Assembly: GCF_000710915.1 (NCBI RefSeq) | Contig: NZ_BAUA01000100.1 | Span: forward strand, 1-64,000 | Reading direction: 5' to 3' | Length of the DNA: 64,000 nt | Source of the DNA: Nocardia brasiliensis IFM 10847 | GTDB taxonomy: Bacteria; Actinomycetota; Actinomycetes; Mycobacteriales; Mycobacteriaceae | Shown here: piece by piece, positions 1 to 64,000 of the stretch | Layout of the letters: each line of letters starts with the position of its first letter | Position numbering within the stretch: the first letter of the stretch is position 1 | Notes under the pieces: model-generated | What the model was told of the DNA's origin: nothing | Seen by the model: only the letters and a program-made list of their open reading frames with translations | The model's database searches: none | Made by a program: the position numbers and the translations under genes

Positions 1-601
1 GGCCCACCACGCCACCGACGAGCGCGGAGGTCGCGGCGACCGGCACGGCCGCCGCGGCGCCGGCGACGGCGCCCATGGCGGCGGTGCCGACGGTCTGGCC
101 CGCGATCCGGTCGGACCGGCTGCGTTCCATGCCGATCGAGTCGAGGAACGTCGCCAGGTTGGCCTCCGCCATGGCGGCATTGTCGTTGATCTGGATCGCC
201 TGTTCCTGGTCCATCCAGGTCGGCGCGTCCACCTGCACGTCACCGAAACGGAACTTGCCCGAGGGCGGCGCGATCGGCGGCACCGGTGCGACCGGGACGG
301 GCGCGTGCAGCACGCCGACCGGGGCCAGGTACTTCTTCTCCGGCAGCGGGCGCGACCACTGCAGCGAGCTGTAGGTGCTGTCCGGGATGTTCAGTCCCTC
401 GTAGGGCATCGCGTTCGGCGGCTCGGCGGCCGGCCACTGGGCCGGCTGGTCGGGCTGCGTCGCGGGAGTGGGGTGTGCAGGCTCGGCGTTGGCGGTGCCG
501 GTGCCGACCAGTGCGAGGACCAGCGGAACCGCACCTGCCGCGACCATCGAGCCCACCTTCTGCCGCTGCGGGTTGGGGGCTCTGTGCTTGCCTGTGCCCA
601 T
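1..601 (-). CDS. Secreted protein of unknown function, C-terminus cut off by the window
   Basis: The reading frame starts at an ATG whose complement is at 599-601 and runs without a stop to base 1, so about 200 residues are visible. The N-terminus is basic, then hydrophobic (SMVAAGAVPLVLALVG), and ends in a likely signal peptidase site at TANA-EP near residue 39. A Pro/Ala-rich linker follows, then a middle region (about 60-150) with no motif I recognise. The last visible part is Gly/Ala-rich and hydrophobic (GTAAMGAVAGAAAA), like a glycine zipper or a membrane-inserting segment. I infer export to the envelope; the function is unknown. The 217 bases up to the next gene hold no other gene. Confidence 0.7.
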   Translation of the reverse strand, partial: MGTGKHRAPNPQRQKVGSMVAAGAVPLVLALVGTGTANAEPAHPTPATQPDQPAQWPAAEPPNAMPYEGLNIPDSTYSSLQWSRPLPEKKYLAPVGVLHAPVPVAPVPPIAPPSGKFRFGDVQVDAPTWMDQEQAIQINDNAAMAEANLATFLDSIGMERSRSDRIAGQTVGTAAMGAVAGAAAAVPVAATSALVGGVVG

Positions 602-818
602 AGGTAGATCGCCTTTCGTCAGGTCGGGAATAGCTGTCAGGTTCGACGCCCCACATTCGGATCCACCGGGCACCTGGATGGGTCGAAATTCGGGCGACAC
701 AACGGCTTTGACGTTGCCTGGAAATAGCTACTCGCGGGTCCGCGGCTGCCCCTCGAACGACTTCGGCGAGGCCGGTCTGGTGGACCGGGCCTCGCCGAAA
801 GGAGCAGGTGCGGGTACG

Positions 819-2300
819 TCAGCTGACGCGGCCCTCCGCCGCGGCCTTGGCCTTCTCCAGCAGCTTGCCGTTGTCCGCGGGCGGCGCGCCGAGCGCGGCG
901 GCGAGCTCGTCCGCGTCCTCCTCGTCGGCGTTGACCTGTTCGAGCGCGAGCCGGGCGACCACCCACTGCTCGGTGGCGGCCATCTGACCACGGCTGCGGC
1001 CGAGGAACGTGACGAACCACTGGATCACGGTGACGATCCGGCTGCGGTACCCGATCAGGTAGTACAGGTGCAGCGCGAGCCAGGCCAGCCAGGCGAAGAA
1101 CCCGCTGAACTCCAGCTTGCCGACCTGGCACACGGCGTTGAACCGCGACACCGTCGCCATGCTGCCCTTGTTGAAGTACTTGAACGGCTTGCGGTCCTGC
1201 GGAGCCTGACCGTGCAGGCCCGCCTTGATCTGCTTGGCGGCGTAGGTCGCACCCTGAATGGCGCCCTGCGCCTGCCCCGGCACGTTCGGCACCGACATCA
1301 GGTCGCCGACCACGAAGACGTTCGGGTGGCCCTTGATCGTGAGGTCCGGTTCGACGATGACGCGCCCGGCCCGATCCACCTCGGTGCCGTCGGATCGTTC
1401 GGCCAGCATCTTGCCCAGCGGGCTGGCCTGCACGCCCGCCGACCACACCTTGCACGAGGATTCGATCCGGCGGATCGTGCCGTCGGCGTCCTTCACCGTG
1501 ACGCCCAGCGCGTCGATATCGGTGACCATGGCGTTGAGCTGGATCTCGACGCCCATCTTCTCCAGCCGCTTCTTGGCCTTGCCGCCGAGCTTCGGGCCCA
1601 TCGGGCCGAGCACCGCGCCCGCGCCCTCCAGCAGCACCACCCGCGCGTCGCGCGGATCGATGTTGTGGAACGTGCCCTCGAGCGTGCGGTCGGCGAGTTC
1701 GGCGATCTGCCCGGCCAATTCGACGCCGGTCGGCCCGGCGCCGACCACCACGAAGGTGAGCAGCCGGTCGCGCATCTCCTGGCTGGTGGCCAGCTCCGCA
1801 CCCTCGAACGAGCCGAGAATCCGGCCGCGCAACTCGAGCGCGTCATCGATGGTCTTCATGCCCGGCGCGAAGGTCGCGAACTGGTTGTTGCCGAAGTAGG
1901 ACTGCTGCGCGCCGGTGGCCACGATCAGGCTGTCGAACGGGGTGACCGTGTTCGAGTTGAGCAGCCGGGAGGTGACGGTCTTGGCTTCCAGGTCGATGTC
2001 GATGACGTCCCCGAGCAGTACCTGCGCGTTCTTCTGCTTGCGCAGGACCAGCCGGGTCGCGGGCGCGATCTCGCCGACCGAGAGGATGCCGGTCGCGACC
2101 TGGTAGAGCAGCGGCTGGAACAGGTGGGAGGTGGTTTTGGAGATCAGTGTGACGTCGACGTCGGCGCGCTTGAGGTGCTTGGTGCCGAACAGGCCGCCGA
2201 AGCCCGAACCGATCACCACGACCTGGTGGCGCCGATTCTCGTGCGCACCCGTCGCCCGGCCACCGCGCCCCGCCGAATCGCTACGCGATGCTGTGGTCAT
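819..2300 (-). CDS. ndh: Type II NADH dehydrogenase (NDH-2)
   Basis: The 493-residue protein should pass electrons from NADH to menaquinone at the inner membrane face without pumping protons. It has an FAD-binding Rossmann motif (VVVIGSGFGG, glycines at 31, 33 and 36) and a second dinucleotide motif for NADH (GAGPTGVELAG) near residue 185. ATGAQQSYFGNN and VFVVGDLM are typical of the NDH-2/disulfide reductase fold. A hydrophobic amphipathic stretch near residues 405-435 fits the membrane anchor. The length is slightly above the usual 450-470 residues because of a charged 25-residue N-terminal tail. The start has a purine-rich GGAGCAGGA about 9 nt upstream. It is monocistronic and divergent from the P450 at 2519. 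Confidence 0.9.
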   Translation of the reverse strand: MTTASRSDSAGRGGRATGAHENRRHQVVVIGSGFGGLFGTKHLKRADVDVTLISKTTSHLFQPLLYQVATGILSVGEIAPATRLVLRKQKNAQVLLGDVIDIDLEAKTVTSRLLNSNTVTPFDSLIVATGAQQSYFGNNQFATFAPGMKTIDDALELRGRILGSFEGAELATSQEMRDRLLTFVVVGAGPTGVELAGQIAELADRTLEGTFHNIDPRDARVVLLEGAGAVLGPMGPKLGGKAKKRLEKMGVEIQLNAMVTDIDALGVTVKDADGTIRRIESSCKVWSAGVQASPLGKMLAERSDGTEVDRAGRVIVEPDLTIKGHPNVFVVGDLMSVPNVPGQAQGAIQGATYAAKQIKAGLHGQAPQDRKPFKYFNKGSMATVSRFNAVCQVGKLEFSGFFAWLAWLALHLYYLIGYRSRIVTVIQWFVTFLGRSRGQMAATEQWVVARLALEQVNADEEDADELAAALGAPPADNGKLLEKAKAAAEGRVS

Positions 2301-2357
2301 TGTTCATCGTCCTGCTCCTCGACAGACCGGGGATACTCTTCCCCCGCGAACGGTTGC

Positions 2358-2369
2358 TGACAGGTGTCA
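2358..2369. promoter_or_regulatory. Short inverted repeat upstream of ndh
   Basis: TGACAGGTGTCA is a perfect inverted repeat with 5-bp arms and a 2-bp spacer, 58 bp upstream of the ndh start in the divergent ndh/P450 spacer. It could be a regulator site or chance; no matching regulator lies next to it. Confidence 0.25.
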
Positions 2370-2518
2370 ACCGTAGCGGGGTGGATCGTGGCCGTCGCGG
2401 CGACGTCCCTGTTCCGGGTGTGTCGCGGCGCGCCCGCGCCGGAGTGCGTTGCGGCGAACCGCCCTTGGGCACCAGCGAAAAAGAATAGGATGAATACGGT
2501 CGTTCAGGGAGGTTTGCC

Positions 2519-4024
2519 ATGGTCGCCGGGGACCGGGTCGTTGGCAGAAAAACCAGCGTGCGCAGGAAATCCGGTAGACCGCCCGATTCCGAGAACATCG
2601 GATTGATCGAAATACCGCACGACCATCTCCTCGATCGCGCACTCGATCTGATTCCGGAACGGCACCATATTCTCGCCCGGCCGCCCAGCGGCAGCGCGGC
2701 CACCGCGGTGCACGGCGACGCAGGCCTGCCGTATCTGGGCCGGATGCTGCAGTACATGCGGTGGGGCCCCGCCGAAATGATGGGCCGGTATCGGAAATAC
2801 GGTCCGGTCTCGATGAATACTTCGCTCGGGGTCGATCGGGTGCTCGTCGCGGGGCCCGAAGCGCTCGACGAAGTGCTCGGCCGGCGGCGCCGCGATTTCG
2901 GCCAGGGCTGGGACTATTTCATCGGACCGTTCTTCCGGCGCGGTCTGCTGTTGCTCGAGTTCGACGAGCACAAATTCCATCGCCGGATCATGCAGCAGGC
3001 TTTCACCAGGGACCGGCTGGCGGCGCATCTGGCGGCGCTGACCCCGGTGGTACGCACCAGCATCGAGCGCTGGGTTCCGCAGGGCGGCAACGCCGAACGC
3101 ACCGTGCGCCTGTATCCGACGTTCAAGGAACTGACCCTCGATATCGCGGGGGAGATGTTCATGGCCGCCGATGTCGGACCGCAGCGCCGTGAGTTGGTGG
3201 ACGCTTTCCTCGACTGCACGCACGCCGCGCTCGCGCTGATCCGGCATCCGGTGCCCGGCGGCAACTGGCGGGCGGGTCTGCGCGGCCGCCGGGTGCTGGA
3301 GGACTACTTCCGGGCGATGCTGCCGGACAAGCGGCGGACCGAGACGTCGGACCTGTTCTCCGGCCTCTGTCACGCGCGCAGCGAGGACGGTGGCGTGTTC
3401 GGCGACGCGGATGTGGTGAACCACATGATCTTTCTGATCATGGCCGCGCACGACACCACCACGACCGCGGCCACCGCGGTCACCTACTATCTGGGCAAGC
3501 ATCCGCAGTGGCAGCAGCGGGTGCGTAGCGAAGTGCTCGCGCTCGACGCCGAAACCGACGGCGCCGCACCGACTATCGCGGACCTCGAGAGCTTGCGCGA
3601 CCTGGATCTGGTGCTCAAGGAGAGCCTGCGCCTGATGCCGCCGGTGCCCGGTCTGTGCCGGCGTGCGGTGCGCGATACCGAGATCTCGGGCCACTACATT
3701 CCGGCGGGCACCCAGGTCGATCTCGCCTATCAGGTCAACCATCTGCTCGACGAATTGTGGACCGAGCCAGAGCTGTTCGACCCCGAACGGTTTAACGAGC
3801 AACGGCGCGAGGACAAATCGCATCGGCTGGCGTTCCTGCCGTTCGGTGCGGGCGCGCACAAGTGCATCGGCATGCACTTCGGCACGTTCGAGGTGAAGAC
3901 GGTGATCGCCGCGCTGGTGCGTGCGTACACCTGGCAGATCCCCGAGGACTATCGGATGCCCTGGGGTTTCACCACCATTCCGTTCCCCAGGGACGGGGCG
4001 CCGATTACCCTGCGGCGCCGCTGA
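2519..4024 (+). CDS. Cytochrome P450, CYP136-like
   Basis: The 501-residue P450 has the I-helix oxygen-activation motif AAHDTTTTA (about 308-316), the K-helix ExxR in KESLR (about 366-370) and the haem-ligand loop FLPFGAGAHKCIG with Cys449 as thiolate ligand. It is longer than the soluble 400-residue actinobacterial P450s, with an N-terminal extension of about 60 residues. The order and spacing resemble mycobacterial CYP136; that family placement is from memory and inferred. GGGAGGT at 2507-2513 sits 5 nt from the ATG and fixes the start. No ferredoxin or reductase is adjacent, so it must use partners encoded elsewhere. The substrate is unknown. Confidence 0.85.
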   Translation: MVAGDRVVGRKTSVRRKSGRPPDSENIGLIEIPHDHLLDRALDLIPERHHILARPPSGSAATAVHGDAGLPYLGRMLQYMRWGPAEMMGRYRKYGPVSMNTSLGVDRVLVAGPEALDEVLGRRRRDFGQGWDYFIGPFFRRGLLLLEFDEHKFHRRIMQQAFTRDRLAAHLAALTPVVRTSIERWVPQGGNAERTVRLYPTFKELTLDIAGEMFMAADVGPQRRELVDAFLDCTHAALALIRHPVPGGNWRAGLRGRRVLEDYFRAMLPDKRRTETSDLFSGLCHARSEDGGVFGDADVVNHMIFLIMAAHDTTTTAATAVTYYLGKHPQWQQRVRSEVLALDAETDGAAPTIADLESLRDLDLVLKESLRLMPPVPGLCRRAVRDTEISGHYIPAGTQVDLAYQVNHLLDELWTEPELFDPERFNEQRREDKSHRLAFLPFGAGAHKCIGMHFGTFEVKTVIAALVRAYTWQIPEDYRMPWGFTTIPFPRDGAPITLRRR

Positions 4025-4032
4025 ACTTCCGC

Positions 4033-4059
4033 GTCCCGCACCAGGAACCGGTGCGGGAC
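4033..4059. terminator. Hairpin terminator between convergent genes
   Basis: GTCCCGCACC (4033-4042) and GGTGCGGGAC (4050-4059) form a perfect 10-bp stem with a 7-nt loop, just after the P450 stop and before the end of the opposing gene at 4068. There is no T-run, as is common for GC-rich actinobacterial terminators. It could serve both strands. Confidence 0.65.
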
Positions 4060-4067
4060 AACAGGTA

Positions 4068-4976
4068 TCAGCGTCCCGCGAACAGCATCTCGGCGACCTT
4101 GGTGTCGGTGGCCGCGCCGTCTTCGTAGCCGCCCGCGTTACCCAGTGCGGTCATGACGGCCAGGGTGTATCGCTCGCCGGGACCTGCGAAGCCGACCGAG
4201 TTCACGACCCAGCCGCCCTGTTCCTCGGACCAGCCGTTCTTCAGACCGGGCCGCATCGGCGCGCCCGCGCCCCACACACCCCAGTGCTGGTTGCTGTCCA
4301 CCGAGCGCATCCGGTCCAGCAGGTAGGCGCGGTCGTCGGGGTGCATCTGGTTGAGGATGTTGTCCATCAGCCGGTCCAGGTCGGCGGCGGTGCACTTCTG
4401 GAACGACCAATCCGGGAACAGCGCGGTGTTGGTCGGCTGCGGGACCAGGGTGGCCATGCCGTTGGCGCGGAAGGCGTTGTTGAACGCCATCCGATCCAGG
4501 CCCGCGTACTTGGCCCAGAGCACGTCGGTGGCGCGGTCGTTGGAGGTGGCCAGCATGGATTCCATCAGGCCGCGATCTTCCGGGGTGAGGTTGATCGCGC
4601 CGACCCGGGCCCGGTTCAGCAGATCCTCGGCGATGGCGAGTTTGATGGTGGAGGCGGTCCAGACCGCGTTCTCCGCGTTCGCATTCGCGTACACGCCACC
4701 GGAAACCCGGTCGCGCACAACGTAACCGGTGACGCCGGGGCGACCCTTCAGGTAGTTGTCGACCTTGCTGATCCGATTGCTCATATCGCAGTCGAACCCG
4801 GACAGGCAGGCATCGGTATGCGCCAGCGGCACCGGCACGGCGGCCGCGTGCGGGAGCAGGGCGGGCGCGCTCGGGATGAGGATCGCCGCGGCGGCGAGGA
4901 CACAGGCGGAGGCGGCCACACGGGGAACGGCGCGGGTGGCGGGCGACGGGTAACGCACGGTGGAACACGATCGCAC
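4068..4976 (-). CDS. Secreted serine hydrolase of the beta-lactamase / penicillin-binding fold
   Basis: The 302-residue protein carries a signal peptide (hydrophobic core ACVLAAAAILIP, residues 24-35). The active-site motifs of the class A beta-lactamase fold are present in order: S109-T-I-K112 (SxxK), S145-N146-D147 (in the SDN position) and K247-N-G249 (in place of KTG). The Glu of the omega loop was not identified with certainty, so it may be a DD-peptidase-like or degenerate hydrolase rather than a true beta-lactamase. GTG at 4976 is used as start; a second GTG lies 18 bases downstream, and neither has a clear ribosome-binding site. It probably acts in the envelope on peptidoglycan or beta-lactams. 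Confidence 0.75.
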   Translation of the reverse strand: MRSCSTVRYPSPATRAVPRVAASACVLAAAAILIPSAPALLPHAAAVPVPLAHTDACLSGFDCDMSNRISKVDNYLKGRPGVTGYVVRDRVSGGVYANANAENAVWTASTIKLAIAEDLLNRARVGAINLTPEDRGLMESMLATSNDRATDVLWAKYAGLDRMAFNNAFRANGMATLVPQPTNTALFPDWSFQKCTAADLDRLMDNILNQMHPDDRAYLLDRMRSVDSNQHWGVWGAGAPMRPGLKNGWSEEQGGWVVNSVGFAGPGERYTLAVMTALGNAGGYEDGAATDTKVAEMLFAGR

Positions 4977-5076
4977 ATCGGAGCCCGAGACGCACGTCTT
5001 GAGCTGAAGTCCGGCTTGTGCTATCGCATTCGTTGCGCGCTTGTGCCCCAGCGGGTTTCAGCCACCCGCGGGCCGT

Positions 5077-5283
5077 TTAGCGGAACGCGGCCTGCAGTTC
5101 CTCTACTGTGCGGCCGTTCAGCCGGTAGCAGTGCTCGAACGCCTCGGAGTGCTGATCGCGCGGCCAGGAATGTAGGACGACGGTGCGGCCGTAGCCTCGC
5201 GAGTTGACGAGCTCCCAGCGGTCTCCCACGCGGCGGACTGTGAACCCGCCCCTCGGGACCAGGGGAATCACCATCGCATCCAT
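5077..5283 (-). CDS. Small hypothetical protein, 68 residues
   Basis: The frame reads from an ATG at 5283 (MDAMVIPLVPRGGFTV) to a stop at 5077 and is stop-free further upstream to 5343. The composition is balanced and protein-like (RRVGDRWELVNSRGYGR), with no signal peptide or membrane segment. A purine-rich GAAAGG lies 13 nt upstream, which is far for a ribosome-binding site. I do not recognise a family. Support comes only from the reading frame and amino-acid composition. Confidence 0.4.
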   Translation of the reverse strand: MDAMVIPLVPRGGFTVRRVGDRWELVNSRGYGRTVVLHSWPRDQHSEAFEHCYRLNGRTVEELQAAFR

Positions 5284-5633
5284 GAACGCGAACCAGCCTT
5301 TCGGTGCTCTCTCGTTCCTCCCCGGATGAGCACTGTCGCACATCGGCGGCGCGGATCCGAGCGGACACGGCGAAGGAACGTGTTCTGGTGTGGTTCAACT
5401 CACTCCCCTTGCTGGGTAGACCATTTGGTCGCTTTGCCGCCCGGGGGGCGAGCGGCGTGCGATCGGTGCAGGTGGCCGGGCGTGGCGCGCGGTGAGTGAA
5501 CGTGTTCGAAGCAGGTGGGCGGCGGTTCATGCTGTGACGTACCGTTACAGTTAACATGCCGCAATCACGCGGCGCCGTTGTGGGCAGCATGCACAACCGG
5601 CCGAACGCTCGATATCGACGCGAGGCGGTGACC
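5284..5633. other. Intergenic region, no gene seen
   Basis: These 350 bases lie upstream of both the small gene and the GGDEF gene. The same 10-mer GAACGTGTTC (GAAC and GTTC half-sites two bases apart) occurs at 5376-5385 and 5498-5507. An AT-richer stretch near 5530-5555 (GTTACAGTTAACAT) could hold the promoter of the GGDEF gene. No coding signal is convincing. Confidence 0.4.
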
Positions 5634-5670
5634 ATGACCGATATCCGACGGATCTTCCGGGCCTGGTGGC

Positions 5671-6750
5671 GTGACGCGGGTCGACTACCGCTGGCTGGTC
5701 GAGACCTTCGCCTCGCACTCCGCGCTCGCGGCGCTCAAGCTGATGGTCGGCACGGCGGGCTTGGTGATGATGGCGATCACCCTGCTGGCGCTGGTCTCGC
5801 ACGCCGGTCAGGCCGGTCCGGTCGGCGTCACCCAGGCGATCGCGGTGAGCGTGCTGGCCGGGCTGTGGACGTTGCGCTGGTGGCTGCTGCCGTGGCCGTC
5901 CGAGCGCGAATCCCTGGTGTGGGTCGCGGCCATCGATATCGGCATCACCGCGAACAACATCCTGGTCCAGGACCGGCTGCTCGGCGCATTGGGCATCGTC
6001 CTGCTAGCCACCACCGGCGGTTACGTGACGATCTTCCACGGGCCGCGGATCCTGGCCTGGCATCTGGGCTGGTCGCTGCTGTCGATCGTGCTGCTGGCCG
6101 TGCTGCTGGTGCTCGGCGAACCGGGTGACAACGCGCACGCCACCGGCGATCCGGCGCTGGCCGTCGGCGTGGTGCTGGCCAATATCGCGGTGACCGGTGT
6201 GGTTTTGCCGGTCGTGCAGTTCTGCCACTGGCTGCTGCGCCTGGACGCGCTGTCCGATCCGCTGACCCGCCTGCTGAACCGGCGCGGCCTCGATTCCCGC
6301 CTCGCGCAGTACGCGCACCGCGGGCGGGGTGGTCCGGTTTACGTTGTGATCATCGATCTGGATCGCTTCAAGTCCGTCAACGACACCGCCGGGCACTCGC
6401 TCGGCGACGAGGTACTGGTCCGTACCGCGGACTGCCTGCGCGCCGCGGTGCCGTCGGAGGCCGTGATCGCGCGCACCGGCGGCGACGAGTTCGTGGTGGT
6501 CGGCACGCTGCGCGCGGAAACGCTCGAGGTGCTGGCCGAACGGATACGGAGCGCGATCGCCGCGACGGACACGCTGCCGATTTCGATCACCGCGAGCATC
6601 GGTACCGCTGTCTCGGATCAGAGCGCGGGATCGAGTATGCGAGACCTGTTCCGGCGCGCCGATTCCGCCATGTACCGCGCGAAACAGCTGGGCGGCAACA
6701 CCGTCATCGCCGGTCGTTGCGACGGCGCCGCGCAGACGGTGCTGGATTGA
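5671..6750 (+). CDS. Membrane-bound GGDEF protein (diguanylate cyclase), N-terminus apparently frameshifted
   Basis: Several hydrophobic membrane segments occupy residues 20-190. A GGDEF domain follows, with DPLTRLLNRRG, DLDRFKSVND and the intact signature GGDEF (ARTGGDEFVVVG), so cyclic-di-GMP synthesis is likely. The GTG at 5671 is the first start in the domain frame. The paralogue at 22317 begins with an extra segment (MADGRSMFRTWWQDPVDYRRLVE). The same segment exists here from the ATG at 5634 (MTDIRRIFRAWWRDA) but in another frame: four bases (5676-5679) stand where the paralogue has three. Both genes also share GAGGCGGTGACC just before the start. The short form may still be functional. 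Confidence 0.8.
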   Translation: MTRVDYRWLVETFASHSALAALKLMVGTAGLVMMAITLLALVSHAGQAGPVGVTQAIAVSVLAGLWTLRWWLLPWPSERESLVWVAAIDIGITANNILVQDRLLGALGIVLLATTGGYVTIFHGPRILAWHLGWSLLSIVLLAVLLVLGEPGDNAHATGDPALAVGVVLANIAVTGVVLPVVQFCHWLLRLDALSDPLTRLLNRRGLDSRLAQYAHRGRGGPVYVVIIDLDRFKSVNDTAGHSLGDEVLVRTADCLRAAVPSEAVIARTGGDEFVVVGTLRAETLEVLAERIRSAIAATDTLPISITASIGTAVSDQSAGSSMRDLFRRADSAMYRAKQLGGNTVIAGRCDGAAQTVLD

Positions 6751-7068
6751 GCAGGAACCGGCGCCCGCGCGCGTCGCGCTGGTGGACCGCTGGGCTGGTG
6801 CTGCGGCGGAGGACCGCCGTGCTGCGCCGGTGCGCCGATAGCGGATCGCTGTGCCGCGTCGGTGTTCCGGCGGGTGGACTGCCGTGCTGTGCCTGGGCTC
6901 CGGCATCGGGCCGTTCGACCGGTGCCGCAAGACGCTTCGGCGGGTAGTGCGCTTGCCGCGCGCGGGTTGGGCGTATAAACGTGCGGGATGTCGCGTGGTC
7001 CCGGCGCGACCGAGGAGCCGCGCGAATTCCACCCGCAGTCCGTCACCGCACCGATCGAGAGGGCGCAG
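6751..7068. promoter_or_regulatory. Spacer upstream of recC with a probable -10 element
   Basis: This 318-base gap follows the GGDEF gene. Near its end, TATAAA at 6974-6979 is the most AT-rich hexamer in the area and fits a -10 box; the -35 is weak (GCTTGC at 6951-6956, 17-nt gap). An ATG at 6988, in frame with recC, would then be nearly leaderless. The ribosome-binding site GAGAGGG at 7057-7063 instead marks the ATG at 7069. Nothing else is evident in the gap. Confidence 0.4.
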
Positions 7069-10000
7069 ATGCCGTTGCACATCCACCGTGCCGAGCGCGC
7101 CGACGTGCTGGCGGACGAGCTGGCCGGGTTGCTGGCCACGCCGCTGCCGGATCCGTTCGCGGCGGAGGTGGTGGCGGTGCCCGCGAAAGGCGTGGAACGG
7201 TGGCTGACCCAGCGCCTGTCCGGGGTGCTCGGCGTCTCCGGTGCGGCGGGGGCGATGGCGTTCGCTCCGTCCACCGGTACCGCGTCGACCGACGGCGTGG
7301 CCGCGAACATCCAGTTCCCGTCGCCGGCCGCGCTGGTCACCGCGGCGCTGGCCGCGGCGAGCGGGGTTCGGCCCGAAGACGATCCGTGGGCGCCGGACAA
7401 TCTGGTGTGGACCTTGCTGCGGGTGATCGACGCCTCGCTCGGACAGCCGTGGTGCGCGGTGCTGACCCGGCATCTGGGCGCGCAGGACGGCACCGGACGC
7501 GATCATCGGATCGGCCGCCGCTACGCCACCGCCGCGCACCTGGCCGCGCTCTTCGACAGCTACGCGAGCCAGCGGCCCGCCTTGATCGTGGCGTGGGCCG
7601 CCGCGTCGGACACCGACGGCGCGGGCAATCCGGTGCCGGAGGACCTGCGGTGGCAGCCGGAACTGTGGCGGCGCCTGCGGGCCGAGGTCGGTACGCCGAG
7701 CCCGGCGGAGCGGCTCGACGCCGCGTGCGCACGGCTGCGCGCCGAACCCGGACTCGTACCGCTTCCCGAGCGCTTCTCGCTGTTCGGCGCGACCCGGCTG
7801 GCGACCGATCAGCTTGCCGTGCTCAGCGCCCTCGCGCAGACCCGGGACATCCATGTGTGGCTCCCGCATCCGAGCCCGGTGATGTGGCGCGCGTTGCGCG
7901 CCGCGCCCGCGGCGAGCACCCGCGCGGCCGATCGCAGCGCCGCGGCGGTGCGGCACCCGTTGCTCGCAGGGCTCGCCCGGGACGTGCGGGAGTTGCAGCA
8001 GCGCCTGGCCGGTGCGGCCGACACCGACACGCACCATCCGGTCGCCGATGCCGCTGAGTCACTTCCTGATTCAGCGGATACGACGTTGCTCCGCGCGGTA
8101 CAGGCGGGCCTGCGCGACGATCGATGGCCGCCCGCCGCGGTCCGCGCGGGTGACGGGACGGTGCAGGTGCACGCCTGTCACGGCCCCGCGCGTCAGGTCG
8201 AGGTGCTGCGCGAATGCCTGCTCGGCCTCTTCGCCGCGGACGACACGCTGGAGCCGCGGGACGTGCTCGTCATGTGCCCCGAGGTGGAGACCTATGCCCC
8301 GCTGGTACGGGCCGCCTTCGGGCAGCAGAGCGCGGGATCGGCCGGGCCCGTGTCGGATTCGGCCCATCCGGCGCACGGGCTGCGGGTGCGGCTCGCCGAC
8401 CGCGGCCGCGGCATCACCAATCCGCTGCTGGCGGTGATCGGCGTGCTGCTCGAGCTGGCCGACGGGCGGGTCACCGTCACCCAGGTGCTGGATCTGGCGG
8501 CGGCCGAAACCGTCCGGCGGCGTTGTGGATTCGACGACGACGATATCGAGCGCCTGCGTGAGTGGGCCGCCGAATCGGGTGCGCGCTGGGGGATCGGCCA
8601 GCGGCAGCGGCAGGCCTTCGGCCTCGCCGACTTCGCGCAGAACACCTTGAACAGCGCGGTGGATCGCATCCTGCTCGGGGTAACCGCGGGCGAAACCTCC
8701 GAGGACTGGCTCGATCTCGCGTTGCCGCTCGACGATGTGGACAGCAATGATGTCGACCTGGCCGGCCGGTTCGCGGAATTCATCGATCGGCTCGCGGTGT
8801 GCCTGCGCGATCTGCGCGGCCCCCGGCCCGCGCACGAGTGGGCGGCGGTTCTGGGCCGTGCGCTGGATCTGCTGACGGACGTGCCGAATTCGCAGTCCTG
8901 GGTGCGCACCGAGGCGCGCACCGAACTCGCCGCCGCGCTCGAGCGCGCGGGCGAGGTCGACCTGCGCCTCGCCGACGTCGAGGTGCTGCTGCACGCGCGG
9001 CTGGCCGCCCGCCCCACCCGGGCCAACTTCCGCACCGGCGAGCTGACCGTGTGCGCACTCGTGCCGATGCGTTCGGTGCCGCACCGGGTGGTGGTGCTGC
9101 TCGGCCTGGACGACGACGTGTTCCCGCGGGCCGGCGGCGTGGACGGCGACGACGTGCTGGCGCGCGATCCACTGCTCGGCGAACGGGATCCGCGGAGCGA
9201 GGATCGTCAGCTGCTGCTCGACGCCGTCCTCGCGGCGCAGGAGAAGCTACTGGTGTTCCACACCGGGGCCGACCCGGTGAGCGGCGCGCATCGCCCGCCA
9301 GCCATCCCGGTCGCCGAGCTGCTCGACGTGCTGCGGGCGCACGTCGGCGGGCCGGGTATGGACACAGTGGTGACGCGGCATCCGTTGCAGGGCTTCGACC
9401 GTCGCAATTTCCGCGCCGACGCGCCGTTCAGTTTCGACACGGTGGCGCTGGCCGGCGCGGTGTCCGCGGGGCAGCCCGCGCAACCGCGTCCCGCGTTCCT
9501 GCCCGAGCCGCTGTCCACCCCGGAACTCGCCGATGTCGCATTGGCCGACCTGATCTCGTTCGTCGAGCATCCGGTGCGCGCGTTCCTGTGGCAGCGGCTC
9601 GGTCTGCGCGTGCCGGAGCACGACGAGGACATCGCCGATCGGTTGCCCATCGAACTCGACGGGCTGGCCAAATGGGAACTCGGTGAACGGCTGCTCGCCG
9701 CCCGCCTGACCGGCGCCGACCCGGCGGCCCTGCGGGCCGCCGAATGGCGCCGGGGCACCTTGCCGCCCTTCGGTTTCGGCGCCGCGGTGCTGGACGAGGT
9801 CGAGCACACGGTCGACAAGCTGGTCCGCGCGTCGCAGGCCGACTACGAAGGCCCGGTGCGGGCCGTCGACGTCGCGGTGGACCTCGGTAACGGCCGCAGG
9901 CTCACCGGGACCGTGCCCGAGGTGCGCGGGGAAACCCTGGTGCGCACCACCTTCTCCCGGCTCGCCCCGAAACACCGGATCGCGGCGTGGGTTTCGCTGC

Positions 10001-10467
10001 TCGCCCTCGCGGTCACCGAGGATCGGTCCTGGCGGGCAGTGACCACCGGACGCGGCCAATTCGGCCGTCCCGCATGGCGTTCGGAGATCACCGCACCCGA
10101 AATGCCTGCCGCGCGCACGATCCTGCGTGAGCTCGTCGCGCTGCGCGACGCCGGCCTCACCGAGCCGTTGCCGATCGCGCCGGGCGCCACCGCCGCGTAC
10201 GCCGAACGTCGTTTCCGGGGTGCCACTGTCGAGGAGGCCGTCGTCGCGGCGGAGCGCGAGTTCAACGGCGGCCCGAACGGGCCCGGCCCGTTCGGCGACC
10301 ACACCGACCGTCATCTGCGCTACGTCTGGGGTCCCGCTCCTCGACTAGAACACCTGATGGAGATTCCCGCCCAGGCCGGGGAGCCCGGCGAGACCACCCG
10401 GTTCGGTGCGCTCGCCCGGCGCCTGTGGGCACCCCTGCTGACCGCGGAGAGCCAGGGGCAGCCGTGA
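7069..10467 (+). CDS. recC: Exodeoxyribonuclease V gamma subunit (RecC)
   Basis: RecC is the non-catalytic helicase-like subunit of RecBCD, which splits the duplex and scans for Chi during processing of double-strand breaks. The start at 7069 (MPLHIHRAERADVLADELA) has GAGAGGG 5 nt upstream and matches where RecC proteins usually begin; an in-frame ATG at 6988 would add 27 residues. The 1132-residue length is usual for the family. Recognisable parts are AVPAKGVERWLTQRL near the start, VQVHACHGPARQVEVLRE near 365 and the central MRSVPHRVVVLLGLDDDVFPR, all typical of RecC. It is first in a recC-recB-recD cluster, the order seen in mycobacteria. Confidence 0.92.
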   Translation: MPLHIHRAERADVLADELAGLLATPLPDPFAAEVVAVPAKGVERWLTQRLSGVLGVSGAAGAMAFAPSTGTASTDGVAANIQFPSPAALVTAALAAASGVRPEDDPWAPDNLVWTLLRVIDASLGQPWCAVLTRHLGAQDGTGRDHRIGRRYATAAHLAALFDSYASQRPALIVAWAAASDTDGAGNPVPEDLRWQPELWRRLRAEVGTPSPAERLDAACARLRAEPGLVPLPERFSLFGATRLATDQLAVLSALAQTRDIHVWLPHPSPVMWRALRAAPAASTRAADRSAAAVRHPLLAGLARDVRELQQRLAGAADTDTHHPVADAAESLPDSADTTLLRAVQAGLRDDRWPPAAVRAGDGTVQVHACHGPARQVEVLRECLLGLFAADDTLEPRDVLVMCPEVETYAPLVRAAFGQQSAGSAGPVSDSAHPAHGLRVRLADRGRGITNPLLAVIGVLLELADGRVTVTQVLDLAAAETVRRRCGFDDDDIERLREWAAESGARWGIGQRQRQAFGLADFAQNTLNSAVDRILLGVTAGETSEDWLDLALPLDDVDSNDVDLAGRFAEFIDRLAVCLRDLRGPRPAHEWAAVLGRALDLLTDVPNSQSWVRTEARTELAAALERAGEVDLRLADVEVLLHARLAARPTRANFRTGELTVCALVPMRSVPHRVVVLLGLDDDVFPRAGGVDGDDVLARDPLLGERDPRSEDRQLLLDAVLAAQEKLLVFHTGADPVSGAHRPPAIPVAELLDVLRAHVGGPGMDTVVTRHPLQGFDRRNFRADAPFSFDTVALAGAVSAGQPAQPRPAFLPEPLSTPELADVALADLISFVEHPVRAFLWQRLGLRVPEHDEDIADRLPIELDGLAKWELGERLLAARLTGADPAALRAAEWRRGTLPPFGFGAAVLDEVEHTVDKLVRASQADYEGPVRAVDVAVDLGNGRRLTGTVPEVRGETLVRTTFSRLAPKHRIAAWVSLLALAVTEDRSWRAVTTGRGQFGRPAWRSEITAPEMPAARTILRELVALRDAGLTEPLPIAPGATAAYAERRFRGATVEEAVVAAEREFNGGPNGPGPFGDHTDRHLRYVWGPAPRLEHLMEIPAQAGEPGETTRFGALARRLWAPLLTAESQGQP

Positions 10468-10567
10468 GGGGTGCGCCAGTGCGACGCGTCATGCGTGTCG
10501 GTGGGCCGGATGTGCGCACCGACCGGGCAGAATGGCCCTTTCGGCGGGTCGAGAGGCGGGTGTTCGC

Positions 10568-13500
10568 GTGACCGTACAAGACACCTCGTTCGTGGTGCCC
10601 GAGGTCGACGGGCCCGACGCCTTCGAACCCTACGGCCCGCTGCCGACGGGGACGACCGTGCTGGAGGCGAGCGCCGGAACGGGCAAGACGCACGCGATCG
10701 TGGGGCTCGCGGTGCGCTATGTCGCCGAGGCGGGGATCGACGTCGCCGAACTGCTGCTCGTGACGTTCAGCCGGGCCGCGACGCAGGAGTTGCGTGAGCG
10801 AACCCGGGAGCGGTTCGTGCTGGTCGCGGCGGGTCTGGCGGATCCCGAGCTGGCACGCGCGCACGCCGACGACCTGGTCCGCTATCTGGCGCAGGCCGAT
10901 CAGGAGCAGGTGCGGCGCCGGCGCGCCCGCCTGCTCGCCGCGCTGTCGGATTTCGATGCGGGCACCATCGCGACCACGCACAGCTTCTGCCAGCGGATGC
11001 TCGACGAACTCGGTCTCGCCGGCGAACACGACCCGGGCGCGCGGCTGGTGGAATCGGTCGACGAACTGATCGGCACGGTCGCCGACGACCGCTATCTGAA
11101 TCGGTACGCCCGTACCGAACCGCCGTTCACGGTGAAGGAATCACACACCCTGGCACTGGCCGCGGTGCAGGATCGGCACGCCGTGCTGGTGCCCGCCGGG
11201 GACTCCGCGGCGGGGGAGCGGGTGGCGTTCGCGACCGCCGTCCGGGCCGAGACCGAACGCCGCAAGCGGCTGGCGGGGCTGCGCGACTTCGACGACCTGC
11301 TGGTGCTGCTGCACGAGGTGCTCGCCGATCCCGACCACGGGCCCCGGGCCTGCCGGCGTATCCGCGCGCGCTACCGGGTCGCGCTGGTCGACGAGTTCCA
11401 GGACACCGACCCGCTGCAGTGGGACATCCTGCGCCGCGCCTTCCACGGCCACACCACCATGGTGCTCGTCGGCGATCCGAAGCAGGCGATCTATGCCTTC
11501 CGCGGCGCGGAGGTGCTCAGCTACCTGGACGCGGTCGCGCACGCCGACACCCGCAAGGAGCTCACCACCAACTGGCGCAGCGACGCGGGGCTGATCGCCG
11601 CGCTGGACCACCTGCAAGGCGGTGCGGCGTTGGGGCACAAGGAGATCAGCGTCTATCCGGTCGCCGCCACCCGCCCGTGGTCGCGGCTGGGCGGACCCGA
11701 GGAACTGCGCACTCCGCTGCGCGTGCGGTGTCTCACCCGCACCGGTGCGGGTCCGCTGAACAAGTCCGGCTTTCCGGCCGTCGGCCGGATGCGCGCGAAG
11801 GTCGCCGACGACCTGGCCGCCGATATCGTCCGGCTGCTCGAGTCCGGCATGACGCTGGACACCACCCCGCACCGCCCCCGGGACGCGGTGAACGGCACTG
11901 AGCAACAGCGGAATTCGACAGAAGGCGCGGCGGGAACAGACGGAGACGCGCTGCCGCCGCAGAATCGGCCGATCGGCCCCGGCGATATCGCCGTGCTGGT
12001 CCGGACGCGCTCGCAGATCGACGTCGTGCGAGCGGCACTGGACCGGGTGGGCGTGGCCTCGGTGCTCGCCGGTGGCACCAGCGTGTTCGCGACCGGCAGC
12101 GCCACCGATTGGCTCTGGGTGCTGCGCGCCCTCGAACAGCCGCATCGCGCCGACCGGGTGCGCCTCGCCGCCTGCACCCCGTTGTTCGGGATCACCGCCG
12201 CCGAGATCGACAGCGGCGGAGCGGATCTGGTCGGGCGGGTGAGCGCGCAATTGCGCGACGCGGCCCGGTTGTTCGCGCGCGCTGGTTTCGCCGCCGTCTT
12301 CGAGAAGATCTCGGCCGAAGCCGATCTCGCGCATCGGCTGCTCGCGGTCGAGAACGGCGAGCGACAGCTCACCGACCTGCGTCACGTCGCGCAGCTGCTC
12401 GATCAGGTGGCGCTCACCGAATCGCTCGGGCTCACCGCGCTGACCCGCTGGCTGGCCGATCGGGTGCGTGATCCGGCCTCGGGCACGGTCGCCGATCGCA
12501 GTCGCCGGCTCGACCGCGACGCCGCGGCCGTGCAGATCGCCACCGTGCACGCCAGCAAGGGCCTCGAATTCCCGATCGTCTACTTGCCTTTCGCCTGGGA
12601 CAACGCGAAGAACCCGTATCCGGCGACGCTGCTCTTCCACGACGACAACGGTGCGCGGGTGCTCGACGTCGGCGGTCCGGACGCGTCCGGCTACGCGGAA
12701 CGCAAGCTGCGCAGCGAAGCCGAGGAAGCGGGCGAGGAACTGCGCCTGCTCTATGTCGCGCTGACCCGCGCCATGTGCCAGGTCGTCGCCTGGTGGGCGC
12801 CCGCGATCACCACGGCCGCCTCGCCACTGCACCGGATGGTGCTCGGCAGGCCCGACGGCGGCGACACCGTGCCGCCCCGCGCGTCCGTTCCCGCGGATGC
12901 CGCTGCGCCAGGGCTGCTTTCGGCCTGGGCCGGGGGAGCGGGGGCGGCCATCTCGGTGACCGCGGTGGCGGGTACCGAGGACGTGACGATCCAGCGGGTG
13001 CGCGGCGAGCGGGAAACCGGCGAACTCGCCGTCGCGCGCTTCGAGCGCACCCTCGACCAGAACTGGCGCCGGACTTCGTATTCGGCGTTGACCGCCGCCG
13101 CGCACGGCCCCGCCGCGATCGCGCCGGAACTCGAACCCGAGAACGGGCGGGAGCCCGGGGACGAGCCGCAAGACGCGCCCGTCGCCGCGCTCGAGGAGGT
13201 GTTCGGTGGCGCGCCCTCGCTGATGAACGCCCTGCCCTACGGCGCGGAGTTCGGCACCCTGGTGCACGGCGTGCTGGAGCTGATCGATACGGACGCGCCG
13301 GATCTGGCCGCCGAGGTGAGCGGACAGTGCCGCGCCGTGATCGGCGAACTCATGGCCGAGGTGGACCCCGACCTGCTCGCCGCGGCGTTGCTCGCCGTGC
13401 TGCGCACGCCGATGGATATCGGCGCGCTCGCCGACATCTCCAGCCGGGACCGCTTGAACGAACTGGAATTCGAGCTGCCGCTGGCCGGCGGTGACACGCC

Positions 13501-14005
13501 GCGCGCCACCTCGGCGACGCTGCGCCGGATCGCCGATCTGCTGCGCGCGCATCTGCCTGCCGACGACGACCTCTTCGTGTACGCCGATCATTTGGCCGCG
13601 CTCGACGACCTTCCGCTGCGCGGCTATCTCACCGGCAGCATCGATGCCGTGCTGCGGGTCGCCGACGGCGCCGACACCCGCTACGTGATCGTCGACTACA
13701 AGACCAACCGGCTGGGCACCGGCGATCTCACCGTCGAGCATTACACCCGCGAGCGGATGGCCGCCGAGATGCTCCGCTCGCACTACCCGTTGCAGGCTCT
13801 GCTGTATTCCGTTGCCCTGCACCGCTATCTGCGGTGGCGGTGGCCCGGCTACGACCCGTCGCGGCATCTCGGTGGTGCCCGCTACCTGTTCGTCCGCGGC
13901 ATGGTCGGCGCCGGAACCCCGCCGGGTCACGGGGTATTCGACTGGCATCCGCCCGCGTCGCTGATCGTCGCGTTGTCCGCGCTGCTGGCCGGGGACGTGC
14001 AGTGA
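10568..14005 (+). CDS. recB: Exodeoxyribonuclease V beta subunit (RecB helicase-nuclease)
   Basis: RecB is the 3'-5' superfamily 1A helicase and the only nuclease of RecBCD. Visible motifs are Walker A EASAGTGKTH (residues 33-42), LLVTFSRAATQELRERTR, Walker B VDEFQDTDPLQW (about 273), GDPKQAIYAFRGAE, and VHASKGLEFPIV with LLYVALTRA as helicase motifs V and VI. The C-terminal RecB nuclease site is present (GSIDAVLRV then VIVDYKTNRL, about 1023-1045), so the enzyme should cut DNA. GTG at 10568 is preferred, with GAGAGG at 10551-10556; an in-frame ATG at 10532 is the alternative. About 100 bases separate it from recC. Confidence 0.92.
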   Translation: MTVQDTSFVVPEVDGPDAFEPYGPLPTGTTVLEASAGTGKTHAIVGLAVRYVAEAGIDVAELLLVTFSRAATQELRERTRERFVLVAAGLADPELARAHADDLVRYLAQADQEQVRRRRARLLAALSDFDAGTIATTHSFCQRMLDELGLAGEHDPGARLVESVDELIGTVADDRYLNRYARTEPPFTVKESHTLALAAVQDRHAVLVPAGDSAAGERVAFATAVRAETERRKRLAGLRDFDDLLVLLHEVLADPDHGPRACRRIRARYRVALVDEFQDTDPLQWDILRRAFHGHTTMVLVGDPKQAIYAFRGAEVLSYLDAVAHADTRKELTTNWRSDAGLIAALDHLQGGAALGHKEISVYPVAATRPWSRLGGPEELRTPLRVRCLTRTGAGPLNKSGFPAVGRMRAKVADDLAADIVRLLESGMTLDTTPHRPRDAVNGTEQQRNSTEGAAGTDGDALPPQNRPIGPGDIAVLVRTRSQIDVVRAALDRVGVASVLAGGTSVFATGSATDWLWVLRALEQPHRADRVRLAACTPLFGITAAEIDSGGADLVGRVSAQLRDAARLFARAGFAAVFEKISAEADLAHRLLAVENGERQLTDLRHVAQLLDQVALTESLGLTALTRWLADRVRDPASGTVADRSRRLDRDAAAVQIATVHASKGLEFPIVYLPFAWDNAKNPYPATLLFHDDNGARVLDVGGPDASGYAERKLRSEAEEAGEELRLLYVALTRAMCQVVAWWAPAITTAASPLHRMVLGRPDGGDTVPPRASVPADAAAPGLLSAWAGGAGAAISVTAVAGTEDVTIQRVRGERETGELAVARFERTLDQNWRRTSYSALTAAAHGPAAIAPELEPENGREPGDEPQDAPVAALEEVFGGAPSLMNALPYGAEFGTLVHGVLELIDTDAPDLAAEVSGQCRAVIGELMAEVDPDLLAAALLAVLRTPMDIGALADISSRDRLNELEFELPLAGGDTPRATSATLRRIADLLRAHLPADDDLFVYADHLAALDDLPLRGYLTGSIDAVLRVADGADTRYVIVDYKTNRLGTGDLTVEHYTRERMAAEMLRSHYPLQALLYSVALHRYLRWRWPGYDPSRHLGGARYLFVRGMVGAGTPPGHGVFDWHPPASLIVALSALLAGDVQ

Positions 14006-14072
14006 GCGCAGACAGCATCGTCCGGGCCGCGCCGGCGCGGCAGCGGTGCGTTTCCGGGGAGCGGAGGACGCG

Positions 14073-15989
14073 GTGACCTCGATCCAGTTGGCGCAGCGCG
14101 GGACCGGGCTGCTGCGCACCTTCAACGAGGCGGGCGTGCTCTCGGCCGCCGACGTGCACGTCGCGGTGCGGCTCGGCCGATTGGGGCGGGAGGAGACCGG
14201 CGCGGTGCTGTTCGCGGCGGCCCTGGCCGTGCGCGCGGTGCGTTCCGGCTCGGTCTGCCTCGAGCTGCACCGGATGCGCGAGATCGGCATCGACGCCGAC
14301 GAGACCTGGGACACCGGCGAGCGGATCGACCCGGCCACCTTGCCGTGGCCCGATATCGAGGCGGTGGTGGCCGCGCTGCGGGCGAGCCCGCTGGTGACCG
14401 GCGGCCCCGCGGGCCCGTTGCGGCCGTTGCGGCTGGTCGAATCGCAGGGCCGCGACGATTCCGGCCCGCTGCTCTACCTCGATCGGTACTACCAGCAGGA
14501 GCAGACCGTGCGCCGGGTGCTCACCGAGCGCTCCGGCGATCATCCGGTGGTGGACCCGGATATCGTTCGGCGCGAACTGGATCGGCTGTTCGACGCGCCA
14601 GTGGACGGGACGCCGGACCGGCAGCGGCTGGCCGCCGCGCTCGCCGCGACGCACTGGACCACCGTGGTCGCGGGCGGCCCGGGCACCGGCAAGACACACA
14701 CCATCGCGCGCATCATCGGCCTGCTCGACGCGCACCGCAAAGCCAACCCCAAACTGCCCGCGCTGCGGATCGCGCTGGCCGCGCCGACGGGTAAGGCGGC
14801 GGCCCGGTTACAGGAGGCAGTGCGCGAACAGGCGGCGGCACTGGGACTGCCCGATCTGACCGCCGCCACGCTGCACCGGCTGCTGGGTTGGCAGCGCGGC
14901 CGCACCACCCGGTTCAAGTATCACGAATTCAACCGCCTGCCCTACGACGTGATCGTCGTCGACGAGACGTCGATGGTGTCGCTGACCATGATGAGCAGGC
15001 TGTTCGCCGCGCTGCGCCCGGACACCAGGCTGGTGCTCGTCGGCGACCCCGACCAGCTCGCCTCGGTGGACGCGGGCGCGGTGCTCGCCGACCTGGTCGC
15101 GGGACCGGTCGCGGGCACGCCGAATCCGGTGCTCGATCAGATACTCGGCGCGGATTCGCCGGAATCGGCCGCGCCGGAACAACATCCGGCGGCTTTGAGC
15201 GTGCTGGAGCGCACCCGGCTGCGCGGCGGCATCGTCCGGCTGACCCGGGGTCGCCGCTTCGGCGGCCGGATCGCGGACCTCGCGGTGGCGGTCCGCGCGG
15301 GCGACGCCGACACCGCGCTCGAGCTGCTGCGCGCGGGTGGGGACGAGCTGTCGCTCTGCGCACCCGACGAAATGGCCGCCGTGCGTGCCGATGTCGTGCA
15401 CGCGGCGCGCGCGGTGACGGCCACGGCGCTCGACGGGGACGCGGCGGGCGCGTTGACCGCGCTGGAATCGCACCGGCTGCTCTGCGCGCATCGGCAGGGT
15501 CCGTTCGGCGTCGAGCGCTGGGACCGGATGGCGGCCGAATGGGCAGCAGCCGGGGGAGCGGGGCCCGAATCCTACCATGCGCCTTGGTATCCGGGGCAGC
15601 CGCTGCTCGTCACCGCGAACGATCACGAGGCGCGCATCTACAACGGCGACACCGGCGTGGTGGTCCGCATGCCCGACGGGTCGCTGCGCGCCGCGCTGCA
15701 ACGCGGCAGCGAGCCGTATCTGGTGCACCCCACCCAGTTTCCGGCGGTGGTCACCGTGTTCGCCATGACCATCCACCGCAGCCAGGGCAGTCAGTACGAC
15801 ACCGTCTCGGTGGTGCTGCCCGAACCGGAGTCGACCCTGCTGACCAGGGAATTGCTCTACACCGCGATCACCCGCGCCCGCCGCCACGTCCGCATCATCG
15901 GCACCGACGAGTCGATCCGGGCCGGTATCGCGCGCCGTGTGCTGCGCGCCAGCGGGCTGTCCCGGCCCGCCGGGGCGGACGGGCGGTGA
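14073..15989 (+). CDS. recD: Exodeoxyribonuclease V alpha subunit (RecD helicase)
   Basis: RecD is the 5'-3' superfamily 1B helicase of RecBCD. The 638-residue protein shows the N-terminal TFNEAGVLSAADVHVA region, Walker A VAGGPGTGKTHT (about 202), Walker B VDETSMVSLTMMSRLF, GDPDQLASVDAG and the C-terminal FAMTIHRSQGSQYDTV and LLYTAITRAR motifs. GTG at 14073 is chosen because GGAGG at 14063-14067 is 5 nt upstream; a GTG at 14046 lies before that site. It closes the recCBD cluster; the sigma factor promoter begins 9 bp after its stop. Confidence 0.92.
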   Translation: MTSIQLAQRGTGLLRTFNEAGVLSAADVHVAVRLGRLGREETGAVLFAAALAVRAVRSGSVCLELHRMREIGIDADETWDTGERIDPATLPWPDIEAVVAALRASPLVTGGPAGPLRPLRLVESQGRDDSGPLLYLDRYYQQEQTVRRVLTERSGDHPVVDPDIVRRELDRLFDAPVDGTPDRQRLAAALAATHWTTVVAGGPGTGKTHTIARIIGLLDAHRKANPKLPALRIALAAPTGKAAARLQEAVREQAAALGLPDLTAATLHRLLGWQRGRTTRFKYHEFNRLPYDVIVVDETSMVSLTMMSRLFAALRPDTRLVLVGDPDQLASVDAGAVLADLVAGPVAGTPNPVLDQILGADSPESAAPEQHPAALSVLERTRLRGGIVRLTRGRRFGGRIADLAVAVRAGDADTALELLRAGGDELSLCAPDEMAAVRADVVHAARAVTATALDGDAAGALTALESHRLLCAHRQGPFGVERWDRMAAEWAAAGGAGPESYHAPWYPGQPLLVTANDHEARIYNGDTGVVVRMPDGSLRAALQRGSEPYLVHPTQFPAVVTVFAMTIHRSQGSQYDTVSVVLPEPESTLLTRELLYTAITRARRHVRIIGTDESIRAGIARRVLRASGLSRPAGADGR

Positions 15990-15997
15990 CCGGCGGG

Positions 15998-16026
15998 TCT
16001 CACGTTTCCGGCGACCCGCGCGTCTA
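15998..16026 (+). promoter_or_regulatory. ECF-type promoter-like site 1, upstream of the sigma factor gene
   Basis: TCTCACGTT (15998-16006), a 14-nt spacer and CGTCTA (16021-16026) repeat exactly the layout found at 18193-18221; the flanking bases TCCGG/CCGG and CC are also shared. Read as TCTCACG-N16-CGTC, the architecture resembles known ECF promoters of the TGTCACA-N16-CGTC kind. The end of CGTCTA is 7 bases from the GTG start, so the sigma mRNA would begin at its start codon. Self-activation by the sigma factor is inferred. Confidence 0.7.
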
Positions 16027-16032
16027 CCCGGT

Positions 16033-16512
16033 GTGAGATTGCCTCCGTTCGAGGAAGTGGTGGCCGAGTACGGCCCGATGGTGCTGCGCGTCTGCCGGGC
16101 GGTGCTCGGCCCGACGGACGCGGCCGACGCGTGGTCGGAGACGTTCCTCTCCGCACTGCGCGCCTACCCCGACCTGGACGCCGACGCGAACATCGAGGCC
16201 TGGCTGGTCACCATCGCGCATCGGCGCGCGATCGACGTCGGGCGCGCACTGACCCGCGCGCCCGTCCCCGCCGAGACGCTGCCCGAGCGTCCCGCCGCGA
16301 GCCCCGACCCGGCGGATTACGACCCCGACCTCTGGGCTGCCTTGAAAGCGTTGCCGCCCAAGCAACGTCAGGCCGTCGCCTACCACTATCTGGCAGGCCT
16401 GCCGCATGCCGAGATCGCCCGGCTGCTCGGCAATTCCACCGACGCCGCCCGCCGCGCCGCCGCCGACGGCCTGAAAACGCTGCGCAAGCTCTACCCGAAG
16501 GATGAGACATGA
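16033..16512 (+). CDS. Small sigma-70 family (ECF-like) sigma factor
   Basis: The 159-residue protein has only the two core sigma domains. Region 2 is about residues 6-75 (EYGPMVLRVCRAVLG, SETFLSALRAYP, WLVTIAHRRAIDVGR) and region 4 about 100-155 (LPPKQRQAVAYHYLAGLPHAEIARLLG, a helix-turn-helix for the -35 element). No extra C-terminal domain and no anti-sigma gene are seen. The GTG at 16033 has no ribosome-binding site but lies where a transcript from the CGTCTA element would start, so it looks leaderless. Its stop overlaps the next gene's ATG (ATGA), giving translational coupling to a methylguanine methyltransferase. I infer that it drives the repair genes through 18760. Confidence 0.85.
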   Translation: MRLPPFEEVVAEYGPMVLRVCRAVLGPTDAADAWSETFLSALRAYPDLDADANIEAWLVTIAHRRAIDVGRALTRAPVPAETLPERPAASPDPADYDPDLWAALKALPPKQRQAVAYHYLAGLPHAEIARLLGNSTDAARRAAADGLKTLRKLYPKDET

Positions 16513-17129
16513 TGGCCACCATCGACTGTGGCGACCCGGACGGTCTGTTCGACGGCCTCGCGTCCGGCGACGCCGAGCTGCTGGCGGTGCTGCGGCGCCG
16601 GCTGGCCGAGCAGGCGCAGGACGCCGGGCTGCTCGACGTCGCCTACCGGACCGTGGACACCCCGGTCGGCACGCTGCTGCTCGCGGCCACCCCCGCCGGG
16701 TTGGTGCGGGTCGCCTACCCCAACGAGAACCACGACGCGGTACTGCACACGCTCGCCGAGCGGGTCAGCCCCCGGGTGCTGGCGGCACCTGGTCGGCTCG
16801 CTGCCGCGGCCCGCCAGCTCGACGAGTATTTCGCCGGTGCGCGAACACATTTCGAGCTGCCGCTGGATTTGCGGTTGACGGCCGGCTTCCGGCGGCAGGT
16901 GATCGAGCAGCTGAGCGCGATCGGCTACGGCCGCCGGGAAAGCTATGCCGCGGTCGCGGCCGCGGTCGGCAATCCGCGCGCGGTGCGCGCCGTCGGTTCG
17001 GCCTGCGCGCACAACCCGCTGCCCGTGGTGATCCCGTGCCACCGGGTGGTCCGCAGCGACGGCTCGATCGGCCAGTACGTGGGTGGCAGCGTCGCCAAGT
17101 CCACGCTGCTCACCCTCGAAGCCGCATGA
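16509..17129 (+). CDS. Methylated-DNA--protein-cysteine methyltransferase with N-terminal extension
   Basis: The 206-residue protein has the suicide methyl-acceptor motif VVIPCHRVVRSDG with Cys177, so it should remove methyl groups from O6-methylguanine. The helix-turn-helix part (FRRQVIEQLSAIGYGRRESYAAVAAAVG) and the N-terminal RNase H-like part (DTPVGTLLLAATPAGLVRV) are normal. About 45 residues precede that part (DPDGLFDGLASGDAELLAVLRRRLAEQAQDAG) and are not standard for Ogt. Because the gene overlaps the sigma gene by 4 bases, this extension might contact the sigma factor and make the protein a damage sensor; that is a hypothesis. A shorter paralogue is at 18254. Confidence 0.88.
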   Translation: MMATIDCGDPDGLFDGLASGDAELLAVLRRRLAEQAQDAGLLDVAYRTVDTPVGTLLLAATPAGLVRVAYPNENHDAVLHTLAERVSPRVLAAPGRLAAAARQLDEYFAGARTHFELPLDLRLTAGFRRQVIEQLSAIGYGRRESYAAVAAAVGNPRAVRAVGSACAHNPLPVVIPCHRVVRSDGSIGQYVGGSVAKSTLLTLEAA

Positions 17130-17192
17130 ATGCCCTTGCCGCGCAGGTCGAGGGGCACGCGCACCGACTACCCGCTGAACTATGGAGGCGGC

Positions 17193-17921
17193 ATGACCGA
17201 CACGAAAATCACTGCTGCACCGGCTGATCGCGTGGCCGCGCAATCCTGGCCCGCCCTCGTCGAGGAGTTGGACGCGTACGGCTGCGCCCAGACCGGCCCA
17301 CTGCTGACCCCGGCCGAATGCGCCGAATTCACCGGCATGTGGGAAGATCCGGGGCGATTCCGCTCCACCATCGATATGGCCCGCTACCGCTTCGGCCAGG
17401 GCACCTATCGCTATTTCGCCGACCCGGTACCCGAACCGATCATGGCACTGCGCGCGGCCTTCTATCGAAAGCTGTTGCCCGTCGCGCGTTCCTGGGCCGA
17501 ACGGCTCGGCGATCCCGCGCCGTGGCCCGACGATTTCGCGGAGTGGCTCGCCACCTGTCATGCCGCGGGGCAGACCAAGCCGACGCCGATCCTGTTGCGC
17601 TACACCGCGGGTGATTGGAACGCGCTGCACCGCGACCTCTACGGTGACCTGGTCTTCCCGTTGCAGATCGTGCTCGGCCTGGACCGGCCGGGCCTCGACC
17701 ACACCGGCGGCGAGTTCCTGCTCGTCGAGCAGCGTCCGCGCGCCCAGTCGAAGGCCACCGTCACAGTGCTCGGACAGGGGCACGGCCTGATCTTCACCAC
17801 CCGCGACCGCCCGACGCCGTCGAGTCGGGGCTGGTCCCGGGCGCCGGTCCGGCACGGCGTCAGCCGCATTCGCGGCGGGATCCGGCACACGCTGGGCCTG
17901 GTCCTGCACGACGCGCAATAG
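17193..17921 (+). CDS. 2-oxoglutarate/Fe(II)-dependent oxygenase, probable DNA/RNA repair or hydroxylase
   Basis: The 242-residue protein carries the iron triad of the double-stranded beta-helix fold: H146-R-D148 (NALHRDLYGDLVFPLQ) and distal His221 (VRHGVSRIRGG), with an Arg about ten residues later (IRHTLGLVLHD) for 2-oxoglutarate. The start at 17193 has GGAGG at 17184-17188. Its place between two methylguanine methyltransferases suggests removal of alkyl lesions as AlkB does, but the sequence is not a textbook AlkB and could be a prolyl/other hydroxylase. Expression with the sigma factor operon is inferred from spacing (63 bp after ogt). Confidence 0.78.
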   Translation: MTDTKITAAPADRVAAQSWPALVEELDAYGCAQTGPLLTPAECAEFTGMWEDPGRFRSTIDMARYRFGQGTYRYFADPVPEPIMALRAAFYRKLLPVARSWAERLGDPAPWPDDFAEWLATCHAAGQTKPTPILLRYTAGDWNALHRDLYGDLVFPLQIVLGLDRPGLDHTGGEFLLVEQRPRAQSKATVTVLGQGHGLIFTTRDRPTPSSRGWSRAPVRHGVSRIRGGIRHTLGLVLHDAQ

Positions 17922-17928
17922 CGCGCGG

Positions 17929-18192
17929 ATGTACATGCTGCTGGACGGCACGGGCCGCCCGTACGAGAGCTCGACCCCGGGCCGGTACGGCGGCCATCGG
18001 CGCGGCAAACTCTACGGGCGGCTCGACTGCCCGTCCGCCCTGCGCGCGCTCTCGCGTGGCGCCTACCGCGCGCACCGGGTGTTCTTCGCCGACGAGGCCA
18101 CCGCGCTCAGCGCGGGGTATCGCCCGTGTGCGGTCTGCCTGCCCGAGCGGTACGCGGCATGGAAAGCGTTGCGGCAGAACGGCTCCGAATGA
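17929..18192 (+). CDS. Stand-alone Ada-type zinc-binding domain protein
   Basis: The 87-residue protein matches the N-terminal metal domain of Ada (GRLDC, RVFFADEATALSAGYRPCAVCLPERY). Ada holds zinc with four cysteines, one of which accepts methyl from phosphotriesters. Here only three are visible, C34, C67 and C70: the first CxxxC pair has become one Cys (LDCPSALRAL). It may bind metal with another ligand, or have lost the classical acceptor chemistry. It lacks the AraC-type DNA-binding and Ogt domains of Ada. It starts 7 bp after the oxygenase stop, so it is cotranscribed; the second promoter-like site begins directly after its stop. Confidence 0.8.
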   Translation: MYMLLDGTGRPYESSTPGRYGGHRRGKLYGRLDCPSALRALSRGAYRAHRVFFADEATALSAGYRPCAVCLPERYAAWKALRQNGSE

Positions 18193-18221
18193 TCTCACGT
18201 TCCGGCTCGGGCACGCGTCTA
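18193..18221 (+). promoter_or_regulatory. ECF-type promoter-like site 2, upstream of the second methyltransferase
   Basis: TCTCACGTT (18193-18201), 14 nt, then CGTCTA (18216-18221), the same two boxes at the same spacing as at 15998-16026 while the spacer differs in sequence. It starts right after the stop of the Ada-like gene. A start of transcription near 18228 would leave a 26-nt leader with the ribosome-binding site GAAGGAG at 18241-18247. Confidence 0.7.
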
Positions 18222-18253
18222 CCTGGAGTGGAGATCGAACGAAGGAGTCGGAT

Positions 18254-18760
18254 ATGAATACAGCCGCACGTACCGTGCACACCTCGGTCCTCGGGAATCT
18301 GCATCTGACAGCAGGGCCCGCGGGTCTCACCCGCGTCGAGTTCACGAACGCACCCGCCGCTGCGCCGACCGCCGAGAACTCCTGTGCGCTGCAGTATCTG
18401 CTCGCCGCGGTCCGGCAGATCGACGCCTACCTGGCGGGCACCCGCCGCGAATTCACCGTGCCGCTGGACCGTTCCGGTTGGAGTGCCTTCGATCGGGACG
18501 TGCTGTCCGCGCTCGAGACCGGCACGCCCTACGGCCACACCACCACCTACGGCGCACTGGCCCGTGCTCTCGGACGTGGTCGCGCCGACGCCCGCAAGGT
18601 CGGCGGTGCACTCGCCAGGAACCCGCTGCTGCTGCTCATCCCGTGCCATCGCGTGCTCGGCGCGGGCGGCGCGCTCACCGGTTACGCGGGTGGGTTGCCC
18701 GCGAAACGCGCGCTGCTCGACCTCGAATCACCCGATCTCCGTTTGCCCTTGGCGGTCTGA
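18254..18760 (+). CDS. Methylated-DNA--protein-cysteine methyltransferase, short form
   Basis: The 168-residue protein has the acceptor motif LIPCHRVLGAGGALTGYAGG with Cys131 and the DNA-binding segment FDRDVLSALETGTPYGHTTTYGALA. It is close to the usual Ogt length and lacks the N-terminal extension of the copy at 16509. GAAGGAG at 18241-18247 fixes the ATG. It has its own copy of the sigma-type promoter, so it may be induced with the operon while being transcribed separately. Two methyltransferases in one regulon suggest backup capacity or different substrate preference. Confidence 0.9.
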   Translation: MNTAARTVHTSVLGNLHLTAGPAGLTRVEFTNAPAAAPTAENSCALQYLLAAVRQIDAYLAGTRREFTVPLDRSGWSAFDRDVLSALETGTPYGHTTTYGALARALGRGRADARKVGGALARNPLLLLIPCHRVLGAGGALTGYAGGLPAKRALLDLESPDLRLPLAV

Positions 18761-18815
18761 CCCGGGCGCGCGAGCGCCGAGCTACTTCCGGACGGAGACG
18801 GTTGGGGTCGGGCCC

Positions 18816-19784
18816 CTATGCCCCGATGGCGCGAGCCAGGTGCGGCCACGAGTCGTGCAGATCGGTCTCGAACTGTCCCCAGGTGTGCGCGCCCTCGGGC
18901 CGGTTGACGTGGATCACCGGCAGTCCGAGCTGGGTCAGCCGGGCCGCGAAGGCCGCCGTGCACGAGCTCGCGATCGCCTCGACCGGCGGGAACGGCAACC
19001 CGCCTTCGTCGATCGCGCCCGGCGTGCCGGTCGCGGCGGACAGGTAGATCGTCTTGCCGGCGAGCGCGGCCGCGTTGGCGAAGGCGTCGTGCACCCGCCA
19101 GATCGCGTCGCCGGGCGCGCCCCACATATTGGCCGTGTTCGCGCCGCCGCGTCCCACCTGCGCGTTGATCATCGCGGTGCCGAGCGCGTCGGCGGTCCAC
19201 GGGCAGCCGCTGTACGCCGCGACCGCGCTGTACAGGGGGCCGGACTGGATCGCGAGATCCACCGCCGAGCCCGCGCTCATCGACACCCCCGCGATCGCGT
19301 TGCGCCCGGTGCTGCCGAGCCGGGCGTCGAGCACGCCGGGCAATTCCTGGGTGAGGTAGGTCTGCCACTTGTTGCGGCCGATCACCGGATCGTCGGCTAC
19401 CCAGTCCGTGTACAGACTGAACTTGCCGCCCACCGGCATCACCACGTTGACGTGCTTGTCCGCGAAGAACTCCCGCACATCGGTGTCGTCCCACCAGGAG
19501 ATGCCGTCCTCGCCGCCGCCGATGCCGGTGAGCAGGTACAGCGTCGGCGCGGGCCCGCCGGCGGCGCGGATCACGCGGTTGCTCACCACGCGATCCATCG
19601 CGGGCGAGTACACGTCGATGCGCGAGATGGTGTCGGCCAGCGGCACCTCCTCCACCAGGCGCGCCTGCGCCGCGGCGGGCCGCACGGCCAGCACGGTCAG
19701 CACCAGGCAGGCGGCCAGCACCCCGGCCGCGGAGATCAAAGACTTTGAAACCGGCATGGTTTCGCTATACCGCCGGATGATCAT
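18816..19784 (-). CDS. Secreted esterase / mycolyltransferase of the antigen 85 family
   Basis: The 322-residue protein starts with a signal peptide (AGVLAACLVLTVLAVRPAAA, cut near residue 40). It then shows the alpha/beta-hydrolase pattern of antigen 85: LLTGIGGGEDGISWW in the first part, the nucleophile segment GVSMSAGSA with Ser168, and a C-terminal GAHTWGQFE holding the likely catalytic His. Enzymes of this kind move mycolic acids onto trehalose and arabinogalactan outside the membrane, fitting a mycolic-acid actinomycete. AGGGGG lies 7 nt upstream of the ATG. A downstream Met (MPVSK, residue 10) is an alternative start. It is divergent from the TetR gene at 20040. Confidence 0.85.
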   Translation of the reverse strand: MIIRRYSETMPVSKSLISAAGVLAACLVLTVLAVRPAAAQARLVEEVPLADTISRIDVYSPAMDRVVSNRVIRAAGGPAPTLYLLTGIGGGEDGISWWDDTDVREFFADKHVNVVMPVGGKFSLYTDWVADDPVIGRNKWQTYLTQELPGVLDARLGSTGRNAIAGVSMSAGSAVDLAIQSGPLYSAVAAYSGCPWTADALGTAMINAQVGRGGANTANMWGAPGDAIWRVHDAFANAAALAGKTIYLSAATGTPGAIDEGGLPFPPVEAIASSCTAAFAARLTQLGLPVIHVNRPEGAHTWGQFETDLHDSWPHLARAIGA

Positions 19785-20039
19785 GATGAAACCCCCTGTG
19801 CCGCGACCCGATCCAGAGCTGGTCGGCCGCTGCTGCCCGGCGACGGGCCGATTCGCCCACGCGCACCGTGCCGTACCGCCGCACCGCAGTTACCGTCCGG
19901 CTTCCAGGCTACGAGCCGCGGCGGCGACGCGGTGGCCCTGAGAAAGTGGGGCACCACAATCCGGGTCGGGCTCGGCGCCCGCCGGTCTGTGCGGCCCTGC
20001 AATACGCTGCTCTTCCGTGATCGCGCGACCGGAGGACCT

Positions 20040-20636
20040 ATGACCAGTGACCAGCAGCCGGCCAGCCGCAAGAAGGACGCGGCGAGCACCAGGGCCGCGA
20101 TTCTGGCGGCGGCCCAGGAGCTTTTCGCCGAGCGCGGCTACGAGCGTGCCACGGTGCGCGATATCGCGGCGCGCGCCGAGGTGAATCAGGCGTTGCTGTT
20201 CCGGTACTTCGGCAACAAGGACGAGCTGTTCCGGGCGGCGCTCGCCGATCGTGAGCGCCGAGTGCTCGAGCAGGGTCCGGCCGAAACTCTGCTCGGCCGG
20301 GTGCTCGCGTGGGCGTTGCAGTCCGAGGGCGAACCGGCCCGCGGCAACTGGCTGCAAGCCGCCTTGCGCTCGAGCGGCCACGACGAGGGCGCCTCGGCGA
20401 TCCGGCGGGAACTGGGCGACGACTACGTGCGCGCGCTGTCTTCGCTGAGCGACGACCCGGACGCGGAGTTGCTGGCCGATCTGGTGCTCGCCTGGGTGCT
20501 CGGCGTCGGCCTGATGCGCTCGGTGCATCGGCGCGAACCGCTGGCGAGCGCCGATCCCGCGGTGGTTGCCCGGCATGTGCTGCGCGCGGCGCAGGTGCTG
20601 CTCGCTGGAGTCGACGTGAATTTCCCTCCGCCGTAA
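20040..20636 (+). CDS. TetR-family transcriptional regulator
   Basis: The 198-residue protein has an N-terminal TetR helix-turn-helix (ILAAAQELFAERGY, ATVRDIAARAEVNQALLFRYFGNKDELF, residues 19-62) and a C-terminal ligand domain with TetR_C-like helices. GGAGGACCT directly precedes the ATG. The next gene, a P450, has a promoter overlapped by a 20-bp perfect palindrome 50 bp after this stop, so repression of the P450-ferredoxin unit in response to a substrate-like ligand is the simplest reading. Confidence 0.88.
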   Translation: MTSDQQPASRKKDAASTRAAILAAAQELFAERGYERATVRDIAARAEVNQALLFRYFGNKDELFRAALADRERRVLEQGPAETLLGRVLAWALQSEGEPARGNWLQAALRSSGHDEGASAIRRELGDDYVRALSSLSDDPDAELLADLVLAWVLGVGLMRSVHRREPLASADPAVVARHVLRAAQVLLAGVDVNFPPP

Positions 20637-20649
20637 CGAAATCCGTCCG

Positions 20650-20678
20650 TTGACGGGGCGTTGTGAGCTGCCTAACAT
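20650..20678 (+). promoter_or_regulatory. Sigma-70 promoter for the P450-ferredoxin unit
   Basis: TTGACG (20650-20655) and TAACAT (20673-20678) are separated by exactly 17 bases. The predicted transcription start, near 20685, is next to the palindrome at 20686-20705, an ideal place for repression. Confidence 0.7.
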
Positions 20679-20685
20679 GGGATGA

Positions 20686-20705
20686 ATGTAAGCGCGCGCT
20701 TACAT
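20686..20705. promoter_or_regulatory. TetR operator candidate, 20-bp perfect palindrome
   Basis: ATGTAAGCGCGCGCTTACAT reads the same on both strands. It covers the expected transcription start of the P450 gene. A Met codon at 20682 in frame with the P450 would translate through it, so the real start is the later ATG at 20739. Confidence 0.72.
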
Positions 20706-20738
20706 CGCCCAGTGCCGGCGTCGGGAAAGGGAGAGCTC

Positions 20739-21941
20739 ATGACCGCGAGTGCCGAGGTTCGCCGATACCCCTTCGGTGAGCCGTTCCGTCTCGATATCGA
20801 CCCGCTCTATGCGCAACTGCGCCGCGAGGAGCCGATCACGCGCGTCCAGCTGCCCTACGGCGGTGCGGGCTGGCTGGTCACCCGCTACGAGGACGTCAAA
20901 CTCGTGCTCGCCGACCAACGCTTCAGCCGCAGCGCGGCGGTGGAGCGCGAGGACATCCCGCGGGCCACTCCCGAACCCGCGCGCCGCAATTCGTTGCTCA
21001 GCATGGACCCGCCCGAGCACAGCAGGCTGCGCAAGCTGGTGGCCAAGGCGTTCACCGGCCGCCGCGTCGAGCTGCTGCGCCCGCGTGCGCAGGAGATCGT
21101 GGACGAGCGCCTGGCCGCGATCGAACGGCTCGGCCCGCCCGCCGATCTGGTCGAACAGCTGGCACTGCCGCTGCCGGTCACGGTGATCTGCGAAATGCTC
21201 GGTGTCCCACCGCGAGACCAGCATCGATTCCGCGACTTCTCCGACACCGTGCTGTCCACCACCGCTTACACCCGCGAGCAGATCGCCGCGGCGCGGGTGA
21301 ATCTGGAGGCCTACCTCGCGGAGTTGGTCGCGCAACGCCGGGCGGAGCCGACCGACGACCTGCTCGGCGCGCTGGTCGCCGCCCGGGACGACGAGGACCG
21401 GCTGACCGAAGACGAATTGGTCAATCTCGGTATCGGCCTGTTGATCGCGGGCCACGAGACCACGGCCAACCAGCTCGCGAACTTCACCTACGTCCTGCTC
21501 ACCAACCCTGGGCAGTGGGAAATGCTCTGTGCCCGACCGGATTCGGTCCCCGCGGCGATCGAGGAACTGCTGCGCTACGTCCAATTGGGTTCCGGCGGTT
21601 CGTCTCCCAGGATCGCCACCGAAGACATCGAACTCTGCGGCGTCACCGTGCGGGCGGGCGAAGCGGTTTTCGTGAACACCCAGGCCGCCAATCGCGACGA
21701 GGCCGTGTTCACCGACCCGGAGACCCTCGATCTGGCCCGGCAGCACAACCCGCACTTGGCTTTCGGGCACGGCGTGCACCACTGCCTCGGCGCGCAACTG
21801 GCCCGGGTCGAGCTCCAGGTGGCGCTAGGCTCGTTGCTGCGGCGGTTCCCGACCCTGCGCCTCGCGGTGCCGATCGAGGACGTGCCGTGGAAAACCGGCC
21901 TCCTGGTGCGGGGGCCGAAGGCGCTACCGGTGAGCTGGTGA
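20739..21941 (+). CDS. Soluble cytochrome P450 paired with a ferredoxin
   Basis: The 400-residue protein is a typical class I bacterial P450. It has MDPPEHSRLRKLVAKAFT, the I-helix LLIAGHETTANQ (about 233-244), ExxR in EELLR and the haem loop LAFGHGVHHCLGAQLAR with Cys349 as ligand. AAAGGGA upstream supports the ATG at 20739. The gene is followed 5 bp later by a [3Fe-4S] ferredoxin that should deliver electrons. It resembles CYP105-type enzymes in layout; the family number and substrate are not established. Control by the TetR protein at 20040 is inferred from the operator. Confidence 0.9.
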   Translation: MTASAEVRRYPFGEPFRLDIDPLYAQLRREEPITRVQLPYGGAGWLVTRYEDVKLVLADQRFSRSAAVEREDIPRATPEPARRNSLLSMDPPEHSRLRKLVAKAFTGRRVELLRPRAQEIVDERLAAIERLGPPADLVEQLALPLPVTVICEMLGVPPRDQHRFRDFSDTVLSTTAYTREQIAAARVNLEAYLAELVAQRRAEPTDDLLGALVAARDDEDRLTEDELVNLGIGLLIAGHETTANQLANFTYVLLTNPGQWEMLCARPDSVPAAIEELLRYVQLGSGGSSPRIATEDIELCGVTVRAGEAVFVNTQAANRDEAVFTDPETLDLARQHNPHLAFGHGVHHCLGAQLARVELQVALGSLLRRFPTLRLAVPIEDVPWKTGLLVRGPKALPVSW

Positions 21942-21946
21942 GACTC

Positions 21947-22177
21947 ATGACCGAGCAGAAATGGCAGATCACAGTCGACCGAGAGCAGTGCCTCGGTTCC
22001 GGCATGTGCGTCGGGATGGCACCCGAACACTTCACCCTGGTCGACGGACGCTCCAGCCCGATCGCCGACACCGTCGCTCCGGACGAATTCGTCGTCGACG
22101 CCGCCGAATCGTGCCCGATCGAGGCGATCCGGGTGCTGGCCGCCGGCACCGGCGAGGTCATCGCACCCGGTCCCTAG
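21947..22177 (+). CDS. [3Fe-4S] ferredoxin
   Basis: The 76-residue protein has C15-LGSGM-C21 and C56-P, three cysteines in the pattern of the one-cluster 3Fe-4S ferredoxins that serve bacterial P450s. The start could be the ATG at 21947 or the in-frame GTG at 21938, which overlaps the P450 stop. It is cotranscribed with the P450 at 20739 and is its likely redox partner. No ferredoxin reductase is in this unit. Confidence 0.9.
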   Translation: MTEQKWQITVDREQCLGSGMCVGMAPEHFTLVDGRSSPIADTVAPDEFVVDAAESCPIEAIRVLAAGTGEVIAPGP

Positions 22178-22316
22178 CGAACAAAGCCGTCCGAATAACG
22201 ATTACCTGCGGCGATAGGGTGAATCTCACGTTGCGCCGACGGCCGGTCCCGTCCTACTGTCGATCCGCGAGCCGAGTTGGATGATCAGGAGAAGTCCGAC
22301 CTGAGGCGGTGACCCG

Positions 22317-23516
22317 ATGGCCGACGGGCGATCGATGTTTCGAACGTGGTGGCAAGACCCGGTCGACTATCGCCGACTGGTCGAGACCTTCGGGTCCCAT
22401 TCGGCGCTGGGCCGATTCAAGTTCATGCTCGGCGCCGGTGGGATCGTCATGCTGACCATCGCGGTGCTCGCATCGATCGCGCAGGGGGATGTGGCCGGCC
22501 CGGTCGGCGAGGTGCAGGGCATCGTGGAAGCGCTCGTAGCGGGCGCCTGGACGGTGCGCTGGTGGTTCTTGCCGTGGCCGCGGGAGAAGGAATCGCTGCT
22601 CTGGATCGTCTTCTTCGATCTCGATACCGCCGCCAACGACGTGCTGGTGCACGACCGGGTCGTCGGCGTGCTCGGGGTGGTGCTGCTGACCGCGATCGGC
22701 GCGTATGTGACCGTCTTCCACGGTCCGCGGGTGCTCGCGCTGCACATCGGCTGGACGCTGCTGACGAGCGTGGTGCTCGCGACGTTGATGGTCCAGGGCG
22801 CGCTGGCGGACAACAAGCCGACCACCCGCACGGCCGATCTCGCCCTCGGCCTCGCGGTGGTGCTGGTGATGATGGTCGTGGTCGGCGTGATGCTTCCGTT
22901 CATCCAGTTCAGTCACTGGCTGCTGCGCAAGGACGCGCTCTCGGATCCGCTGACGGGGCTGCTGAACCGGCGCGGGCTCGACAACCGGCTGCCGTCGTAT
23001 CTGGGCCACGGCCGCCGCGGCGCCGCCTACGTCGCCACGCTGGACCTGGACCGCTTCAAGGTCGTCAACGACACCTTCGGGCATCCGTTCGGTGACGAGG
23101 TCCTGGTGCGTACGGGTGAGCGGTTGCGCGCGGCCGCCGACGCGGACGCGCTGATCGCGCGCACCGGTGGGGAGGAGTTCGTGGTCGTCGGATATCTCCG
23201 CGAGGATCCGGCGGCGGTCGGCGAGCGGTTGCGCGACGCGCTCGCGACCATGCCGGACCTGCCGGTGCGGATCACGGCCAGCGTCGGCGTCGCGGTGCTC
23301 GATCCCTGTCATCCCAAGGCCGTCTACACCTCGGCGCTCTATCGCGAACTGCTGCGCGGCTCCGACTCGGCGATGTACCGGGCCAAGCGGCTCGGTGGCA
23401 ATGCGGTGGTACTCGCCGAGCAGAACGAACCGAACTCGGCCCGGCCATGGCGCGTCCCGGACCGGCGCGCCATGGCGGACCTGCGGTGGCATCCGGAGAT
23501 GCTGTACCGGGGTTGA
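22317..23516 (+). CDS. Membrane-bound GGDEF protein (diguanylate cyclase), intact paralogue
   Basis: The 399-residue protein begins MADGRSMFRTWWQDPVDYRRL, spans the membrane several times in residues 35-205, and ends in a GGDEF domain (DPLTGLLNRRG, DLDRFKVVND, signature GGEEF in ARTGGEEFVVVG). It should make cyclic-di-GMP, perhaps sensing a membrane signal. It is colinear with the gene at 5671 over its whole length, and both share GAGGCGGTGACC before the start, so the two are paralogues about 16.6 kb apart. No EAL domain is fused or adjacent. Confidence 0.88.
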   Translation: MADGRSMFRTWWQDPVDYRRLVETFGSHSALGRFKFMLGAGGIVMLTIAVLASIAQGDVAGPVGEVQGIVEALVAGAWTVRWWFLPWPREKESLLWIVFFDLDTAANDVLVHDRVVGVLGVVLLTAIGAYVTVFHGPRVLALHIGWTLLTSVVLATLMVQGALADNKPTTRTADLALGLAVVLVMMVVVGVMLPFIQFSHWLLRKDALSDPLTGLLNRRGLDNRLPSYLGHGRRGAAYVATLDLDRFKVVNDTFGHPFGDEVLVRTGERLRAAADADALIARTGGEEFVVVGYLREDPAAVGERLRDALATMPDLPVRITASVGVAVLDPCHPKAVYTSALYRELLRGSDSAMYRAKRLGGNAVVLAEQNEPNSARPWRVPDRRAMADLRWHPEMLYRG

Positions 23517-23519
23517 GGC

Positions 23520-24338
23520 TCAGTTGCCTTGGGCGGCAGCGGAAACCGGCTGCCACTGCTGCCAGAGCGCGAGCCGGGACTCGTATTCCGCGGTCGCGAT
23601 GGACAGCGGGATCTCGCCGAGGAACATGCGCAGCGGCGGCTGGTCCGCGTCGACCACCGCCAGGATCGCGGCGCCGGTCGCCTCGGGATCACCGGAGCGC
23701 TGCACGGCCCGCTGTGCCGCCCGGCGCTCGCGTGCTCCGTCGTAGGCGGGGTTGGGGGTGGCGTGTTTGGACGACGGACCGGCCCAGTCGGTACCGAACC
23801 CGCCGGGTTCGATCAGCGTCACGTGGATGCCGAACTCCGCGACCTCCTGAGCCAGCGACTGCGAGAACGCCTCCAGCGCCCACTTGGACGCGTGGTACGC
23901 GCCGAGGTTCATGAACGCCGCGATGCCGCCGATGCTGGAAACCTGCAGGATGTGACCGCTGCCCTGGGCCCGCAGGATCGGCAGCGCCGCCTGGGTGACC
24001 CACAGCGCGCCGAACACGTTGGTCTCGAACTGGGCGCGGAACTGCTCCTCGGTCAGCTCCTCGATCATGCCGAACTGCCCGTAGCCCGCGTTGTTGACGA
24101 CCACGTCGAGCCGGCCGAAGTGCTGTGCGGCCTGCTGTACGGCGGCGAAATCGCCCGCCCGATCGGTGACGTCCAGCCGGATCGGCAGGAACGTCTCGGG
24201 GTACCGGGCGGTGAGATCGTCGAGCGTGCTCAGGTCGCGGGCGGTGCCGGCGACACGGTCACCGCGGCCCAGTGCGGCAAGCGCCCATTCCCGGCCGAAA
24301 CCCCGGGAGACGCCGGTGATGAACCAGATTTTGCTCAT
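23520..24338 (-). CDS. Short-chain dehydrogenase/reductase
   Basis: The 272-residue classical SDR has the cofactor motif TGVSRGFG (residues 8-15), NNAGYG in the middle, a catalytic SxxxxYxxxK region (SSIGGIAAFMNLGAYHASKWA) and an IEPGGFGTDW loop. The start at 24338 (MSKIWFITG) is placed directly before the first beta strand; the frame stays open upstream without a sensible start. It is convergent with the GGDEF gene (3 bp apart) and divergent from the kinase. The substrate is unknown. Confidence 0.85.
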   Translation of the reverse strand: MSKIWFITGVSRGFGREWALAALGRGDRVAGTARDLSTLDDLTARYPETFLPIRLDVTDRAGDFAAVQQAAQHFGRLDVVVNNAGYGQFGMIEELTEEQFRAQFETNVFGALWVTQAALPILRAQGSGHILQVSSIGGIAAFMNLGAYHASKWALEAFSQSLAQEVAEFGIHVTLIEPGGFGTDWAGPSSKHATPNPAYDGARERRAAQRAVQRSGDPEATGAAILAVVDADQPPLRMFLGEIPLSIATAEYESRLALWQQWQPVSAAAQGN

Positions 24339-24501
24339 GAATCGACGGTAGTCACCTGGAGTGCGCTCCAAGCAAGGAGGGAATGCGTCACGGCGGCGAA
24401 GAACTCGGCAGCGTCCGGTCGGTCGCCGTCGGCGGGTGGGGCACGGCCTACGCGCGTTATGCTCGCCGTCGATCAGCATGCGTTCGACGGGAAGGATCGT
24501 A

Positions 24502-26040
24502 GTGTTAGGGGTGGGTGACACATTCGCCGACTACCTCGTCGACGGCGTGCTCGGCCAGGGTGGGATGGGCACCGTGTACCGGGCCCGGCATCCGCGGCTG
24601 CCCCGGCTGGTCGCGCTCAAACTGCTGCACCGGGCGATCTCGGAGGACCCGGAACTGCGTCGCCGGTTCGAGCAGGAAGCCAATGTCGTTGCCCGCCTGG
24701 AACATCCGGGCATCGTCGGCATCTACGATCGCGGTACCCAAGACGGGCACCTGTGGATCTCCATGCAGTACGTCGCGGGTACCGATGCGGCGCGGATGAA
24801 TCCGCGTGCCTTGACGCCCGCGCAGATCGTGCGGCTCGTCGCCGAGACCGCCGACGCGCTCGACTACGCGCACAGTCGCGGCGTGCTGCACCGTGACATC
24901 AAACCCGCGAATATCCTGCTGGCCGAACCGGACTCCGGCCGCGGGCCGCGGGCGATCCTCACCGATTTCGGCATCGCCCGCCAGCTCGACTCCGACACCA
25001 AGCTGACCGCCACCGGCACGTTCACCGCCACCCTCGCCTACGCCTCGCCCGAGCAGCTCTCCGGGGAGACGATCGATCATCGCGCCGACCAATACTCGCT
25101 CGCCTGCACGCTTTTCACGCTGCTGGCCGGGCAGACGCCGTTCCCCGCGACCAATCCGGGCCAGATCATCGCGGGCCACCTGGCCAAACCGGTGCCGCGG
25201 CTGAGCGAGGGCCGCCGCGATCTACCCGCGGCGTTGGACGAGGTGATCGGCCGCGCCATGGCCAAGCAGCGGCACGAAAGATTCGCCACCTGTAGCGAAT
25301 TCGCGCACGCGGCGGCGGCCGCGCTGCATCGGCCCGCGGTACCCGCCGCCCGACTGTCGCCGACGGTGCACAATGCGCGGCCCGAGTCCGCGCGATCGGA
25401 ACCGGTGCGGGCAGAACCCCATCGTCGGGATCCGCATCGCCCGACACCGCTGCGGGCCGAGGCGCAACGGCCCGAGACCCGCCGAGCGACCGTCGTGGAC
25501 GGCGATCCGCAGCGCCGGGTCGTCCCGACCCTGGTCGCTCAGTCGCCGAGTGCGGCCGGGCCCGCGGGCGCGTCGGTCTACCCCTGGAACATGTCGCCGG
25601 TGGGCGATCCGCCGCCACCGTCGGGCGCGACCGCGCGGACCGCCGCCGTGCTCGCCGGGATGTACGGCTTGATCTCGCTGCTTCCCACGTTCGCCGCGGC
25701 GACCGAACTGCGGTCGGGCAGACAGCGGGGGCCGGGCTTCGACTTCACCCTCGAATACCTCGCGGTCGGTTTTATGGGCGCCTTGCTGTCGGTCGTGCTG
25801 ATCTTCGGTGCTGTGGCTTTGCTGGCGCGTAAGCGCATCGGCCGCACGGTGGTGGTCGGCGGGTGCGGCCTGGCCGTGCTGGCGGCGTTGCTCGGCTTGG
25901 CGGTCAGCGCGGCGAACCACTACCCGATCGGCCGGACGTTCTGCGGCGGCGGGCTGGTCCTGTTCCTGATTCCGCTGTGGTGCGCGCTCGCTCCCCCGAC
26001 CGGTCGATGGCTCGCCTATCGACGCCCCGCTCGCCGCTGA
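24502..26040 (+). CDS. Membrane Ser/Thr protein kinase (PknB-like) with four C-terminal membrane segments
   Basis: The 512-residue protein has a full Hanks-type kinase domain in residues 8-275: glycine loop GQGGMGTVY, VALKLL, HRDIKPANI (Asp132) and DFGIAR, then ASPEQL. A Pro/Arg-rich linker (about 280-370) follows. The C-terminus has four hydrophobic segments from about 380 to 505 (e.g. LAVGFMGALLSVVLIFGAVA), not the single helix plus PASTA repeats of PknB. GTG at 24502 is chosen because GAAGGA at 24491-24496 is 5 nt upstream; a GTG at 24511 is the alternative. The activating signal may come through the membrane domain. Substrates are not evident from context. Confidence 0.88.
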   Translation: MLGVGDTFADYLVDGVLGQGGMGTVYRARHPRLPRLVALKLLHRAISEDPELRRRFEQEANVVARLEHPGIVGIYDRGTQDGHLWISMQYVAGTDAARMNPRALTPAQIVRLVAETADALDYAHSRGVLHRDIKPANILLAEPDSGRGPRAILTDFGIARQLDSDTKLTATGTFTATLAYASPEQLSGETIDHRADQYSLACTLFTLLAGQTPFPATNPGQIIAGHLAKPVPRLSEGRRDLPAALDEVIGRAMAKQRHERFATCSEFAHAAAAALHRPAVPAARLSPTVHNARPESARSEPVRAEPHRRDPHRPTPLRAEAQRPETRRATVVDGDPQRRVVPTLVAQSPSAAGPAGASVYPWNMSPVGDPPPPSGATARTAAVLAGMYGLISLLPTFAAATELRSGRQRGPGFDFTLEYLAVGFMGALLSVVLIFGAVALLARKRIGRTVVVGGCGLAVLAALLGLAVSAANHYPIGRTFCGGGLVLFLIPLWCALAPPTGRWLAYRRPARR

Positions 26041-26056
26041 CGGCTGCCCGGCTCGC

Positions 26057-26062
26057 TAGGGT
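26057..26062 (+). promoter_or_regulatory. -10 element (TAGGGT) upstream of a possible leader peptide
   Basis: TAGGGT is a frequent actinobacterial -10 hexamer. Seven bases further is GTG at 26069, which opens a 25-codon frame. No convincing -35 box was found. Confidence 0.4.
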
Positions 26063-26068
26063 AGCGGT

Positions 26069-26146
26069 GTGTTTGCCTGGGAGACTTCACGTGGCGGCAG
26101 CCTGCCCCTTGCCTGTCGGCCACTTTGCGCTCGCACGCTTCGATGA
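26069..26146 (+). CDS. Possible leaderless leader peptide, 25 residues
   Basis: GTG at 26069 opens a frame of 25 codons beginning MFAWETSRGG and ending in a TGA that overlaps the ATG at 26143 as ATGA. The predicted transcript start from TAGGGT coincides with the GTG. The peptide has two Cys and four Arg. Translational coupling to the secreted protein gene is possible; chance is not excluded. Confidence 0.3.
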   Translation: MFAWETSRGGSLPLACRPLCARTLR

Positions 26147-27009
26147 TGTCGAGAATGACGATCAGGCGCGGTCTCCTCATCGCTGTCGCGGCGCTCGCCG
26201 TGACCATCGGCAGCACCGCGACGGGACCAGTTCCGGTAGCGGCGGCGGCCTCGAACGCGGAGCCGAGTTTCGAGGTGAAACTCAATCTGGTCGCCGGGGC
26301 GCTGGACGCCTCCGGCGCGCCGAACGCGGACGTGCGCACCACCTTCGGGCTCGGCGGCAGTGCCAAGGCGCTCGCCTACGAATACTTCGACACCGCTCCG
26401 CTGGACTTGAACAGCGCGGGCTGGAGTGTGCGGTTGCGGCACAAGGACGGCAGCTCGTTCGACCTCAACTACAAGAAGCGCTTCCCGGTCGTCGACGGCG
26501 ATCTCGACGCCGCGCTCACCCAGGCAAACCAGCAGGGTTTCGATTCCTCCGACACCAACTACGACGCGCAGGTCGACTGGACCTACGACAAGATGACGTT
26601 GAGTTTCGCGAACAAGAAGTCCGCGTCGGCGAAGGGCTACCAGGGCACCGCGTTGCCTGCCGAGGCCGAGGCGCGCAAGCTCCTGGTCGATCAGATTCCC
26701 GGGAAGTTACAGAACTGGTCCGGCTCGAACTGGGGTAAGAACAAGCTCGCGGACTCGCGGCAGCACGGTCCGGTCCAGGCGAAGAGCTGGTCCGGCAGCT
26801 GGCAGGGCGCCGACCTCGACGTCGAGGTGGTGCCGGTGCGCAACGCGGCGGGCGACGGCAGCGAGACGATCATCGAATTGTCCTTCAAGGCAGACACTTC
26901 GGCGCAGGCGAGCGCGTTGCGTGACCAGGCGATCAGTTCGCTGCGGTCCAAAGGCTGGCTGGCCCCGACCGACGTGCTGAAGACCGATCTGATCCTGCAC
27001 CGGTACTGA
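26143..27009 (+). CDS. Secreted hypothetical protein
   Basis: The protein has a signal peptide (RRGLLIAVAALAVTIGSTATG) with cleavage near VAAAA, about residue 35. The mature part, about 250 residues, is rich in Asp, Lys and Ser. The pieces FEVKLNLV, WSVRLRHKDGSSFDLNYKKRF and DAQVDWTYDKMTLSF form alternating strands with many basic residues, faintly like a CYTH/triphosphate-tunnel fold, but I would not assign it. Starts at 26143, 26146 and 26155 are all possible, none with a strong ribosome-binding site. It probably acts outside the cell. Confidence 0.7.
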   Translation: MMSRMTIRRGLLIAVAALAVTIGSTATGPVPVAAAASNAEPSFEVKLNLVAGALDASGAPNADVRTTFGLGGSAKALAYEYFDTAPLDLNSAGWSVRLRHKDGSSFDLNYKKRFPVVDGDLDAALTQANQQGFDSSDTNYDAQVDWTYDKMTLSFANKKSASAKGYQGTALPAEAEARKLLVDQIPGKLQNWSGSNWGKNKLADSRQHGPVQAKSWSGSWQGADLDVEVVPVRNAAGDGSETIIELSFKADTSAQASALRDQAISSLRSKGWLAPTDVLKTDLILHRY

Positions 27010-27039
27010 ACCCGCGCACCGGCATGCCATGCTGGCGGC

Positions 27040-27354
27040 ATGGAGTCGCCCGAGGCCGAGATACCGCGCATCCTCGACCGCGTGCTCGCCGTCGTGCGTG
27101 CGGCGCCGCAGGACCTGAGCTGGCAGCGCCGCTACTCGGACGAACAAGAACTCATCGATGACCTGAGCGACTGCGCCCGGCGGCTCCGGCAGCACGACCT
27201 GAGCCGGCTGGACGAGCTCCGATTCGTGTTCGCGCCCACCGGTGCGCTCTGCGAGATCGCCGCGAGCAGCGGGTGGCTCGACCTCTATACGGTGCTCGGC
27301 AATCGCTTCGACGAGCTCTACGCGCAGTTGCGCAAGCCCGCGGACGGCGCGTGA
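27040..27354 (+). CDS. Small hypothetical protein, 104 residues
   Basis: The frame begins MESPEAEIPRILDRVLAVV and has a predominantly helical, charged composition (DEQELIDDLSDCARRLRQHDLSRLDELRFVFAPTG broken in two helices). There is no signal peptide or membrane segment. It lies 30 bp after the secreted protein gene. I do not recognise the family. Confidence 0.65.
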   Translation: MESPEAEIPRILDRVLAVVRAAPQDLSWQRRYSDEQELIDDLSDCARRLRQHDLSRLDELRFVFAPTGALCEIAASSGWLDLYTVLGNRFDELYAQLRKPADGA

Positions 27355-27461
27355 GTTCTTACCCGATTTTGCCGTCGCCCTGCCCCAGGTTTGCGCGGCG
27401 GCGGTGAATATCGAACGTAGCACCGGCGATTCGCGCCGGGCCGATCGATGCGGAGTTCACC

Positions 27462-28607
27462 ATGCGCAGAGCCGTTGCCCTCGTACTCGCCTTGACCGCT
27501 ACCCTCGCGGTCGCGGCCTGTTCGCCCGGTGCTGCGGACCAACCGGCCACTGCGTCGGTCACCGCCGCGCAGCTCGGTCGGTTGCCCACGCCCACAGGGC
27601 AATTCGCGATCGGGCGGGACGTGCTGCAGCTGGTCGATCCCGCCCGGGACGATCCGTGGACACCCGGCACACCGCGTGAACTCATGGTCAGCGTGTACTA
27701 CCCGGCGCGAGCCGGCGCAGGGGCGTTCGAGCCGTACGCCAGCGCCGCCGAGATCCCGGCACTGCTCACGAATTCGGCGCTCGATCAGCAGATCCCCGCC
27801 GAAACCCTGTCTGCTGTACGCACGCACAGCATCGCGGGCGCGCAGCCCGTGGACGGCACGTACCCGCTCGTCGTGCTGTCGCCGGGTCTCACCGCGCCGC
27901 GCTACACACTCACCGCGTTGGCCGAGGAACTGACCAGTCGTGGCTATATCGTCGCAGCGGTCGACCACGCGGGCGAATCGTTCGGCACCGAGTTCCCGGA
28001 CGGCCGCTTGTCGACTTGCGTGGTGTGCCAACGCATCGAGGCAGGTCTACCGCTGTCGGCGGTGGTCGAGACCAGGGCCCGCGACGTGACGTTCCTGCTG
28101 GATCGGCTCACCGGCGCGCAGCCGAGCTGGACGCATGCACGGATGATCGACACCGACCGGATCGGGATGGCCGGGCACTCCCTCGGCGGTGCCGCCGCGG
28201 CCGCTGCCATGGCCGCCGATCCGCGGGTGCGCGCCGGGGTGAACATGGACGGGAGTTTCTTCGACGACACCTCCGCACCGGGAGTGGGCGATCGGCCCTT
28301 CCTGCTGTTCGGCACCGACGCCGAAACCCGCCCCGGCGGCCAGGATTCGAGCTGGGACCGCGCCTGGTCCGCGCTGCGCGGCTGGAAGCGCTGGCTGACC
28401 GTCGTCGGCGCCGATCACAATTCCTTCCTCGACACCCCGGCACTGCTCGGCGCCGAGGACGCACCCGCGCTGCCGGGCCACCGTGCCGTCGAGATCACCC
28501 GCGCCTACGTCGCCGCGTTCTTCGATCAGCAACTGCGCGCGCTGCCGCAGCCATTGCTCGACGGCGCGGACCCCGCGTTCCCGGAGATCCGCTCGTACAC
28601 CCCGTGA
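27462..28607 (+). CDS. Lipoprotein alpha/beta hydrolase, PAF-acetylhydrolase/lipase-like
   Basis: The 381-residue protein has a lipoprotein signal peptide with lipobox AVAAC (Cys20). The hydrolase domain shows LVVLSPGLTAPRYTL near the oxyanion hole, the nucleophile elbow MAGHSLGGAA with Ser240, and a C-terminal VVGADHNSFLD that supplies the His. The layout fits the platelet-activating-factor acetylhydrolase or dienelactone-hydrolase-like esterases. It should be anchored to the outer face of the cell membrane. It converges with the XRE regulator, 4 bp apart. Confidence 0.82.
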   Translation: MRRAVALVLALTATLAVAACSPGAADQPATASVTAAQLGRLPTPTGQFAIGRDVLQLVDPARDDPWTPGTPRELMVSVYYPARAGAGAFEPYASAAEIPALLTNSALDQQIPAETLSAVRTHSIAGAQPVDGTYPLVVLSPGLTAPRYTLTALAEELTSRGYIVAAVDHAGESFGTEFPDGRLSTCVVCQRIEAGLPLSAVVETRARDVTFLLDRLTGAQPSWTHARMIDTDRIGMAGHSLGGAAAAAAMAADPRVRAGVNMDGSFFDDTSAPGVGDRPFLLFGTDAETRPGGQDSSWDRAWSALRGWKRWLTVVGADHNSFLDTPALLGAEDAPALPGHRAVEITRAYVAAFFDQQLRALPQPLLDGADPAFPEIRSYTP

Positions 28608-28611
28608 CGGA

Positions 28612-29499
28612 CTACAGCGCCTCGGCGGCGGCGATCAGCAGCTCACGGGACCGATCCGGCTGCTCGGCCTGTACCGCGAGGCGGTCCATCACCTCGCGGT
28701 AGAGCTGCAGGTCTTCCCGGCGGTCCAGGTAGAGCGCGCTGGTCAGCTGTTCCAGGTAGACGATGTCGGGCAGTTCGCGTTCGGTGAAGCGGAGCATGGT
28801 GAACGAGCTGCCCGCGGCCGGGTGCCCGCCGGCCTGATAGGGCAGCACCTGGATGGTCACGTTGCGCTTGTCCGACATCGTCACCAGATGCCGGATCTGG
28901 TTGCGCAGCACGCTGCGGCCGCCGATCGGACGATGCAGCACGGCCTCGTCCAGCACCGCCCAGAGCGCCGGTCCGTTCTCGATGTCCAGGATCTCCCGGC
29001 GCCTGCGGCGTAACTCCACCCGCCGGGTCGCCTCGGCGTTGTGATGGCTGACCGCGATCACCGCATGGGTGTACTCGTCGGTCTGCAGCAGACCGGGAAC
29101 GAGCTGGCCTTCGAAGGTTCTGATCGTCTGCGCGGCGCCTTCGAGCCCGAGGTACGTCTCGAACCAGGACGGGAGCAGATCGTTGTAGCTGTGCCACCAG
29201 CCGGGCTGATTGGCCCCGCGCGCCAGGTCGACCAGTATCGCGCGCTGGTCCGGATCCATGACGCCGTACAGGGTCAGCAGATCGAGGATGTCGCGTTCCT
29301 TGAAACCGGTGCGGCCGAGTTCGAGGCGGCTGATCTTGGCGTGCGATCCGCGGATATAGTCGCCCGCGGCTTCACGCGTGATGCCGCACTGCTCGCGCAG
29401 TGCGCGCAACTGAGCGCCGACCGCGATCCGCAGCGCCGTCGGTCCGCGGTCGGCGACCCGTGGGTCGACACCGCCGAACCGTCCCGGTTCCGTGATCAT
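28612..29499 (-). CDS. XRE-family regulator with DUF5753 domain
   Basis: The 295-residue protein has an N-terminal helix-turn-helix (LRALREQCGITREAAGDYIRGSHAKISRLELG, in two helices, residues 30-62) and a C-terminal DUF5753-type domain (YLGLEGAAQTIRTFE, LVPGLLQTDEYTHAV, VLPYQAGGHPAAG, DIVYLEQL). In actinomycetes such regulators usually sit next to a small DUF397 gene; none is seen here. It is divergent from the two-component system at 29803, which may or may not be its target. Confidence 0.87.
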   Translation of the reverse strand: MITEPGRFGGVDPRVADRGPTALRIAVGAQLRALREQCGITREAAGDYIRGSHAKISRLELGRTGFKERDILDLLTLYGVMDPDQRAILVDLARGANQPGWWHSYNDLLPSWFETYLGLEGAAQTIRTFEGQLVPGLLQTDEYTHAVIAVSHHNAEATRRVELRRRRREILDIENGPALWAVLDEAVLHRPIGGRSVLRNQIRHLVTMSDKRNVTIQVLPYQAGGHPAAGSSFTMLRFTERELPDIVYLEQLTSALYLDRREDLQLYREVMDRLAVQAEQPDRSRELLIAAAEAL

Positions 29500-29802
29500 G
29501 AACTCCTACTCCGCTGCTCGAAAAAGCCGACAGTATGATGCACGCGTCTGAGCACCGCTACGCAAACCGTGGCCATTTTCGATCGTAGACCCCTAGGTTC
29601 CAGTTTTACCGTAACTTTCGCTGGACTTCCCCGGCGAATTCGGTTGTCCGGTGCGTCGCCCCGCGTGGCGCGCGATCGATCGGCTATCGGTGCGTACCGG
29701 ATCGGCCGGTGGGGCGGATATGCCCTGCGGCGTACGGACTGTGGCGTCTAGGTCATCCTGCGGACAGAGGTGGCGCGACACCGCGAGATCTAGGGTGGTC
29801 GG
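29500..29802. promoter_or_regulatory. Divergent spacer between the XRE and histidine kinase genes
   Basis: These 303 bases hold no convincing gene. TAGGGT at 29791-29796 fits a -10 box for the kinase gene; the GTG start at 29803 lies 7 bases later and has no ribosome-binding site, so the kinase transcript is probably leaderless. No clear -35 is visible. An AT-richer stretch near 29560-29620 may hold the XRE promoter. Confidence 0.4.
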
Positions 29803-30993
29803 GTGGTCGACGAGCGGGTGGTGGGATGGCTGCGCCGGCGCACGGCGCTGGTGGACGCCGGGACGGCCGGGCTCCTCGTCCTCGTCAGCGTGCTGTTCGG
29901 GTTGTTGATCGATGCCGATGCCGCCTACTTCACGCTGTCGATGCTGGTGCTCGCCCCGTTGGTGGTGCGGCGGCGGTGGCCCGAAGCGGCGGCGCTCACC
30001 GTGGCGGCCGTGGCCTTCGCGCAGTGGTGCGCGGTGCGCGACACCACGGGCGCGCTGCCCGCCGATATCGCCGTGCCGATCGTGGTGTACACCCTCGCCG
30101 CGCACAGCCGGCGACTGTGGAGCCGAACGGGATTGGTCGTCGGGCTGGCCGGATCGGTGCTCGGCGGCTGGAGCTGGCCGCAGCTGCCGATGTCGGCCCT
30201 GGCACACGTGCTCGTCGGCGGTTTTCTGGCCAGCACGGTGCTGGCGGCTTGGCTGGGCGGCGCGTGGCAGCGCGCCCGGCGCGGCGAATTCCGCGCGCTG
30301 GCCGAACACGCCGCCCTGCTCGAGCGCACCCGGGACGAGCGTGCCCGGCTCGCGGTGCTGTCCGAGCGCACCAGGATCGCGCGCGATATGCACGACATCC
30401 TCGCGCACTCGCTGGCGGTGATCGTCGCGCAAGCCGACGGCGGCCGCTATGCCGCGCGGGCGACCCCGCAGTCCGCGATCGACGCCTTGCAGGCCATCGG
30501 CGACCAGGGCAGGCGGGCACTGGCCGAGACCCGCCGTGCCATCGGCGTGCTGCGCGAGGACACCGGGACGGATCCGGATCCGGATCCGGCTCCACGCGTG
30601 GGTGTTTCGGATATCGGCAGACTGGTCGAAGAGGTCCGTGCTGCGGGTGTGCCGGTGGCCCTGGAACTAGAGCTGCCGTGCGGGCTGACCGATTCAGGGG
30701 TGGGGCTGGTGGTCTATCGGATCGTCCAGGAGGGGTTGACGAATGTCGTCAAGCACGCCGGACCCGGTGCGCGCGCCGAGGTTTCGGTGCGGCAGGAACG
30801 GAATTGGCTGCAGGTCAGCGTCGGGGACGACGGTTCGGCCGGGCGGAGTTCGGGCAGTGCGGGTTACGGCTTGATCGGCATGCGCGAACGAGTCGAAGCC
30901 TACGGCGGCGAGCTCGAACTCCGGCCACGTACGGGGACGGACGGGCATCTGCTGTCCGCGCGAATCCCGTTGCGGGCCGGGCGGTTCGAATGA
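29803..30993 (+). CDS. NarL-type sensor histidine kinase
   Basis: The 396-residue protein has membrane segments in residues 20-155 (LVLVSVLFGLLIDADAAY and others), the HisKA_3 phosphoacceptor ARDMHDILAHSLAV with His197, and a C-terminal ATPase domain (GLVVYRIVQEGLTNVVKHA, VSVGDDGSAG, YGLIGMRERVEAYGG). It lacks a large extracellular sensor, as in DesK/LiaS-like kinases. Its stop overlaps the ATG of the response regulator by 4 bases. Confidence 0.9.
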   Translation: MVDERVVGWLRRRTALVDAGTAGLLVLVSVLFGLLIDADAAYFTLSMLVLAPLVVRRRWPEAAALTVAAVAFAQWCAVRDTTGALPADIAVPIVVYTLAAHSRRLWSRTGLVVGLAGSVLGGWSWPQLPMSALAHVLVGGFLASTVLAAWLGGAWQRARRGEFRALAEHAALLERTRDERARLAVLSERTRIARDMHDILAHSLAVIVAQADGGRYAARATPQSAIDALQAIGDQGRRALAETRRAIGVLREDTGTDPDPDPAPRVGVSDIGRLVEEVRAAGVPVALELELPCGLTDSGVGLVVYRIVQEGLTNVVKHAGPGARAEVSVRQERNWLQVSVGDDGSAGRSSGSAGYGLIGMRERVEAYGGELELRPRTGTDGHLLSARIPLRAGRFE

Positions 30994-31643
30994 TCACCGT
31001 ATTGCTGGTCGAGGACCAGGCGCTGGTGCGGGCCGGGTTCCGGATGGTGGTGGACTCCCAGCCGGACCTGTGCGTGATCGGCGAGGCGGGCGACGGGGTG
31101 CACGGTGTCGCCGAGGCCGCGCGGCTCGGTCCCGACGTCGTGGTGATGGATGTGCGCATGCCGCGGCTGGACGGCATCGCGGCCACCCGGCAACTGCTGG
31201 CGCGTGCGCACCCGCCGAAAGTGCTGGTGCTGACCACCTACGATCTCGACGACTACGCGGTGGCCGCGGTGCGCGCGGGCGCCAGCGGGTTCCTGCTCAA
31301 AGACGCGCCGCCGGAGCAGTTCCTGTCCGCCGTCCGATCGGTGCACGCCGGAGACGCCGTGCTGGCCGCCTCGACGACCAGGCGCCTGCTCGACCGGCTC
31401 GCACCGCCGATCGATCCCGCCGCCCGCCGGCTGGTGGCGACGCTGACCGAGCGGGAGACCGCGGTATTGCGGGTGCTGGCGCGGGGGCTGTCCAACGCCG
31501 AGATCGCGACGGTGCTCGCGGTCGGCGAGGGAACCGTGAAAACCCATGTGCGGCATATCCTTACCAAACTCGGGGTACGCGACCGGGTGCAGGCGGTGAT
31601 CGTCGCCCACGAAGCCGGGCTGCGACAGCCCGGCTCGCGCTGA
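30990..31643 (+). CDS. NarL/LuxR-type response regulator
   Basis: The 217-residue protein has an N-terminal receiver (LLVEDQALVRAGFRMV, phosphoacceptor Asp54 in VVMDVRMPRLDG, VLTTYDLDDY, LKDAPPEQ) and a C-terminal LuxR helix-turn-helix (LTERETAVLRVLARGLSNAEIA, then VKTHVRHILTKL). It is translationally coupled to the kinase at 29803 and is its partner. Targets are not evident from the neighbours. Confidence 0.92.
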   Translation: MITVLLVEDQALVRAGFRMVVDSQPDLCVIGEAGDGVHGVAEAARLGPDVVVMDVRMPRLDGIAATRQLLARAHPPKVLVLTTYDLDDYAVAAVRAGASGFLLKDAPPEQFLSAVRSVHAGDAVLAASTTRRLLDRLAPPIDPAARRLVATLTERETAVLRVLARGLSNAEIATVLAVGEGTVKTHVRHILTKLGVRDRVQAVIVAHEAGLRQPGSR

Positions 31644-31644
31644 C

Positions 31645-33213
31645 TCAATCGCGTTCGCACACCGCGTCGGCGGCGGGGAGCGTGCCGTTGAGCAGATAGT
31701 CGTCGACCGCGGCGTCCAGGCACGCAGCGGGGTCGAACAGGTACACGCCGTGGCGGAACGCGTTCGCCAGCGTGAGCGACCGGGCACCGGGCAGGGCGCG
31801 GCGCATCGCCTGCTGTCCGGCCATCGGCGCCACCGGATCGCCGGCCGCGCCGATGAGCAGCGCCGCATGCGGGTTACCGATCTCGACAGCGGGTTCGGCG
31901 GGCGCCGTCGGCCACATCGCACACGGTGTGAGGTGCCGGGCCAGCGCCCCGAACATCGGTTCCGCGTCGCGATGCCGCTGGATATCGGTGAAGTAGGCTT
32001 CGGTGTCGCGGGCGGGGCGGTCGGCGCACTGGTTGGCCACCGTTGCGCTGAAACCGAATTCGGGTATCGAGGAGGTCTCGGCGTACAGCGCGAGCTTCTG
32101 CGCCAGGCCCGGCGCGAGGTCGGCGGCGCGACCGCGGACGGCGTCGCGCAACGTGCCCACCTGCCTGCTGAACTCGGCGTAGTACTCGTCGGAGTCGTCG
32201 ACGGTCAACAGCAGGCCCGGCACCATATCGGCGGTGATCGTCAGCCCGCCGAGCGAGATCGGCTGCGCGGCGATCGCGCGGACCAGCTCCGCGACCGACC
32301 GCAGAACGGCTTGTTCGGTTGTGCCCCAATCGAATTCGCCGTCGTGCGTGGACACCCAGCGCGCCCAGTCCGCGAGGGCGGCCGCGGTGGCGGGGGCCGC
32401 GGACCTGGTCAGGTCCGGGCCCGGTGCGGCCGGGTCCAGAGCGCTGTCGAGCACCACCCGATCGACGCGCTCGCCGAACAGCTGCAGGTACACCGCGCCC
32501 AGATACGTTCCCCAGGACCAGCCGAGATAGGAGATCTTCGGCTCACCCAGCAGCGTGCGCAACAGATCGGTGTCGCGGGCGACGGCTCGCGTCGACGCGT
32601 GGGGGAGCAGGGCCCGCTGTGGTGCGCAGCGGGCGGCCAGGTCGCGAGCCGTCTGTACGGTGCGGTCGAAATCTGCCCGGTCACGCGGCGCGGCCTGGGC
32701 GATGCCCAGGTAGGCGCCGGTGGGCCAGCCGCAGTCCAGCGGCGAGCTGGCACCGAAGAACCGGGGGTCCATGCCGACCAGGTCGTAGCGTTCGGCGAGC
32801 GCCGACGTGGCCGGATGGCCGCCTTCGGGTCCGTCCACCAGGATCGCGACGCCGTCCCGGGACGGTCCGGGGCCGCCCGTCTGTACCAGCAGGGTGCCCA
32901 AGCGGTGCGCGGTATCGGTGGCGGTACGTCGTGCGACGGCGATGGACAGTGCGGGACCGCTCGGATCGGCATAGTCCAACGGCGCCCGGAACTCTCCGCA
33001 TTCCGCGCCGACAGCCGCCAAGCGCAGGCCCACCTCGTCGTCCGGTCCGGTGCGGCAGTCGTGCCAGTGGATCACCTGTTCCCGCAACGTATTCGGCACT
33101 GCGTGCGCGGTCGGACGGGGGTTGTCTGCCCCGCCGCAAGCCGTCGGTATCATCGAGGCGATCACCACGGAGAACGCCAGTGCCGCCGTGTCGGCACGGC
33201 CGTGTGCGCGCAT
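31645..33213 (-). CDS. Exported alpha/beta hydrolase, TAP-like peptidase
   Basis: The 522-residue protein resembles tripeptidyl aminopeptidases of the SlpD/E type. It has a signal peptide with a lipobox-like MIPTAC, then GTLLVQTGGPGPSRDGVA, the nucleophile elbow ISYLGWSWGTYLGAVY and a TAP C-terminal domain with the His region (LANAFRHGVYLFDPAAC). Several cysteines in the C-terminal part probably form disulfides outside the cell. The ATG at 33213 (MRAHGRADTAALAF) has GAGG upstream; a longer frame exists but lacks support. It ends 1 bp after the response regulator, convergent. Confidence 0.83.
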   Translation of the reverse strand: MRAHGRADTAALAFSVVIASMIPTACGGADNPRPTAHAVPNTLREQVIHWHDCRTGPDDEVGLRLAAVGAECGEFRAPLDYADPSGPALSIAVARRTATDTAHRLGTLLVQTGGPGPSRDGVAILVDGPEGGHPATSALAERYDLVGMDPRFFGASSPLDCGWPTGAYLGIAQAAPRDRADFDRTVQTARDLAARCAPQRALLPHASTRAVARDTDLLRTLLGEPKISYLGWSWGTYLGAVYLQLFGERVDRVVLDSALDPAAPGPDLTRSAAPATAAALADWARWVSTHDGEFDWGTTEQAVLRSVAELVRAIAAQPISLGGLTITADMVPGLLLTVDDSDEYYAEFSRQVGTLRDAVRGRAADLAPGLAQKLALYAETSSIPEFGFSATVANQCADRPARDTEAYFTDIQRHRDAEPMFGALARHLTPCAMWPTAPAEPAVEIGNPHAALLIGAAGDPVAPMAGQQAMRRALPGARSLTLANAFRHGVYLFDPAACLDAAVDDYLLNGTLPAADAVCERD

Positions 33214-33392
33214 CAAAACCTCGCTGTCAGTAGAGCTTCCATCGCACATAGGCGACGTGACCCGCCGGAGTGGCAGGCGCTCTGCTGAACGCTAGATTTT
33301 CGTGCCCACGGTCGGCGTCTACCGGACGGCCGAATTCGGCCTGCGCGGTCTCACCCGTTCGGCATACGTCCCGTGCTCGTCCGGGTGACGGT

Positions 33393-34250
33393 TCAGTCCG
33401 CGCGGCAGGTCGCCGGTGCGGTGTCGGGCGCTTTGTCGGCCACCGATCGCAGCACCGGGCCGAGGACCGGGCGCAAGCGGGACCAGGGCACCTGCACGCA
33501 CGGATAGCCGTACACGTAGACGCCGGTGTCGATATGGATCTGCACGCCCGTGGGGGTGGGCACCCAGTTCGCGTAGTTCCGTTCCGTCGGTTGCAGCGCG
33601 TCGGTGATGGTCCTGCTGTCGGCCAGCTGCGGATGCACTGCGCGGGTCGCTTCCGTGGTGGCCCTGGCCAATTCGGCGAGGCCGGTGGCAGCGTCGGTGA
33701 ACAGGTCGCCGATCAGGATCGGCCGTGCGGTGCGGCTGTCGGTGGTGATGGTGCCCAGGATCTTGGTGGGATGCGCCGCGTCTTTGAAGATGAGCAGACC
33801 CGACACCACTTCGCTGACCGTGCTCTCGGTGCTGAAGATCTCGCCGTTGGTCGAGACGGCGCGCTGGCGTTCATCGTCCCCGCCGTTCACCAGGTCGACC
33901 TGTTCCTTGACATAGGTGCGCACGCCGCGGTTGAACACCTCGCTCACCCGCGCATCGCCGCCGGACAGCTCCAGCGAGGCTGCCTGATCGGTAGTGCCGA
34001 CGCCGTTGGGCACCTCGACCCGCCGGACCGTGTAGGTCGACCCGCCGGAGGTGATCTCGGCCGGATCGGCAGGTCGCGTCGGCGGTGCGGTTCCGGTGGT
34101 CGGCGGTGCGGACGAGCTCGCCGCCTGTTGCTGCGGAGCCTGCGGCGAACTGCTCGAAGCGCGGTCGCTCGCGTCGTCGGTCCCGCACGCGCCGAGCGCC
34201 ACGATCAGCGTCGCACCCAACGCCATCGCGTACCTTTTCGCCGACCGCAC
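33393..34250 (-). CDS. Lipoprotein with DUF3298/RsiV-like domain
   Basis: The protein starts VRSAKRYAMALGATLIVALGAC, a lipoprotein signal with Cys22. A Ser/Gln/Pro-rich tether follows (about 30-60). The domain after it has the features of RsiV-like DUF3298 proteins: LIFKDAAHPTKILG, a middle ARPILIGDLF and a C-terminal GVQIHIDTGVYVYGYPCVQVPW. AGGAGG at 34258-34263 is 7 nt from the GTG at 34250 and 4 nt from another GTG at 34253. In Bacillus, RsiV binds lysozyme; here no sigma factor is adjacent, so that role is not implied. Confidence 0.78.
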   Translation of the reverse strand: MRSAKRYAMALGATLIVALGACGTDDASDRASSSSPQAPQQQAASSSAPPTTGTAPPTRPADPAEITSGGSTYTVRRVEVPNGVGTTDQAASLELSGGDARVSEVFNRGVRTYVKEQVDLVNGGDDERQRAVSTNGEIFSTESTVSEVVSGLLIFKDAAHPTKILGTITTDSRTARPILIGDLFTDAATGLAELARATTEATRAVHPQLADSRTITDALQPTERNYANWVPTPTGVQIHIDTGVYVYGYPCVQVPWSRLRPVLGPVLRSVADKAPDTAPATCRAD

Positions 34251-34378
34251 CACAGAACCTCCTCGCTGGGGCATCGAGGCCCGACACCCGGCTGGTTCAG
34301 CACATTGTCCGGCATGAACCCGCCCACCACCGGCGAAACCTCCCGCCGCGCGTCGCGGGTATCCCGATCCGGCGCGGC

Positions 34379-34801
34379 CTATCCGGCCGGGGTGAAGTCG
34401 TCGAGTCCGTTCAGCCGCGTGTTGTGCGCGGCCCGGATCAGCCAGCGCCCGTCCCGCCGGACCAGCACCATGGTGACCAGGCCGCGCCGGTCCTCGCCCG
34501 CGGCCGCACCCGGCAGAATGTGATCGGGCCACGACCACTCGGTGTGCGCCAGCGCCACGCCCGGCGCGATGAGCTGAACGTCGAGCACCGTCTGCGCATA
34601 GTTCTTCTTCTGTGCCAGAACGGATTCCGGTACATCCTCGTGCCCGAGTACGTTGTCCGCGCGCGAGCGCCACCACACGCCGCGGTGCGTGATGAAGTCA
34701 CAGTCCTCGGTGAAAAGCCGTCCCCACTCGCGCATCTCGTGCCGAATCCAGAGTTCGGTGGCGTGGTCGAGCAGCTGCCTTACCTCATCGATCTCGGTCA
34801 T
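34379..34801 (-). CDS. SnoaL/DUF4440-like NTF2-fold protein
   Basis: The 140-residue protein begins MTEIDEVRQLLDHATELW and has the NTF2-like pattern EWGRLFTEDCDFITHRGVWWRSRADN and a closing DGRWLIRAAHNTRLNG. Such proteins are often small hydrolases, isomerases or binding proteins. The ATG at 34801 is used; a TTG lies further upstream. No neighbour gives a clue to the substrate. Confidence 0.78.
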   Translation of the reverse strand: MTEIDEVRQLLDHATELWIRHEMREWGRLFTEDCDFITHRGVWWRSRADNVLGHEDVPESVLAQKKNYAQTVLDVQLIAPGVALAHTEWSWPDHILPGAAAGEDRRGLVTMVLVRRDGRWLIRAAHNTRLNGLDDFTPAG

Positions 34802-34912
34802 GCACCCATTGTTCGATCTCAACTATGGTTGAGGTCAATCGTCGGCGCGGAACGCGCGGCGATATGCGCGGGGTCTTCTGGAAACCCGCTACGTGGTGGC
34901 TTGCGTGATCGT

Positions 34913-34918
34913 TAGGGT
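34913..34918 (+). promoter_or_regulatory. -10 element (TAGGGT) of the LysE gene
   Basis: TAGGGT ends 7 bases before GTG 34925 and 10 bases before ATG 34928. There is no ribosome-binding site between them, so the transcript is probably leaderless. No strong -35 is seen. Confidence 0.45.
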
Positions 34919-34927
34919 GACGAGGTG

Positions 34928-35554
34928 ATGTCTACAGCGCAGGCGCTCGCTCTGGGGGGCGTGGTTTTGGTGGCGGCGATGTCGCCGGGGCCGGATTTCG
35001 TGATCGTCACCCGGAGTTCGGTGCTGTCAGGGCGCCGGGCCGGGATGGCCTGTGCGGCCGGGATCGCCGCCGGCGTGTTCGGCTGGTCGGTGGTGAGCGC
35101 GCTCGGTGTGGCCGGGCTGCTCGCCGCGTCGGCGGTGGCGTTCACCGTGGTCAAGCTCATCGGGGCGGCGTACCTGATGGTGCTCGGCGTGCGCGCCCTG
35201 CTGGCCGCCCGGCGCGGCGGCTACGACGTGGCCGCCGATGCGCTGGCGAACCGGCCGGGCACGGCCGCGGCGTTCCGGCAGGGGTTGCTGACCAACCTGC
35301 TCAATCCGAAGGTCGCGGTGTTCTTCATCGCGCTGCTGCCCCAGTTCCTGCCCGCCGAACCGACTGCCGCCGACAGCATTTCGCTCGGTGTCATCGCCGC
35401 GCTGGTGTCGCTGACCTGGTTCACCGTGCTGGCGAACGTGGTCGACGCGCTACGCGGGGTATTGGCGCGGCAGTGTGTGCGCCGCGCCATCGACACCGTG
35501 ATGGGCACCCTGCTGGTCGCGTTCGGCCTCCGAATCGCTTTGCAGACCAGCTGA
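34928..35554 (+). CDS. LysE/RhtB-family amino-acid exporter
   Basis: The 208-residue membrane protein has about six hydrophobic segments and the family hallmarks SPGPDFVIVTRSSVLSGRRAG near the N-terminus and GLLTNLLNPKVAVFFIALLPQF in the middle. It should export an amino acid or derivative. ATG 34928 or GTG 34925 may be used. It converges with proS, 10 bp apart. Confidence 0.9.
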   Translation: MSTAQALALGGVVLVAAMSPGPDFVIVTRSSVLSGRRAGMACAAGIAAGVFGWSVVSALGVAGLLAASAVAFTVVKLIGAAYLMVLGVRALLAARRGGYDVAADALANRPGTAAAFRQGLLTNLLNPKVAVFFIALLPQFLPAEPTAADSISLGVIAALVSLTWFTVLANVVDALRGVLARQCVRRAIDTVMGTLLVAFGLRIALQTS

Positions 35555-35564
35555 TTCGCTCCGA

Positions 35565-37007
<1,443 letters not shown>

Positions 37008-37014
37008 TCAGAGA

Positions 37015-37653
37015 TTAGTGGGCGCGTACACCCGCACCGAGGGTGGCCGGTTCCGCCGGTAGATAGGGGGCGATATTTCCCATCGCACGTCGCACGTATT
37101 CGTCCTTTTCGCCGACAGGAGCCACGTAGTGCAAGGCGCTTTCGGCCGCCTCGATGCCGTCCAGCCGGGCGATCAGCCATGCTGCGAGATAGTGGGAGGC
37201 GAGACAGCCGCCGGCCGTCGCGATATCGCCTTTCGCGAAGAGCGGTTGTTCGAGCACGTCCACTCCGGCCGCCTGCACCCACGGTCTGGTGGTCAGGTCG
37301 GTGCAGGCGGGAATATCGTCGAGTAGCCCGAGTTTCGCCAGAATCAATGTCCCCGAACACTGTCCGGCCAACAGCTGCCGGGTCGGATCGAGCCGTAGCC
37401 GTGCCATGAGCGCCCCGTCCTCGACGACCTCGCGGGTGCGGGACCCGCTGCCGACGATCACCGCGTCCGCCGCAGCCGCCTCTTCGAGCGTGGCCATGGA
37501 TTCGATCACCACGCCGTTCATCGAACGGACCCGCTCGGTAGGGCAGGCGATCGATATGCGCCGACCGGGCTTCTTGATTCGGTTCAAGACCCCGAGCGCG
37601 ATGAGCGAATCGAGTTCGTTGTAACCCTCGAAAGTGAGAATGGCGATGTGCAT
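37015..37653 (-). CDS. DJ-1/PfpI-family protein
   Basis: The 212-residue protein has the class I glutamine amidotransferase-like fold: MHIAILTFEGYNELD at the start, VIVGSGSRTREVVED in the middle and the nucleophile elbow LLAGQCSGTLILA with Cys99. Isocyanide-hydratase and chaperone-like members share this pattern; which applies is open. It is divergent from the MocR regulator at 37716 across 62 bp with overlapping inverted repeats, which suggests that MocR controls it. Confidence 0.85.
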   Translation of the reverse strand: MHIAILTFEGYNELDSLIALGVLNRIKKPGRRISIACPTERVRSMNGVVIESMATLEEAAAADAVIVGSGSRTREVVEDGALMARLRLDPTRQLLAGQCSGTLILAKLGLLDDIPACTDLTTRPWVQAAGVDVLEQPLFAKGDIATAGGCLASHYLAAWLIARLDGIEAAESALHYVAPVGEKDEYVRRAMGNIAPYLPAEPATLGAGVRAH

Positions 37654-37676
37654 CTCAGCACCGTAGATCGACGGCC

Positions 37677-37710
37677 GCAGGACAATCAAAGAATTGTCCT
37701 GCATACAATT
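37677..37710. promoter_or_regulatory. Two overlapping inverted repeats in the DJ-1/MocR spacer
   Basis: GCAGGACAAT (37677-37686) and ATTGTCCTGC (37693-37702) are a perfect 10-bp inverted repeat with a 6-nt spacer. AATTGT (37692-37697) and ACAATT (37705-37710) make a second one with a 7-nt spacer. TACAAT at 37704-37709 is a good -10 box that puts the transcription start at the MocR GTG (37716), so the mRNA is probably leaderless and the regulator would sit on its own promoter. Confidence 0.65.
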
Positions 37711-37715
37711 CGAGC

Positions 37716-39053
37716 GTGGCGGTCTCGCGGTACAAGGCTCTGGTGGACCGGTTGGCGGCCGATATCCGCGCGGGCCGGATATCGCCGGGTACCCGGTTGC
37801 CGGCGCACCGGGAACTCGCGGCGCGGGAAAGTCTGGCCCTGGTGACGGCGACGAGGGTTTATGCCGAGCTGGAAGCGATGGGCTTGGTGAGCGGTGAGCG
37901 GGGGCGCGGCACGTTCGTCCGCGAACTCGCGCTGCCGCCCGGCCACGGCATCGACCAGCGCGCCGTCGCGACCGACGTGGTGGACCTCAACTTCAACTAT
38001 CCGGCACTGCCCGGTCAGGCGGATCTGCTGCGAAACGCGTTGCGGCAGTTGGCGTCATCCGGCGATATCGAAGCCCTGCTGCGCTACCAGCCGCACGCCG
38101 GGCGCCCGCACGAGCGGGCCGCGGTGGCGCGGCACCTGAAGCGGCGTGGTGTGTCAGTGACCGCCGACCAAGTGCTGATCGTCAATGGCGCACAGCAGGG
38201 TTTGGCCGCCACGGCGATGGCGCTGCTGCGCCCCGGCGACGTGGTCGCGGTCGACGCCCTGACCTATCCGGGCTTCAAAGTCCTTGCCCGGACGCTGCAT
38301 CTGGAATCGGTGCCGATCCCGGCGACCGAAGACGGCACCGATCTGGACGCGCTGGCGCGGCTGTGCGCGGCACGACGGGTGCGCGCCGTCTACACGATGC
38401 CGACGGTGCACAATCCGCTGGGCTGGGTGCTGCCGCTGGAGCAGCGCGAGCGGCTCGCCGAAATAGCCCGTCGACACGGGCTTCTCGTCATCGAGGACGC
38501 GGCGTATGCGTTCTCCGCGGTGCGGCCGCCGTCTCCGGTGGCGGCGCTCGCGCCGGAGTGCACCGTGTACGTTTCCGGATTCTCCAAGAGTGTCGCGACG
38601 GGGCTGCGTGTCGGCTTCGTCGCGGCCCCGGCCGCAGCGATGTCCGCGCTCGAACGCACGATCCGCGCGACCACCTGGAACGCGCCCGCGGTCATGACGG
38701 CGATCGCGTGCCGCTGGCTCGACGACGGCACCGTGACCCGGCTGGAGACGCGCAAGCGCGCCGACGCGCGCGCCCGGCAGGCGATCGCGCGCGATGTGCT
38801 CGCGGGACTGCCGCTGCTCGGCCACCCGTCCGCCTATTTCCTGTGGCTGCCGCTGCCGGAGCAGGTCCGAGCCGATCGGATCGTGACGGCCCTTGCCCGC
38901 GAACGCATCTCGGTGTCGGCCGCCGAGCCGTTCGCCACCACCCGGCACGTGCCGCACGCCCTGCGCCTCGCCCTCGGCTCGACCGACCCGGCGACCCTGC
39001 GCGCCGCGCTCACCACGGTGAAACAGGTCGTCGATGACCACACATATCTGTGA
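37716..39053 (+). CDS. MocR-type regulator: GntR helix-turn-helix fused to an aminotransferase domain
   Basis: The 445-residue protein has an N-terminal winged helix (YKALVDRLAADIRAGRISPGTRLPAHRELA, in GntR style, residues 5-70) joined to a fold-type I PLP domain with the lysine loop VYVSGFSKSVATGLRVGF (Lys291). MocR proteins sense PLP, amino acids or amines. It is divergent from a DJ-1/PfpI gene. The C-terminus is complete. Confidence 0.9.
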   Translation: MAVSRYKALVDRLAADIRAGRISPGTRLPAHRELAARESLALVTATRVYAELEAMGLVSGERGRGTFVRELALPPGHGIDQRAVATDVVDLNFNYPALPGQADLLRNALRQLASSGDIEALLRYQPHAGRPHERAAVARHLKRRGVSVTADQVLIVNGAQQGLAATAMALLRPGDVVAVDALTYPGFKVLARTLHLESVPIPATEDGTDLDALARLCAARRVRAVYTMPTVHNPLGWVLPLEQRERLAEIARRHGLLVIEDAAYAFSAVRPPSPVAALAPECTVYVSGFSKSVATGLRVGFVAAPAAAMSALERTIRATTWNAPAVMTAIACRWLDDGTVTRLETRKRADARARQAIARDVLAGLPLLGHPSAYFLWLPLPEQVRADRIVTALARERISVSAAEPFATTRHVPHALRLALGSTDPATLRAALTTVKQVVDDHTYL

Positions 39054-39198
39054 AAGTGCTGCTGCTCAGTCGGTTTCAGCAAGCTGGGCGCAGGACCGAT
39101 ACCGCGGCGATCGCCGAACTCGGTGGTGACCAGGTGCGGGGGCCTGCACAGTGTGGGGCCGGGCTGTTTCGGGTCTCAGTGGTGCGATCGGGCGGCGA

Positions 39199-39327
39199 TG
39201 ATCCGCGCCGGATCTCCGCACGGGAAGCGAAGGCGCGCAAGGTGGTTACTCTGCGTCGTCGTTGATCCGTGCCGCATCTCTGCACCGGGAAGCGAAGCCG
39301 CGCAAGGCGATTACTCCGCGTCGTCGC
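39199..39327. repeat. Imperfect tandem duplication of the 3' end of the LysR gene
   Basis: A unit of about 64 bases at 39199-39262 (TGATCCGCGCCGGATCTCCG...) is repeated at 39263-39327 (TGATCCGTGCCGCATCTCTG...) with about eight differences and one indel. The second copy includes the last codons and stop of the minus-strand LysR gene (D-D-A-E-stop at 39311); the first copy keeps the same D-D-A-E-stop reading downstream. Confidence 0.75.
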
Positions 39328-40219
39328 GGAGGGCGGCGCGGATCGTATCGCGTAACCAGCGCTGGGCCGGGTCGGCGTCGAGGCGGGCGTGCCACAGCAG
39401 GCGGACCTCGACGTCCGGCAGGTCGGCGGGGATCGGGAACCAGCGCAGGCCGAGGGCGGATCCGTGCTCCTCGGCGAGGCGCTGGGGGACCAGTCCGACA
39501 TAGTGACTCGTCGAGACCAGCAACGCGGCCACCGCGGAGGTCGGCACGACGGCGGCGACATGGCGTTGCAGGCCGGCCGCGGCGAGCGCGTCGTCGAGCG
39601 GGCCGCGCTGACGGCCCCGGCGCGACGCGGAGACGTGCGGATAGTCGCACAGCTGTGACAAGGTCGGCGCGCCGTCCAGGCCGAGCGGGCTGTCGGCGCG
39701 GACGATGCCCACCACCCGTTCGCGATACAGCAGAGCCGAGCGGATATCGGGCGCCGCGACTTCGCTCGCGCCGATGTCCAGATCGACCGAGCCGTCGCGC
39801 AGCGCCTCGGCGCTCTCGCTACCCTCCGCGACGAAACGCAGCACCACACCGGGCGCCACCGCCGAGGTGGCCTCGACCGCCGCCGTCGCCAGCGTCGCGG
39901 CCACGCCGTCGTTGATCCGAATCGTGAAGGTGCGCTCCAGTTCCGCGATCGTGATCTCGCGGTCGGCGCTGATCAGCGCGGCCGCTTCGTCGAGCAGCGA
40001 ACGCACCCGCGGCGCGGTGCGCAGCGCGAACGGGGTCGGCGCCAGTCCACGCCCGGCCCGCACCAGGATCGGGTCCTGCATCGCCCGGCGCAACCGGCCC
40101 AGCGCCCGGCTCGTCGCCGGAATGGACAGGTGCAGGCGCTCGGCGGCGGCGGTGACGCTGCCGTCTTGCAATAGGGCGTCGAACACGCGCAGGAGGTTGA
40201 GGTCGAGCTGCTGAGGCAT
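39311..40219 (-). CDS. LysR-family transcriptional regulator
   Basis: The 302-residue protein begins MPQQLDLNLLRVFDALLQDG, with the LysR helix-turn-helix SVTAAAERLHLSIPATSRALGRLR (residues 20-43, read in two helices) and a periplasmic-binding-like ligand domain. It is divergent from an MFS exporter at 40295 across 75 bp containing a T-N11-A palindrome. Control of the exporter is the natural inference. Its 3' end is part of a tandem duplication. Confidence 0.9.
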   Translation of the reverse strand: MPQQLDLNLLRVFDALLQDGSVTAAAERLHLSIPATSRALGRLRRAMQDPILVRAGRGLAPTPFALRTAPRVRSLLDEAAALISADREITIAELERTFTIRINDGVAATLATAAVEATSAVAPGVVLRFVAEGSESAEALRDGSVDLDIGASEVAAPDIRSALLYRERVVGIVRADSPLGLDGAPTLSQLCDYPHVSASRRGRQRGPLDDALAAAGLQRHVAAVVPTSAVAALLVSTSHYVGLVPQRLAEEHGSALGLRWFPIPADLPDVEVRLLWHARLDADPAQRWLRDTIRAALRDDAE

Positions 40220-40221
40220 GG

Positions 40222-40236
40222 TTGCATCATATGCAA
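40222..40236. promoter_or_regulatory. LysR box between the LysR and MFS genes
   Basis: TTGCATCATATGCAA is a perfect palindrome around a CAT centre, with the T-N11-A pattern typical of LysR sites. It abuts the LysR start codon. A second partial palindrome, GCGTG-G-CACGC, lies at 40255-40265. Confidence 0.65.
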
Positions 40237-40294
40237 GTAGTTGTTGTTGATATTGCGTGGCACGCATATTGCCTGCGTATCTAGCGTTCTGGCT

Positions 40295-41812
40295 ATGTCA
40301 TCGAATGTTCTGCTCCGCGATCGCGGCCAGGCTGCCCGAACCCGGCCCAGCGGGCGTCGCGGCTTGCTCGCCGTCATGTGCGCCTGTGTTGCGCTCGTCG
40401 TCGGAATGATCGCCGCGACCAATCTCGCCGTCCCCATGCTCGCCGCAAGCGAGCTGCACCCGTCCGCCTCGGCGCTCATCTGGATCGTCGACATGTACGT
40501 GATCTTCTTCGCCTGCTTGGTGATTCCCGGTGGTGCCGCCGGAGACCGGTTCGGGCGCAAGGGTGTACTGCTCGCCGGTCTCGGGTTGTTCGCGGTGGGC
40601 GCGCTGCTCTCGGCCGTCGCGCCCAGTGTGGTGGTCCTGCTCGTCGGGCGGGCGATCACCGGCGTCGGCGCCGCCGCCGTGCTGCCCAACACGCTCGCCG
40701 TGCTGTTGCACGCCGTCCCCGCCGACCGTAAAGCCGCGACAATCGCGACTTGGGCGTCGATGTCGGGCCTGGGCGGTGTCATCGGCAATGTCGGTGGCGG
40801 AGCGATTCTCTCGGGTGGATCGTGGCGCTGGTTGTTCCTCGCGGCCGTGCCCGTCACCCTGCTGCTGCTCGGGCTGGCCGCCCGGGTGGCACCCGTTTCG
40901 CCGCGGCACGAACGCCGGATCGACCCGCTCGGCACGCTCTTGTTGGTCGGCGCGTCGGTCGCGCTGCTGCTCGGCATCGTCGAAGGACCCGAGGCGGGCT
41001 GGGGAAGCGGTCTCGTCATCACGGGATTCGTGTGCGCGGCAGTGCTTTTCGTGGTGTGGACGGTGGTCGAGCTGAAAGTCGAACACCCCCTGCTCGATCC
41101 GCGGCTGTTCCGCCTGCCGCGCCTGCGCAGCGCCTGCCTCGGCATGGCCACGGTCTTCTTCGGCATGTTCGCGCTGTTCTACGTCAACGCCTCGTTCCTG
41201 CAGTACGGCAAGGGATTCAGCGTGCTGCTCACCGGACTGGGCATCCTGCCGCTGACCATCCCGATGCTCTTCGGGGCGCGCTATGTCGGCCGCCTCGTTC
41301 CGCGCATCGGCCTCGACGCCACCGTCGCGCTCGCGTTCGCGCTCGTCGGAGGCGGACTTCTCGGGTTGTCCACCAGCAGCGCGCAGACACCGTACGTCGG
41401 CTACGCCGCATGGCTGGTCGTGACGGGTGTCGGGCTGACGCTGGCCCTGCCGACGCTGTCCGGTGCGATCGCGGGTTCGCTACCGCATGCGCAAGCCGGG
41501 GTGGGGGCCGGACTACAGGCCACCACAAGGGAATTCGGCAGTGCGCTCGGTGTCGCCGTGATCGGCACGGTGCTCACCGCCCGCTTCGTCGCCGCACTGC
41601 CGCAGGACCTCCGCGCCCGGCACGACCCGCACACCGTGGCCCAGGCGCTGGCCGTGACCACTCCGGAGCACTCCGGCGACGTCGTGGCCGCGTTCGTCTC
41701 GAGCGCCGACCTCGGGTTGCGGGTGATCGGCGTCGCCGTACTCGTCCTCGGCGCACTCGTCGTCCTGGAGTCGTTAGTGTCGCGACGTGGGCGAACACAC
41801 CCCGAATTGTGA
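40295..41812 (+). CDS. MFS drug exporter, 14-helix DHA2 type
   Basis: The 505-residue protein has about 14 hydrophobic segments. The motif A loop GGAAGDRFGRKGVLLAG and motif C-like GRAITGVGAAAVLPNTLAVL match drug:H+ antiporters of the EmrB/QacA group. The ATG at 40295 (MSSNVLLRDRG) is chosen over longer frames because the LysR box would otherwise be coding. The substrate is unknown; the divergent LysR gene suggests inducible export. Confidence 0.88.
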   Translation: MSSNVLLRDRGQAARTRPSGRRGLLAVMCACVALVVGMIAATNLAVPMLAASELHPSASALIWIVDMYVIFFACLVIPGGAAGDRFGRKGVLLAGLGLFAVGALLSAVAPSVVVLLVGRAITGVGAAAVLPNTLAVLLHAVPADRKAATIATWASMSGLGGVIGNVGGGAILSGGSWRWLFLAAVPVTLLLLGLAARVAPVSPRHERRIDPLGTLLLVGASVALLLGIVEGPEAGWGSGLVITGFVCAAVLFVVWTVVELKVEHPLLDPRLFRLPRLRSACLGMATVFFGMFALFYVNASFLQYGKGFSVLLTGLGILPLTIPMLFGARYVGRLVPRIGLDATVALAFALVGGGLLGLSTSSAQTPYVGYAAWLVVTGVGLTLALPTLSGAIAGSLPHAQAGVGAGLQATTREFGSALGVAVIGTVLTARFVAALPQDLRARHDPHTVAQALAVTTPEHSGDVVAAFVSSADLGLRVIGVAVLVLGALVVLESLVSRRGRTHPEL

Positions 41813-42189
41813 TCCGACCACTCCGGCGCCGCCTCATCCGCAACCGCTTCGGACCTGGACTCCACCATGATTCGCCGTGCCCACTACCCGGAGGACCGGG
41901 ACGGCGTATTCGTCTGGGCCGTCCCAGCCCGATCCGGTGCGGCGGAAGCCGTGGTTTTCCAAAGAACAGGTCGAGGACGGCGTGGGCGACCTCGACCAGA
42001 CGAATCGTTTCGCCCATCAACGCCGAGTGTGCCAGTGGGGACCGACAATTCGGGCACAGCGGGCGGCGATCTTGTCGCACACTGTTTATCCGATGTTCAG
42101 TTCTGGATGGAAATTGTCGCGGAGACTCTGAGCGGTAGGGATCGTGCACGGTCGGGGCCATCGGACGCTGGTCGAAAGGATTCTTCTCG
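41813..42189. other. 377-base region with no confident gene
   Basis: No frame has a good start, ribosome-binding site and length. On the minus strand, 42120-41900 reads as CPNCRSPLAHSALMGETIRL followed by a hydrophobic stretch without a stop, which looks somewhat like a zinc-ribbon protein fragment and could be a remnant. The promoter of the nuclease gene must lie near the end of this stretch. Confidence 0.3.
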
Positions 42190-43035
42190 ATGCGAGGTAG
42201 AGCTGCTCTAGCGGGCGTGTGCGCGCTCGGTGCCATCCTGTTCGCCGTTGCGCCGCCCGCGAATGCGTGGGGCGTGCAGGGGCACAACACGGTCGGCGCG
42301 ATCGCCGACCTCCGGCTCGACCCGGCGGCCCGGGATCAGGTCTCGCGGCTGCTGGCCGGGGAGGCGAATCCGACGCTGGCCGGGGTGGCGAACTGGGCCG
42401 ACGAGGTCCGCCGGGACGACCCGGACCTCGGGAAACGTTCCGCGCCGTGGCATTACGTGAACATCGGCGAGAACGGCTGCGTCTACGACGCGGCGGTGAA
42501 CGGGAACAACGGCGACAACGTGGTCGACGCGTTGCGCGCGCAGACGAAGATCCTGGCCGACCGCTCGCGCGCCGACGCCGAGCGCGCGCAGGCGCTGAAG
42601 TTCGTCGTGCATTTCGTCGGCGACATCCACCAGCCGCTGCACGCCGGGTATGCCCGCGACCGCGGCGGCAACGAGTTCCGGGTCACCTACCTCGGCAAGG
42701 CCACCAACCTGCATTCGGTGTGGGACAGCCGGTTGCTCGACACCCGGCACGCGAGCGACGCCGAAGAACTCCAGCGGCTGCTCGCGCTGCCCGCGCCCGC
42801 CTTGCCGCCCGCGCAGCCGGACAGCGATCCGGTGCAGTGGGCCGAGGACAGCTGCCGGGTGGTGAACACGCCCGGTTTCTATCCGGCCTCGGCCACCATC
42901 GGTGACGAGTACACCCAGCAGTTCCTGCCGATCGCCGAGAATCGGTTGCGGCTGGCGGGGGAGCGGCTCGGCCAGTTGCTGAACACGGTGATCGGCGCAC
43001 CGAACCTGCTCGGGTCGGGGTCCGCACAGTCCTGA
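42190..43035 (+). CDS. Secreted S1/P1-type nuclease
   Basis: The 281-residue protein has a signal peptide ending PPANA, so the mature protein begins with Trp27 (WGVQGHNTVGAIA), the residue that binds zinc in S1/P1 nucleases. The other zinc ligands are seen in NWADEVRRDD, APWHYVN, FVVHFVGDIHQPLHAG and NLHSVWDSRLLD. It should cut single-stranded DNA and RNA and release 3'-phosphate outside the cell, for nutrient or nucleic-acid scavenging. It converges with the epimerase, and a strong hairpin lies between them. Confidence 0.9.
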   Translation: MRGRAALAGVCALGAILFAVAPPANAWGVQGHNTVGAIADLRLDPAARDQVSRLLAGEANPTLAGVANWADEVRRDDPDLGKRSAPWHYVNIGENGCVYDAAVNGNNGDNVVDALRAQTKILADRSRADAERAQALKFVVHFVGDIHQPLHAGYARDRGGNEFRVTYLGKATNLHSVWDSRLLDTRHASDAEELQRLLALPAPALPPAQPDSDPVQWAEDSCRVVNTPGFYPASATIGDEYTQQFLPIAENRLRLAGERLGQLLNTVIGAPNLLGSGSAQS

Positions 43036-43073
43036 GTTCCGGACCACTGGGATAGCGAGTCCGAACCGGATTC

Positions 43074-43101
43074 GGCCCACACCGCCGCGCCGGTGTGGGC
43101 C
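43074..43101. terminator. Strong hairpin terminator between convergent genes
   Basis: GGCCCACACCG (43074-43084) pairs with CGGTGTGGGCC (43091-43101) in a perfect 11-bp stem with a 6-nt loop, between the nuclease stop at 43035 and the epimerase stop at 43110. There is no T-run. It can act on both strands. Confidence 0.75.
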
Positions 43102-43109
43102 AACGGCAC

Positions 43110-44132
43110 TCACGCGACGCTGTGCGCGATCAGGCTGTTGGCGCAGTCGAGGACGGTCTGCTCGGCGGGCCGGGGTTGCCAGTCGAGCAGGCGCTTGGCC
43201 TTGTCGGTGCTGTGCCGGTTGCGCCGGCCCAGGGCCGGGGTGATCTCGCCGAGCGGTGCGTCGCTGAAGCGGGCGGCGAGCTTGACCGCGAAATCCGGGA
43301 GCTGACGAGTGGATACCTGTTTGCCGCGCGCGCCGAGACCGTCGTGCAGGGTGCGGGCCATATCGCGCATCCAGGTGAATTCGCCGGTGGCGAGGAAACG
43401 TTCGCCCGCGGCGGCGGGCGCGGTCATCGCCCTGATGTGGATGTCGGCGAGATCGCGCACGTCGACGATCTCGAGTCCGATGCGCGGCACGCCGGGCATC
43501 TTGCCCGACACCATGCGCTCGACGATATCGACCGAACCGGTGGTGCCGGTGCTCAGGATCGGGCCGAAGACCGCGCCGGGCAGCACCGTGGTGAGTTCGG
43601 TGGGGCCGTCGTAGGCCGCCATGAAATCCCAGGCTGCCCGCTCGGCAAGGGTTTTCGAGCGCCGGTAGGGGATGAGCGTCGGATCGTCGGGATCGGTCCA
43701 CAGCGTCTCGTCGGTGATGCCTTCGCCGGCATAGGACGACGGGCTCGCCGCGTTCGCCGCCGAGGTCATGACCACGCGCCGGACCCCGGCCGCGGTCGCG
43801 GCGCGCAGGACGCGCAGTGCGCCGTCGCGGGCGGCGGCGATCAGCGCTTCGGGGTTCTCGGCGGCGTCGACGCGCAGCGGTGAGGCGACATGCAGCACGT
43901 AGTCGACGTCGCGGACCGCGTCTGCCCAGCCGTCGTCGGACATCAGGTCGGCGGTGGCGAAGCTCAAGCGGCCCGCGGGGTCGATGACCGTGGCGACGGC
44001 TCGGCTCACCGCCGGCTCCCGGTCGGGGCTGCGCACGGTGGTGCGTACGTCGTAGCCGCGTTCGAGCAGTGACACGATGCACCACCCCGCGATATAGCCG
44101 GTTCCGCCGGTAACCAGAACGAGCTCACTCAT
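43110..44132 (-). CDS. NAD(P)-dependent epimerase/dehydratase (extended SDR)
   Basis: The 340-residue protein starts MSELVLVTGGTGYIAGWCIV, the extended-SDR cofactor loop TGGTGYIAG. VVMTSAANAASPSSY and a YRRSKTLAE segment give the Ser, Tyr and Lys of the catalytic site, as in dihydroflavonol-4-reductase-like enzymes. The frame is open further upstream, but the Rossmann strand dictates the start. The substrate is unknown. Confidence 0.85.
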   Translation of the reverse strand: MSELVLVTGGTGYIAGWCIVSLLERGYDVRTTVRSPDREPAVSRAVATVIDPAGRLSFATADLMSDDGWADAVRDVDYVLHVASPLRVDAAENPEALIAAARDGALRVLRAATAAGVRRVVMTSAANAASPSSYAGEGITDETLWTDPDDPTLIPYRRSKTLAERAAWDFMAAYDGPTELTTVLPGAVFGPILSTGTTGSVDIVERMVSGKMPGVPRIGLEIVDVRDLADIHIRAMTAPAAAGERFLATGEFTWMRDMARTLHDGLGARGKQVSTRQLPDFAVKLAARFSDAPLGEITPALGRRNRHSTDKAKRLLDWQPRPAEQTVLDCANSLIAHSVA

Positions 44133-44268
44133 GTCGTCCTCCACTGTCCGGTACGTTGACCGCGCAGACCCTACTGGACGCGCGTCGGCCGCCGGTCGCG
44201 CTACGCCGGTGGTTCGCCGAAGTCGCCCGAGACGGGCACTGGAAACGCACCGGGCCAAGGAGATCCGT

Positions 44269-44804
44269 TCAGGGCTGACGCAGATGCCGCATGCCCGGCA
44301 GCTCCCAGATCGGGCGCTGGTCCGACCTGGTGAACAGCCGGGCGAAGGACTGCGGCACGACGCTCCGATCGGCGATACCGCGGGTGAACGCCGACGGCAG
44401 GCTGCCGACCTGGGGCATGACCTCGGTGCTCAGGAAGGCGAAATCGGCACTGGTGGCGGCGGTTACCACAACAGCGGACCCGGCGGGTCCGTCCACGCCG
44501 AACCACTGCACGACGGCGCGGGCAACGCGCCGACCCAGCCGTCCTCGAACGCGAGCGACGTCGCGCCGAAAACCGGTGCGGCCGAGTACACCCCGGCGAA
44601 GGTCTCGGTCAGCGCGGCCGCGGAGTACACCAGGACGCTCTGCGGCGCGGTCGACAACAACCGATAGCCGATCTGGATCGGCAGCTCGGGCGGGGGTTGC
44701 GGCAGCGTGATGGTCGGTTCGTCGGCGAGAGAATCTGCGCCCGAACCGTTTTCATCCGGCTGACGGAAGTGCTCGAGACCGGACTTTCGACCGAAGAATC
44801 CCAT
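44269..44804 (-). pseudogene. Frameshifted hypothetical gene
   Basis: An ATG at 44804 (MGFFGRKSGLEHFRQPDENG, with GAGG upstream) opens a frame that reads well to FEDGWVGALP near 44525 and then degenerates to a stop at 44463. The next frame continues in the same style (VVQWFGVDGPAGSAVVVTA to IWELPGMRHLRQP) to a stop at 44269. A single-base change in the GC-rich stretch around 44521-44530 would join them into one protein of about 178 residues. I do not recognise the family; there is no signal peptide. It is either a true frameshift or a sequencing error. Confidence 0.6.
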
Positions 44805-44923
44805 CGGAACCTCACCTACCGCAGCGTTGCCGTGGCGGCGGGACACGCGCCGCCACAGCTCTTCGATGAGTTTCGCAGCGCCAGGGGCGCCGTGTATGTC
44901 CGTCGATCGCCCGACAGCCGGTG

Positions 44924-45964
44924 TCAGGCAGCGGATTCCGCGGGCGCCCTGGTGTGCTTGCCGACGGCGTCGAGATGGCGCAGCGCCTCGGCGTAGGAGC
45001 GCAGCAGGCTCGTCTCGCAATACGGCACACCGATCTCGGCGCAGAACTCGGCGACCATGGGCTGGGCCCGGCGCAGGTTGGCCCGCGGCATCGAGGGGAA
45101 CAGGTGGTGTTCGATCTGATAGTTCAAGCCGCCCAGCGCCGCATCGATGAAGACGCCGCCGCGGACGTTCCGAGAGGTGAGCACTTGTTTGCGCAGGAAG
45201 TCGGTGCGGTCGCCTGCCGAAAGTACCGCCATGCCTTTGTGATTCGGCGCGAAGGTACAGCCCATGTAGAGCCCGAACAGACCCTGTTGCACGGCGATGA
45301 ACACCAGCGCCTTGACCGGCGACAGGATCACGAACACCGTGCCCAGATAGGCCACCGCGTGCAACACCAGCAATGCCCCTTCGGCACGGCGGTTCGGGAT
45401 CGGCCAGCGCAATGCCGCGCGGGTGCTGGCGAAATGCAGACTGCCGCCCTCGAGCAGCAGCATCGGAAAGAACAACCAGGCCTGATACCGGAAGATCAGC
45501 CGCCGCCAACCCCGTTCGGCCCGGGCGCGCGCACCGGAGTGTGCCAGCACGCCCATGATGTCGGGGTCGGCGTCCTCGGTGTTCGGGTGCGCGTGGTGGC
45601 GGTTGTGGTTGCTGGTCCACCAGCCGATGCTCACCCCGATCCCGAGATTGCCGAAGAGCAACCCGTACAGATAGTTGGCGCGCCTACTCGCGAAGATCTG
45701 CTTGTGCCCGGCGTCGTGACCGAGAAAAGCGAACTGGGCGAACACCATTCCGAGGAACGCCGCGACGCCCAGCTGCCACCACGAATCGCCGAGCAGCACG
45801 AACACCAGCCAGCCGCCCACGAAGAGCGCGGCGGTCACCGCGCTCTTCCACGCGTAGTACCGCGGCCGCCGGTCGAGCAACCCGGCCTGTCGCACGCGGC
45901 GCAGCAGCACCGCGTATTCGCTGCCGCGCCGTGCCGCGACGCCTTCCATCACCACAGGCCGCAT
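44924..45964 (-). CDS. Membrane fatty acid desaturase
   Basis: The 346-residue di-iron membrane protein has the three histidine boxes HDAGH (FLGHDAGHKQ), HNRHH (HNRHHAHPN) and QIEHHLFP, with hydrophobic segments between. The QxxHH third box is usual for front-end and linoleoyl-CoA-type desaturases. AGGA upstream supports the ATG at 45964 (MRPVVMEGVAARRG); upstream frame is open but not coding-like. Electrons would come from a separate oxidoreductase such as the mycobacterial DesA3 partner; the ferredoxin-domain-less reductase at 58053 is not adjacent. Confidence 0.88.
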   Translation of the reverse strand: MRPVVMEGVAARRGSEYAVLLRRVRQAGLLDRRPRYYAWKSAVTAALFVGGWLVFVLLGDSWWQLGVAAFLGMVFAQFAFLGHDAGHKQIFASRRANYLYGLLFGNLGIGVSIGWWTSNHNRHHAHPNTEDADPDIMGVLAHSGARARAERGWRRLIFRYQAWLFFPMLLLEGGSLHFASTRAALRWPIPNRRAEGALLVLHAVAYLGTVFVILSPVKALVFIAVQQGLFGLYMGCTFAPNHKGMAVLSAGDRTDFLRKQVLTSRNVRGGVFIDAALGGLNYQIEHHLFPSMPRANLRRAQPMVAEFCAEIGVPYCETSLLRSYAEALRHLDAVGKHTRAPAESAA

Positions 45965-46171
45965 CGGTCCTGCTCTCACTGTCGTCGGGACGGTCCGCCG
46001 AACCGCATCCGGTGACACTGGTCTCGTCGGCAGTCGGGCAAGCCAAAGGAATCGAATCCGTTCGGGTACAGGATGCACGTGCCGAACCACGATCAGGCAA
46101 ACGGGTAGGCCGCGCGGCGCAACATCTCCGTGACGCGACGGCGACGAAACCGCGTCGTCGCAGGTGACGGG

Positions 46172-46921
46172 TCAGCTCGCGGCGGCCAGCACGTGCCGCA
46201 CCGCTGCGATCTGCCGTGCCAGCGATTCCGGGTTCGCCCTCGACTGCCCCACGATCGCATCGATGTCGCGCAGGCCCGCACGCGCCAGCAGTCGCTTCTC
46301 GTTGACGACCCATTCCCCGCGCGCCGCGAGGATCGCGTGCGCCGTGGCCATCGCGGCGATGGCGATGGAGCCGGCGACCTCGGTGGCCTGGCCCCGGTGA
46401 ACGTAGGCGTCCGTGGCGTATCGAAGGGTCAGCTCGGCCCGGTTGCGCCAGATCGGCGGGGCAGCGGTACGCAATGCCGGTGGGTAGCCGGGCCGGGGGA
46501 GGGTGCCGTGCAGCACCTCGTTGACGGCGAGTTCGGCGACCAGCAGATAGCTCGGGATGCCCGCCAGATGGAACATCAGTGGCTCCCAATGGAATCGGCC
46601 CTGCTCGGCCTCGGCGAGTTCGTGTTCGACCACGTCCAGGTCGCGATAGTGCACGTCGACCTCACGACCCTCGATGGTGAACCAGCCGCCGCCGTTGAAG
46701 ACGCCGCCGCCCCAGCCGCCCAGCTCGGATACTTCACCGTCCCAACCGATTTCACGGAGTGCGGCAGGGTCGAACGTGCCTCGGTAATAGATGGCCAGAT
46801 CCCAGTCGCTCTCGGGCGTGTGGGTGCCCTGTGCGCGGGAGCCGCCGAGCGTCACCGCTCGGGTGCCGGGCAGGGCGGCCAGGCGCGCGGCGACGCGGGA
46901 AAGGAATTCTTGATCGGTCAT
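46172..46921 (-). CDS. Nucleotidyltransferase-fold protein
   Basis: The 249-residue protein has the NTP-transferase signature GGSRAQGTHTPESDWDLAIYY (GS motif then DxD), residues 27-46, followed by a helical C-terminal domain. Such proteins include aminoglycoside adenylyltransferases and toxin-antitoxin MNT-type enzymes. No HEPN partner is adjacent, and the substrate is unknown. ATG 46921 (MTDQEFLSRVAARL) is the start. Confidence 0.82.
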   Translation of the reverse strand: MTDQEFLSRVAARLAALPGTRAVTLGGSRAQGTHTPESDWDLAIYYRGTFDPAALREIGWDGEVSELGGWGGGVFNGGGWFTIEGREVDVHYRDLDVVEHELAEAEQGRFHWEPLMFHLAGIPSYLLVAELAVNEVLHGTLPRPGYPPALRTAAPPIWRNRAELTLRYATDAYVHRGQATEVAGSIAIAAMATAHAILAARGEWVVNEKRLLARAGLRDIDAIVGQSRANPESLARQIAAVRHVLAAAS

Positions 46922-47085
46922 GGATGTCCCTCGATCGGAGTGCCGGCTGCGGGCAGCGCCGTCCGCGCGCTGAATCCGACACGGCGGCAGCGCTGTCCGG
47001 GCGGTCGCACTCGGCATCACTCCATGGCATCGGAGGGTACCGAGCGGCAGGCTCGCGGTCGACCGTATTTCGCGCCGGTCCGAGT

Positions 47086-47100
47086 TTGCCAATATGGCAA
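47086..47100. promoter_or_regulatory. Palindrome upstream of the flavoprotein gene
   Basis: TTGCCAATATGGCAA has perfect 6-bp arms around ATA, between the divergent nucleotidyltransferase and flavoprotein genes, 57 bp before the GTG at 47157. It is a candidate operator. A longer frame from an ATG at 47094 would overlap it. Confidence 0.5.
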
Positions 47101-47156
47101 CAAAGGTTGCGCGTTCCGGGCGTTTGCTCGCATGGTGGTCGGCGGAGGTGGTCACG

Positions 47157-48188
47157 GTGACCGAACAGCTGCAAGACGGCTACGACGTGGTGGTGATCGG
47201 CGGCGGTGCCGCCGGGTTGAACGGCGCGCTGATGCTGGCGCGGGCCAGGCGGTCGGTGCTGGTGATCGACGCGGGTGACCCGCGCAACGCGCCGGCCGAA
47301 GGCGTGCACGGGTTGCTCGCGCGCGACGGGATGCCGCCCGGCGAACTGCTCGAGCTGGGCCGGGCGGAGGTGCGCGGCTACGGCGGCGCGGTGCTGGCGG
47401 GCGAGGTCGATGCGGTGACCGGCGCCGCCGACGGATTCATGGTGACGTCGACCGATGGCCGCACGTTCCGGGCCCGCCGACTGCTCGTGACGACCGGGCT
47501 GGTCGACGAGCTGCCCGAGATTCCCGGCCTGTCCGCGCGGTGGGGCCGCGACCTCGTGCACTGTCCGTACTGCCACGGCTGGGAGGTTCGGGACCAGGCT
47601 ATCGGCGTGCTGGCGAGCGGGCCGATGGCGGTGCACCAGGCGTTGCTGTTCCGGCAGTTGAGCAGCGATGTCGTGTTCTTCGCGCACACCACGGCGCCGC
47701 CGGTCGGCGAGGCCGCCGAACAGCTCGCGGCACGCGGAATCAACGTGGTGCCAGGCGAAGTGGCGGGACTGGTCGTCACCGACGACCGACTCACCGGTGT
47801 ACGCCTGAGCGACGGCACGGTGGTCGAGCGCGCCGTGCTGGCCGTGCAGCCGACGATGGTCGCGCGCGCCGGTTTCCTGGACGGGATCGGGCTGCGGGCG
47901 GTGGCGCATCCGTCCGGCCTCGGCGCGCATCTACCGGTCGACGCCGCCGGACGGACCGAGGTGGCCGGGGTCTGGGCCGCGGGCAATGTCACGGATCCGG
48001 CGGCGCAGGTCGGCACTGCCGCAGCGGCAGGAGCATTCGCCGCGGCGCAGCTCAATGCCGATCTGGTCGGCGCGGACACCCGCGCCGCGGTGGCGGCCTA
48101 CCGGCGATCGGTCGAGGATCCGTTCTCGGCGCGTAACGAAGCGCGCGTCGCAGAGCTGGTGACCGCCGAGCGCCGGCACGGACTGTGA
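47157..48188 (+). CDS. Thioredoxin-reductase-like FAD oxidoreductase
   Basis: The 343-residue protein has an FAD motif VVVIGGGAAGLNGAL near the start, the redox pair CPYCHG (C136, C139) and a C-terminal GVWAAGNVTDPAAQVGTAAAAG. The CPYC form is found in thioredoxin-reductase-like proteins that use small thiols or a disulfide substrate, including those of holomycin-type dithiol chemistry. GGAGG at 47144-47148 sits 8 nt from the GTG at 47157. The usual NADPH-binding motif GxGxxA is weak (GVLASGPMAVHQA), so it may lack an NADPH site. No thioredoxin gene is adjacent. Confidence 0.85.
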   Translation: MTEQLQDGYDVVVIGGGAAGLNGALMLARARRSVLVIDAGDPRNAPAEGVHGLLARDGMPPGELLELGRAEVRGYGGAVLAGEVDAVTGAADGFMVTSTDGRTFRARRLLVTTGLVDELPEIPGLSARWGRDLVHCPYCHGWEVRDQAIGVLASGPMAVHQALLFRQLSSDVVFFAHTTAPPVGEAAEQLAARGINVVPGEVAGLVVTDDRLTGVRLSDGTVVERAVLAVQPTMVARAGFLDGIGLRAVAHPSGLGAHLPVDAAGRTEVAGVWAAGNVTDPAAQVGTAAAAGAFAAAQLNADLVGADTRAAVAAYRRSVEDPFSARNEARVAELVTAERRHGL

Positions 48189-48204
48189 ACCCCTCGGAGG
48201 TCCG

Positions 48205-48405
48205 TCAGGCCTCGGGCAGCGGAATAAGCTCCAGATGCTCGGCGACCTTCGGTGTGGCGCAGGCACTTCGGCCGCTCAGCAGGTTCACCCCGCCCCCGTG
48301 CGCGACCAGGAATCTCCCGCATACGCAGCGCAGATAGCGCACCGCCCCATGCCGGGAGACGAGCATCGGCGACGGCCATGAGCAGGCGGGGCAGGCGGCG
48401 GACAT
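48205..48405 (-). CDS. Small zinc-ribbon-like protein, 66 residues
   Basis: The frame begins MSAACPACSWPSPMLVS and continues GAVRYLRCVCGRFLVAHGG, so it has a CxxC and a CxC pair and one more Cys near the end. Such spacing fits a zinc ribbon. No good ribbosome-binding site precedes the ATG at 48405. I do not recognise the family, and chance is possible. Confidence 0.5.
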   Translation of the reverse strand: MSAACPACSWPSPMLVSRHGAVRYLRCVCGRFLVAHGGGVNLLSGRSACATPKVAEHLELIPLPEA

Positions 48406-48488
48406 GGGTGCCAAGCCTGCGGAGTGATCGGATGTATTGCAATCTTCGCCGCGGCGTGGCGCGCGATCTTTCTGGAAATACCCGCGAT

Positions 48489-50603
48489 TCAGCCGATCGA
48501 AGTGGACTCCTGCACCCGTTCGACCGTGGCGGACACCCGGCGCGGCCGGCGCGACGGGTGCCACCAGTTGGCCGGGCCCATCAGTTTCACCAGCGCGGGC
48601 ACCAGCAGCATGCGCACCAGCGTGGCGTCGATCAGCAGTGCGACGATCATGCCCAGGCCGAGAAAGCGCATGGGCGTCAACGGCGAGAGCGTGAACGCGC
48701 CGGTGACGATGACCAGCAGGGTGGCCGCGGCGGTGATGACGCGGGCCGTCTTGAGCGTGCCGACGCGTACCGCGGTGGCGGTGTCGGCGCCCGCGGCGTG
48801 CGCTTCGACCATGCGGGACAGCAGGAATACCTCGTAGTCGGTGGACAGTCCGAACACGACGGCGATGATCAGCACGAGCATGCCGGCGGCCAGCGGACCG
48901 GGGCTGACGCCGAGCACGCCCGCGAGGTGTCCCTCGCCGAAGATCCAGGTGAGCACGCCGAAGGTGGCGGCGAGGCTGAGGAAAGCCATCGCGACGGCCT
49001 TGAGCGGCAACACGATCGAGCCGAACGCGGCCGCGAGCAGCAGGACCGTGGCGGCCACCATCACCAGGATCATCCACGGCATGGCGCGCACGATGGAGTG
49101 CACGCTGTCCAGGGTGGCGGCGGTGTCGCCGCCGAGGCGCAGCGCCGTGCCGTCCGGCGGGGTCAGCGCGCGCAGGTCTTCGACCGTGGCCGTTGCCCTT
49201 TCGCTGCGGTCGGTGGCGTCGAGGAAGAGGTGGAAGACCACGAAGTCGTCGGCGCGGCCGACCTGGAGCACCTGACCGACGCCCTCGACCCGGCCGAGCG
49301 CAGTGTGCGCCGCGTCCACCGCCGCCGACTGCGGTGGACCGTCGTACCCCTGCAGGACGGCGGTGACACCGCTGCTCGCGGCGGGGAACTCGGCGGTGAG
49401 TTCTTCGACGGTGCTACGCATCTCGTTGCCGACGGGCAGCGCGCGGTGGTCGATATCGCCGAGTTTCGCACCCGTCAGCGGCAGGGCAAGCAGTACCAGC
49501 ACGACGCCCACCACCACCGTGACCAGACCCGGCCTGCGCAGCACGGCGTCCACCACGCGACCCCAGAAGCGTTCGGTCCGATCCTTTTCGGCGGCCTTGC
49601 CGATGCGGTGGCCGAACAGCGCGAGCATGGCGGGCAGCACGGTCAGCGAAAGTCCCGCGGCCAGTGCGACCGCCGCGATCGCGCCGAAACCGAGCGAGCG
49701 CAGCACGGCCTGGGGAAAGACGAAAGTGCCCGCGAACGCACAGATCAGCAGCAGGGCAGAGAACGCGACGGTGCGACCGGCGGTGGCGCAGGTGCGTTCG
49801 ATCGCCGCCGTGAGTTCGCGCCCGTTCGCCCGTTCCTCACGGAATCTGGTCACCAGGAACAGCCCGTAGTCGATCGCCATGCCCAGGCCGAGCAGCGAGG
49901 CGATATTCACCGCGAAGGTGCTGACCTCGGTGAACTCGGTGAGCACCCGGATGGTGCCCATCGCGCCGAGCACGGCGAGTACGCCGACCGCCACCGGGAA
50001 CGAGGCCGCGACCACTCCGCCGAACACCAGCACCAGGATCAGCAGCGTCAGTGGCAGCGAAAGGGATTCGGCCCGCACCAGGTCGTGCTGGGACTGCTTG
50101 TTGATCTGCGTGGCCAGTGCGCTGTAGCCGGACAGCTTCGTGTCGATGCCTGGGACCTGCAGCGCCGCTTCGATATCCGGGTAGGCGGCGACCCGGCGGT
50201 TGTCGTCACCGGCCAGATACACCGCGGCCAGGGCCTGCCGGTTGTCGGCCGAGCGCAGGAACTGTTTGCGCGGCGGCACACTGTTCCAATAGGTTTCGAT
50301 CGGTCTTTGCAGCAGCGCAGGGTCGATCCGGGCGAGCGACCGCTGCACCGCGGGGCCGATATCGTCGAGCGTCTGCCCGGCCGGTGCGGTGTAGAGCGCG
50401 ACCGCGTCCGGGGTCTGCGGGCCGAAGTGCGCGCGCACCAGCCGGTCGACCGCGGCGGATTCGCTGTGCGGATCGGTGAATCCGGCGGCGCTCACCTTGT
50501 CGGCGGTGTTCATGCCGAGCAGCCCGAACAGCAGCATCGCCCCGACCACGACGGCGAGCACCGTGCGCGGCCGGGCGCTGACGAACCGTGCCCAGGCGGT
50601 CAT
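48489..50603 (-). CDS. MMPL-family transporter
   Basis: The 704-residue protein has the RND/MMPL layout of one helix, a large outer loop, and two groups of membrane helices, with repeated halves. Signature segments are SLLGLGMAIDYGLFLVTRFREE and VVFGLSTDYEVFLLSRMVEA, each holding the Asp-Tyr pair of the proton path. MmpL proteins export lipids in mycobacteria. Its ATG overlaps the stop of the acyltransferase at 50600 by 4 bases, so it ends the beta-lactone operon and should export its product. Another frame running over the acyltransferase gene is a shadow. Confidence 0.9.
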   Translation of the reverse strand: MTAWARFVSARPRTVLAVVVGAMLLFGLLGMNTADKVSAAGFTDPHSESAAVDRLVRAHFGPQTPDAVALYTAPAGQTLDDIGPAVQRSLARIDPALLQRPIETYWNSVPPRKQFLRSADNRQALAAVYLAGDDNRRVAAYPDIEAALQVPGIDTKLSGYSALATQINKQSQHDLVRAESLSLPLTLLILVLVFGGVVAASFPVAVGVLAVLGAMGTIRVLTEFTEVSTFAVNIASLLGLGMAIDYGLFLVTRFREERANGRELTAAIERTCATAGRTVAFSALLLICAFAGTFVFPQAVLRSLGFGAIAAVALAAGLSLTVLPAMLALFGHRIGKAAEKDRTERFWGRVVDAVLRRPGLVTVVVGVVLVLLALPLTGAKLGDIDHRALPVGNEMRSTVEELTAEFPAASSGVTAVLQGYDGPPQSAAVDAAHTALGRVEGVGQVLQVGRADDFVVFHLFLDATDRSERATATVEDLRALTPPDGTALRLGGDTAATLDSVHSIVRAMPWMILVMVAATVLLLAAAFGSIVLPLKAVAMAFLSLAATFGVLTWIFGEGHLAGVLGVSPGPLAAGMLVLIIAVVFGLSTDYEVFLLSRMVEAHAAGADTATAVRVGTLKTARVITAAATLLVIVTGAFTLSPLTPMRFLGLGMIVALLIDATLVRMLLVPALVKLMGPANWWHPSRRPRRVSATVERVQESTSIG

Positions 50604-51799
50604 CGGGCCGGCGAATCTTGCGGTGCGAGTTCGGCTTCCAGGGTGAGCGCGATCTTGTCGAGCAGCGCCTCCAGCCGCGCTTCGATACCCGCGCCGTTGC
50701 GCGCCGACACCATCAGCTCGATCCGCCCCCGCACCTCCACCATGCCGAACAGCAGCGGCATCGAACCGGTGTGCTGGGGCAGCACCCGCATCGTGGTCGG
50801 TGTCCAGCCGGGCACGGCCAGCTCGTCCAGATCGACCTTGCCCATATGGGACACCGTGGCCGAGACCATGTTCCGGTTGTGCCGGGCGCCGAGCCAATTG
50901 CTCGCCCGCAGCACCGCGCGGATGACGGCGGGCGGGAACTTCGACAGGCCACCGTTGTCGAGCTGGTTCAGCTCGCGCTTCTCCTGCAGGCCGGTGCGCA
51001 TCTGAGCGCTCACCGACTCCCAGCCCTCGCCGGGACGAACGTCGAGGAACAGCGGCAGCGCCAGATTGCCGGTGGAGCGCAGCGCGGGATCGTGACGGCG
51101 CAGGTCGACCGGAATCATGAAGCGGGACTTCCCCCCTGCCTCCGCGGCGAGGATCGCCGCGACCCGCGCGACGATGCCCTTGCCGGTGCCGTCGATCGTG
51201 CGGTGCCGCAGCAACCAGCGCACCGCGTCCGGATCCTGGCGACCGGTGCCGATGGCGGCCCGGTAGGTCGGCAGCACCAGCGTCTGCCTGCCCGGCGCGC
51301 CGACCTGCGCGACGAGTTCGGTATCCGCGATCGCGTCGGGGGCGCCGATCGGCTCGACGCCGCGCAGCGCGCGCAGCACGTCGTCGGCCCACATGCGCAT
51401 GCCCATGCCGTCCATCACGCCGTGGAAGACCCGGAAGACGATGGTCGTCTCGGCCCCGGTCAGCAACAGCACCTCGGTGGTCCGCTCGGGGGACGGTCCG
51501 ATCGGACTGTTGAGCACCGCGTCGTTCTCCAGCGCGGCGTAGTCGAGCGTCCAGTCCGGCACCACCCGGACCGCGGCCGCGACCCCGCTGTCCACCCAAT
51601 ACTTTCCGTCCCGTACCAGCCGGGCGCCGGGGTTCGCCGCCGAGGCCACGTCGACGGCGCGCTGCAGGGCAGCGGGATCGATCATCCCCTCGCCGTGCAC
51701 CGCGAGATGCATCAGGAACGGCGGCGTCACCTCGCGGGTGAAGAAGTACAGCCGCTCGGTGGGCGAGATCTTCCGGCGGAAGACGGTGTCGTTGGTCAT
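50600..51799 (-). CDS. PapA-like condensation-domain acyltransferase
   Basis: The 399-residue protein has the active-site motif HxxxDG in FRVFHGVMDGMGMR and the later structural motif VSATVSHMGKVDLDEL of condensation-fold acyltransferases such as mycobacterial PapA5. It is smaller than NRPS condensation domains and lacks a carrier domain. It overlaps the MMPL gene and follows the reductase by 31 bp, so it probably esterifies the lipid made by the operon or a related alcohol. Confidence 0.82.
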   Translation of the reverse strand: MTNDTVFRRKISPTERLYFFTREVTPPFLMHLAVHGEGMIDPAALQRAVDVASAANPGARLVRDGKYWVDSGVAAAVRVVPDWTLDYAALENDAVLNSPIGPSPERTTEVLLLTGAETTIVFRVFHGVMDGMGMRMWADDVLRALRGVEPIGAPDAIADTELVAQVGAPGRQTLVLPTYRAAIGTGRQDPDAVRWLLRHRTIDGTGKGIVARVAAILAAEAGGKSRFMIPVDLRRHDPALRSTGNLALPLFLDVRPGEGWESVSAQMRTGLQEKRELNQLDNGGLSKFPPAVIRAVLRASNWLGARHNRNMVSATVSHMGKVDLDELAVPGWTPTTMRVLPQHTGSMPLLFGMVEVRGRIELMVSARNGAGIEARLEALLDKIALTLEAELAPQDSPAR

Positions 51800-51830
51800 G
51801 AATGCCTCCGATCGCGGCCTGCGCCGAGGG

Positions 51831-52880
51831 TCAGCGCAGCGTACGGGTGAGTTCTACTGCCCCACCCTGTTTTTCGAGCCAGGCCAAGAAGCTGACGAGT
51901 CCGGTCTCACGGTCCACGACCGGTTGATAGCCGAAATCGCGTGCGGCGGCGCCGGTGTCGTAGGTCGCGCTGCGCGTCATCAGCGCGACGGCGTAGCGCG
52001 ACAGCGGGGGAGACCAGCGGGTCGCCACGGCCGGGATCCGCCAGATGGTCTCGATGACGCCGACCACCGCGTTGATCACCTTGGGGTTGGGCTTGCGGCT
52101 CGGCGGTTCATACCCCAGCCGAGTGGCCACCGCACCGAGAAACTCCCACACGTTGGTCTTTTCGGCGTCGGCGATGAAGTAGGCCTTGCCGCCCACCGTC
52201 GCCGGGCTCGCCGCCGCTTTGACGCACGCGTCGACGATGTTGTCGACGTGGCACAGCGAGGCGTACACGTTGCGCCCGAACGAGATATCGGGCAGCTTGC
52301 CGGTGCCGGTGCGACCGAGCAGCCGCACGATCGGGCCGGATCGGTCGCCCGCGCCCCAGATCGCCCGCGGTCGCAGTGCACAGGTCCGGAAACCCGTTGT
52401 GTCCGCCGCCAGTACGGCACGCTCGGCCGCGGCCTTGGTCTCGGAGTACAGGTTCAGGTAGCGCCGCGGGTACGGCACCGACTCGTCGATGTCGAGCTGG
52501 TCGCCGCCGTCGTAGTCCATCAGCGCGCTGGGGCTGGAGATGAACACGAAGCGCGACGCGCCACCGCGGCGCGCGGCATCCAGCAGCAACTCGGTGGCCC
52601 GGACGTTCTCCTGCCAGAACTGCTCGCGGGTGCCCCGCTCGTCGACCCTGGCCGCGCTGTGGAAGACGATGTCGACCCCGCTGGTGGCCTGCACCAGCGA
52701 CGCGGCATCGGTCAGATCGCCGTAGACCAGCTGGACCTTGTCCACATCCGGGCCGAGATCGGCCAGATTGCTGGTGCGCCGCACCAGAATCGACACATCG
52801 TGCGCGCCGTCGCGGACCAGCCTGCGCACCAGCGCGCCGCCGAGGAAACCGGACGCGCCGGTGACCAGTACTTTGCTCAT
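51831..52880 (-). CDS. nltD: OleD-type 2-alkyl-3-ketoalkanoate reductase (NltD-like)
   Basis: The 349-residue extended SDR begins MSKVLVTGASGFLGGALVRRL and has FIFISSPSAL-like Ser region (FVFISSPSALMDYDGG) and YSETKAAAE with the catalytic Tyr and Lys. In olefin and beta-lactone pathways OleD reduces the beta-ketoacid from OleA to a beta-hydroxyacid with NADPH. Its neighbours, an OleC-like synthetase and two OleA-like proteins, support that role. Its ATG overlaps the preceding small gene (ATGA). Confidence 0.82.
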   Translation of the reverse strand: MSKVLVTGASGFLGGALVRRLVRDGAHDVSILVRRTSNLADLGPDVDKVQLVYGDLTDAASLVQATSGVDIVFHSAARVDERGTREQFWQENVRATELLLDAARRGGASRFVFISSPSALMDYDGGDQLDIDESVPYPRRYLNLYSETKAAAERAVLAADTTGFRTCALRPRAIWGAGDRSGPIVRLLGRTGTGKLPDISFGRNVYASLCHVDNIVDACVKAAASPATVGGKAYFIADAEKTNVWEFLGAVATRLGYEPPSRKPNPKVINAVVGVIETIWRIPAVATRWSPPLSRYAVALMTRSATYDTGAAARDFGYQPVVDRETGLVSFLAWLEKQGGAVELTRTLR

Positions 52881-53143
52881 TGCGTTCGCCACCAAGTCAT
52901 TCCGAAGATCTGCGTCAGCACGGCCGTTTCGAGCGGGGAGCGGCCGGACCCCTCGGCCGCGCGCAGCGCGGGCCGGATCTGCGCCGCGTGCACCACGATG
53001 CTCAGGAACGCGTCGATCCACCACGCGGCCCGCAGCACCCGGTTCGCGGGCACCCGGTCCGTCGCGGCCGCGACGAGCCCACCCGCCAGGTAGACCCAGC
53101 CGAGCACCGGAATCGCCCGCAGTGCCGTCGTTTTCACGCTCAT
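52877..53143 (-). CDS. Small membrane protein in the beta-lactone operon
   Basis: The 88-residue protein starts MSVKTTALRAIPVLGWVYLAGG. It has two hydrophobic segments (AIPVLGWVYLAGGLVAAA, and AAWWIDAFLSIVVHAAQI) and ends in GMTWWRTQ. It overlaps both neighbours by ATGA, so it is translated with the synthetase and the reductase. I do not recognise a family. A scaffold or membrane anchor for the pathway enzymes is one guess, without direct evidence. Confidence 0.7.
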   Translation of the reverse strand: MSVKTTALRAIPVLGWVYLAGGLVAAATDRVPANRVLRAAWWIDAFLSIVVHAAQIRPALRAAEGSGRSPLETAVLTQIFGMTWWRTQ

Positions 53144-54813
53144 GCGCGCGCTCCCAACTGCTCGCCCGCCCACTGCGCGAGCTGCTCGCGCCCGATCTTG
53201 GCGTTGTGCCGGATGTCGACCGGGAAGCCGGGATGGATCAGGAAATCGGCGATCGGACGGCTGAGGTCGAACTCGGCTCCGCGTGCCCGCAGCGCCGCCC
53301 CGACCGCGGCGCCATCGGCATCGGGCTTCAGCTCGATGCACAGCACCGGCCGCTGCGCGCCGGGCGTGCCTACCCCGACCAGCGCCGTGCGCGCCACGCC
53401 CGCAACGGTATTGAAGATCTGTTCCACCTGAACCGTGAACATCGGCCCGTCGGCGGTGACCACCCGCTGACTCTTGCGCCCGCAGAACCAGATGCGGCCC
53501 GCGTCGTCGATCCACGCGAGATCGCCGGTGCGGTGCCAGATCCGGTCCCCGTCCACGATCTTGCCCTGCCGATTCGCCGCCTCCGGCCAGTAGTAGTGCG
53601 TGCTGACATTGGGCCCCGCGACGACGAGTTCGCCGATGCCGCGCGACTGCGCGAGGTCACCGGCCAGCTCCTCGGCCCGTGCCCAGGTCGGGATCGCGTC
53701 ATCGGTGATGGCGACGATCCTGGCGTCGATCCGGTCGGCGGGTCGTCCGATGCAGGTGCCCTCGCCACGGTGCGTCCGCTCGACCAGACCGTCGAACAGC
53801 TCGCGAGATTCGATGAGCGACATGGGCAGTGCCTCGGTCGACCCGTATCCGGCGAAGATCCGCACGTCCTCGGTCAGCGCCGCGCGCAGGCCCGCGATAC
53901 ACCAGTCCGGCACCGGCGCGCCACCGGAATAGATGCTGGCCAGCGTCTTCAGCTCGTTCGGCTGCTGCTCCAGATGGCGCAGCAGCGGAATCAGCAGCGC
54001 GGGCGAGGCGAACATCGTTCGCACGCCGAAGGTTTCGATGGCGTGCGCGACGTGGGCGGGATCGGTCGAGCCGACCTTGCTCGGGATCAGCGGCGGTAAC
54101 ACGCAGCGGGATCCGAGCAGCAGATCGAGAATGCCGACCAGCGGCAGGGTGATCAACGAGGTTTCCGGCGCGATCTCGCCGCGCGCGGTGTGCACCTGGT
54201 CGATCATCGACGCCAGATTGCCGTGGGTCAGCTCCACCGCTTTGGCGGGTCCGGTACTGCCCGTGGTGAATCCGATGACGAGCACGTCGCCGGGGTCGGC
54301 GGGCACCCGGTCCACCGCGGTGCCGCTGGGCGTGGTGCCCCACGCCGAGAGCTTCGCGCCCCGCCAGAACCACCGCCTGCCCACCGTCACCGTGGTGCGC
54401 ACCTTGGCGAAGCTGCGGCGGAACAGCACGCGCACGGCGTGTGCGGGCGGGATGCCGATGAACGCCTCCGCCTCGACTGCACGCAGGCAGTGCACCATCT
54501 TGCGCAAGCCCATACCCGGGTCGATCACCACCGGCACGGCGCCGATCTTCAACAGCGCGAACAGGATCGCGTACAACTCCGGGCTGGGCAGCACGAGCAC
54601 GATGGTGCGGGTGCCGGACCCGACGCCGGACGCGGTGAGCCGTTCGGCGATGGCCTCGGACCAGTCGTCGAGTTCGCGATAACTCACGTGGCGGTAGGTC
54701 GGCAGGCCCGTTGCATCCTTGCCGACCGGGTAGATGACGGCTTCTCGATCCGGTTCCGCGCGGGCGAACGCGCGGAACCGGTCGATGGCCTGCCAGTAGG
54801 TGGCCGAACTCAC
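53140..54813 (-). CDS. nltC: OleC-type beta-lactone synthetase (NltC-like)
   Basis: The 557-residue ANL-superfamily enzyme has the phosphate loop GFTTGSTGPAKAV, GYGSTEALP, HRTGDLAWID and the C-terminal lysine region RHNAKIGREQL. OleC enzymes adenylate a beta-hydroxyacid and close it to a cis beta-lactone. No OleB beta-lactone decarboxylase is nearby, so the lactone should persist as in nocardiolactone. It overlaps the small membrane gene and the thiolase-like gene at 54810. AMP-ligases of other kinds share these motifs; context favours OleC. Confidence 0.85.
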   Translation of the reverse strand: MSSATYWQAIDRFRAFARAEPDREAVIYPVGKDATGLPTYRHVSYRELDDWSEAIAERLTASGVGSGTRTIVLVLPSPELYAILFALLKIGAVPVVIDPGMGLRKMVHCLRAVEAEAFIGIPPAHAVRVLFRRSFAKVRTTVTVGRRWFWRGAKLSAWGTTPSGTAVDRVPADPGDVLVIGFTTGSTGPAKAVELTHGNLASMIDQVHTARGEIAPETSLITLPLVGILDLLLGSRCVLPPLIPSKVGSTDPAHVAHAIETFGVRTMFASPALLIPLLRHLEQQPNELKTLASIYSGGAPVPDWCIAGLRAALTEDVRIFAGYGSTEALPMSLIESRELFDGLVERTHRGEGTCIGRPADRIDARIVAITDDAIPTWARAEELAGDLAQSRGIGELVVAGPNVSTHYYWPEAANRQGKIVDGDRIWHRTGDLAWIDDAGRIWFCGRKSQRVVTADGPMFTVQVEQIFNTVAGVARTALVGVGTPGAQRPVLCIELKPDADGAAVGAALRARGAEFDLSRPIADFLIHPGFPVDIRHNAKIGREQLAQWAGEQLGARA

Positions 54814-55724
54814 GCAGTCGCCCCGGCGAGTGCGGGCAACCGGTACAGCACCGCCGCGGCCGACGGGCCGGCGCCCGCGGCGACGAACAGCACGTGGCCG
54901 AACTCGCGAAGCGTCTCGTCCACGACGGCGCGGTGGTAGGCCTGCGGCAGCGCCGCGGTGTGCGGGTCGCCGTCGGTGAGGTCGGGGGTGCGGACCGCGT
55001 CCTCGTCGATGCCGAGTGCATCCGCGAGCTGTAGCGGGAACTCGGCCGTCGGCGTCGAGGCGATCAGGGCGGTGCCCGACAGGTCGTCGTGGCCGGCCTC
55101 GTTGAGCGCGGCCAGCGCGGCCTCGACCGCCACGTTCAGCAGTCGCGCGGCGAAGTCCTGCTCCCGCTCGACCGTCATCAGGCCGCGCCCGACGCTGCCC
55201 ATCGTCGCGGTGTCGACGTAGGCCTCGACCGCGGGCGTGCCCTCGCCGTTCACCGTGTGCACCCGGCCGAAGCCGTCGGGCTCGTCGGTGCGCTCCAGCA
55301 GCAGCGCGGCACCCGAAGCGGCATAGGGGAAGTCGTCGGTGGCGGCCTTGCGGGTCATCGACGGATGCGCGTCACCGGAGACGATCAGCACGTGCTCGGC
55401 GCTGCCGGTCTCCAGGATCGAGCCGGCCACGCCGACCGCGTTGAGCACCCCGGTCGCGCCGTTCATCAGGTCGAACGAAAAGGTCCGCGGATCGTCCTTG
55501 GCGTATTCGAGGCCGATGCCCGCCGCCTTCTGGATCAGCGCGGACACGGCCGGTTCTACCGTGTTGGAGTCGCGGAACACCCCGACGTTGATCAGCACGC
55601 CGACCTGATCAGGCCGGACACCGGCCCGCTCCAGGCTCTGCTTCGCGGCGCGGCCGCTGTTCTCCACGCTGCTGTTGGTGTCTTCGGCGCGGCTGACGCC
55701 GGTGGATTTGATGCGAACGCCCAT
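54810..55724 (-). CDS. nltB: Thiolase-fold subunit lacking the catalytic Cys (NltB-like)
   Basis: The 304-residue protein has the ketoacyl synthase III fold but is shorter at the N-terminus than its partner. The active-site segment reads FDLMNGATG, with Ala90 where the partner has Cys124 (FDVSNACAG). The His and Asn loops of the family are also not clear. It likely cannot condense alone; in lipstatin synthesis LstA and LstB form a heterodimer of a Cys-bearing and a Cys-lacking subunit, and I infer the same here. It starts 8 bp after the partner's stop and overlaps nltC by 4 bases. Confidence 0.82.
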   Translation of the reverse strand: MGVRIKSTGVSRAEDTNSSVENSGRAAKQSLERAGVRPDQVGVLINVGVFRDSNTVEPAVSALIQKAAGIGLEYAKDDPRTFSFDLMNGATGVLNAVGVAGSILETGSAEHVLIVSGDAHPSMTRKAATDDFPYAASGAALLLERTDEPDGFGRVHTVNGEGTPAVEAYVDTATMGSVGRGLMTVEREQDFAARLLNVAVEAALAALNEAGHDDLSGTALIASTPTAEFPLQLADALGIDEDAVRTPDLTDGDPHTAALPQAYHRAVVDETLREFGHVLFVAAGAGPSAAAVLYRLPALAGATA

Positions 55725-55732
55725 GGCTGACC

Positions 55733-56782
55733 TCAGACCTTCAGAGACGAGATGGTGGTGGACAGGAAGCCGGTCACGATGCCGGAGGCGGCCGGGATCA
55801 TCAGCAGCTTCGAGCCCGCCGGAATGTTCTGCTCGCTGAGTTGATCGTGCAGAACGATGAAATGCGAAGTGGTGGAGGTATTTCCGTACTTCTCGATGAC
55901 CCGCAGATCGGGTGGCATCGGGGTGCCGAACTCGCGCTCGCAGATGGCGTTCATCCACGGGATCGCGGCCGCGCCGAACTGGTGGTGGATGACGTAGTCG
56001 AACTTCTCGTCGGCGAAGGTACGGCCCTGGGCTTCCAGATAGTTGATCTGGCTGTTGGTGCCCAAAAGGAAGCGGTCTTCGTTGTGCATTTTGCGGTTGT
56101 CGGTGTACAGCGCAACACCCTGGCTCTTGTCGCTCGGCATGCCGAGACACAGGTGCGAGTACTCCGCGGCGGTCATCAACTCGATGTAGTGGATCTTGTC
56201 GTCGTCGTCCACCGCCTGGTCCAGCACGATCGCCGCGCCCGAGTCGCCCACCGAGAGCGAGGCGAACTGCAGATCGTATTTCTCGGAAATCTCCGCGACC
56301 GCGGTGTCGGCGATCGGAGTAATGGCCTCGCCGCTGACCACCATGCCGTTGCGCACGGCCCCGGAGCGGATCATCCGATCGAGAATGTAGGTGCCGGTGA
56401 GCATTCCGGCGCACGCGTTGGAAACGTCGAAAGTAATGGCCTTCTTCGCTCCGATAAGGCGGCTTATCGACCCGGCGAACGACGGCTCCATGTACATGCG
56501 GGTGGCGTGGTTGCTCCGCGTGATCGAGGTGGAGATGATCACGTCGAGCTCTGCGGCTTCGTATCGTGACCTGGACAGACAGTCCTGCGCCGCCTTCATC
56601 GCGATTGCGAACGAGTCTTCGTACGACTCCGGTCTGGTGTCGTGCACGCGGCGTTCCTTGACGCCGGTGATCTTCTCGAGATCGAAAGAGGGAGGTTCCT
56701 GCAGCCGGGAGAGCAGCTCCTGGGTGGTGACGACATTCGAAGGCAGATAGGCACCGATGGATTCAAATCGAGAATGCGACAC
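55733..56782 (-). CDS. nltA: OleA-like condensing enzyme (NltA-like)
   Basis: The 349-residue ketoacyl synthase III-like protein has the nucleophile FDVSNACAG (Cys124), the His region VIHHQFGAAA and the Asn region KYGNTSTTS. OleA-type enzymes join two fatty acyl-CoAs head to head into a beta-ketoacid. The GTG at 56782 (MSHSRFESIGAYLPSN) has AGGAG a few bases upstream; the open frame upstream is not coding-like. It is the first gene of a seven-gene operon running to 48489. Confidence 0.85.
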   Translation of the reverse strand: MSHSRFESIGAYLPSNVVTTQELLSRLQEPPSFDLEKITGVKERRVHDTRPESYEDSFAIAMKAAQDCLSRSRYEAAELDVIISTSITRSNHATRMYMEPSFAGSISRLIGAKKAITFDVSNACAGMLTGTYILDRMIRSGAVRNGMVVSGEAITPIADTAVAEISEKYDLQFASLSVGDSGAAIVLDQAVDDDDKIHYIELMTAAEYSHLCLGMPSDKSQGVALYTDNRKMHNEDRFLLGTNSQINYLEAQGRTFADEKFDYVIHHQFGAAAIPWMNAICEREFGTPMPPDLRVIEKYGNTSTTSHFIVLHDQLSEQNIPAGSKLLMIPAASGIVTGFLSTTISSLKV

Positions 56783-57272
56783 GCGCGCTCCTGAAATCGT
56801 GGAGAAAATACGGTTCCGCGATCGTCTCTGATCTTCGGTGCGTCGGACACTACCCGACGGTAACAACAATCGCCTCGGTCCATATGTCCAGGCGCGCATG
56901 CGTTTTCAAGTATCTGTACCGTGAGGTATCACCAACTGGTGACCGGCTGGCTATGGTGCGATGACAGTGCTGCGCGGGAGTCGCTTTCGGTACTCATCAA
57001 CGGGTTTGACCGCTACACGCCAGGGTGGGATCGATCGTTGTGAGCATGCCGCTATGGCAGGATGGCGAACTTGTAGCTAACTCAGTTGTCGCTGCGCTTC
57101 GCGCGGTACGAACGGGCGCTGGATGTGAGTGACTTCACTGCGAATCATGCAGGATACTCGGTCGGCGGCCGCCCGGGGGTGCTACTTGCCGTGTCATCAA
57201 CTGTGTTGCGGCCGAAGGGAACCCGCGCACCGCGGGGATCGTGGACCGGGTGGATACGTCGGATGAATTCGC
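56783..57272. promoter_or_regulatory. 490-base region upstream of the beta-lactone operon
   Basis: No gene is supported here. The base composition is less GC-rich than its surroundings. TCACCA-AC-TGGTGA at 56929-56942 is a 14-bp inverted repeat, 147 bp before the nltA start, in the likely promoter region. The 3' ends of the nearby TetR gene lie on the other side. No clear -35/-10 pair was found for nltA. Confidence 0.4.
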
Positions 57273-57938
57273 CTAGGTCTCCGAGCCTGCCGAAGAGCGC
57301 ACTCGGGCAACGTTTTCCAGCACGGTCGCGGCGTGCTCGTCGAATCGTTCTCGGGAGACCGGGATCTCGCCGTCCAGCCAAGGCCGGTAGAGATAGGCCA
57401 GGGCGCCGAAGATGGCGCTGGCGTTGAGGGCGCTGTCGTGCTCGTCGGGTCCAGGGTCGGTGTAGTCGCCGGCGCCGATCGTCAAGGCGATCGGCGCCGT
57501 GAATAATCCGATGAGCTGATTGGCGCGGGGCATGAGCACCGGGGTGGCCTGCGACTCGACGAACATGATCCGGCCGCGGCGGCGATCCTCGGTGAGGTAA
57601 TCGGTGAAGACGGTGACCAGGTGCCGGAACATGGCGGCGCGGTCGAGCGGGGCCGAGGGTAATGCCGCGAGTAGTCGATCCCGGGCGCCGAGCACCACGG
57701 TGTCGAGCACGGTGGTGAGCAATGCGTCGAGATTAGGGAAACTCTCGTAGAAATAGCGCTCGGTGAGCCCGGCCTGCCTGCATACTCCGCGCATCGAGGT
57801 TTCCGCCGCGCCGATCGTCGCCATCAGTTCGGTGCACGCCTCGATCAGCTGGTCGCGGCGCATGGCGACCCGAGCGGCGGGGGACCGGCCGCGCCAGCGG
57901 CGCATCCCCGGGATCGCTCCGTCGTCTTCGGCGGCCAT
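57273..57938 (-). CDS. TetR-family transcriptional regulator
   Basis: The 221-residue protein has the N-terminal helix-turn-helix LIEACTELMATIGAAETSMRG, then CRQAGLTERYFYESFPNLDAL (residues 31-70) and a ligand domain. It is divergent from the oxidoreductase at 58053. A 13-bp palindrome between the -35 and -10 of that gene is a likely target. Confidence 0.88.
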   Translation of the reverse strand: MAAEDDGAIPGMRRWRGRSPAARVAMRRDQLIEACTELMATIGAAETSMRGVCRQAGLTERYFYESFPNLDALLTTVLDTVVLGARDRLLAALPSAPLDRAAMFRHLVTVFTDYLTEDRRRGRIMFVESQATPVLMPRANQLIGLFTAPIALTIGAGDYTDPGPDEHDSALNASAIFGALAYLYRPWLDGEIPVSRERFDEHAATVLENVARVRSSAGSET

Positions 57939-57980
57939 GGCGCCATCTTCTCACAGCTCGAATGTGGACATCGGGTGATG

Positions 57981-58009
57981 TTGACAGCAGTTGATGTCAT
58001 CAATAGATT
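57981..58009 (+). promoter_or_regulatory. Promoter of the oxidoreductase gene with a built-in operator
   Basis: TTGACA (57981-57986) and TAGATT (58004-58009) are 17 bases apart. TTGATGTCATCAA (57991-58003), a perfect palindrome with a central T, fills the spacer. A repressor bound there would block polymerase; the adjacent TetR protein is the candidate. Confidence 0.72.
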
Positions 58010-58052
58010 GCGAGAACGCTTGTGCTTCGCCGATCAGAGATGAGGATGCGAG

Positions 58053-58931
58053 ATGGGCTCTACTGGATACGTCGATCAGCCGCAGGTGCGTCGCACATGC
58101 GCCGTGACCTTCGAGTTCGGTACGGGCCCAGCCGCTTTCCGCTCCGGCGAGCCGACGATCGCGCCCCGCGTCGCGCAGCGGCGGCCGGCGCAGCCGACCG
58201 GGCAGCGTCCCGCGATGCTCGCCGAGACATTACCGCAGTCACTGCGCCGCAACGGTTTCGAGGTTGTTGTAGACCGGATCGAGCCGGAGGCCGACGGCGT
58301 CGTCAGCCTGTGCCTACGCGATCCGGACGGCGACGCCTTGCCCGCCTGGACACCAGGGGCGCATATCGAGCTGTGCCTGCCGTCCGGTCGGCTGCGGCAG
58401 TATTCGCTGACCAACGACCCGGCCGAGCGGGGGTACTACCGCATCGCGGTGCGCTACCTCGAGCACGGCGACGGCGGCTCGCGGGAGGTGCACGAGCGGC
58501 TGCGCGTCGGCGACCGGTTGCCGATTCGGGGGCCGCGCAACGCTTTTCCGCTGCTGGCCGCTGCGCGCTATCTGTTCGTCGCCGGTGGGATCGGCATCAC
58601 GCCGATCCTGCCGATGGTCGGTGCCGCCGAGCGTGCCGGAACTCCCTGGCGGCTCATGTATTTCGGCCGATCGCGGGCCCGGATGCCGTTTCTGTGCGAG
58701 CTGGCCCGGCTCACCGGCGGGGATGTGGTGGTGCGCCCCGACGACGAATTCGGCCTGCCCGATCCGCGCATGATTTTCGCGCAGACACCGACGGGGGCAG
58801 CGGTTTACGTCTGCGGCCCGCCCGTGCTCGCGGAGGCCGGCCGGGAACTGCTCGCGCTGCACGACCCGACCGCCACGGTGCACACCGAACGTTTCGCCCC
58901 GGCGCCGATGCGGGACAACGCATCCCAATGA
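58053..58931 (+). CDS. Flavin reductase of the PDR/VanB type lacking its 2Fe-2S domain
   Basis: The 292-residue protein has a flavin domain with RQYSLTNDP, an NAD domain with FVAGGIGITPILPM and VYVCGPPVLAEA, and ends at HTERFAPAPMRDNASQ. Phthalate-dioxygenase-reductase-like proteins normally continue with a C-terminal 2Fe-2S ferredoxin domain (about 85 residues, CxxxxCxxC); here the frame stops, and only 70 bp separate it from the next gene, so the domain is absent and not just shifted. An N-terminal extension of about 50 residues is present. A separate ferredoxin must take the electrons, or it reduces flavin or haem directly. Confidence 0.82.
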   Translation: MGSTGYVDQPQVRRTCAVTFEFGTGPAAFRSGEPTIAPRVAQRRPAQPTGQRPAMLAETLPQSLRRNGFEVVVDRIEPEADGVVSLCLRDPDGDALPAWTPGAHIELCLPSGRLRQYSLTNDPAERGYYRIAVRYLEHGDGGSREVHERLRVGDRLPIRGPRNAFPLLAAARYLFVAGGIGITPILPMVGAAERAGTPWRLMYFGRSRARMPFLCELARLTGGDVVVRPDDEFGLPDPRMIFAQTPTGAAVYVCGPPVLAEAGRELLALHDPTATVHTERFAPAPMRDNASQ

Positions 58932-58937
58932 ACCTGT

Positions 58938-58969
58938 GAACCCGGTGATCAACGACGCTCGCCGGGTTC
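58938..58969. terminator. Possible hairpin between convergent genes
   Basis: GAACCCGG (58938-58945) and CCGGGTTC (58962-58969) can pair, with a 16-nt loop. It lies between the reductase stop and the opposing TetR stop at 59001. The long loop makes it a weaker call. Confidence 0.45.
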
Positions 58970-59000
58970 GCGGGGCTGAAACGTCCGAGCGTGCTCGGGG

Positions 59001-59672
59001 TCAGTGCGGGAAGATGCCGGGCAGATCCAGCGCATAGGCGAGATCGGCGCGGGTGCCGAGGGTGGTGAGCAGCACCCGGATCATGGTGAGCCGCGCCTCG
59101 GCGACGGTCGCCGGATCGGGCTCCGCGCCGGGTGCGGTACCGGACGAGATCCGGTAGACGACGTACTCGCAGACGTGCAGGGCCGCGTCGAGGTCGAGCG
59201 GGCTCGGGACCGGACGGCCCAGCTCGGTGAACGTCGTGCGGACCAGGTCGCGGATGTCGTCGAGCGCACGCTCCCGGTAGGCCGACACCGGCGAGGCCGG
59301 GTCGTGTAGTTCGGCGAACAGCGGCCGCAGCATCGCGCCGTGCCCGCCGGCCCAGGCCAGATAGGCGTCGATCAGCCGGATGCCGAGCTCGACGGGTTCG
59401 TCGGTGCCGGTGAGAGCCTCGGCGATGCCGTCGACCAGCCCGGCGTTCGAGGTTTCCAGCAGCACGTGCAGCGGCTCGGTCGCGTTGCCGAAGTAACGGT
59501 AGAAGGTCGGCCTGGCCAGCCCGGCCTGCTCGATGATCTGCGCGACGCTCAGTCCGCGAGAACCGTTGCGGGTGAACACCTCCGCGGTGGCCAGCACGAT
59601 TCTGGCCCGGACCTCCTCGGCCTGTTCCGGGGTCTGCGGCGGACGGCCCCGCCGCGTGGTCGCCTCGGTCAC
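59001..59672 (-). CDS. TetR-family transcriptional regulator
   Basis: The 223-residue protein begins MTEATTRRGRPPQTPEQ, with the helix-turn-helix VLATAEVFTRNGSRGLSVAQ and IIEQAGLARPTFYRYFGNATEPL (about residues 26-68). The GTG at 59672 is the start. It is divergent from the aldehyde dehydrogenase at 59821 across a 28-bp near-palindrome, its probable operator. Confidence 0.88.
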   Translation of the reverse strand: MTEATTRRGRPPQTPEQAEEVRARIVLATAEVFTRNGSRGLSVAQIIEQAGLARPTFYRYFGNATEPLHVLLETSNAGLVDGIAEALTGTDEPVELGIRLIDAYLAWAGGHGAMLRPLFAELHDPASPVSAYRERALDDIRDLVRTTFTELGRPVPSPLDLDAALHVCEYVVYRISSGTAPGAEPDPATVAEARLTMIRVLLTTLGTRADLAYALDLPGIFPH

Positions 59673-59767
59673 GACGCGGCGCCACCCACATGGTGCTGCC
59701 TCACAGTCGGCAGCCTGCCATGTCTGTGTTCCATGACGAACAGCTTGACACGAAGCGCGGCACGTCC

Positions 59768-59795
59768 ATTAATCTAACACTAGTGTTCAATTAAT
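59768..59795. promoter_or_regulatory. 28-bp near-perfect palindrome, TetR operator candidate
   Basis: The core AACACTAGTGTT (59776-59787) is a perfect 12-bp palindrome. ATTAAT occurs on each side at 59768-59773 and 59790-59795, so only the two bases between core and flank differ. TTGACA just upstream, with ATTAAT about 17 bases on, may be the aldehyde dehydrogenase promoter; the operator would overlap its -10. Confidence 0.7.
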
Positions 59796-59820
59796 GACGC
59801 ACAGATCGAGAGGGCCGACG

Positions 59821-61392
59821 ATGACCACCGCCTCCCCGCTGGCTGCCGCCGACGCCCTGCCGTCGGCGCTCGTCCAGCCCCTGCTCGAGCGTGCCGTCGC
59901 GGGCGGCGCGCCCGCCGTCGAGGTGTTCGCGCCCGCCACCGGGCGCAAGATCGCCGATCTGCCCCAGTCCTCGGTTGCCGATATCGACCGCGCCTTCGCG
60001 ACCGCGCGGGCGGTGCAGCAGGAGTGGGCGCGCCGCCCGATCCGGGAGCGGGCCGCCGTGCTGCGTCGTTTCCACGACATCGTGCTGGCCGAGCAAGACG
60101 TCGTGCTCGACATCGTGCAGACCGAGACCGGCAAGTCCCGGGCGCACGCCTTCGACGAGGTCGGCGATGTCGCGGTCAACGCCAGGTACTACGCGCAGGT
60201 CGCCCCGAAACTGCTCGCCACCCGCAAGCCGCGCGGTGTGCTGCCGGTGCTCACCCGGGTCGACGTGCGGCACCGCCCGAAGGGCGTGGTCGCGGTCATC
60301 TCACCGTGGAACTACCCACTCGCCCTGGCCGTCTCCGACGCGCTGCCCGCGCTGGTCGCGGGCAACGCGGTGGTCGCGCGACCGGACAACCAGACCGCGC
60401 TCATCGCGCTGTGGGCGATCGACGCCGCCGAACGGGCCGGGCTGCCGAAAGGGTTGTGGCAGGCGGTACTCGGCCGCGGTTCGGTGATCGGCGGCGAGGT
60501 GATCGGCCGCGCCGACTATGTCGACTACACCGGTTCCAGCGCCACGGGCCGGACCATCGCGCGGCAGGCGGGCGAGCGGCTCATCGGCTACTCGCTCGAA
60601 CTCGGCGGAAAGAACCCGCTGGTGGTGCTCGCCGACGCCGACGTGGCGCGGGCCGCCAAGATCGCCATCCGCGCCTGCTTCGCCTCGGCCGGTCAGCTCT
60701 GCGAATCGATGGAGCGAATCTATGTGCACGAGAAGGTGTATGACCAGTTCGTCCGCGAATTCGTCGGGCACGTCGAGGCAATCACGCTCGGCGCGGACCT
60801 GAACTTCGACAGCGACATGGGCTCGCTCACCTTTCCGCGCCAATTGGACACGGTCCGAACGCATGTCGAGGACGCGGTGGCCAAGGGCGCGACGGTGCTC
60901 GCGGGCGGGCGGGCACGCCCCGATCTGGGGCCGTACTTCTACGAGCCGACCGTGCTGAGCGGCGTGCGCCCCGGCATGACCGTGTATCGCGAGGAAACCT
61001 TCGGCCCGGTCGTCTCGATCTATCGAGTCGCCAGCGACGACGAGGCGGTCGAACAGGCCAACGACACCGCCTACGGCCTCAACGCCAGTGTGTGGACGAA
61101 GGACACCGAGCGGGGCCGCGCGGTCGCGGCGCGGATCAACGCCGGATCGGTGAACGTCAACGAGGGCTTCATCGCGGCCTGGGGCAGCGCCGACGCGCCC
61201 TCGGGCGGACTCGGCATCTCCGGCACCGGCCGCCGGCACGGCCCCGAGGGCCTGCTGAAATACATCGACACCCAGACCATCGCGGTGCAGCGGGTACTGC
61301 CGATCGCGCCGTTGCCCGGCATGTCCGAACAGCTGTGGGCCAAGACCATGACGCTCTACTTCGGCGTCATGAAAACACTGCGCCAGAAATGA
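59821..61392 (+). CDS. Aldehyde dehydrogenase, succinate-semialdehyde-type
   Basis: The 523-residue NAD(P)-dependent enzyme has the general-base Glu260 in LELGGKNPLVV and the nucleophile Cys294 in ASAGQLCESMERI, 34 residues apart as usual. YTGSSATGRTIA is the cofactor loop. GAGAGG precedes the ATG at 59821; an ATG at 59794 would overlap the palindrome and is unlikely. It is followed by an SDR gene 32 bp later, so the pair may oxidise an alcohol and its aldehyde in sequence, under the divergent TetR. Confidence 0.88.
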   Translation: MTTASPLAAADALPSALVQPLLERAVAGGAPAVEVFAPATGRKIADLPQSSVADIDRAFATARAVQQEWARRPIRERAAVLRRFHDIVLAEQDVVLDIVQTETGKSRAHAFDEVGDVAVNARYYAQVAPKLLATRKPRGVLPVLTRVDVRHRPKGVVAVISPWNYPLALAVSDALPALVAGNAVVARPDNQTALIALWAIDAAERAGLPKGLWQAVLGRGSVIGGEVIGRADYVDYTGSSATGRTIARQAGERLIGYSLELGGKNPLVVLADADVARAAKIAIRACFASAGQLCESMERIYVHEKVYDQFVREFVGHVEAITLGADLNFDSDMGSLTFPRQLDTVRTHVEDAVAKGATVLAGGRARPDLGPYFYEPTVLSGVRPGMTVYREETFGPVVSIYRVASDDEAVEQANDTAYGLNASVWTKDTERGRAVAARINAGSVNVNEGFIAAWGSADAPSGGLGISGTGRRHGPEGLLKYIDTQTIAVQRVLPIAPLPGMSEQLWAKTMTLYFGVMKTLRQK

Positions 61393-61424
61393 CTTCCGGC
61401 GATACCGAGCAAAGACAGGGACGG

Positions 61425-62255
61425 ATGAAACTCGACACGGTTGCGGGGAAGAAGGTGCTCGTCACGGGTGCCGCCATGGGCCTGGGCAGGCTGTTCGCCG
61501 AACGCGCGGTGCGCGAGGGCGCGGCCGCCGTAGTGCTGTGGGACATCAACGAGGTGGCGCTGAAGGAGACCGCCGCGGAGCTCACCGCGCAGGGCGGCGA
61601 CATCCACCACTTCGTGGTCGACGTCTCGGCGCCGCAGGCGATCGCCGAGGCGGCGGAGTCGGTGCGCGCCGCGGTCGGCGGCATCGACATCCTGGTCAAC
61701 AACGCGGGCATCGTGCGCGGCAACAGTTACTTCTGGGACACCGAGAACCGGGCCGACATCGCGCAGACGATGGCCATCAACGCGCACGCCCCCATGTATG
61801 TCACGCTGGAATTCCTGCCCGCCATGGTGGCCGGCTCGACCGAGGCGCGCGTGCTGACCATCGCGTCGTCGGCGGGCCTGGTGTCCAACCCGCGGATGAG
61901 TGTCTACGCGGCGTCCAAGTGGGCGGCGCTCGGCTGGTCCGATTCGGTGCGGATCGAGCTCGAGCAGGCGGGTCACCAGCACGTCAAGGTGACCACCGTC
62001 TGCCCGACCTACATCAACACCGGCATGTTCGACGGCGCGAAGGGCTTCCTGTTCACGCCGATCCTGGAGCAGGACGAGGTGGTCGACACCTCGTGGCGGG
62101 AGATGAAGAACGGGACGCCATTGGTGATCCTGCCCTGGACCTCGCGGCTCAATAAGGCGATCTCCGGTCTGCTGCCGATCAAGCTGCGCGACCTTTTCCT
62201 CAACTCGGTCGGCGTCTACCACTCGATGGACGAGTTCACCGGCCGCAAGAAGTAG
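61425..62255 (+). CDS. Short-chain dehydrogenase/reductase
   Basis: The 276-residue classical SDR has the cofactor motif TGAAMGLGRLFAERA (about 14-22), NNAGIVRGN, catalytic Ser in TIASSAGLVSNP and YAASKWAALGW. It follows the aldehyde dehydrogenase, probably in the same operon. ATG 61425 (MKLDTVAGKKVLVTG) is used; an in-frame ATG at 61389 overlaps the dehydrogenase stop and is an alternative. Confidence 0.86.
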   Translation: MKLDTVAGKKVLVTGAAMGLGRLFAERAVREGAAAVVLWDINEVALKETAAELTAQGGDIHHFVVDVSAPQAIAEAAESVRAAVGGIDILVNNAGIVRGNSYFWDTENRADIAQTMAINAHAPMYVTLEFLPAMVAGSTEARVLTIASSAGLVSNPRMSVYAASKWAALGWSDSVRIELEQAGHQHVKVTTVCPTYINTGMFDGAKGFLFTPILEQDEVVDTSWREMKNGTPLVILPWTSRLNKAISGLLPIKLRDLFLNSVGVYHSMDEFTGRKK

Positions 62256-62259
62256 CGCC

Positions 62260-63060
62260 TCAGCCGGTCGGTTTGGTGCCGATCACGACGGTGGCGTATT
62301 GCTCCTCGGAGGCCGCGATCCGGCCGGCGAGTCCGTGCTCGGCCAGCACTGCGAGCGCGGATTCTGCCTGTGCCGCACCGGCTTCCACCAGTAGGTGGCC
62401 GCCGGGGGCGAGCCAGGACCGCGCGCCCGCGGCGACGCGGCGGAAGATGTCGAGACCGTCGGGTCCGCCGTCCAGGGCGGCGCGCGGTTCGTGGTCCCTG
62501 GCCTCCGGGGGCATCCGCGCGATCATGGCGGAGGGGACGTACGGGGTGTTGGCGAGCAGGATATCGATGCAGCCGAGCAGTTCCTCGGGGAGCGGATCGA
62601 AGAGGTCGCCCAGATAGACGGGGGCGCCGAGCGCGGTCAGGTTACGGCGCGCGCAGTCCACCGCCACCGGATCGATATCGGCGGCGGCCAGCGTCGCGGG
62701 CCGACGCTCGGCCGCCAGGGTCGTGGCGAGGGCCAATCCCAAAGCGCCTGACCCGCAACACAAATCGACTACCACCTGATGCCGGGTCCGGGTGCGAGCC
62801 AGCGCGGCCGCCTCCTCGACCAGGAACGCGGTGCGCTGCCGTGGCACGAAGACGCCCGGCGCGACCACGACGCGTAAGCCGTGGAACTCGGCCCAGCCGA
62901 GCAGGTGCTCCAAGGGCGTGCCCGCGACACGCCGGGCCACCAGGTCGTCCAGCTCGGCGCCGGTCTCGGCCGCGGCGGCGGTGAGCAGGCGGGCCTCGTC
63001 CTCGGCGAAGACGCACCCCGCCGCCCGCAGCGTCGCGACCACCTCGGTTCTGCCTGCCAT
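62260..63060 (-). CDS. PrmC/HemK-like N5-glutamine methyltransferase
   Basis: The 266-residue protein has the AdoMet motif VVDLCCGSGALGLALA and the substrate motif NTPYVP, the NPPY-type signature of amino-methyltransferases, with Thr in place of the second residue. PLEHLLGWAEFHGLRV and VFVPRQRTAFLVEEA match PrmC N-terminal parts. It looks like the second, PrmC-related group rather than the release-factor methyltransferase itself, whose NPPY motif is standard. A 0.4-kb repeat array lies upstream of its start. Confidence 0.83.
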   Translation of the reverse strand: MAGRTEVVATLRAAGCVFAEDEARLLTAAAAETGAELDDLVARRVAGTPLEHLLGWAEFHGLRVVVAPGVFVPRQRTAFLVEEAAALARTRTRHQVVVDLCCGSGALGLALATTLAAERRPATLAAADIDPVAVDCARRNLTALGAPVYLGDLFDPLPEELLGCIDILLANTPYVPSAMIARMPPEARDHEPRAALDGGPDGLDIFRRVAAGARSWLAPGGHLLVEAGAAQAESALAVLAEHGLAGRIAASEEQYATVVIGTKPTG

Positions 63061-63140
63061 CACCCGCCCATCCTGCCGTGCCCCCATCAGGCCAGGCCAG
63101 CGGTTTTTCGGTGACCTCGCGCACGAACCGCAGCCACCGC

Positions 63141-63532
63141 CGCGCACGTTCCGCCATTCTGCGCGCGTGTCGTTCGACGGACACGTGCGCGGCAGAACAA
63201 GACGTGCGCCGCGGGACAGGATGTGCGCGGTAGGACGGCACGCGCACGTTTCGTCGTCCCGCGCGCGTGTCACTCGACAAACACGTGCGCGGCGGGACAA
63301 GACGTGCGCAGCAGAACAAGACGTGCGCGGCGGGACAGGACGTGCGCGGCGGAACAAGACGTGCGCAGCGGGACAGGATGTGCGCGGCAGGACGGCGCGC
63401 GCACGTTTCGTCGTCCCGCGCGCGTGTCAATCGACAGCCACGTGCGCGGCGGGGCGGCGCGCACGTTTCGTTTTCCCGCGCGCGTGTCACTCGACAAACA
63501 CGTGCGCGGCAGAACAAGACGTGCGTGGCGGG
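63141..63532. repeat. Nested tandem repeat array of two unit types
   Basis: The array has twelve copies of a 19-bp unit (typical ACGTGCGCGGCGGGACAAG, varying at several fixed positions) in groups of 3, 6, 1 and 2, each group preceded by one of four copies of a unit of about 42 bp (beginning CGCGCACGTTTCGTCGTCCC). The longer unit contains CGCGCACGT and GTCCCGC, the reverse complements of ACGTGCGCG and GCGGGAC in the short unit, so opposite orientations are present and hairpins can form. Spacing is regular and there are no unique spacers, so it is not CRISPR. It lies between two minus-strand genes. Confidence 0.85.
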
Positions 63533-63564
63533 CGGGAAGGGTGCGGCGGGTCAGCTCGGGGGCG

Positions 63565-64000
63565 TCAGCGGGCGGTGTCCAGTTGGAAGGTGCGGGTTGC
63601 GTCGAGGTAGATGCCGCGCTGGGATTGGCGCGAGGGGGGCGGCAGCTGCGAGACCAGTTGATCCAGGGACGTGGTCGCGCCGACCACCCGGGTGCCCGCG
63701 ACGATGAAATCGGCGACCGCGCGCCGGATGTGGTTGGGGGAGGTGACCACCACCGCGCTGGTCGCGCCGACATCGCGCAACATCTTGGTGGCGAACAACG
63801 CGTTCTGCACAGTCGAACCGGCCCGGTTCTCCACGTGGATGCGGGTCGGCGGTACTCCGTGCCCGATCAGCCAACCGGCCATGGCGTCGGCCTCGGCGAT
63901 CCCGTTCTGCGGGTTGCCGCCGGTGACCACGATCGGCGACAACGGCGCCGCGATCGACTGCAGCCAGGCCGCGATCAGGCGGTTCACCAGTTCGGGGCGC
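63565..64000 (-). CDS. DUF218 (YdcF-like) protein, N-terminus cut off by the window
   Basis: The visible 144 residues run from the window edge (RPELVNRLIAAWLQ) to a stop at 63565. VVTGGNPQNGIAEADAMAGWLIGHGVP, then HVENRAGSTVQNALFATK and VVVTSPNHIRRA are typical of YdcF/ElyC-type DUF218 proteins, which act on envelope or cell-wall lipids or on nucleotides. No start can be assigned because the frame continues past base 64000. Confidence 0.82.
   Translation of the reverse strand, partial: RPELVNRLIAAWLQSIAAPLSPIVVTGGNPQNGIAEADAMAGWLIGHGVPPTRIHVENRAGSTVQNALFATKMLRDVGATSAVVVTSPNHIRRAVADFIVAGTRVVGATTSLDQLVSQLPPPSRQSQRGIYLDATRTFQLDTAR

Follow-up and report, generated by a model that had tools for sequence, protein, structure and literature searches.

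An Ogt protein with an N-terminal extension as candidate anti-sigma factor of an ECF sigma factor in Nocardia brasiliensis

What controls a sigma factor that has no anti-sigma gene beside it is the question raised by a run of five consecutive forward-strand genes (16033-18760) in Nocardia brasiliensis IFM 10847, coding for an ECF sigma factor, an extended Ogt (OgtA), an oxygenase matching PF09859, an Ada-zinc-like protein and a further Ogt (OgtB). They lie in the window, by which we mean the whole stretch of 64,000 nucleotides that was analysed. A preliminary description of this DNA had placed the five genes behind recBCD and had noted the lack of an anti-sigma gene. All five were found at these positions by ORF and Pfam analysis, RecC, RecB and RecD domains were found upstream, and no Pfam anti-sigma domain (E up to 0.01) was detected in the seven proteins scanned. 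Two promoters with equal spacing, P1 and P2, had been overlooked. The features are the following:

6988 to 15989, + strand: recC, recB and recD (Pfam Exonuc_V_gamma/RecC_C, UvrD-helicase/UvrD_C and RecD_N), context outside the unit
15998 to 16027, + strand: promoter P1, TCTCACGTT-N14-CGTCTAC (motif scan and orthologue spacing)
16033 to 16512, + strand: ECF sigma factor, 159 aa, GTG start (Sigma70_r2 1.1e-12, Sigma70_r4_2 1.3e-11; ortholog alignment)
16509 to 17129, + strand: OgtA, 206 aa, extension plus complete Ogt domain (Pfam, structure model, pairing with sigma)
16509 to 16637, + strand: OgtA residues 1-43, sigma-linked extension, proposed anti-sigma domain (comparison and model)
16578 to 16616, + strand: OgtA residues 24-36, predicted docking stretch for sigma region 2.1/2.2 (couplings and threading)
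17034 to 17045, + strand: PCHR motif of OgtA including Cys177 (CHR in 311 of 312 OgtA sequences)
17193 to 17921, + strand: 2OG-Fe(II)-type oxygenase, 242 aa (PF09859 2.1e-78)
17929 to 18192, + strand: Ada-zinc-like protein, 87 aa (Ada_Zn_binding 4.3e-7, above the gathering cut-off)
18193 to 18222, + strand: promoter P2, motif and spacing identical to P1 (motif scan)
18254 to 18760, + strand: OgtB, 168 aa, Ogt without extension, own PCHR motif (DNA_binding_1 1.6e-25)

The 159-aa protein contains Sigma70 regions 2 and 4 and no further domain, as expected of an ECF sigma factor (Pfam, NCBIfam), and matched the NCBIfam sigma70-ECF superfamily above the cut-off. Both OgtA and OgtB show the Ogt domains and the PCHR active site. 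The translational coupling of sigma and Ogt, claimed previously, is borne out by the four-base overlap ATGA between the sigma stop and the OgtA start, and an overlap of the same length was observed in 272 of 312 orthologous loci. The N-terminal extension of this Ogt is also present, with a size of about 43 residues (45 reported before); the Methyltransf_1N match begins at residue 45. The genes had moreover been described as the separated parts of the Ada/AlkB response. The oxygenase, in which H146-D148-H221 is conserved among 101 orthologues, gave no match to any AlkB family in Pfam at E up to 0.01, and PF09859 alone was reported.

The motif shared by P1 and P2 occurs twice in the window, where no match was expected and none was found in 100 shuffles, with one copy ahead of the sigma gene and the other ahead of that for OgtB. 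At P1, CGTCTA is 6 nt from the GTG of sigma, and the transcript is probably leaderless. The strict motif was found on the sense strand 5' of sigma in 111 of 321 loci and never on the antisense strand; in the remaining 210 loci, a matrix score of at least 12 was reached in 113 on the sense strand and in none on the antisense one, so that about 97 of the 321 loci have neither a strict motif nor a matrix match near sigma. In the relatives containing sigma, the exact motif was counted 20 times, spread over 10 of the 13 genomes, whereas the 47 relatives that lack sigma have two occurrences in all. Considering that the promoter precedes both the sigma and OgtB genes and is conserved, with its spacing, in orthologues, autoregulation of sigma is indicated, and the earlier view of a sigma-led repair regulon gains support. 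A wider regulon in the genome was rejected at a threshold of two mismatches or fewer, at which the motif occurs 118 times as compared to 123 in the reversed control. None of the seven one-mismatch sites and the one odd-spacing site that were inspected precedes an evident repair gene, and most of these eight fall within long ORFs.

We propose that OgtA is the anti-sigma factor of this autoregulated sigma factor and that its suicide repair reaction is the sensor, a reading to which we give somewhat better than an even chance. The sigma factor would read its own promoter P1 and P2 of ogtB. OgtA, translated from the overlapping next frame, would act as its cytoplasmic anti-sigma factor, with the N-terminal helix covering sigma regions 2.1/2.2, the surface needed for core RNA polymerase. 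During repair of O6-alkylguanine, the alkyl group would move irreversibly to Cys177 in the PCHR motif, which we take from family knowledge to be the alkyl acceptor. Spent OgtA would then change or be degraded and let sigma go, and free sigma would bring about the synthesis of more OgtA, which resets the switch, and of the oxygenase, the zinc protein and OgtB. Comparative analyses support the conserved promoter, the near-obligate pair, the link between extension and sigma, and the predicted docking surface; inhibition of sigma by OgtA, release on alkylation and induction by alkylating agents are inferred. Whether the operon counts lesions, one O6-alkylguanine repaired costing one OgtA and freeing one sigma in a self-resetting manner, we hold to be evenly balanced.

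Among 315 orthologous loci picked by sigma alone, each with at least 900 bp of downstream sequence, OgtA lies directly downstream of sigma in 312, and the pair is near-obligate, which is more than chance. Strong OgtA matches (E below 1e-60), extension included, were found in 13 of 13 relatives with sigma (this genome among them) and in none of 47 without it. Of the genomes sampled, 154 of 401 from the window's family and 59 of 396 from the phylum have a sigma orthologue; Rhodococcus opacus and Rhodococcus jostii are examples of species with the sigma gene. A search of plasmids with OgtA at 1e-40 gave zero matches. Separately, a sigma relative with 55.6% identity was noticed on one short unannotated faecal scaffold labelled 'Bacteriophage sp.', which is perhaps host DNA.

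The pairing has to be weighed against an alternative in which OgtA is a repair passenger in an autoregulated ECF operon, its extension serving stability or DNA binding, and sigma is controlled otherwise, through a different signal, through proteolysis or purely at the level of transcription. ECF factors that have no cognate anti-sigma factor and are under such controls exist (PMC8999054), and the catalytic residues are preserved in OgtA (Cys-His-Arg in 311 of 312 sequences). However, the extension follows the sigma gene across the 60 relatives, and in 53 of 123 wide-flank loci the pair stands alone. These observations, together with the docking analysis reported below, make the passenger reading unlikely.

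The structure model of OgtA showed a complete Ogt fold and, with high confidence, a helix at residues 15-38. Coevolution was analysed on 312 sigma-OgtA pairs by two coupling methods. The direct tests of the couplings gave modest signals: the extension accounts for 3 of the top 10 and 11 of the top 40 inter-protein couplings, a slight excess over the expected 1.9 and 7.7, and a sigma patch picked post hoc showed little enrichment (6 of 25 for helix and catalytic domain alike, 3.5 being expected). Sigma also couples with the catalytic domain, the top 100 holding 17 inter-protein pairs of which 4 involve residues 13-43, and a few couplings connect OgtA to sigma region 4. Threading with 18 crystallographic sigma2/anti-sigma contacts, taken from PMC7406223, came after those two tests. 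The template contacts fit OgtA residues 24-36 best among 191 windows, and placement at the homologous sigma position, with the offset checked, ranked first of 23,085 with both coupling methods, which also argues against the passenger reading. The same placement ranked first in seven of eight half-set repeats and second in the remaining one. The extension helix (24-36) is thus predicted to sit on sigma region 2 in the known anti-sigma helix pose.

Shared ancestry could partly explain the couplings, as the passenger reading would have it. When partners were shuffled within clades, the docking score dropped stepwise, being 1.07-1.58 with 103 clusters, 0.73-1.04 with 48 and 0.30-0.64 with 8. Since the partners share ancestry, this drop means that the docking signal may be partly phylogeny. 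In an oxygenase control on 96 loci, the score was 0.79 for OgtA 24-36 and 0.60 for the best window of the oxygenase; on the same loci, the best placement at the true offset reached only rank 96 of 23,227. The loci with no promoter match near sigma and those that hold the pair alone also weigh against our proposal. The complex was also modelled as a tethered single chain, which gave no interface score. In this model, superposition of the sigma part gave about 23 Å with polymerase-bound sigma chains in most comparisons (15.9-16.9 Å in one) and about 12-17 Å with anti-sigma-bound chains over both domains. The segment before the main helix is helical here (model residues 170-177) and a coil in the model of OgtA alone.

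The predicted contact also bears on a second alternative, in which OgtA is a co-activator whose alkylated form binds and aids sigma, much like methylated Ada and RNA polymerase. At the ada promoter, RNA polymerase binds only with methylated Ada, and the sigma factor is required (PMC4437013). However, sigma regions 2.1/2.2 bind the beta' clamp and are covered by anti-sigma factors, as stated in PMC7406223; a helix on these regions should block sigma because the same surface is used for the clamp, and co-activation therefore seems improbable. Least probable of all is that the pair senses another electrophile or stress through Cys177, with DNA repair secondary: Cys-His-Arg is a conserved motif, the oxygenase, the zinc protein and the second Ogt are all missing from 56 of 123 wide-flank loci, and no repair domain was found in ten neighbouring ORFs from six minimal or near-minimal loci, but 67 of the 123 have at least one of the three and the DNA-binding Ogt fold is complete.

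Two other candidate sensors were considered. Cys21 of sigma, shared by all of 18 aligned orthologues, fell below 95% conservation among 312 and was dropped as alkyl acceptor. The Ada-zinc-like protein has Cys34, Cys67 and Cys70, and its Gly30 aligns with the first cysteine of the genome's own Ada, presumably the alkyl acceptor there; having only a zinc-domain match and three of the four cysteines, it is not an AraC-type Ada. It was not favoured as main sensor because no more than 37 of 123 wide-flank loci have it and because it carries Gly30 in place of that cysteine. Of the two damage sensors suggested previously, the extended Ogt is backed as regulator by its linkage to sigma and the docking analysis, whereas the Ada-like domain is unlikely.

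The well-known bacterial alkylation response goes through Ada, and the sigma factor had been thought to replace an AraC-type Ada activator. This was not confirmed: contig C116 of the genome encodes a classical Ada of 547 aa (Ada_Zn_binding, HTH_18 and AlkA_N) with an adjoining ogt, and a strong Ada zinc-domain match was found in 11 of 13 sigma-positive relatives, this genome included, and in none of the other two. The presence of this Ada makes sigma-OgtA a second, parallel system.

A search of the open-licence literature returned no title or abstract describing an Ogt as anti-sigma factor, nor were the promoter, the local regulon or the anti-sigma assignment found there in print; ECF122 is mentioned in one paper of that literature. 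If our proposal is true, damage, repair and gene expression would be joined in one stoichiometric step, and OgtA spent on alkylated DNA could turn on its own replacement plus other repair genes. The pair is common, and alkylation sensing distinct from Ada would in that case extend across the actinobacterial phylum, including some lineages without an Ada zinc match; the arrangement might also offer synthetic biology a self-resetting switch.

Among described ECF groups, ECF122 is marked by a conserved neighbourhood with 6-O-methylguanine DNA methyltransferases and by the lack of a cognate anti-sigma gene, its mechanism is listed as unknown, and its example comes from the actinobacterium Cellulomonas (review PMC8999054). 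Our sigma factor fits ECF122 as judged by the group's described neighbourhood: it likewise lacks a cognate anti-sigma gene, and the methyltransferase neighbour is present in 312 of 315 loci. The promoter, the OgtA extension and the docking are absent from the description in the available text of PMC8999054, and the group would gain a concrete, easily tested mechanism. A helix on sigma regions 2.1/2.2, as in CnrH-CnrY, RpoE-RseA, SigK-RskA and SigW-RsiW, is predicted for OgtA, and in the tethered model, where alone a second helix appears, the short extension is reminiscent of class II CnrY. Known anti-sigma sensor domains are membrane, zinc or periplasmic, whereas that of OgtA would be a DNA alkyltransferase. 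M. tuberculosis Ogt (4bhb, 4wx9) shares the Ogt fold and active site but has no N-terminal extension, the alignment starting at OgtA residue 44. With E. coli Ada and actinobacterial AdaA-AlkA, the proposed system would have in common an irreversible cysteine alkylation that joins repair and induction; it would differ from them in working through a sigma factor and in having the sensing cysteine in the Ogt domain of OgtA instead of the Ada zinc domain.

The preliminary description had placed five alkylation-repair genes, led by a sigma factor, behind recBCD, and this gene content is borne out by the coordinates and domain matches:

recC, recB and recD, directly upstream of the sigma gene (domain matches)
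16033-16512, + strand, ECF sigma factor of 159 aa with a GTG start
16509-17129, + strand, OgtA, the first Ogt (Methyltransf_1N match from residue 45)
17193-17921, + strand, oxygenase (PF09859)
17929-18192, + strand, protein of 87 aa matching the Ada zinc domain
18254-18760, + strand, OgtB, the second Ogt

A cytochrome P450 gene (window 20682-21941) and a GGDEF-domain (diguanylate cyclase) gene (22317-23516) come after the cluster. The genome comprises 9.15 Mb in 223 contigs. Judged by its sigma protein, which among the matches listed is 99% identical to those of Nocardia brasiliensis and N. vulneris, it appears to be very close kin of both.

Orthologous loci were picked with the sigma protein alone as query. 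Among 60 close relatives, 13 carry a sigma match at E < 1e-48, and the next-best hit is at about 1e-14. In overlapping samples that count in the window's own genome, it was present at 1e-25 in 50/394 class, 65/397 order and 154/401 family genomes, and at 1e-22 in 59/396 phylum genomes. From named genomes, where 549 stretches were confirmed, the best 80 were added; loci were fetched in part, top-scoring first, and form a non-random set. Among the 315 of 321 distinct loci with at least 900 bp of downstream sequence, OgtA adjoins sigma downstream in 312, and the sigma stop and OgtA start overlap by 4 bases in 272 of these. Three loci are exceptions: L213; L198, where sigma is matched only in part; and L194, where the sigma frame is split and OgtA follows its other entry. 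The sigma-OgtA pair is near-obligate, and the rest of the cluster occurs in a subset of the 123 loci with long flanks: oxygenase in 52, zinc protein in 37, second Ogt in 46. Among the 20 commonest arrangements listed, sigma and OgtA stand alone in 53 of the 123, and sigma alone in 1. L126, L139 and L150 each have another sigma-family match beyond the pair, between a few hundred and 3000 bases further downstream. A sigma relative of 55.6% identity is found at MT837780.1:5288-5737 (L463), on a 6.5-kb unverified 'Bacteriophage sp.' faecal scaffold.

The element TCTCACGTT...CGTCTAC precedes both sigma and ogtB with identical spacing; the pattern has 2 matches in the window vs 0 in 100 shuffles, and a shortened form has 3 matches genome-wide, two of them in the window. 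The sigma GTG stands 6 nt past CGTCTA, where the transcript would be expected to start, and the sigma mRNA is therefore probably leaderless. Of the 321 distinct loci, 111 have CACGTT-N14-CGTC(T/A) within 900 bp upstream in sense, and none has it antisense or reversed. By a weight matrix trained on these strict-motif sites, 113 of the 210 loci without the strict motif have a sense site scoring at least 12 within 160 bp, and none has such a site antisense. At the 67 strict sites without an intervening ogt, the start codon is exactly 6 nt off in 49 and 4-7 nt off in 58. By manual tally, the 60 relatives hold 20 exact copies across 10 of the 13 sigma-positive genomes and 2 copies, in 2 genomes, among the 47 sigma-negative ones (reversed control: 6 and 22 copies, respectively). 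This distribution argues for a conserved promoter read by its own sigma factor. A strict search of the window's genome gave no further evident target beyond the operon, and looser matches there were not commoner than the reversed control, so that the regulon looks local, with two promoters and five genes.

Since Methyltransf_1N is matched only from residue 45 onward, and the solved relatives of OgtA found by sequence align from residue 42 at the earliest (one tagged chimera excepted), residues 1-43 are an extension. At E < 1e-60, OgtA had 14 copies in 13 of the 60 relatives, exactly the sigma-positive ones. All other Ogts were far weaker matches, none better than 1e-38, and for most of them the alignment begins no earlier than about residue 38; earlier starts occur in G042 (16), G040 (24), G049 (25), G044 (26) and some others (31), and several of these Ogts adjoin an Ada gene. 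The active-site Cys-His-Arg is present in 311 of 312 OgtA sequences. The OgtA frame of L274 is 521 aa long and may be fused at its C-terminus to an extra domain. Genome G006 has a decayed extra copy (C43, about 387880-389324, - strand; L432), with promoter motif, Ogt and Ada-zinc match, in which the OgtA-like frame has a stop and sigma is absent among the matches listed. An AlphaFold2 model of OgtA (111-sequence alignment; mean pLDDT 93.5) places a helix at 15-38 ahead of an Ogt fold resembling M. tuberculosis Ogt and E. coli C-Ada, with lower confidence over residues 1-20 (block averages of 59 and 65). A tethered sigma-OgtA model reached pLDDT 89 and pTM 0.77, figures which carry no interface score and no control.

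Couplings were computed by mean-field and pseudolikelihood methods on the 312 sigma-OgtA pairs after concatenation, an alignment worth 176 effective sequences at 80% identity. Sigma L42-OgtA L41 was the top inter-protein coupling, ranking 4th and 3rd overall. As an independent yardstick we threaded along OgtA a published set of 18 contacts, common to four crystal structures, in which sigma region 2 meets anti-sigma helix 4 or its linker (PMC7406223, Table 2); E. coli RpoE aligns to the window's sigma at offset 16, gapless through region 2. OgtA 24-36 was the best of 191 windows, with mean z of 1.46 by one method and 1.86 by the other (standard deviation across windows, 0.30 and 0.32 respectively). 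The runner-up, 20-32, lies one helical turn off, unrelated windows reached at most 0.72, and with the helix reversed no window exceeded 0.75. With sigma offset and OgtA window both free, OgtA 24-36 at the homologous site came first of 23,085 placements by both methods. By mean-field, it led in 7 of 8 random clade half-sets and came second in the eighth; it also led when the analysis was confined to the 234 pairs less than 66% identical to the window's pair. The chief contributing sigma-OgtA pairs were E7-R29, A11-R29, V10-L28, E7-A33, A31-L25 and V10-R29.

This signal may reflect the shared history of sigma and OgtA. When partners were shuffled within clades, the docking score was 1.07-1.58 at 103 clusters (one of five shuffles exceeding the real 1.46), 0.73-1.04 at 48 and 0.30-0.64 at 8, and the inter-protein couplings in the top 100 fell from 24 to 11-17 and 5-8. 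Common ancestry alone, however, should not pick a single homologous site together with a single extra helix. Simpler enrichment tests of inter-protein couplings were weak, and sigma couplings extend to the OgtA catalytic domain too. In the 96 oxygenase-bearing loci (effective number 41), OgtA 24-36 was again best at the true offset (0.79; oxygenase control 0.60), a placement ranking only 96th of 23,227 overall.

Known anti-sigma factors are described as covering sigma regions 2.1/2.2, probably blocking beta' clamp binding (PMC7406223). A helix docked on these regions should inhibit sigma, which favours an anti-sigma over a co-activator role for OgtA. Ogt proteins act once, irreversibly. In the simplest circuit, OgtA would hold sigma, alkyl transfer would use up OgtA, and the freed sigma would make OgtA anew plus the other repair genes. 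Sequence comparison supports the circuit's own promoter, the pairing, the extension and the docking surface; inhibition, release and induction are steps that we infer.

A 2022 review (PMC8999054) lists ECF122 among the ECF groups without anti-sigma factor and gives 6-O-methylguanine DNA methyltransferases as its conserved neighbours, mechanism unknown; the pairing is thus already known as a genomic association. No other paper of the literature searched names ECF122, and the promoter, local regulon, extension-sigma link and anti-sigma assignment were not found in that literature, as far as its available text goes.

The preliminary description had the sigma factor act in place of an AraC-type Ada, a view left unsupported by a second alkylation-response locus of the same genome, on contig C116 (locus L049):

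3070-4713, - strand, classical AraC-type Ada of 547 aa, fused to AlkA domains (Ada_Zn_binding, HTH_18, AlkA_N)
2537-3073, - strand, ogt adjoining Ada

The operon's own 87-aa protein aligns Gly30 with the first Ada cysteine, which we take to be the alkyl acceptor. No Ada zinc-domain match was found in G037 and G052, two of the 13 sigma-positive relatives. Because the other 11, the window's genome included, have a strong match (domain order being known for the window's genome only), the sigma-OgtA circuit usually supplements Ada and does not replace it.
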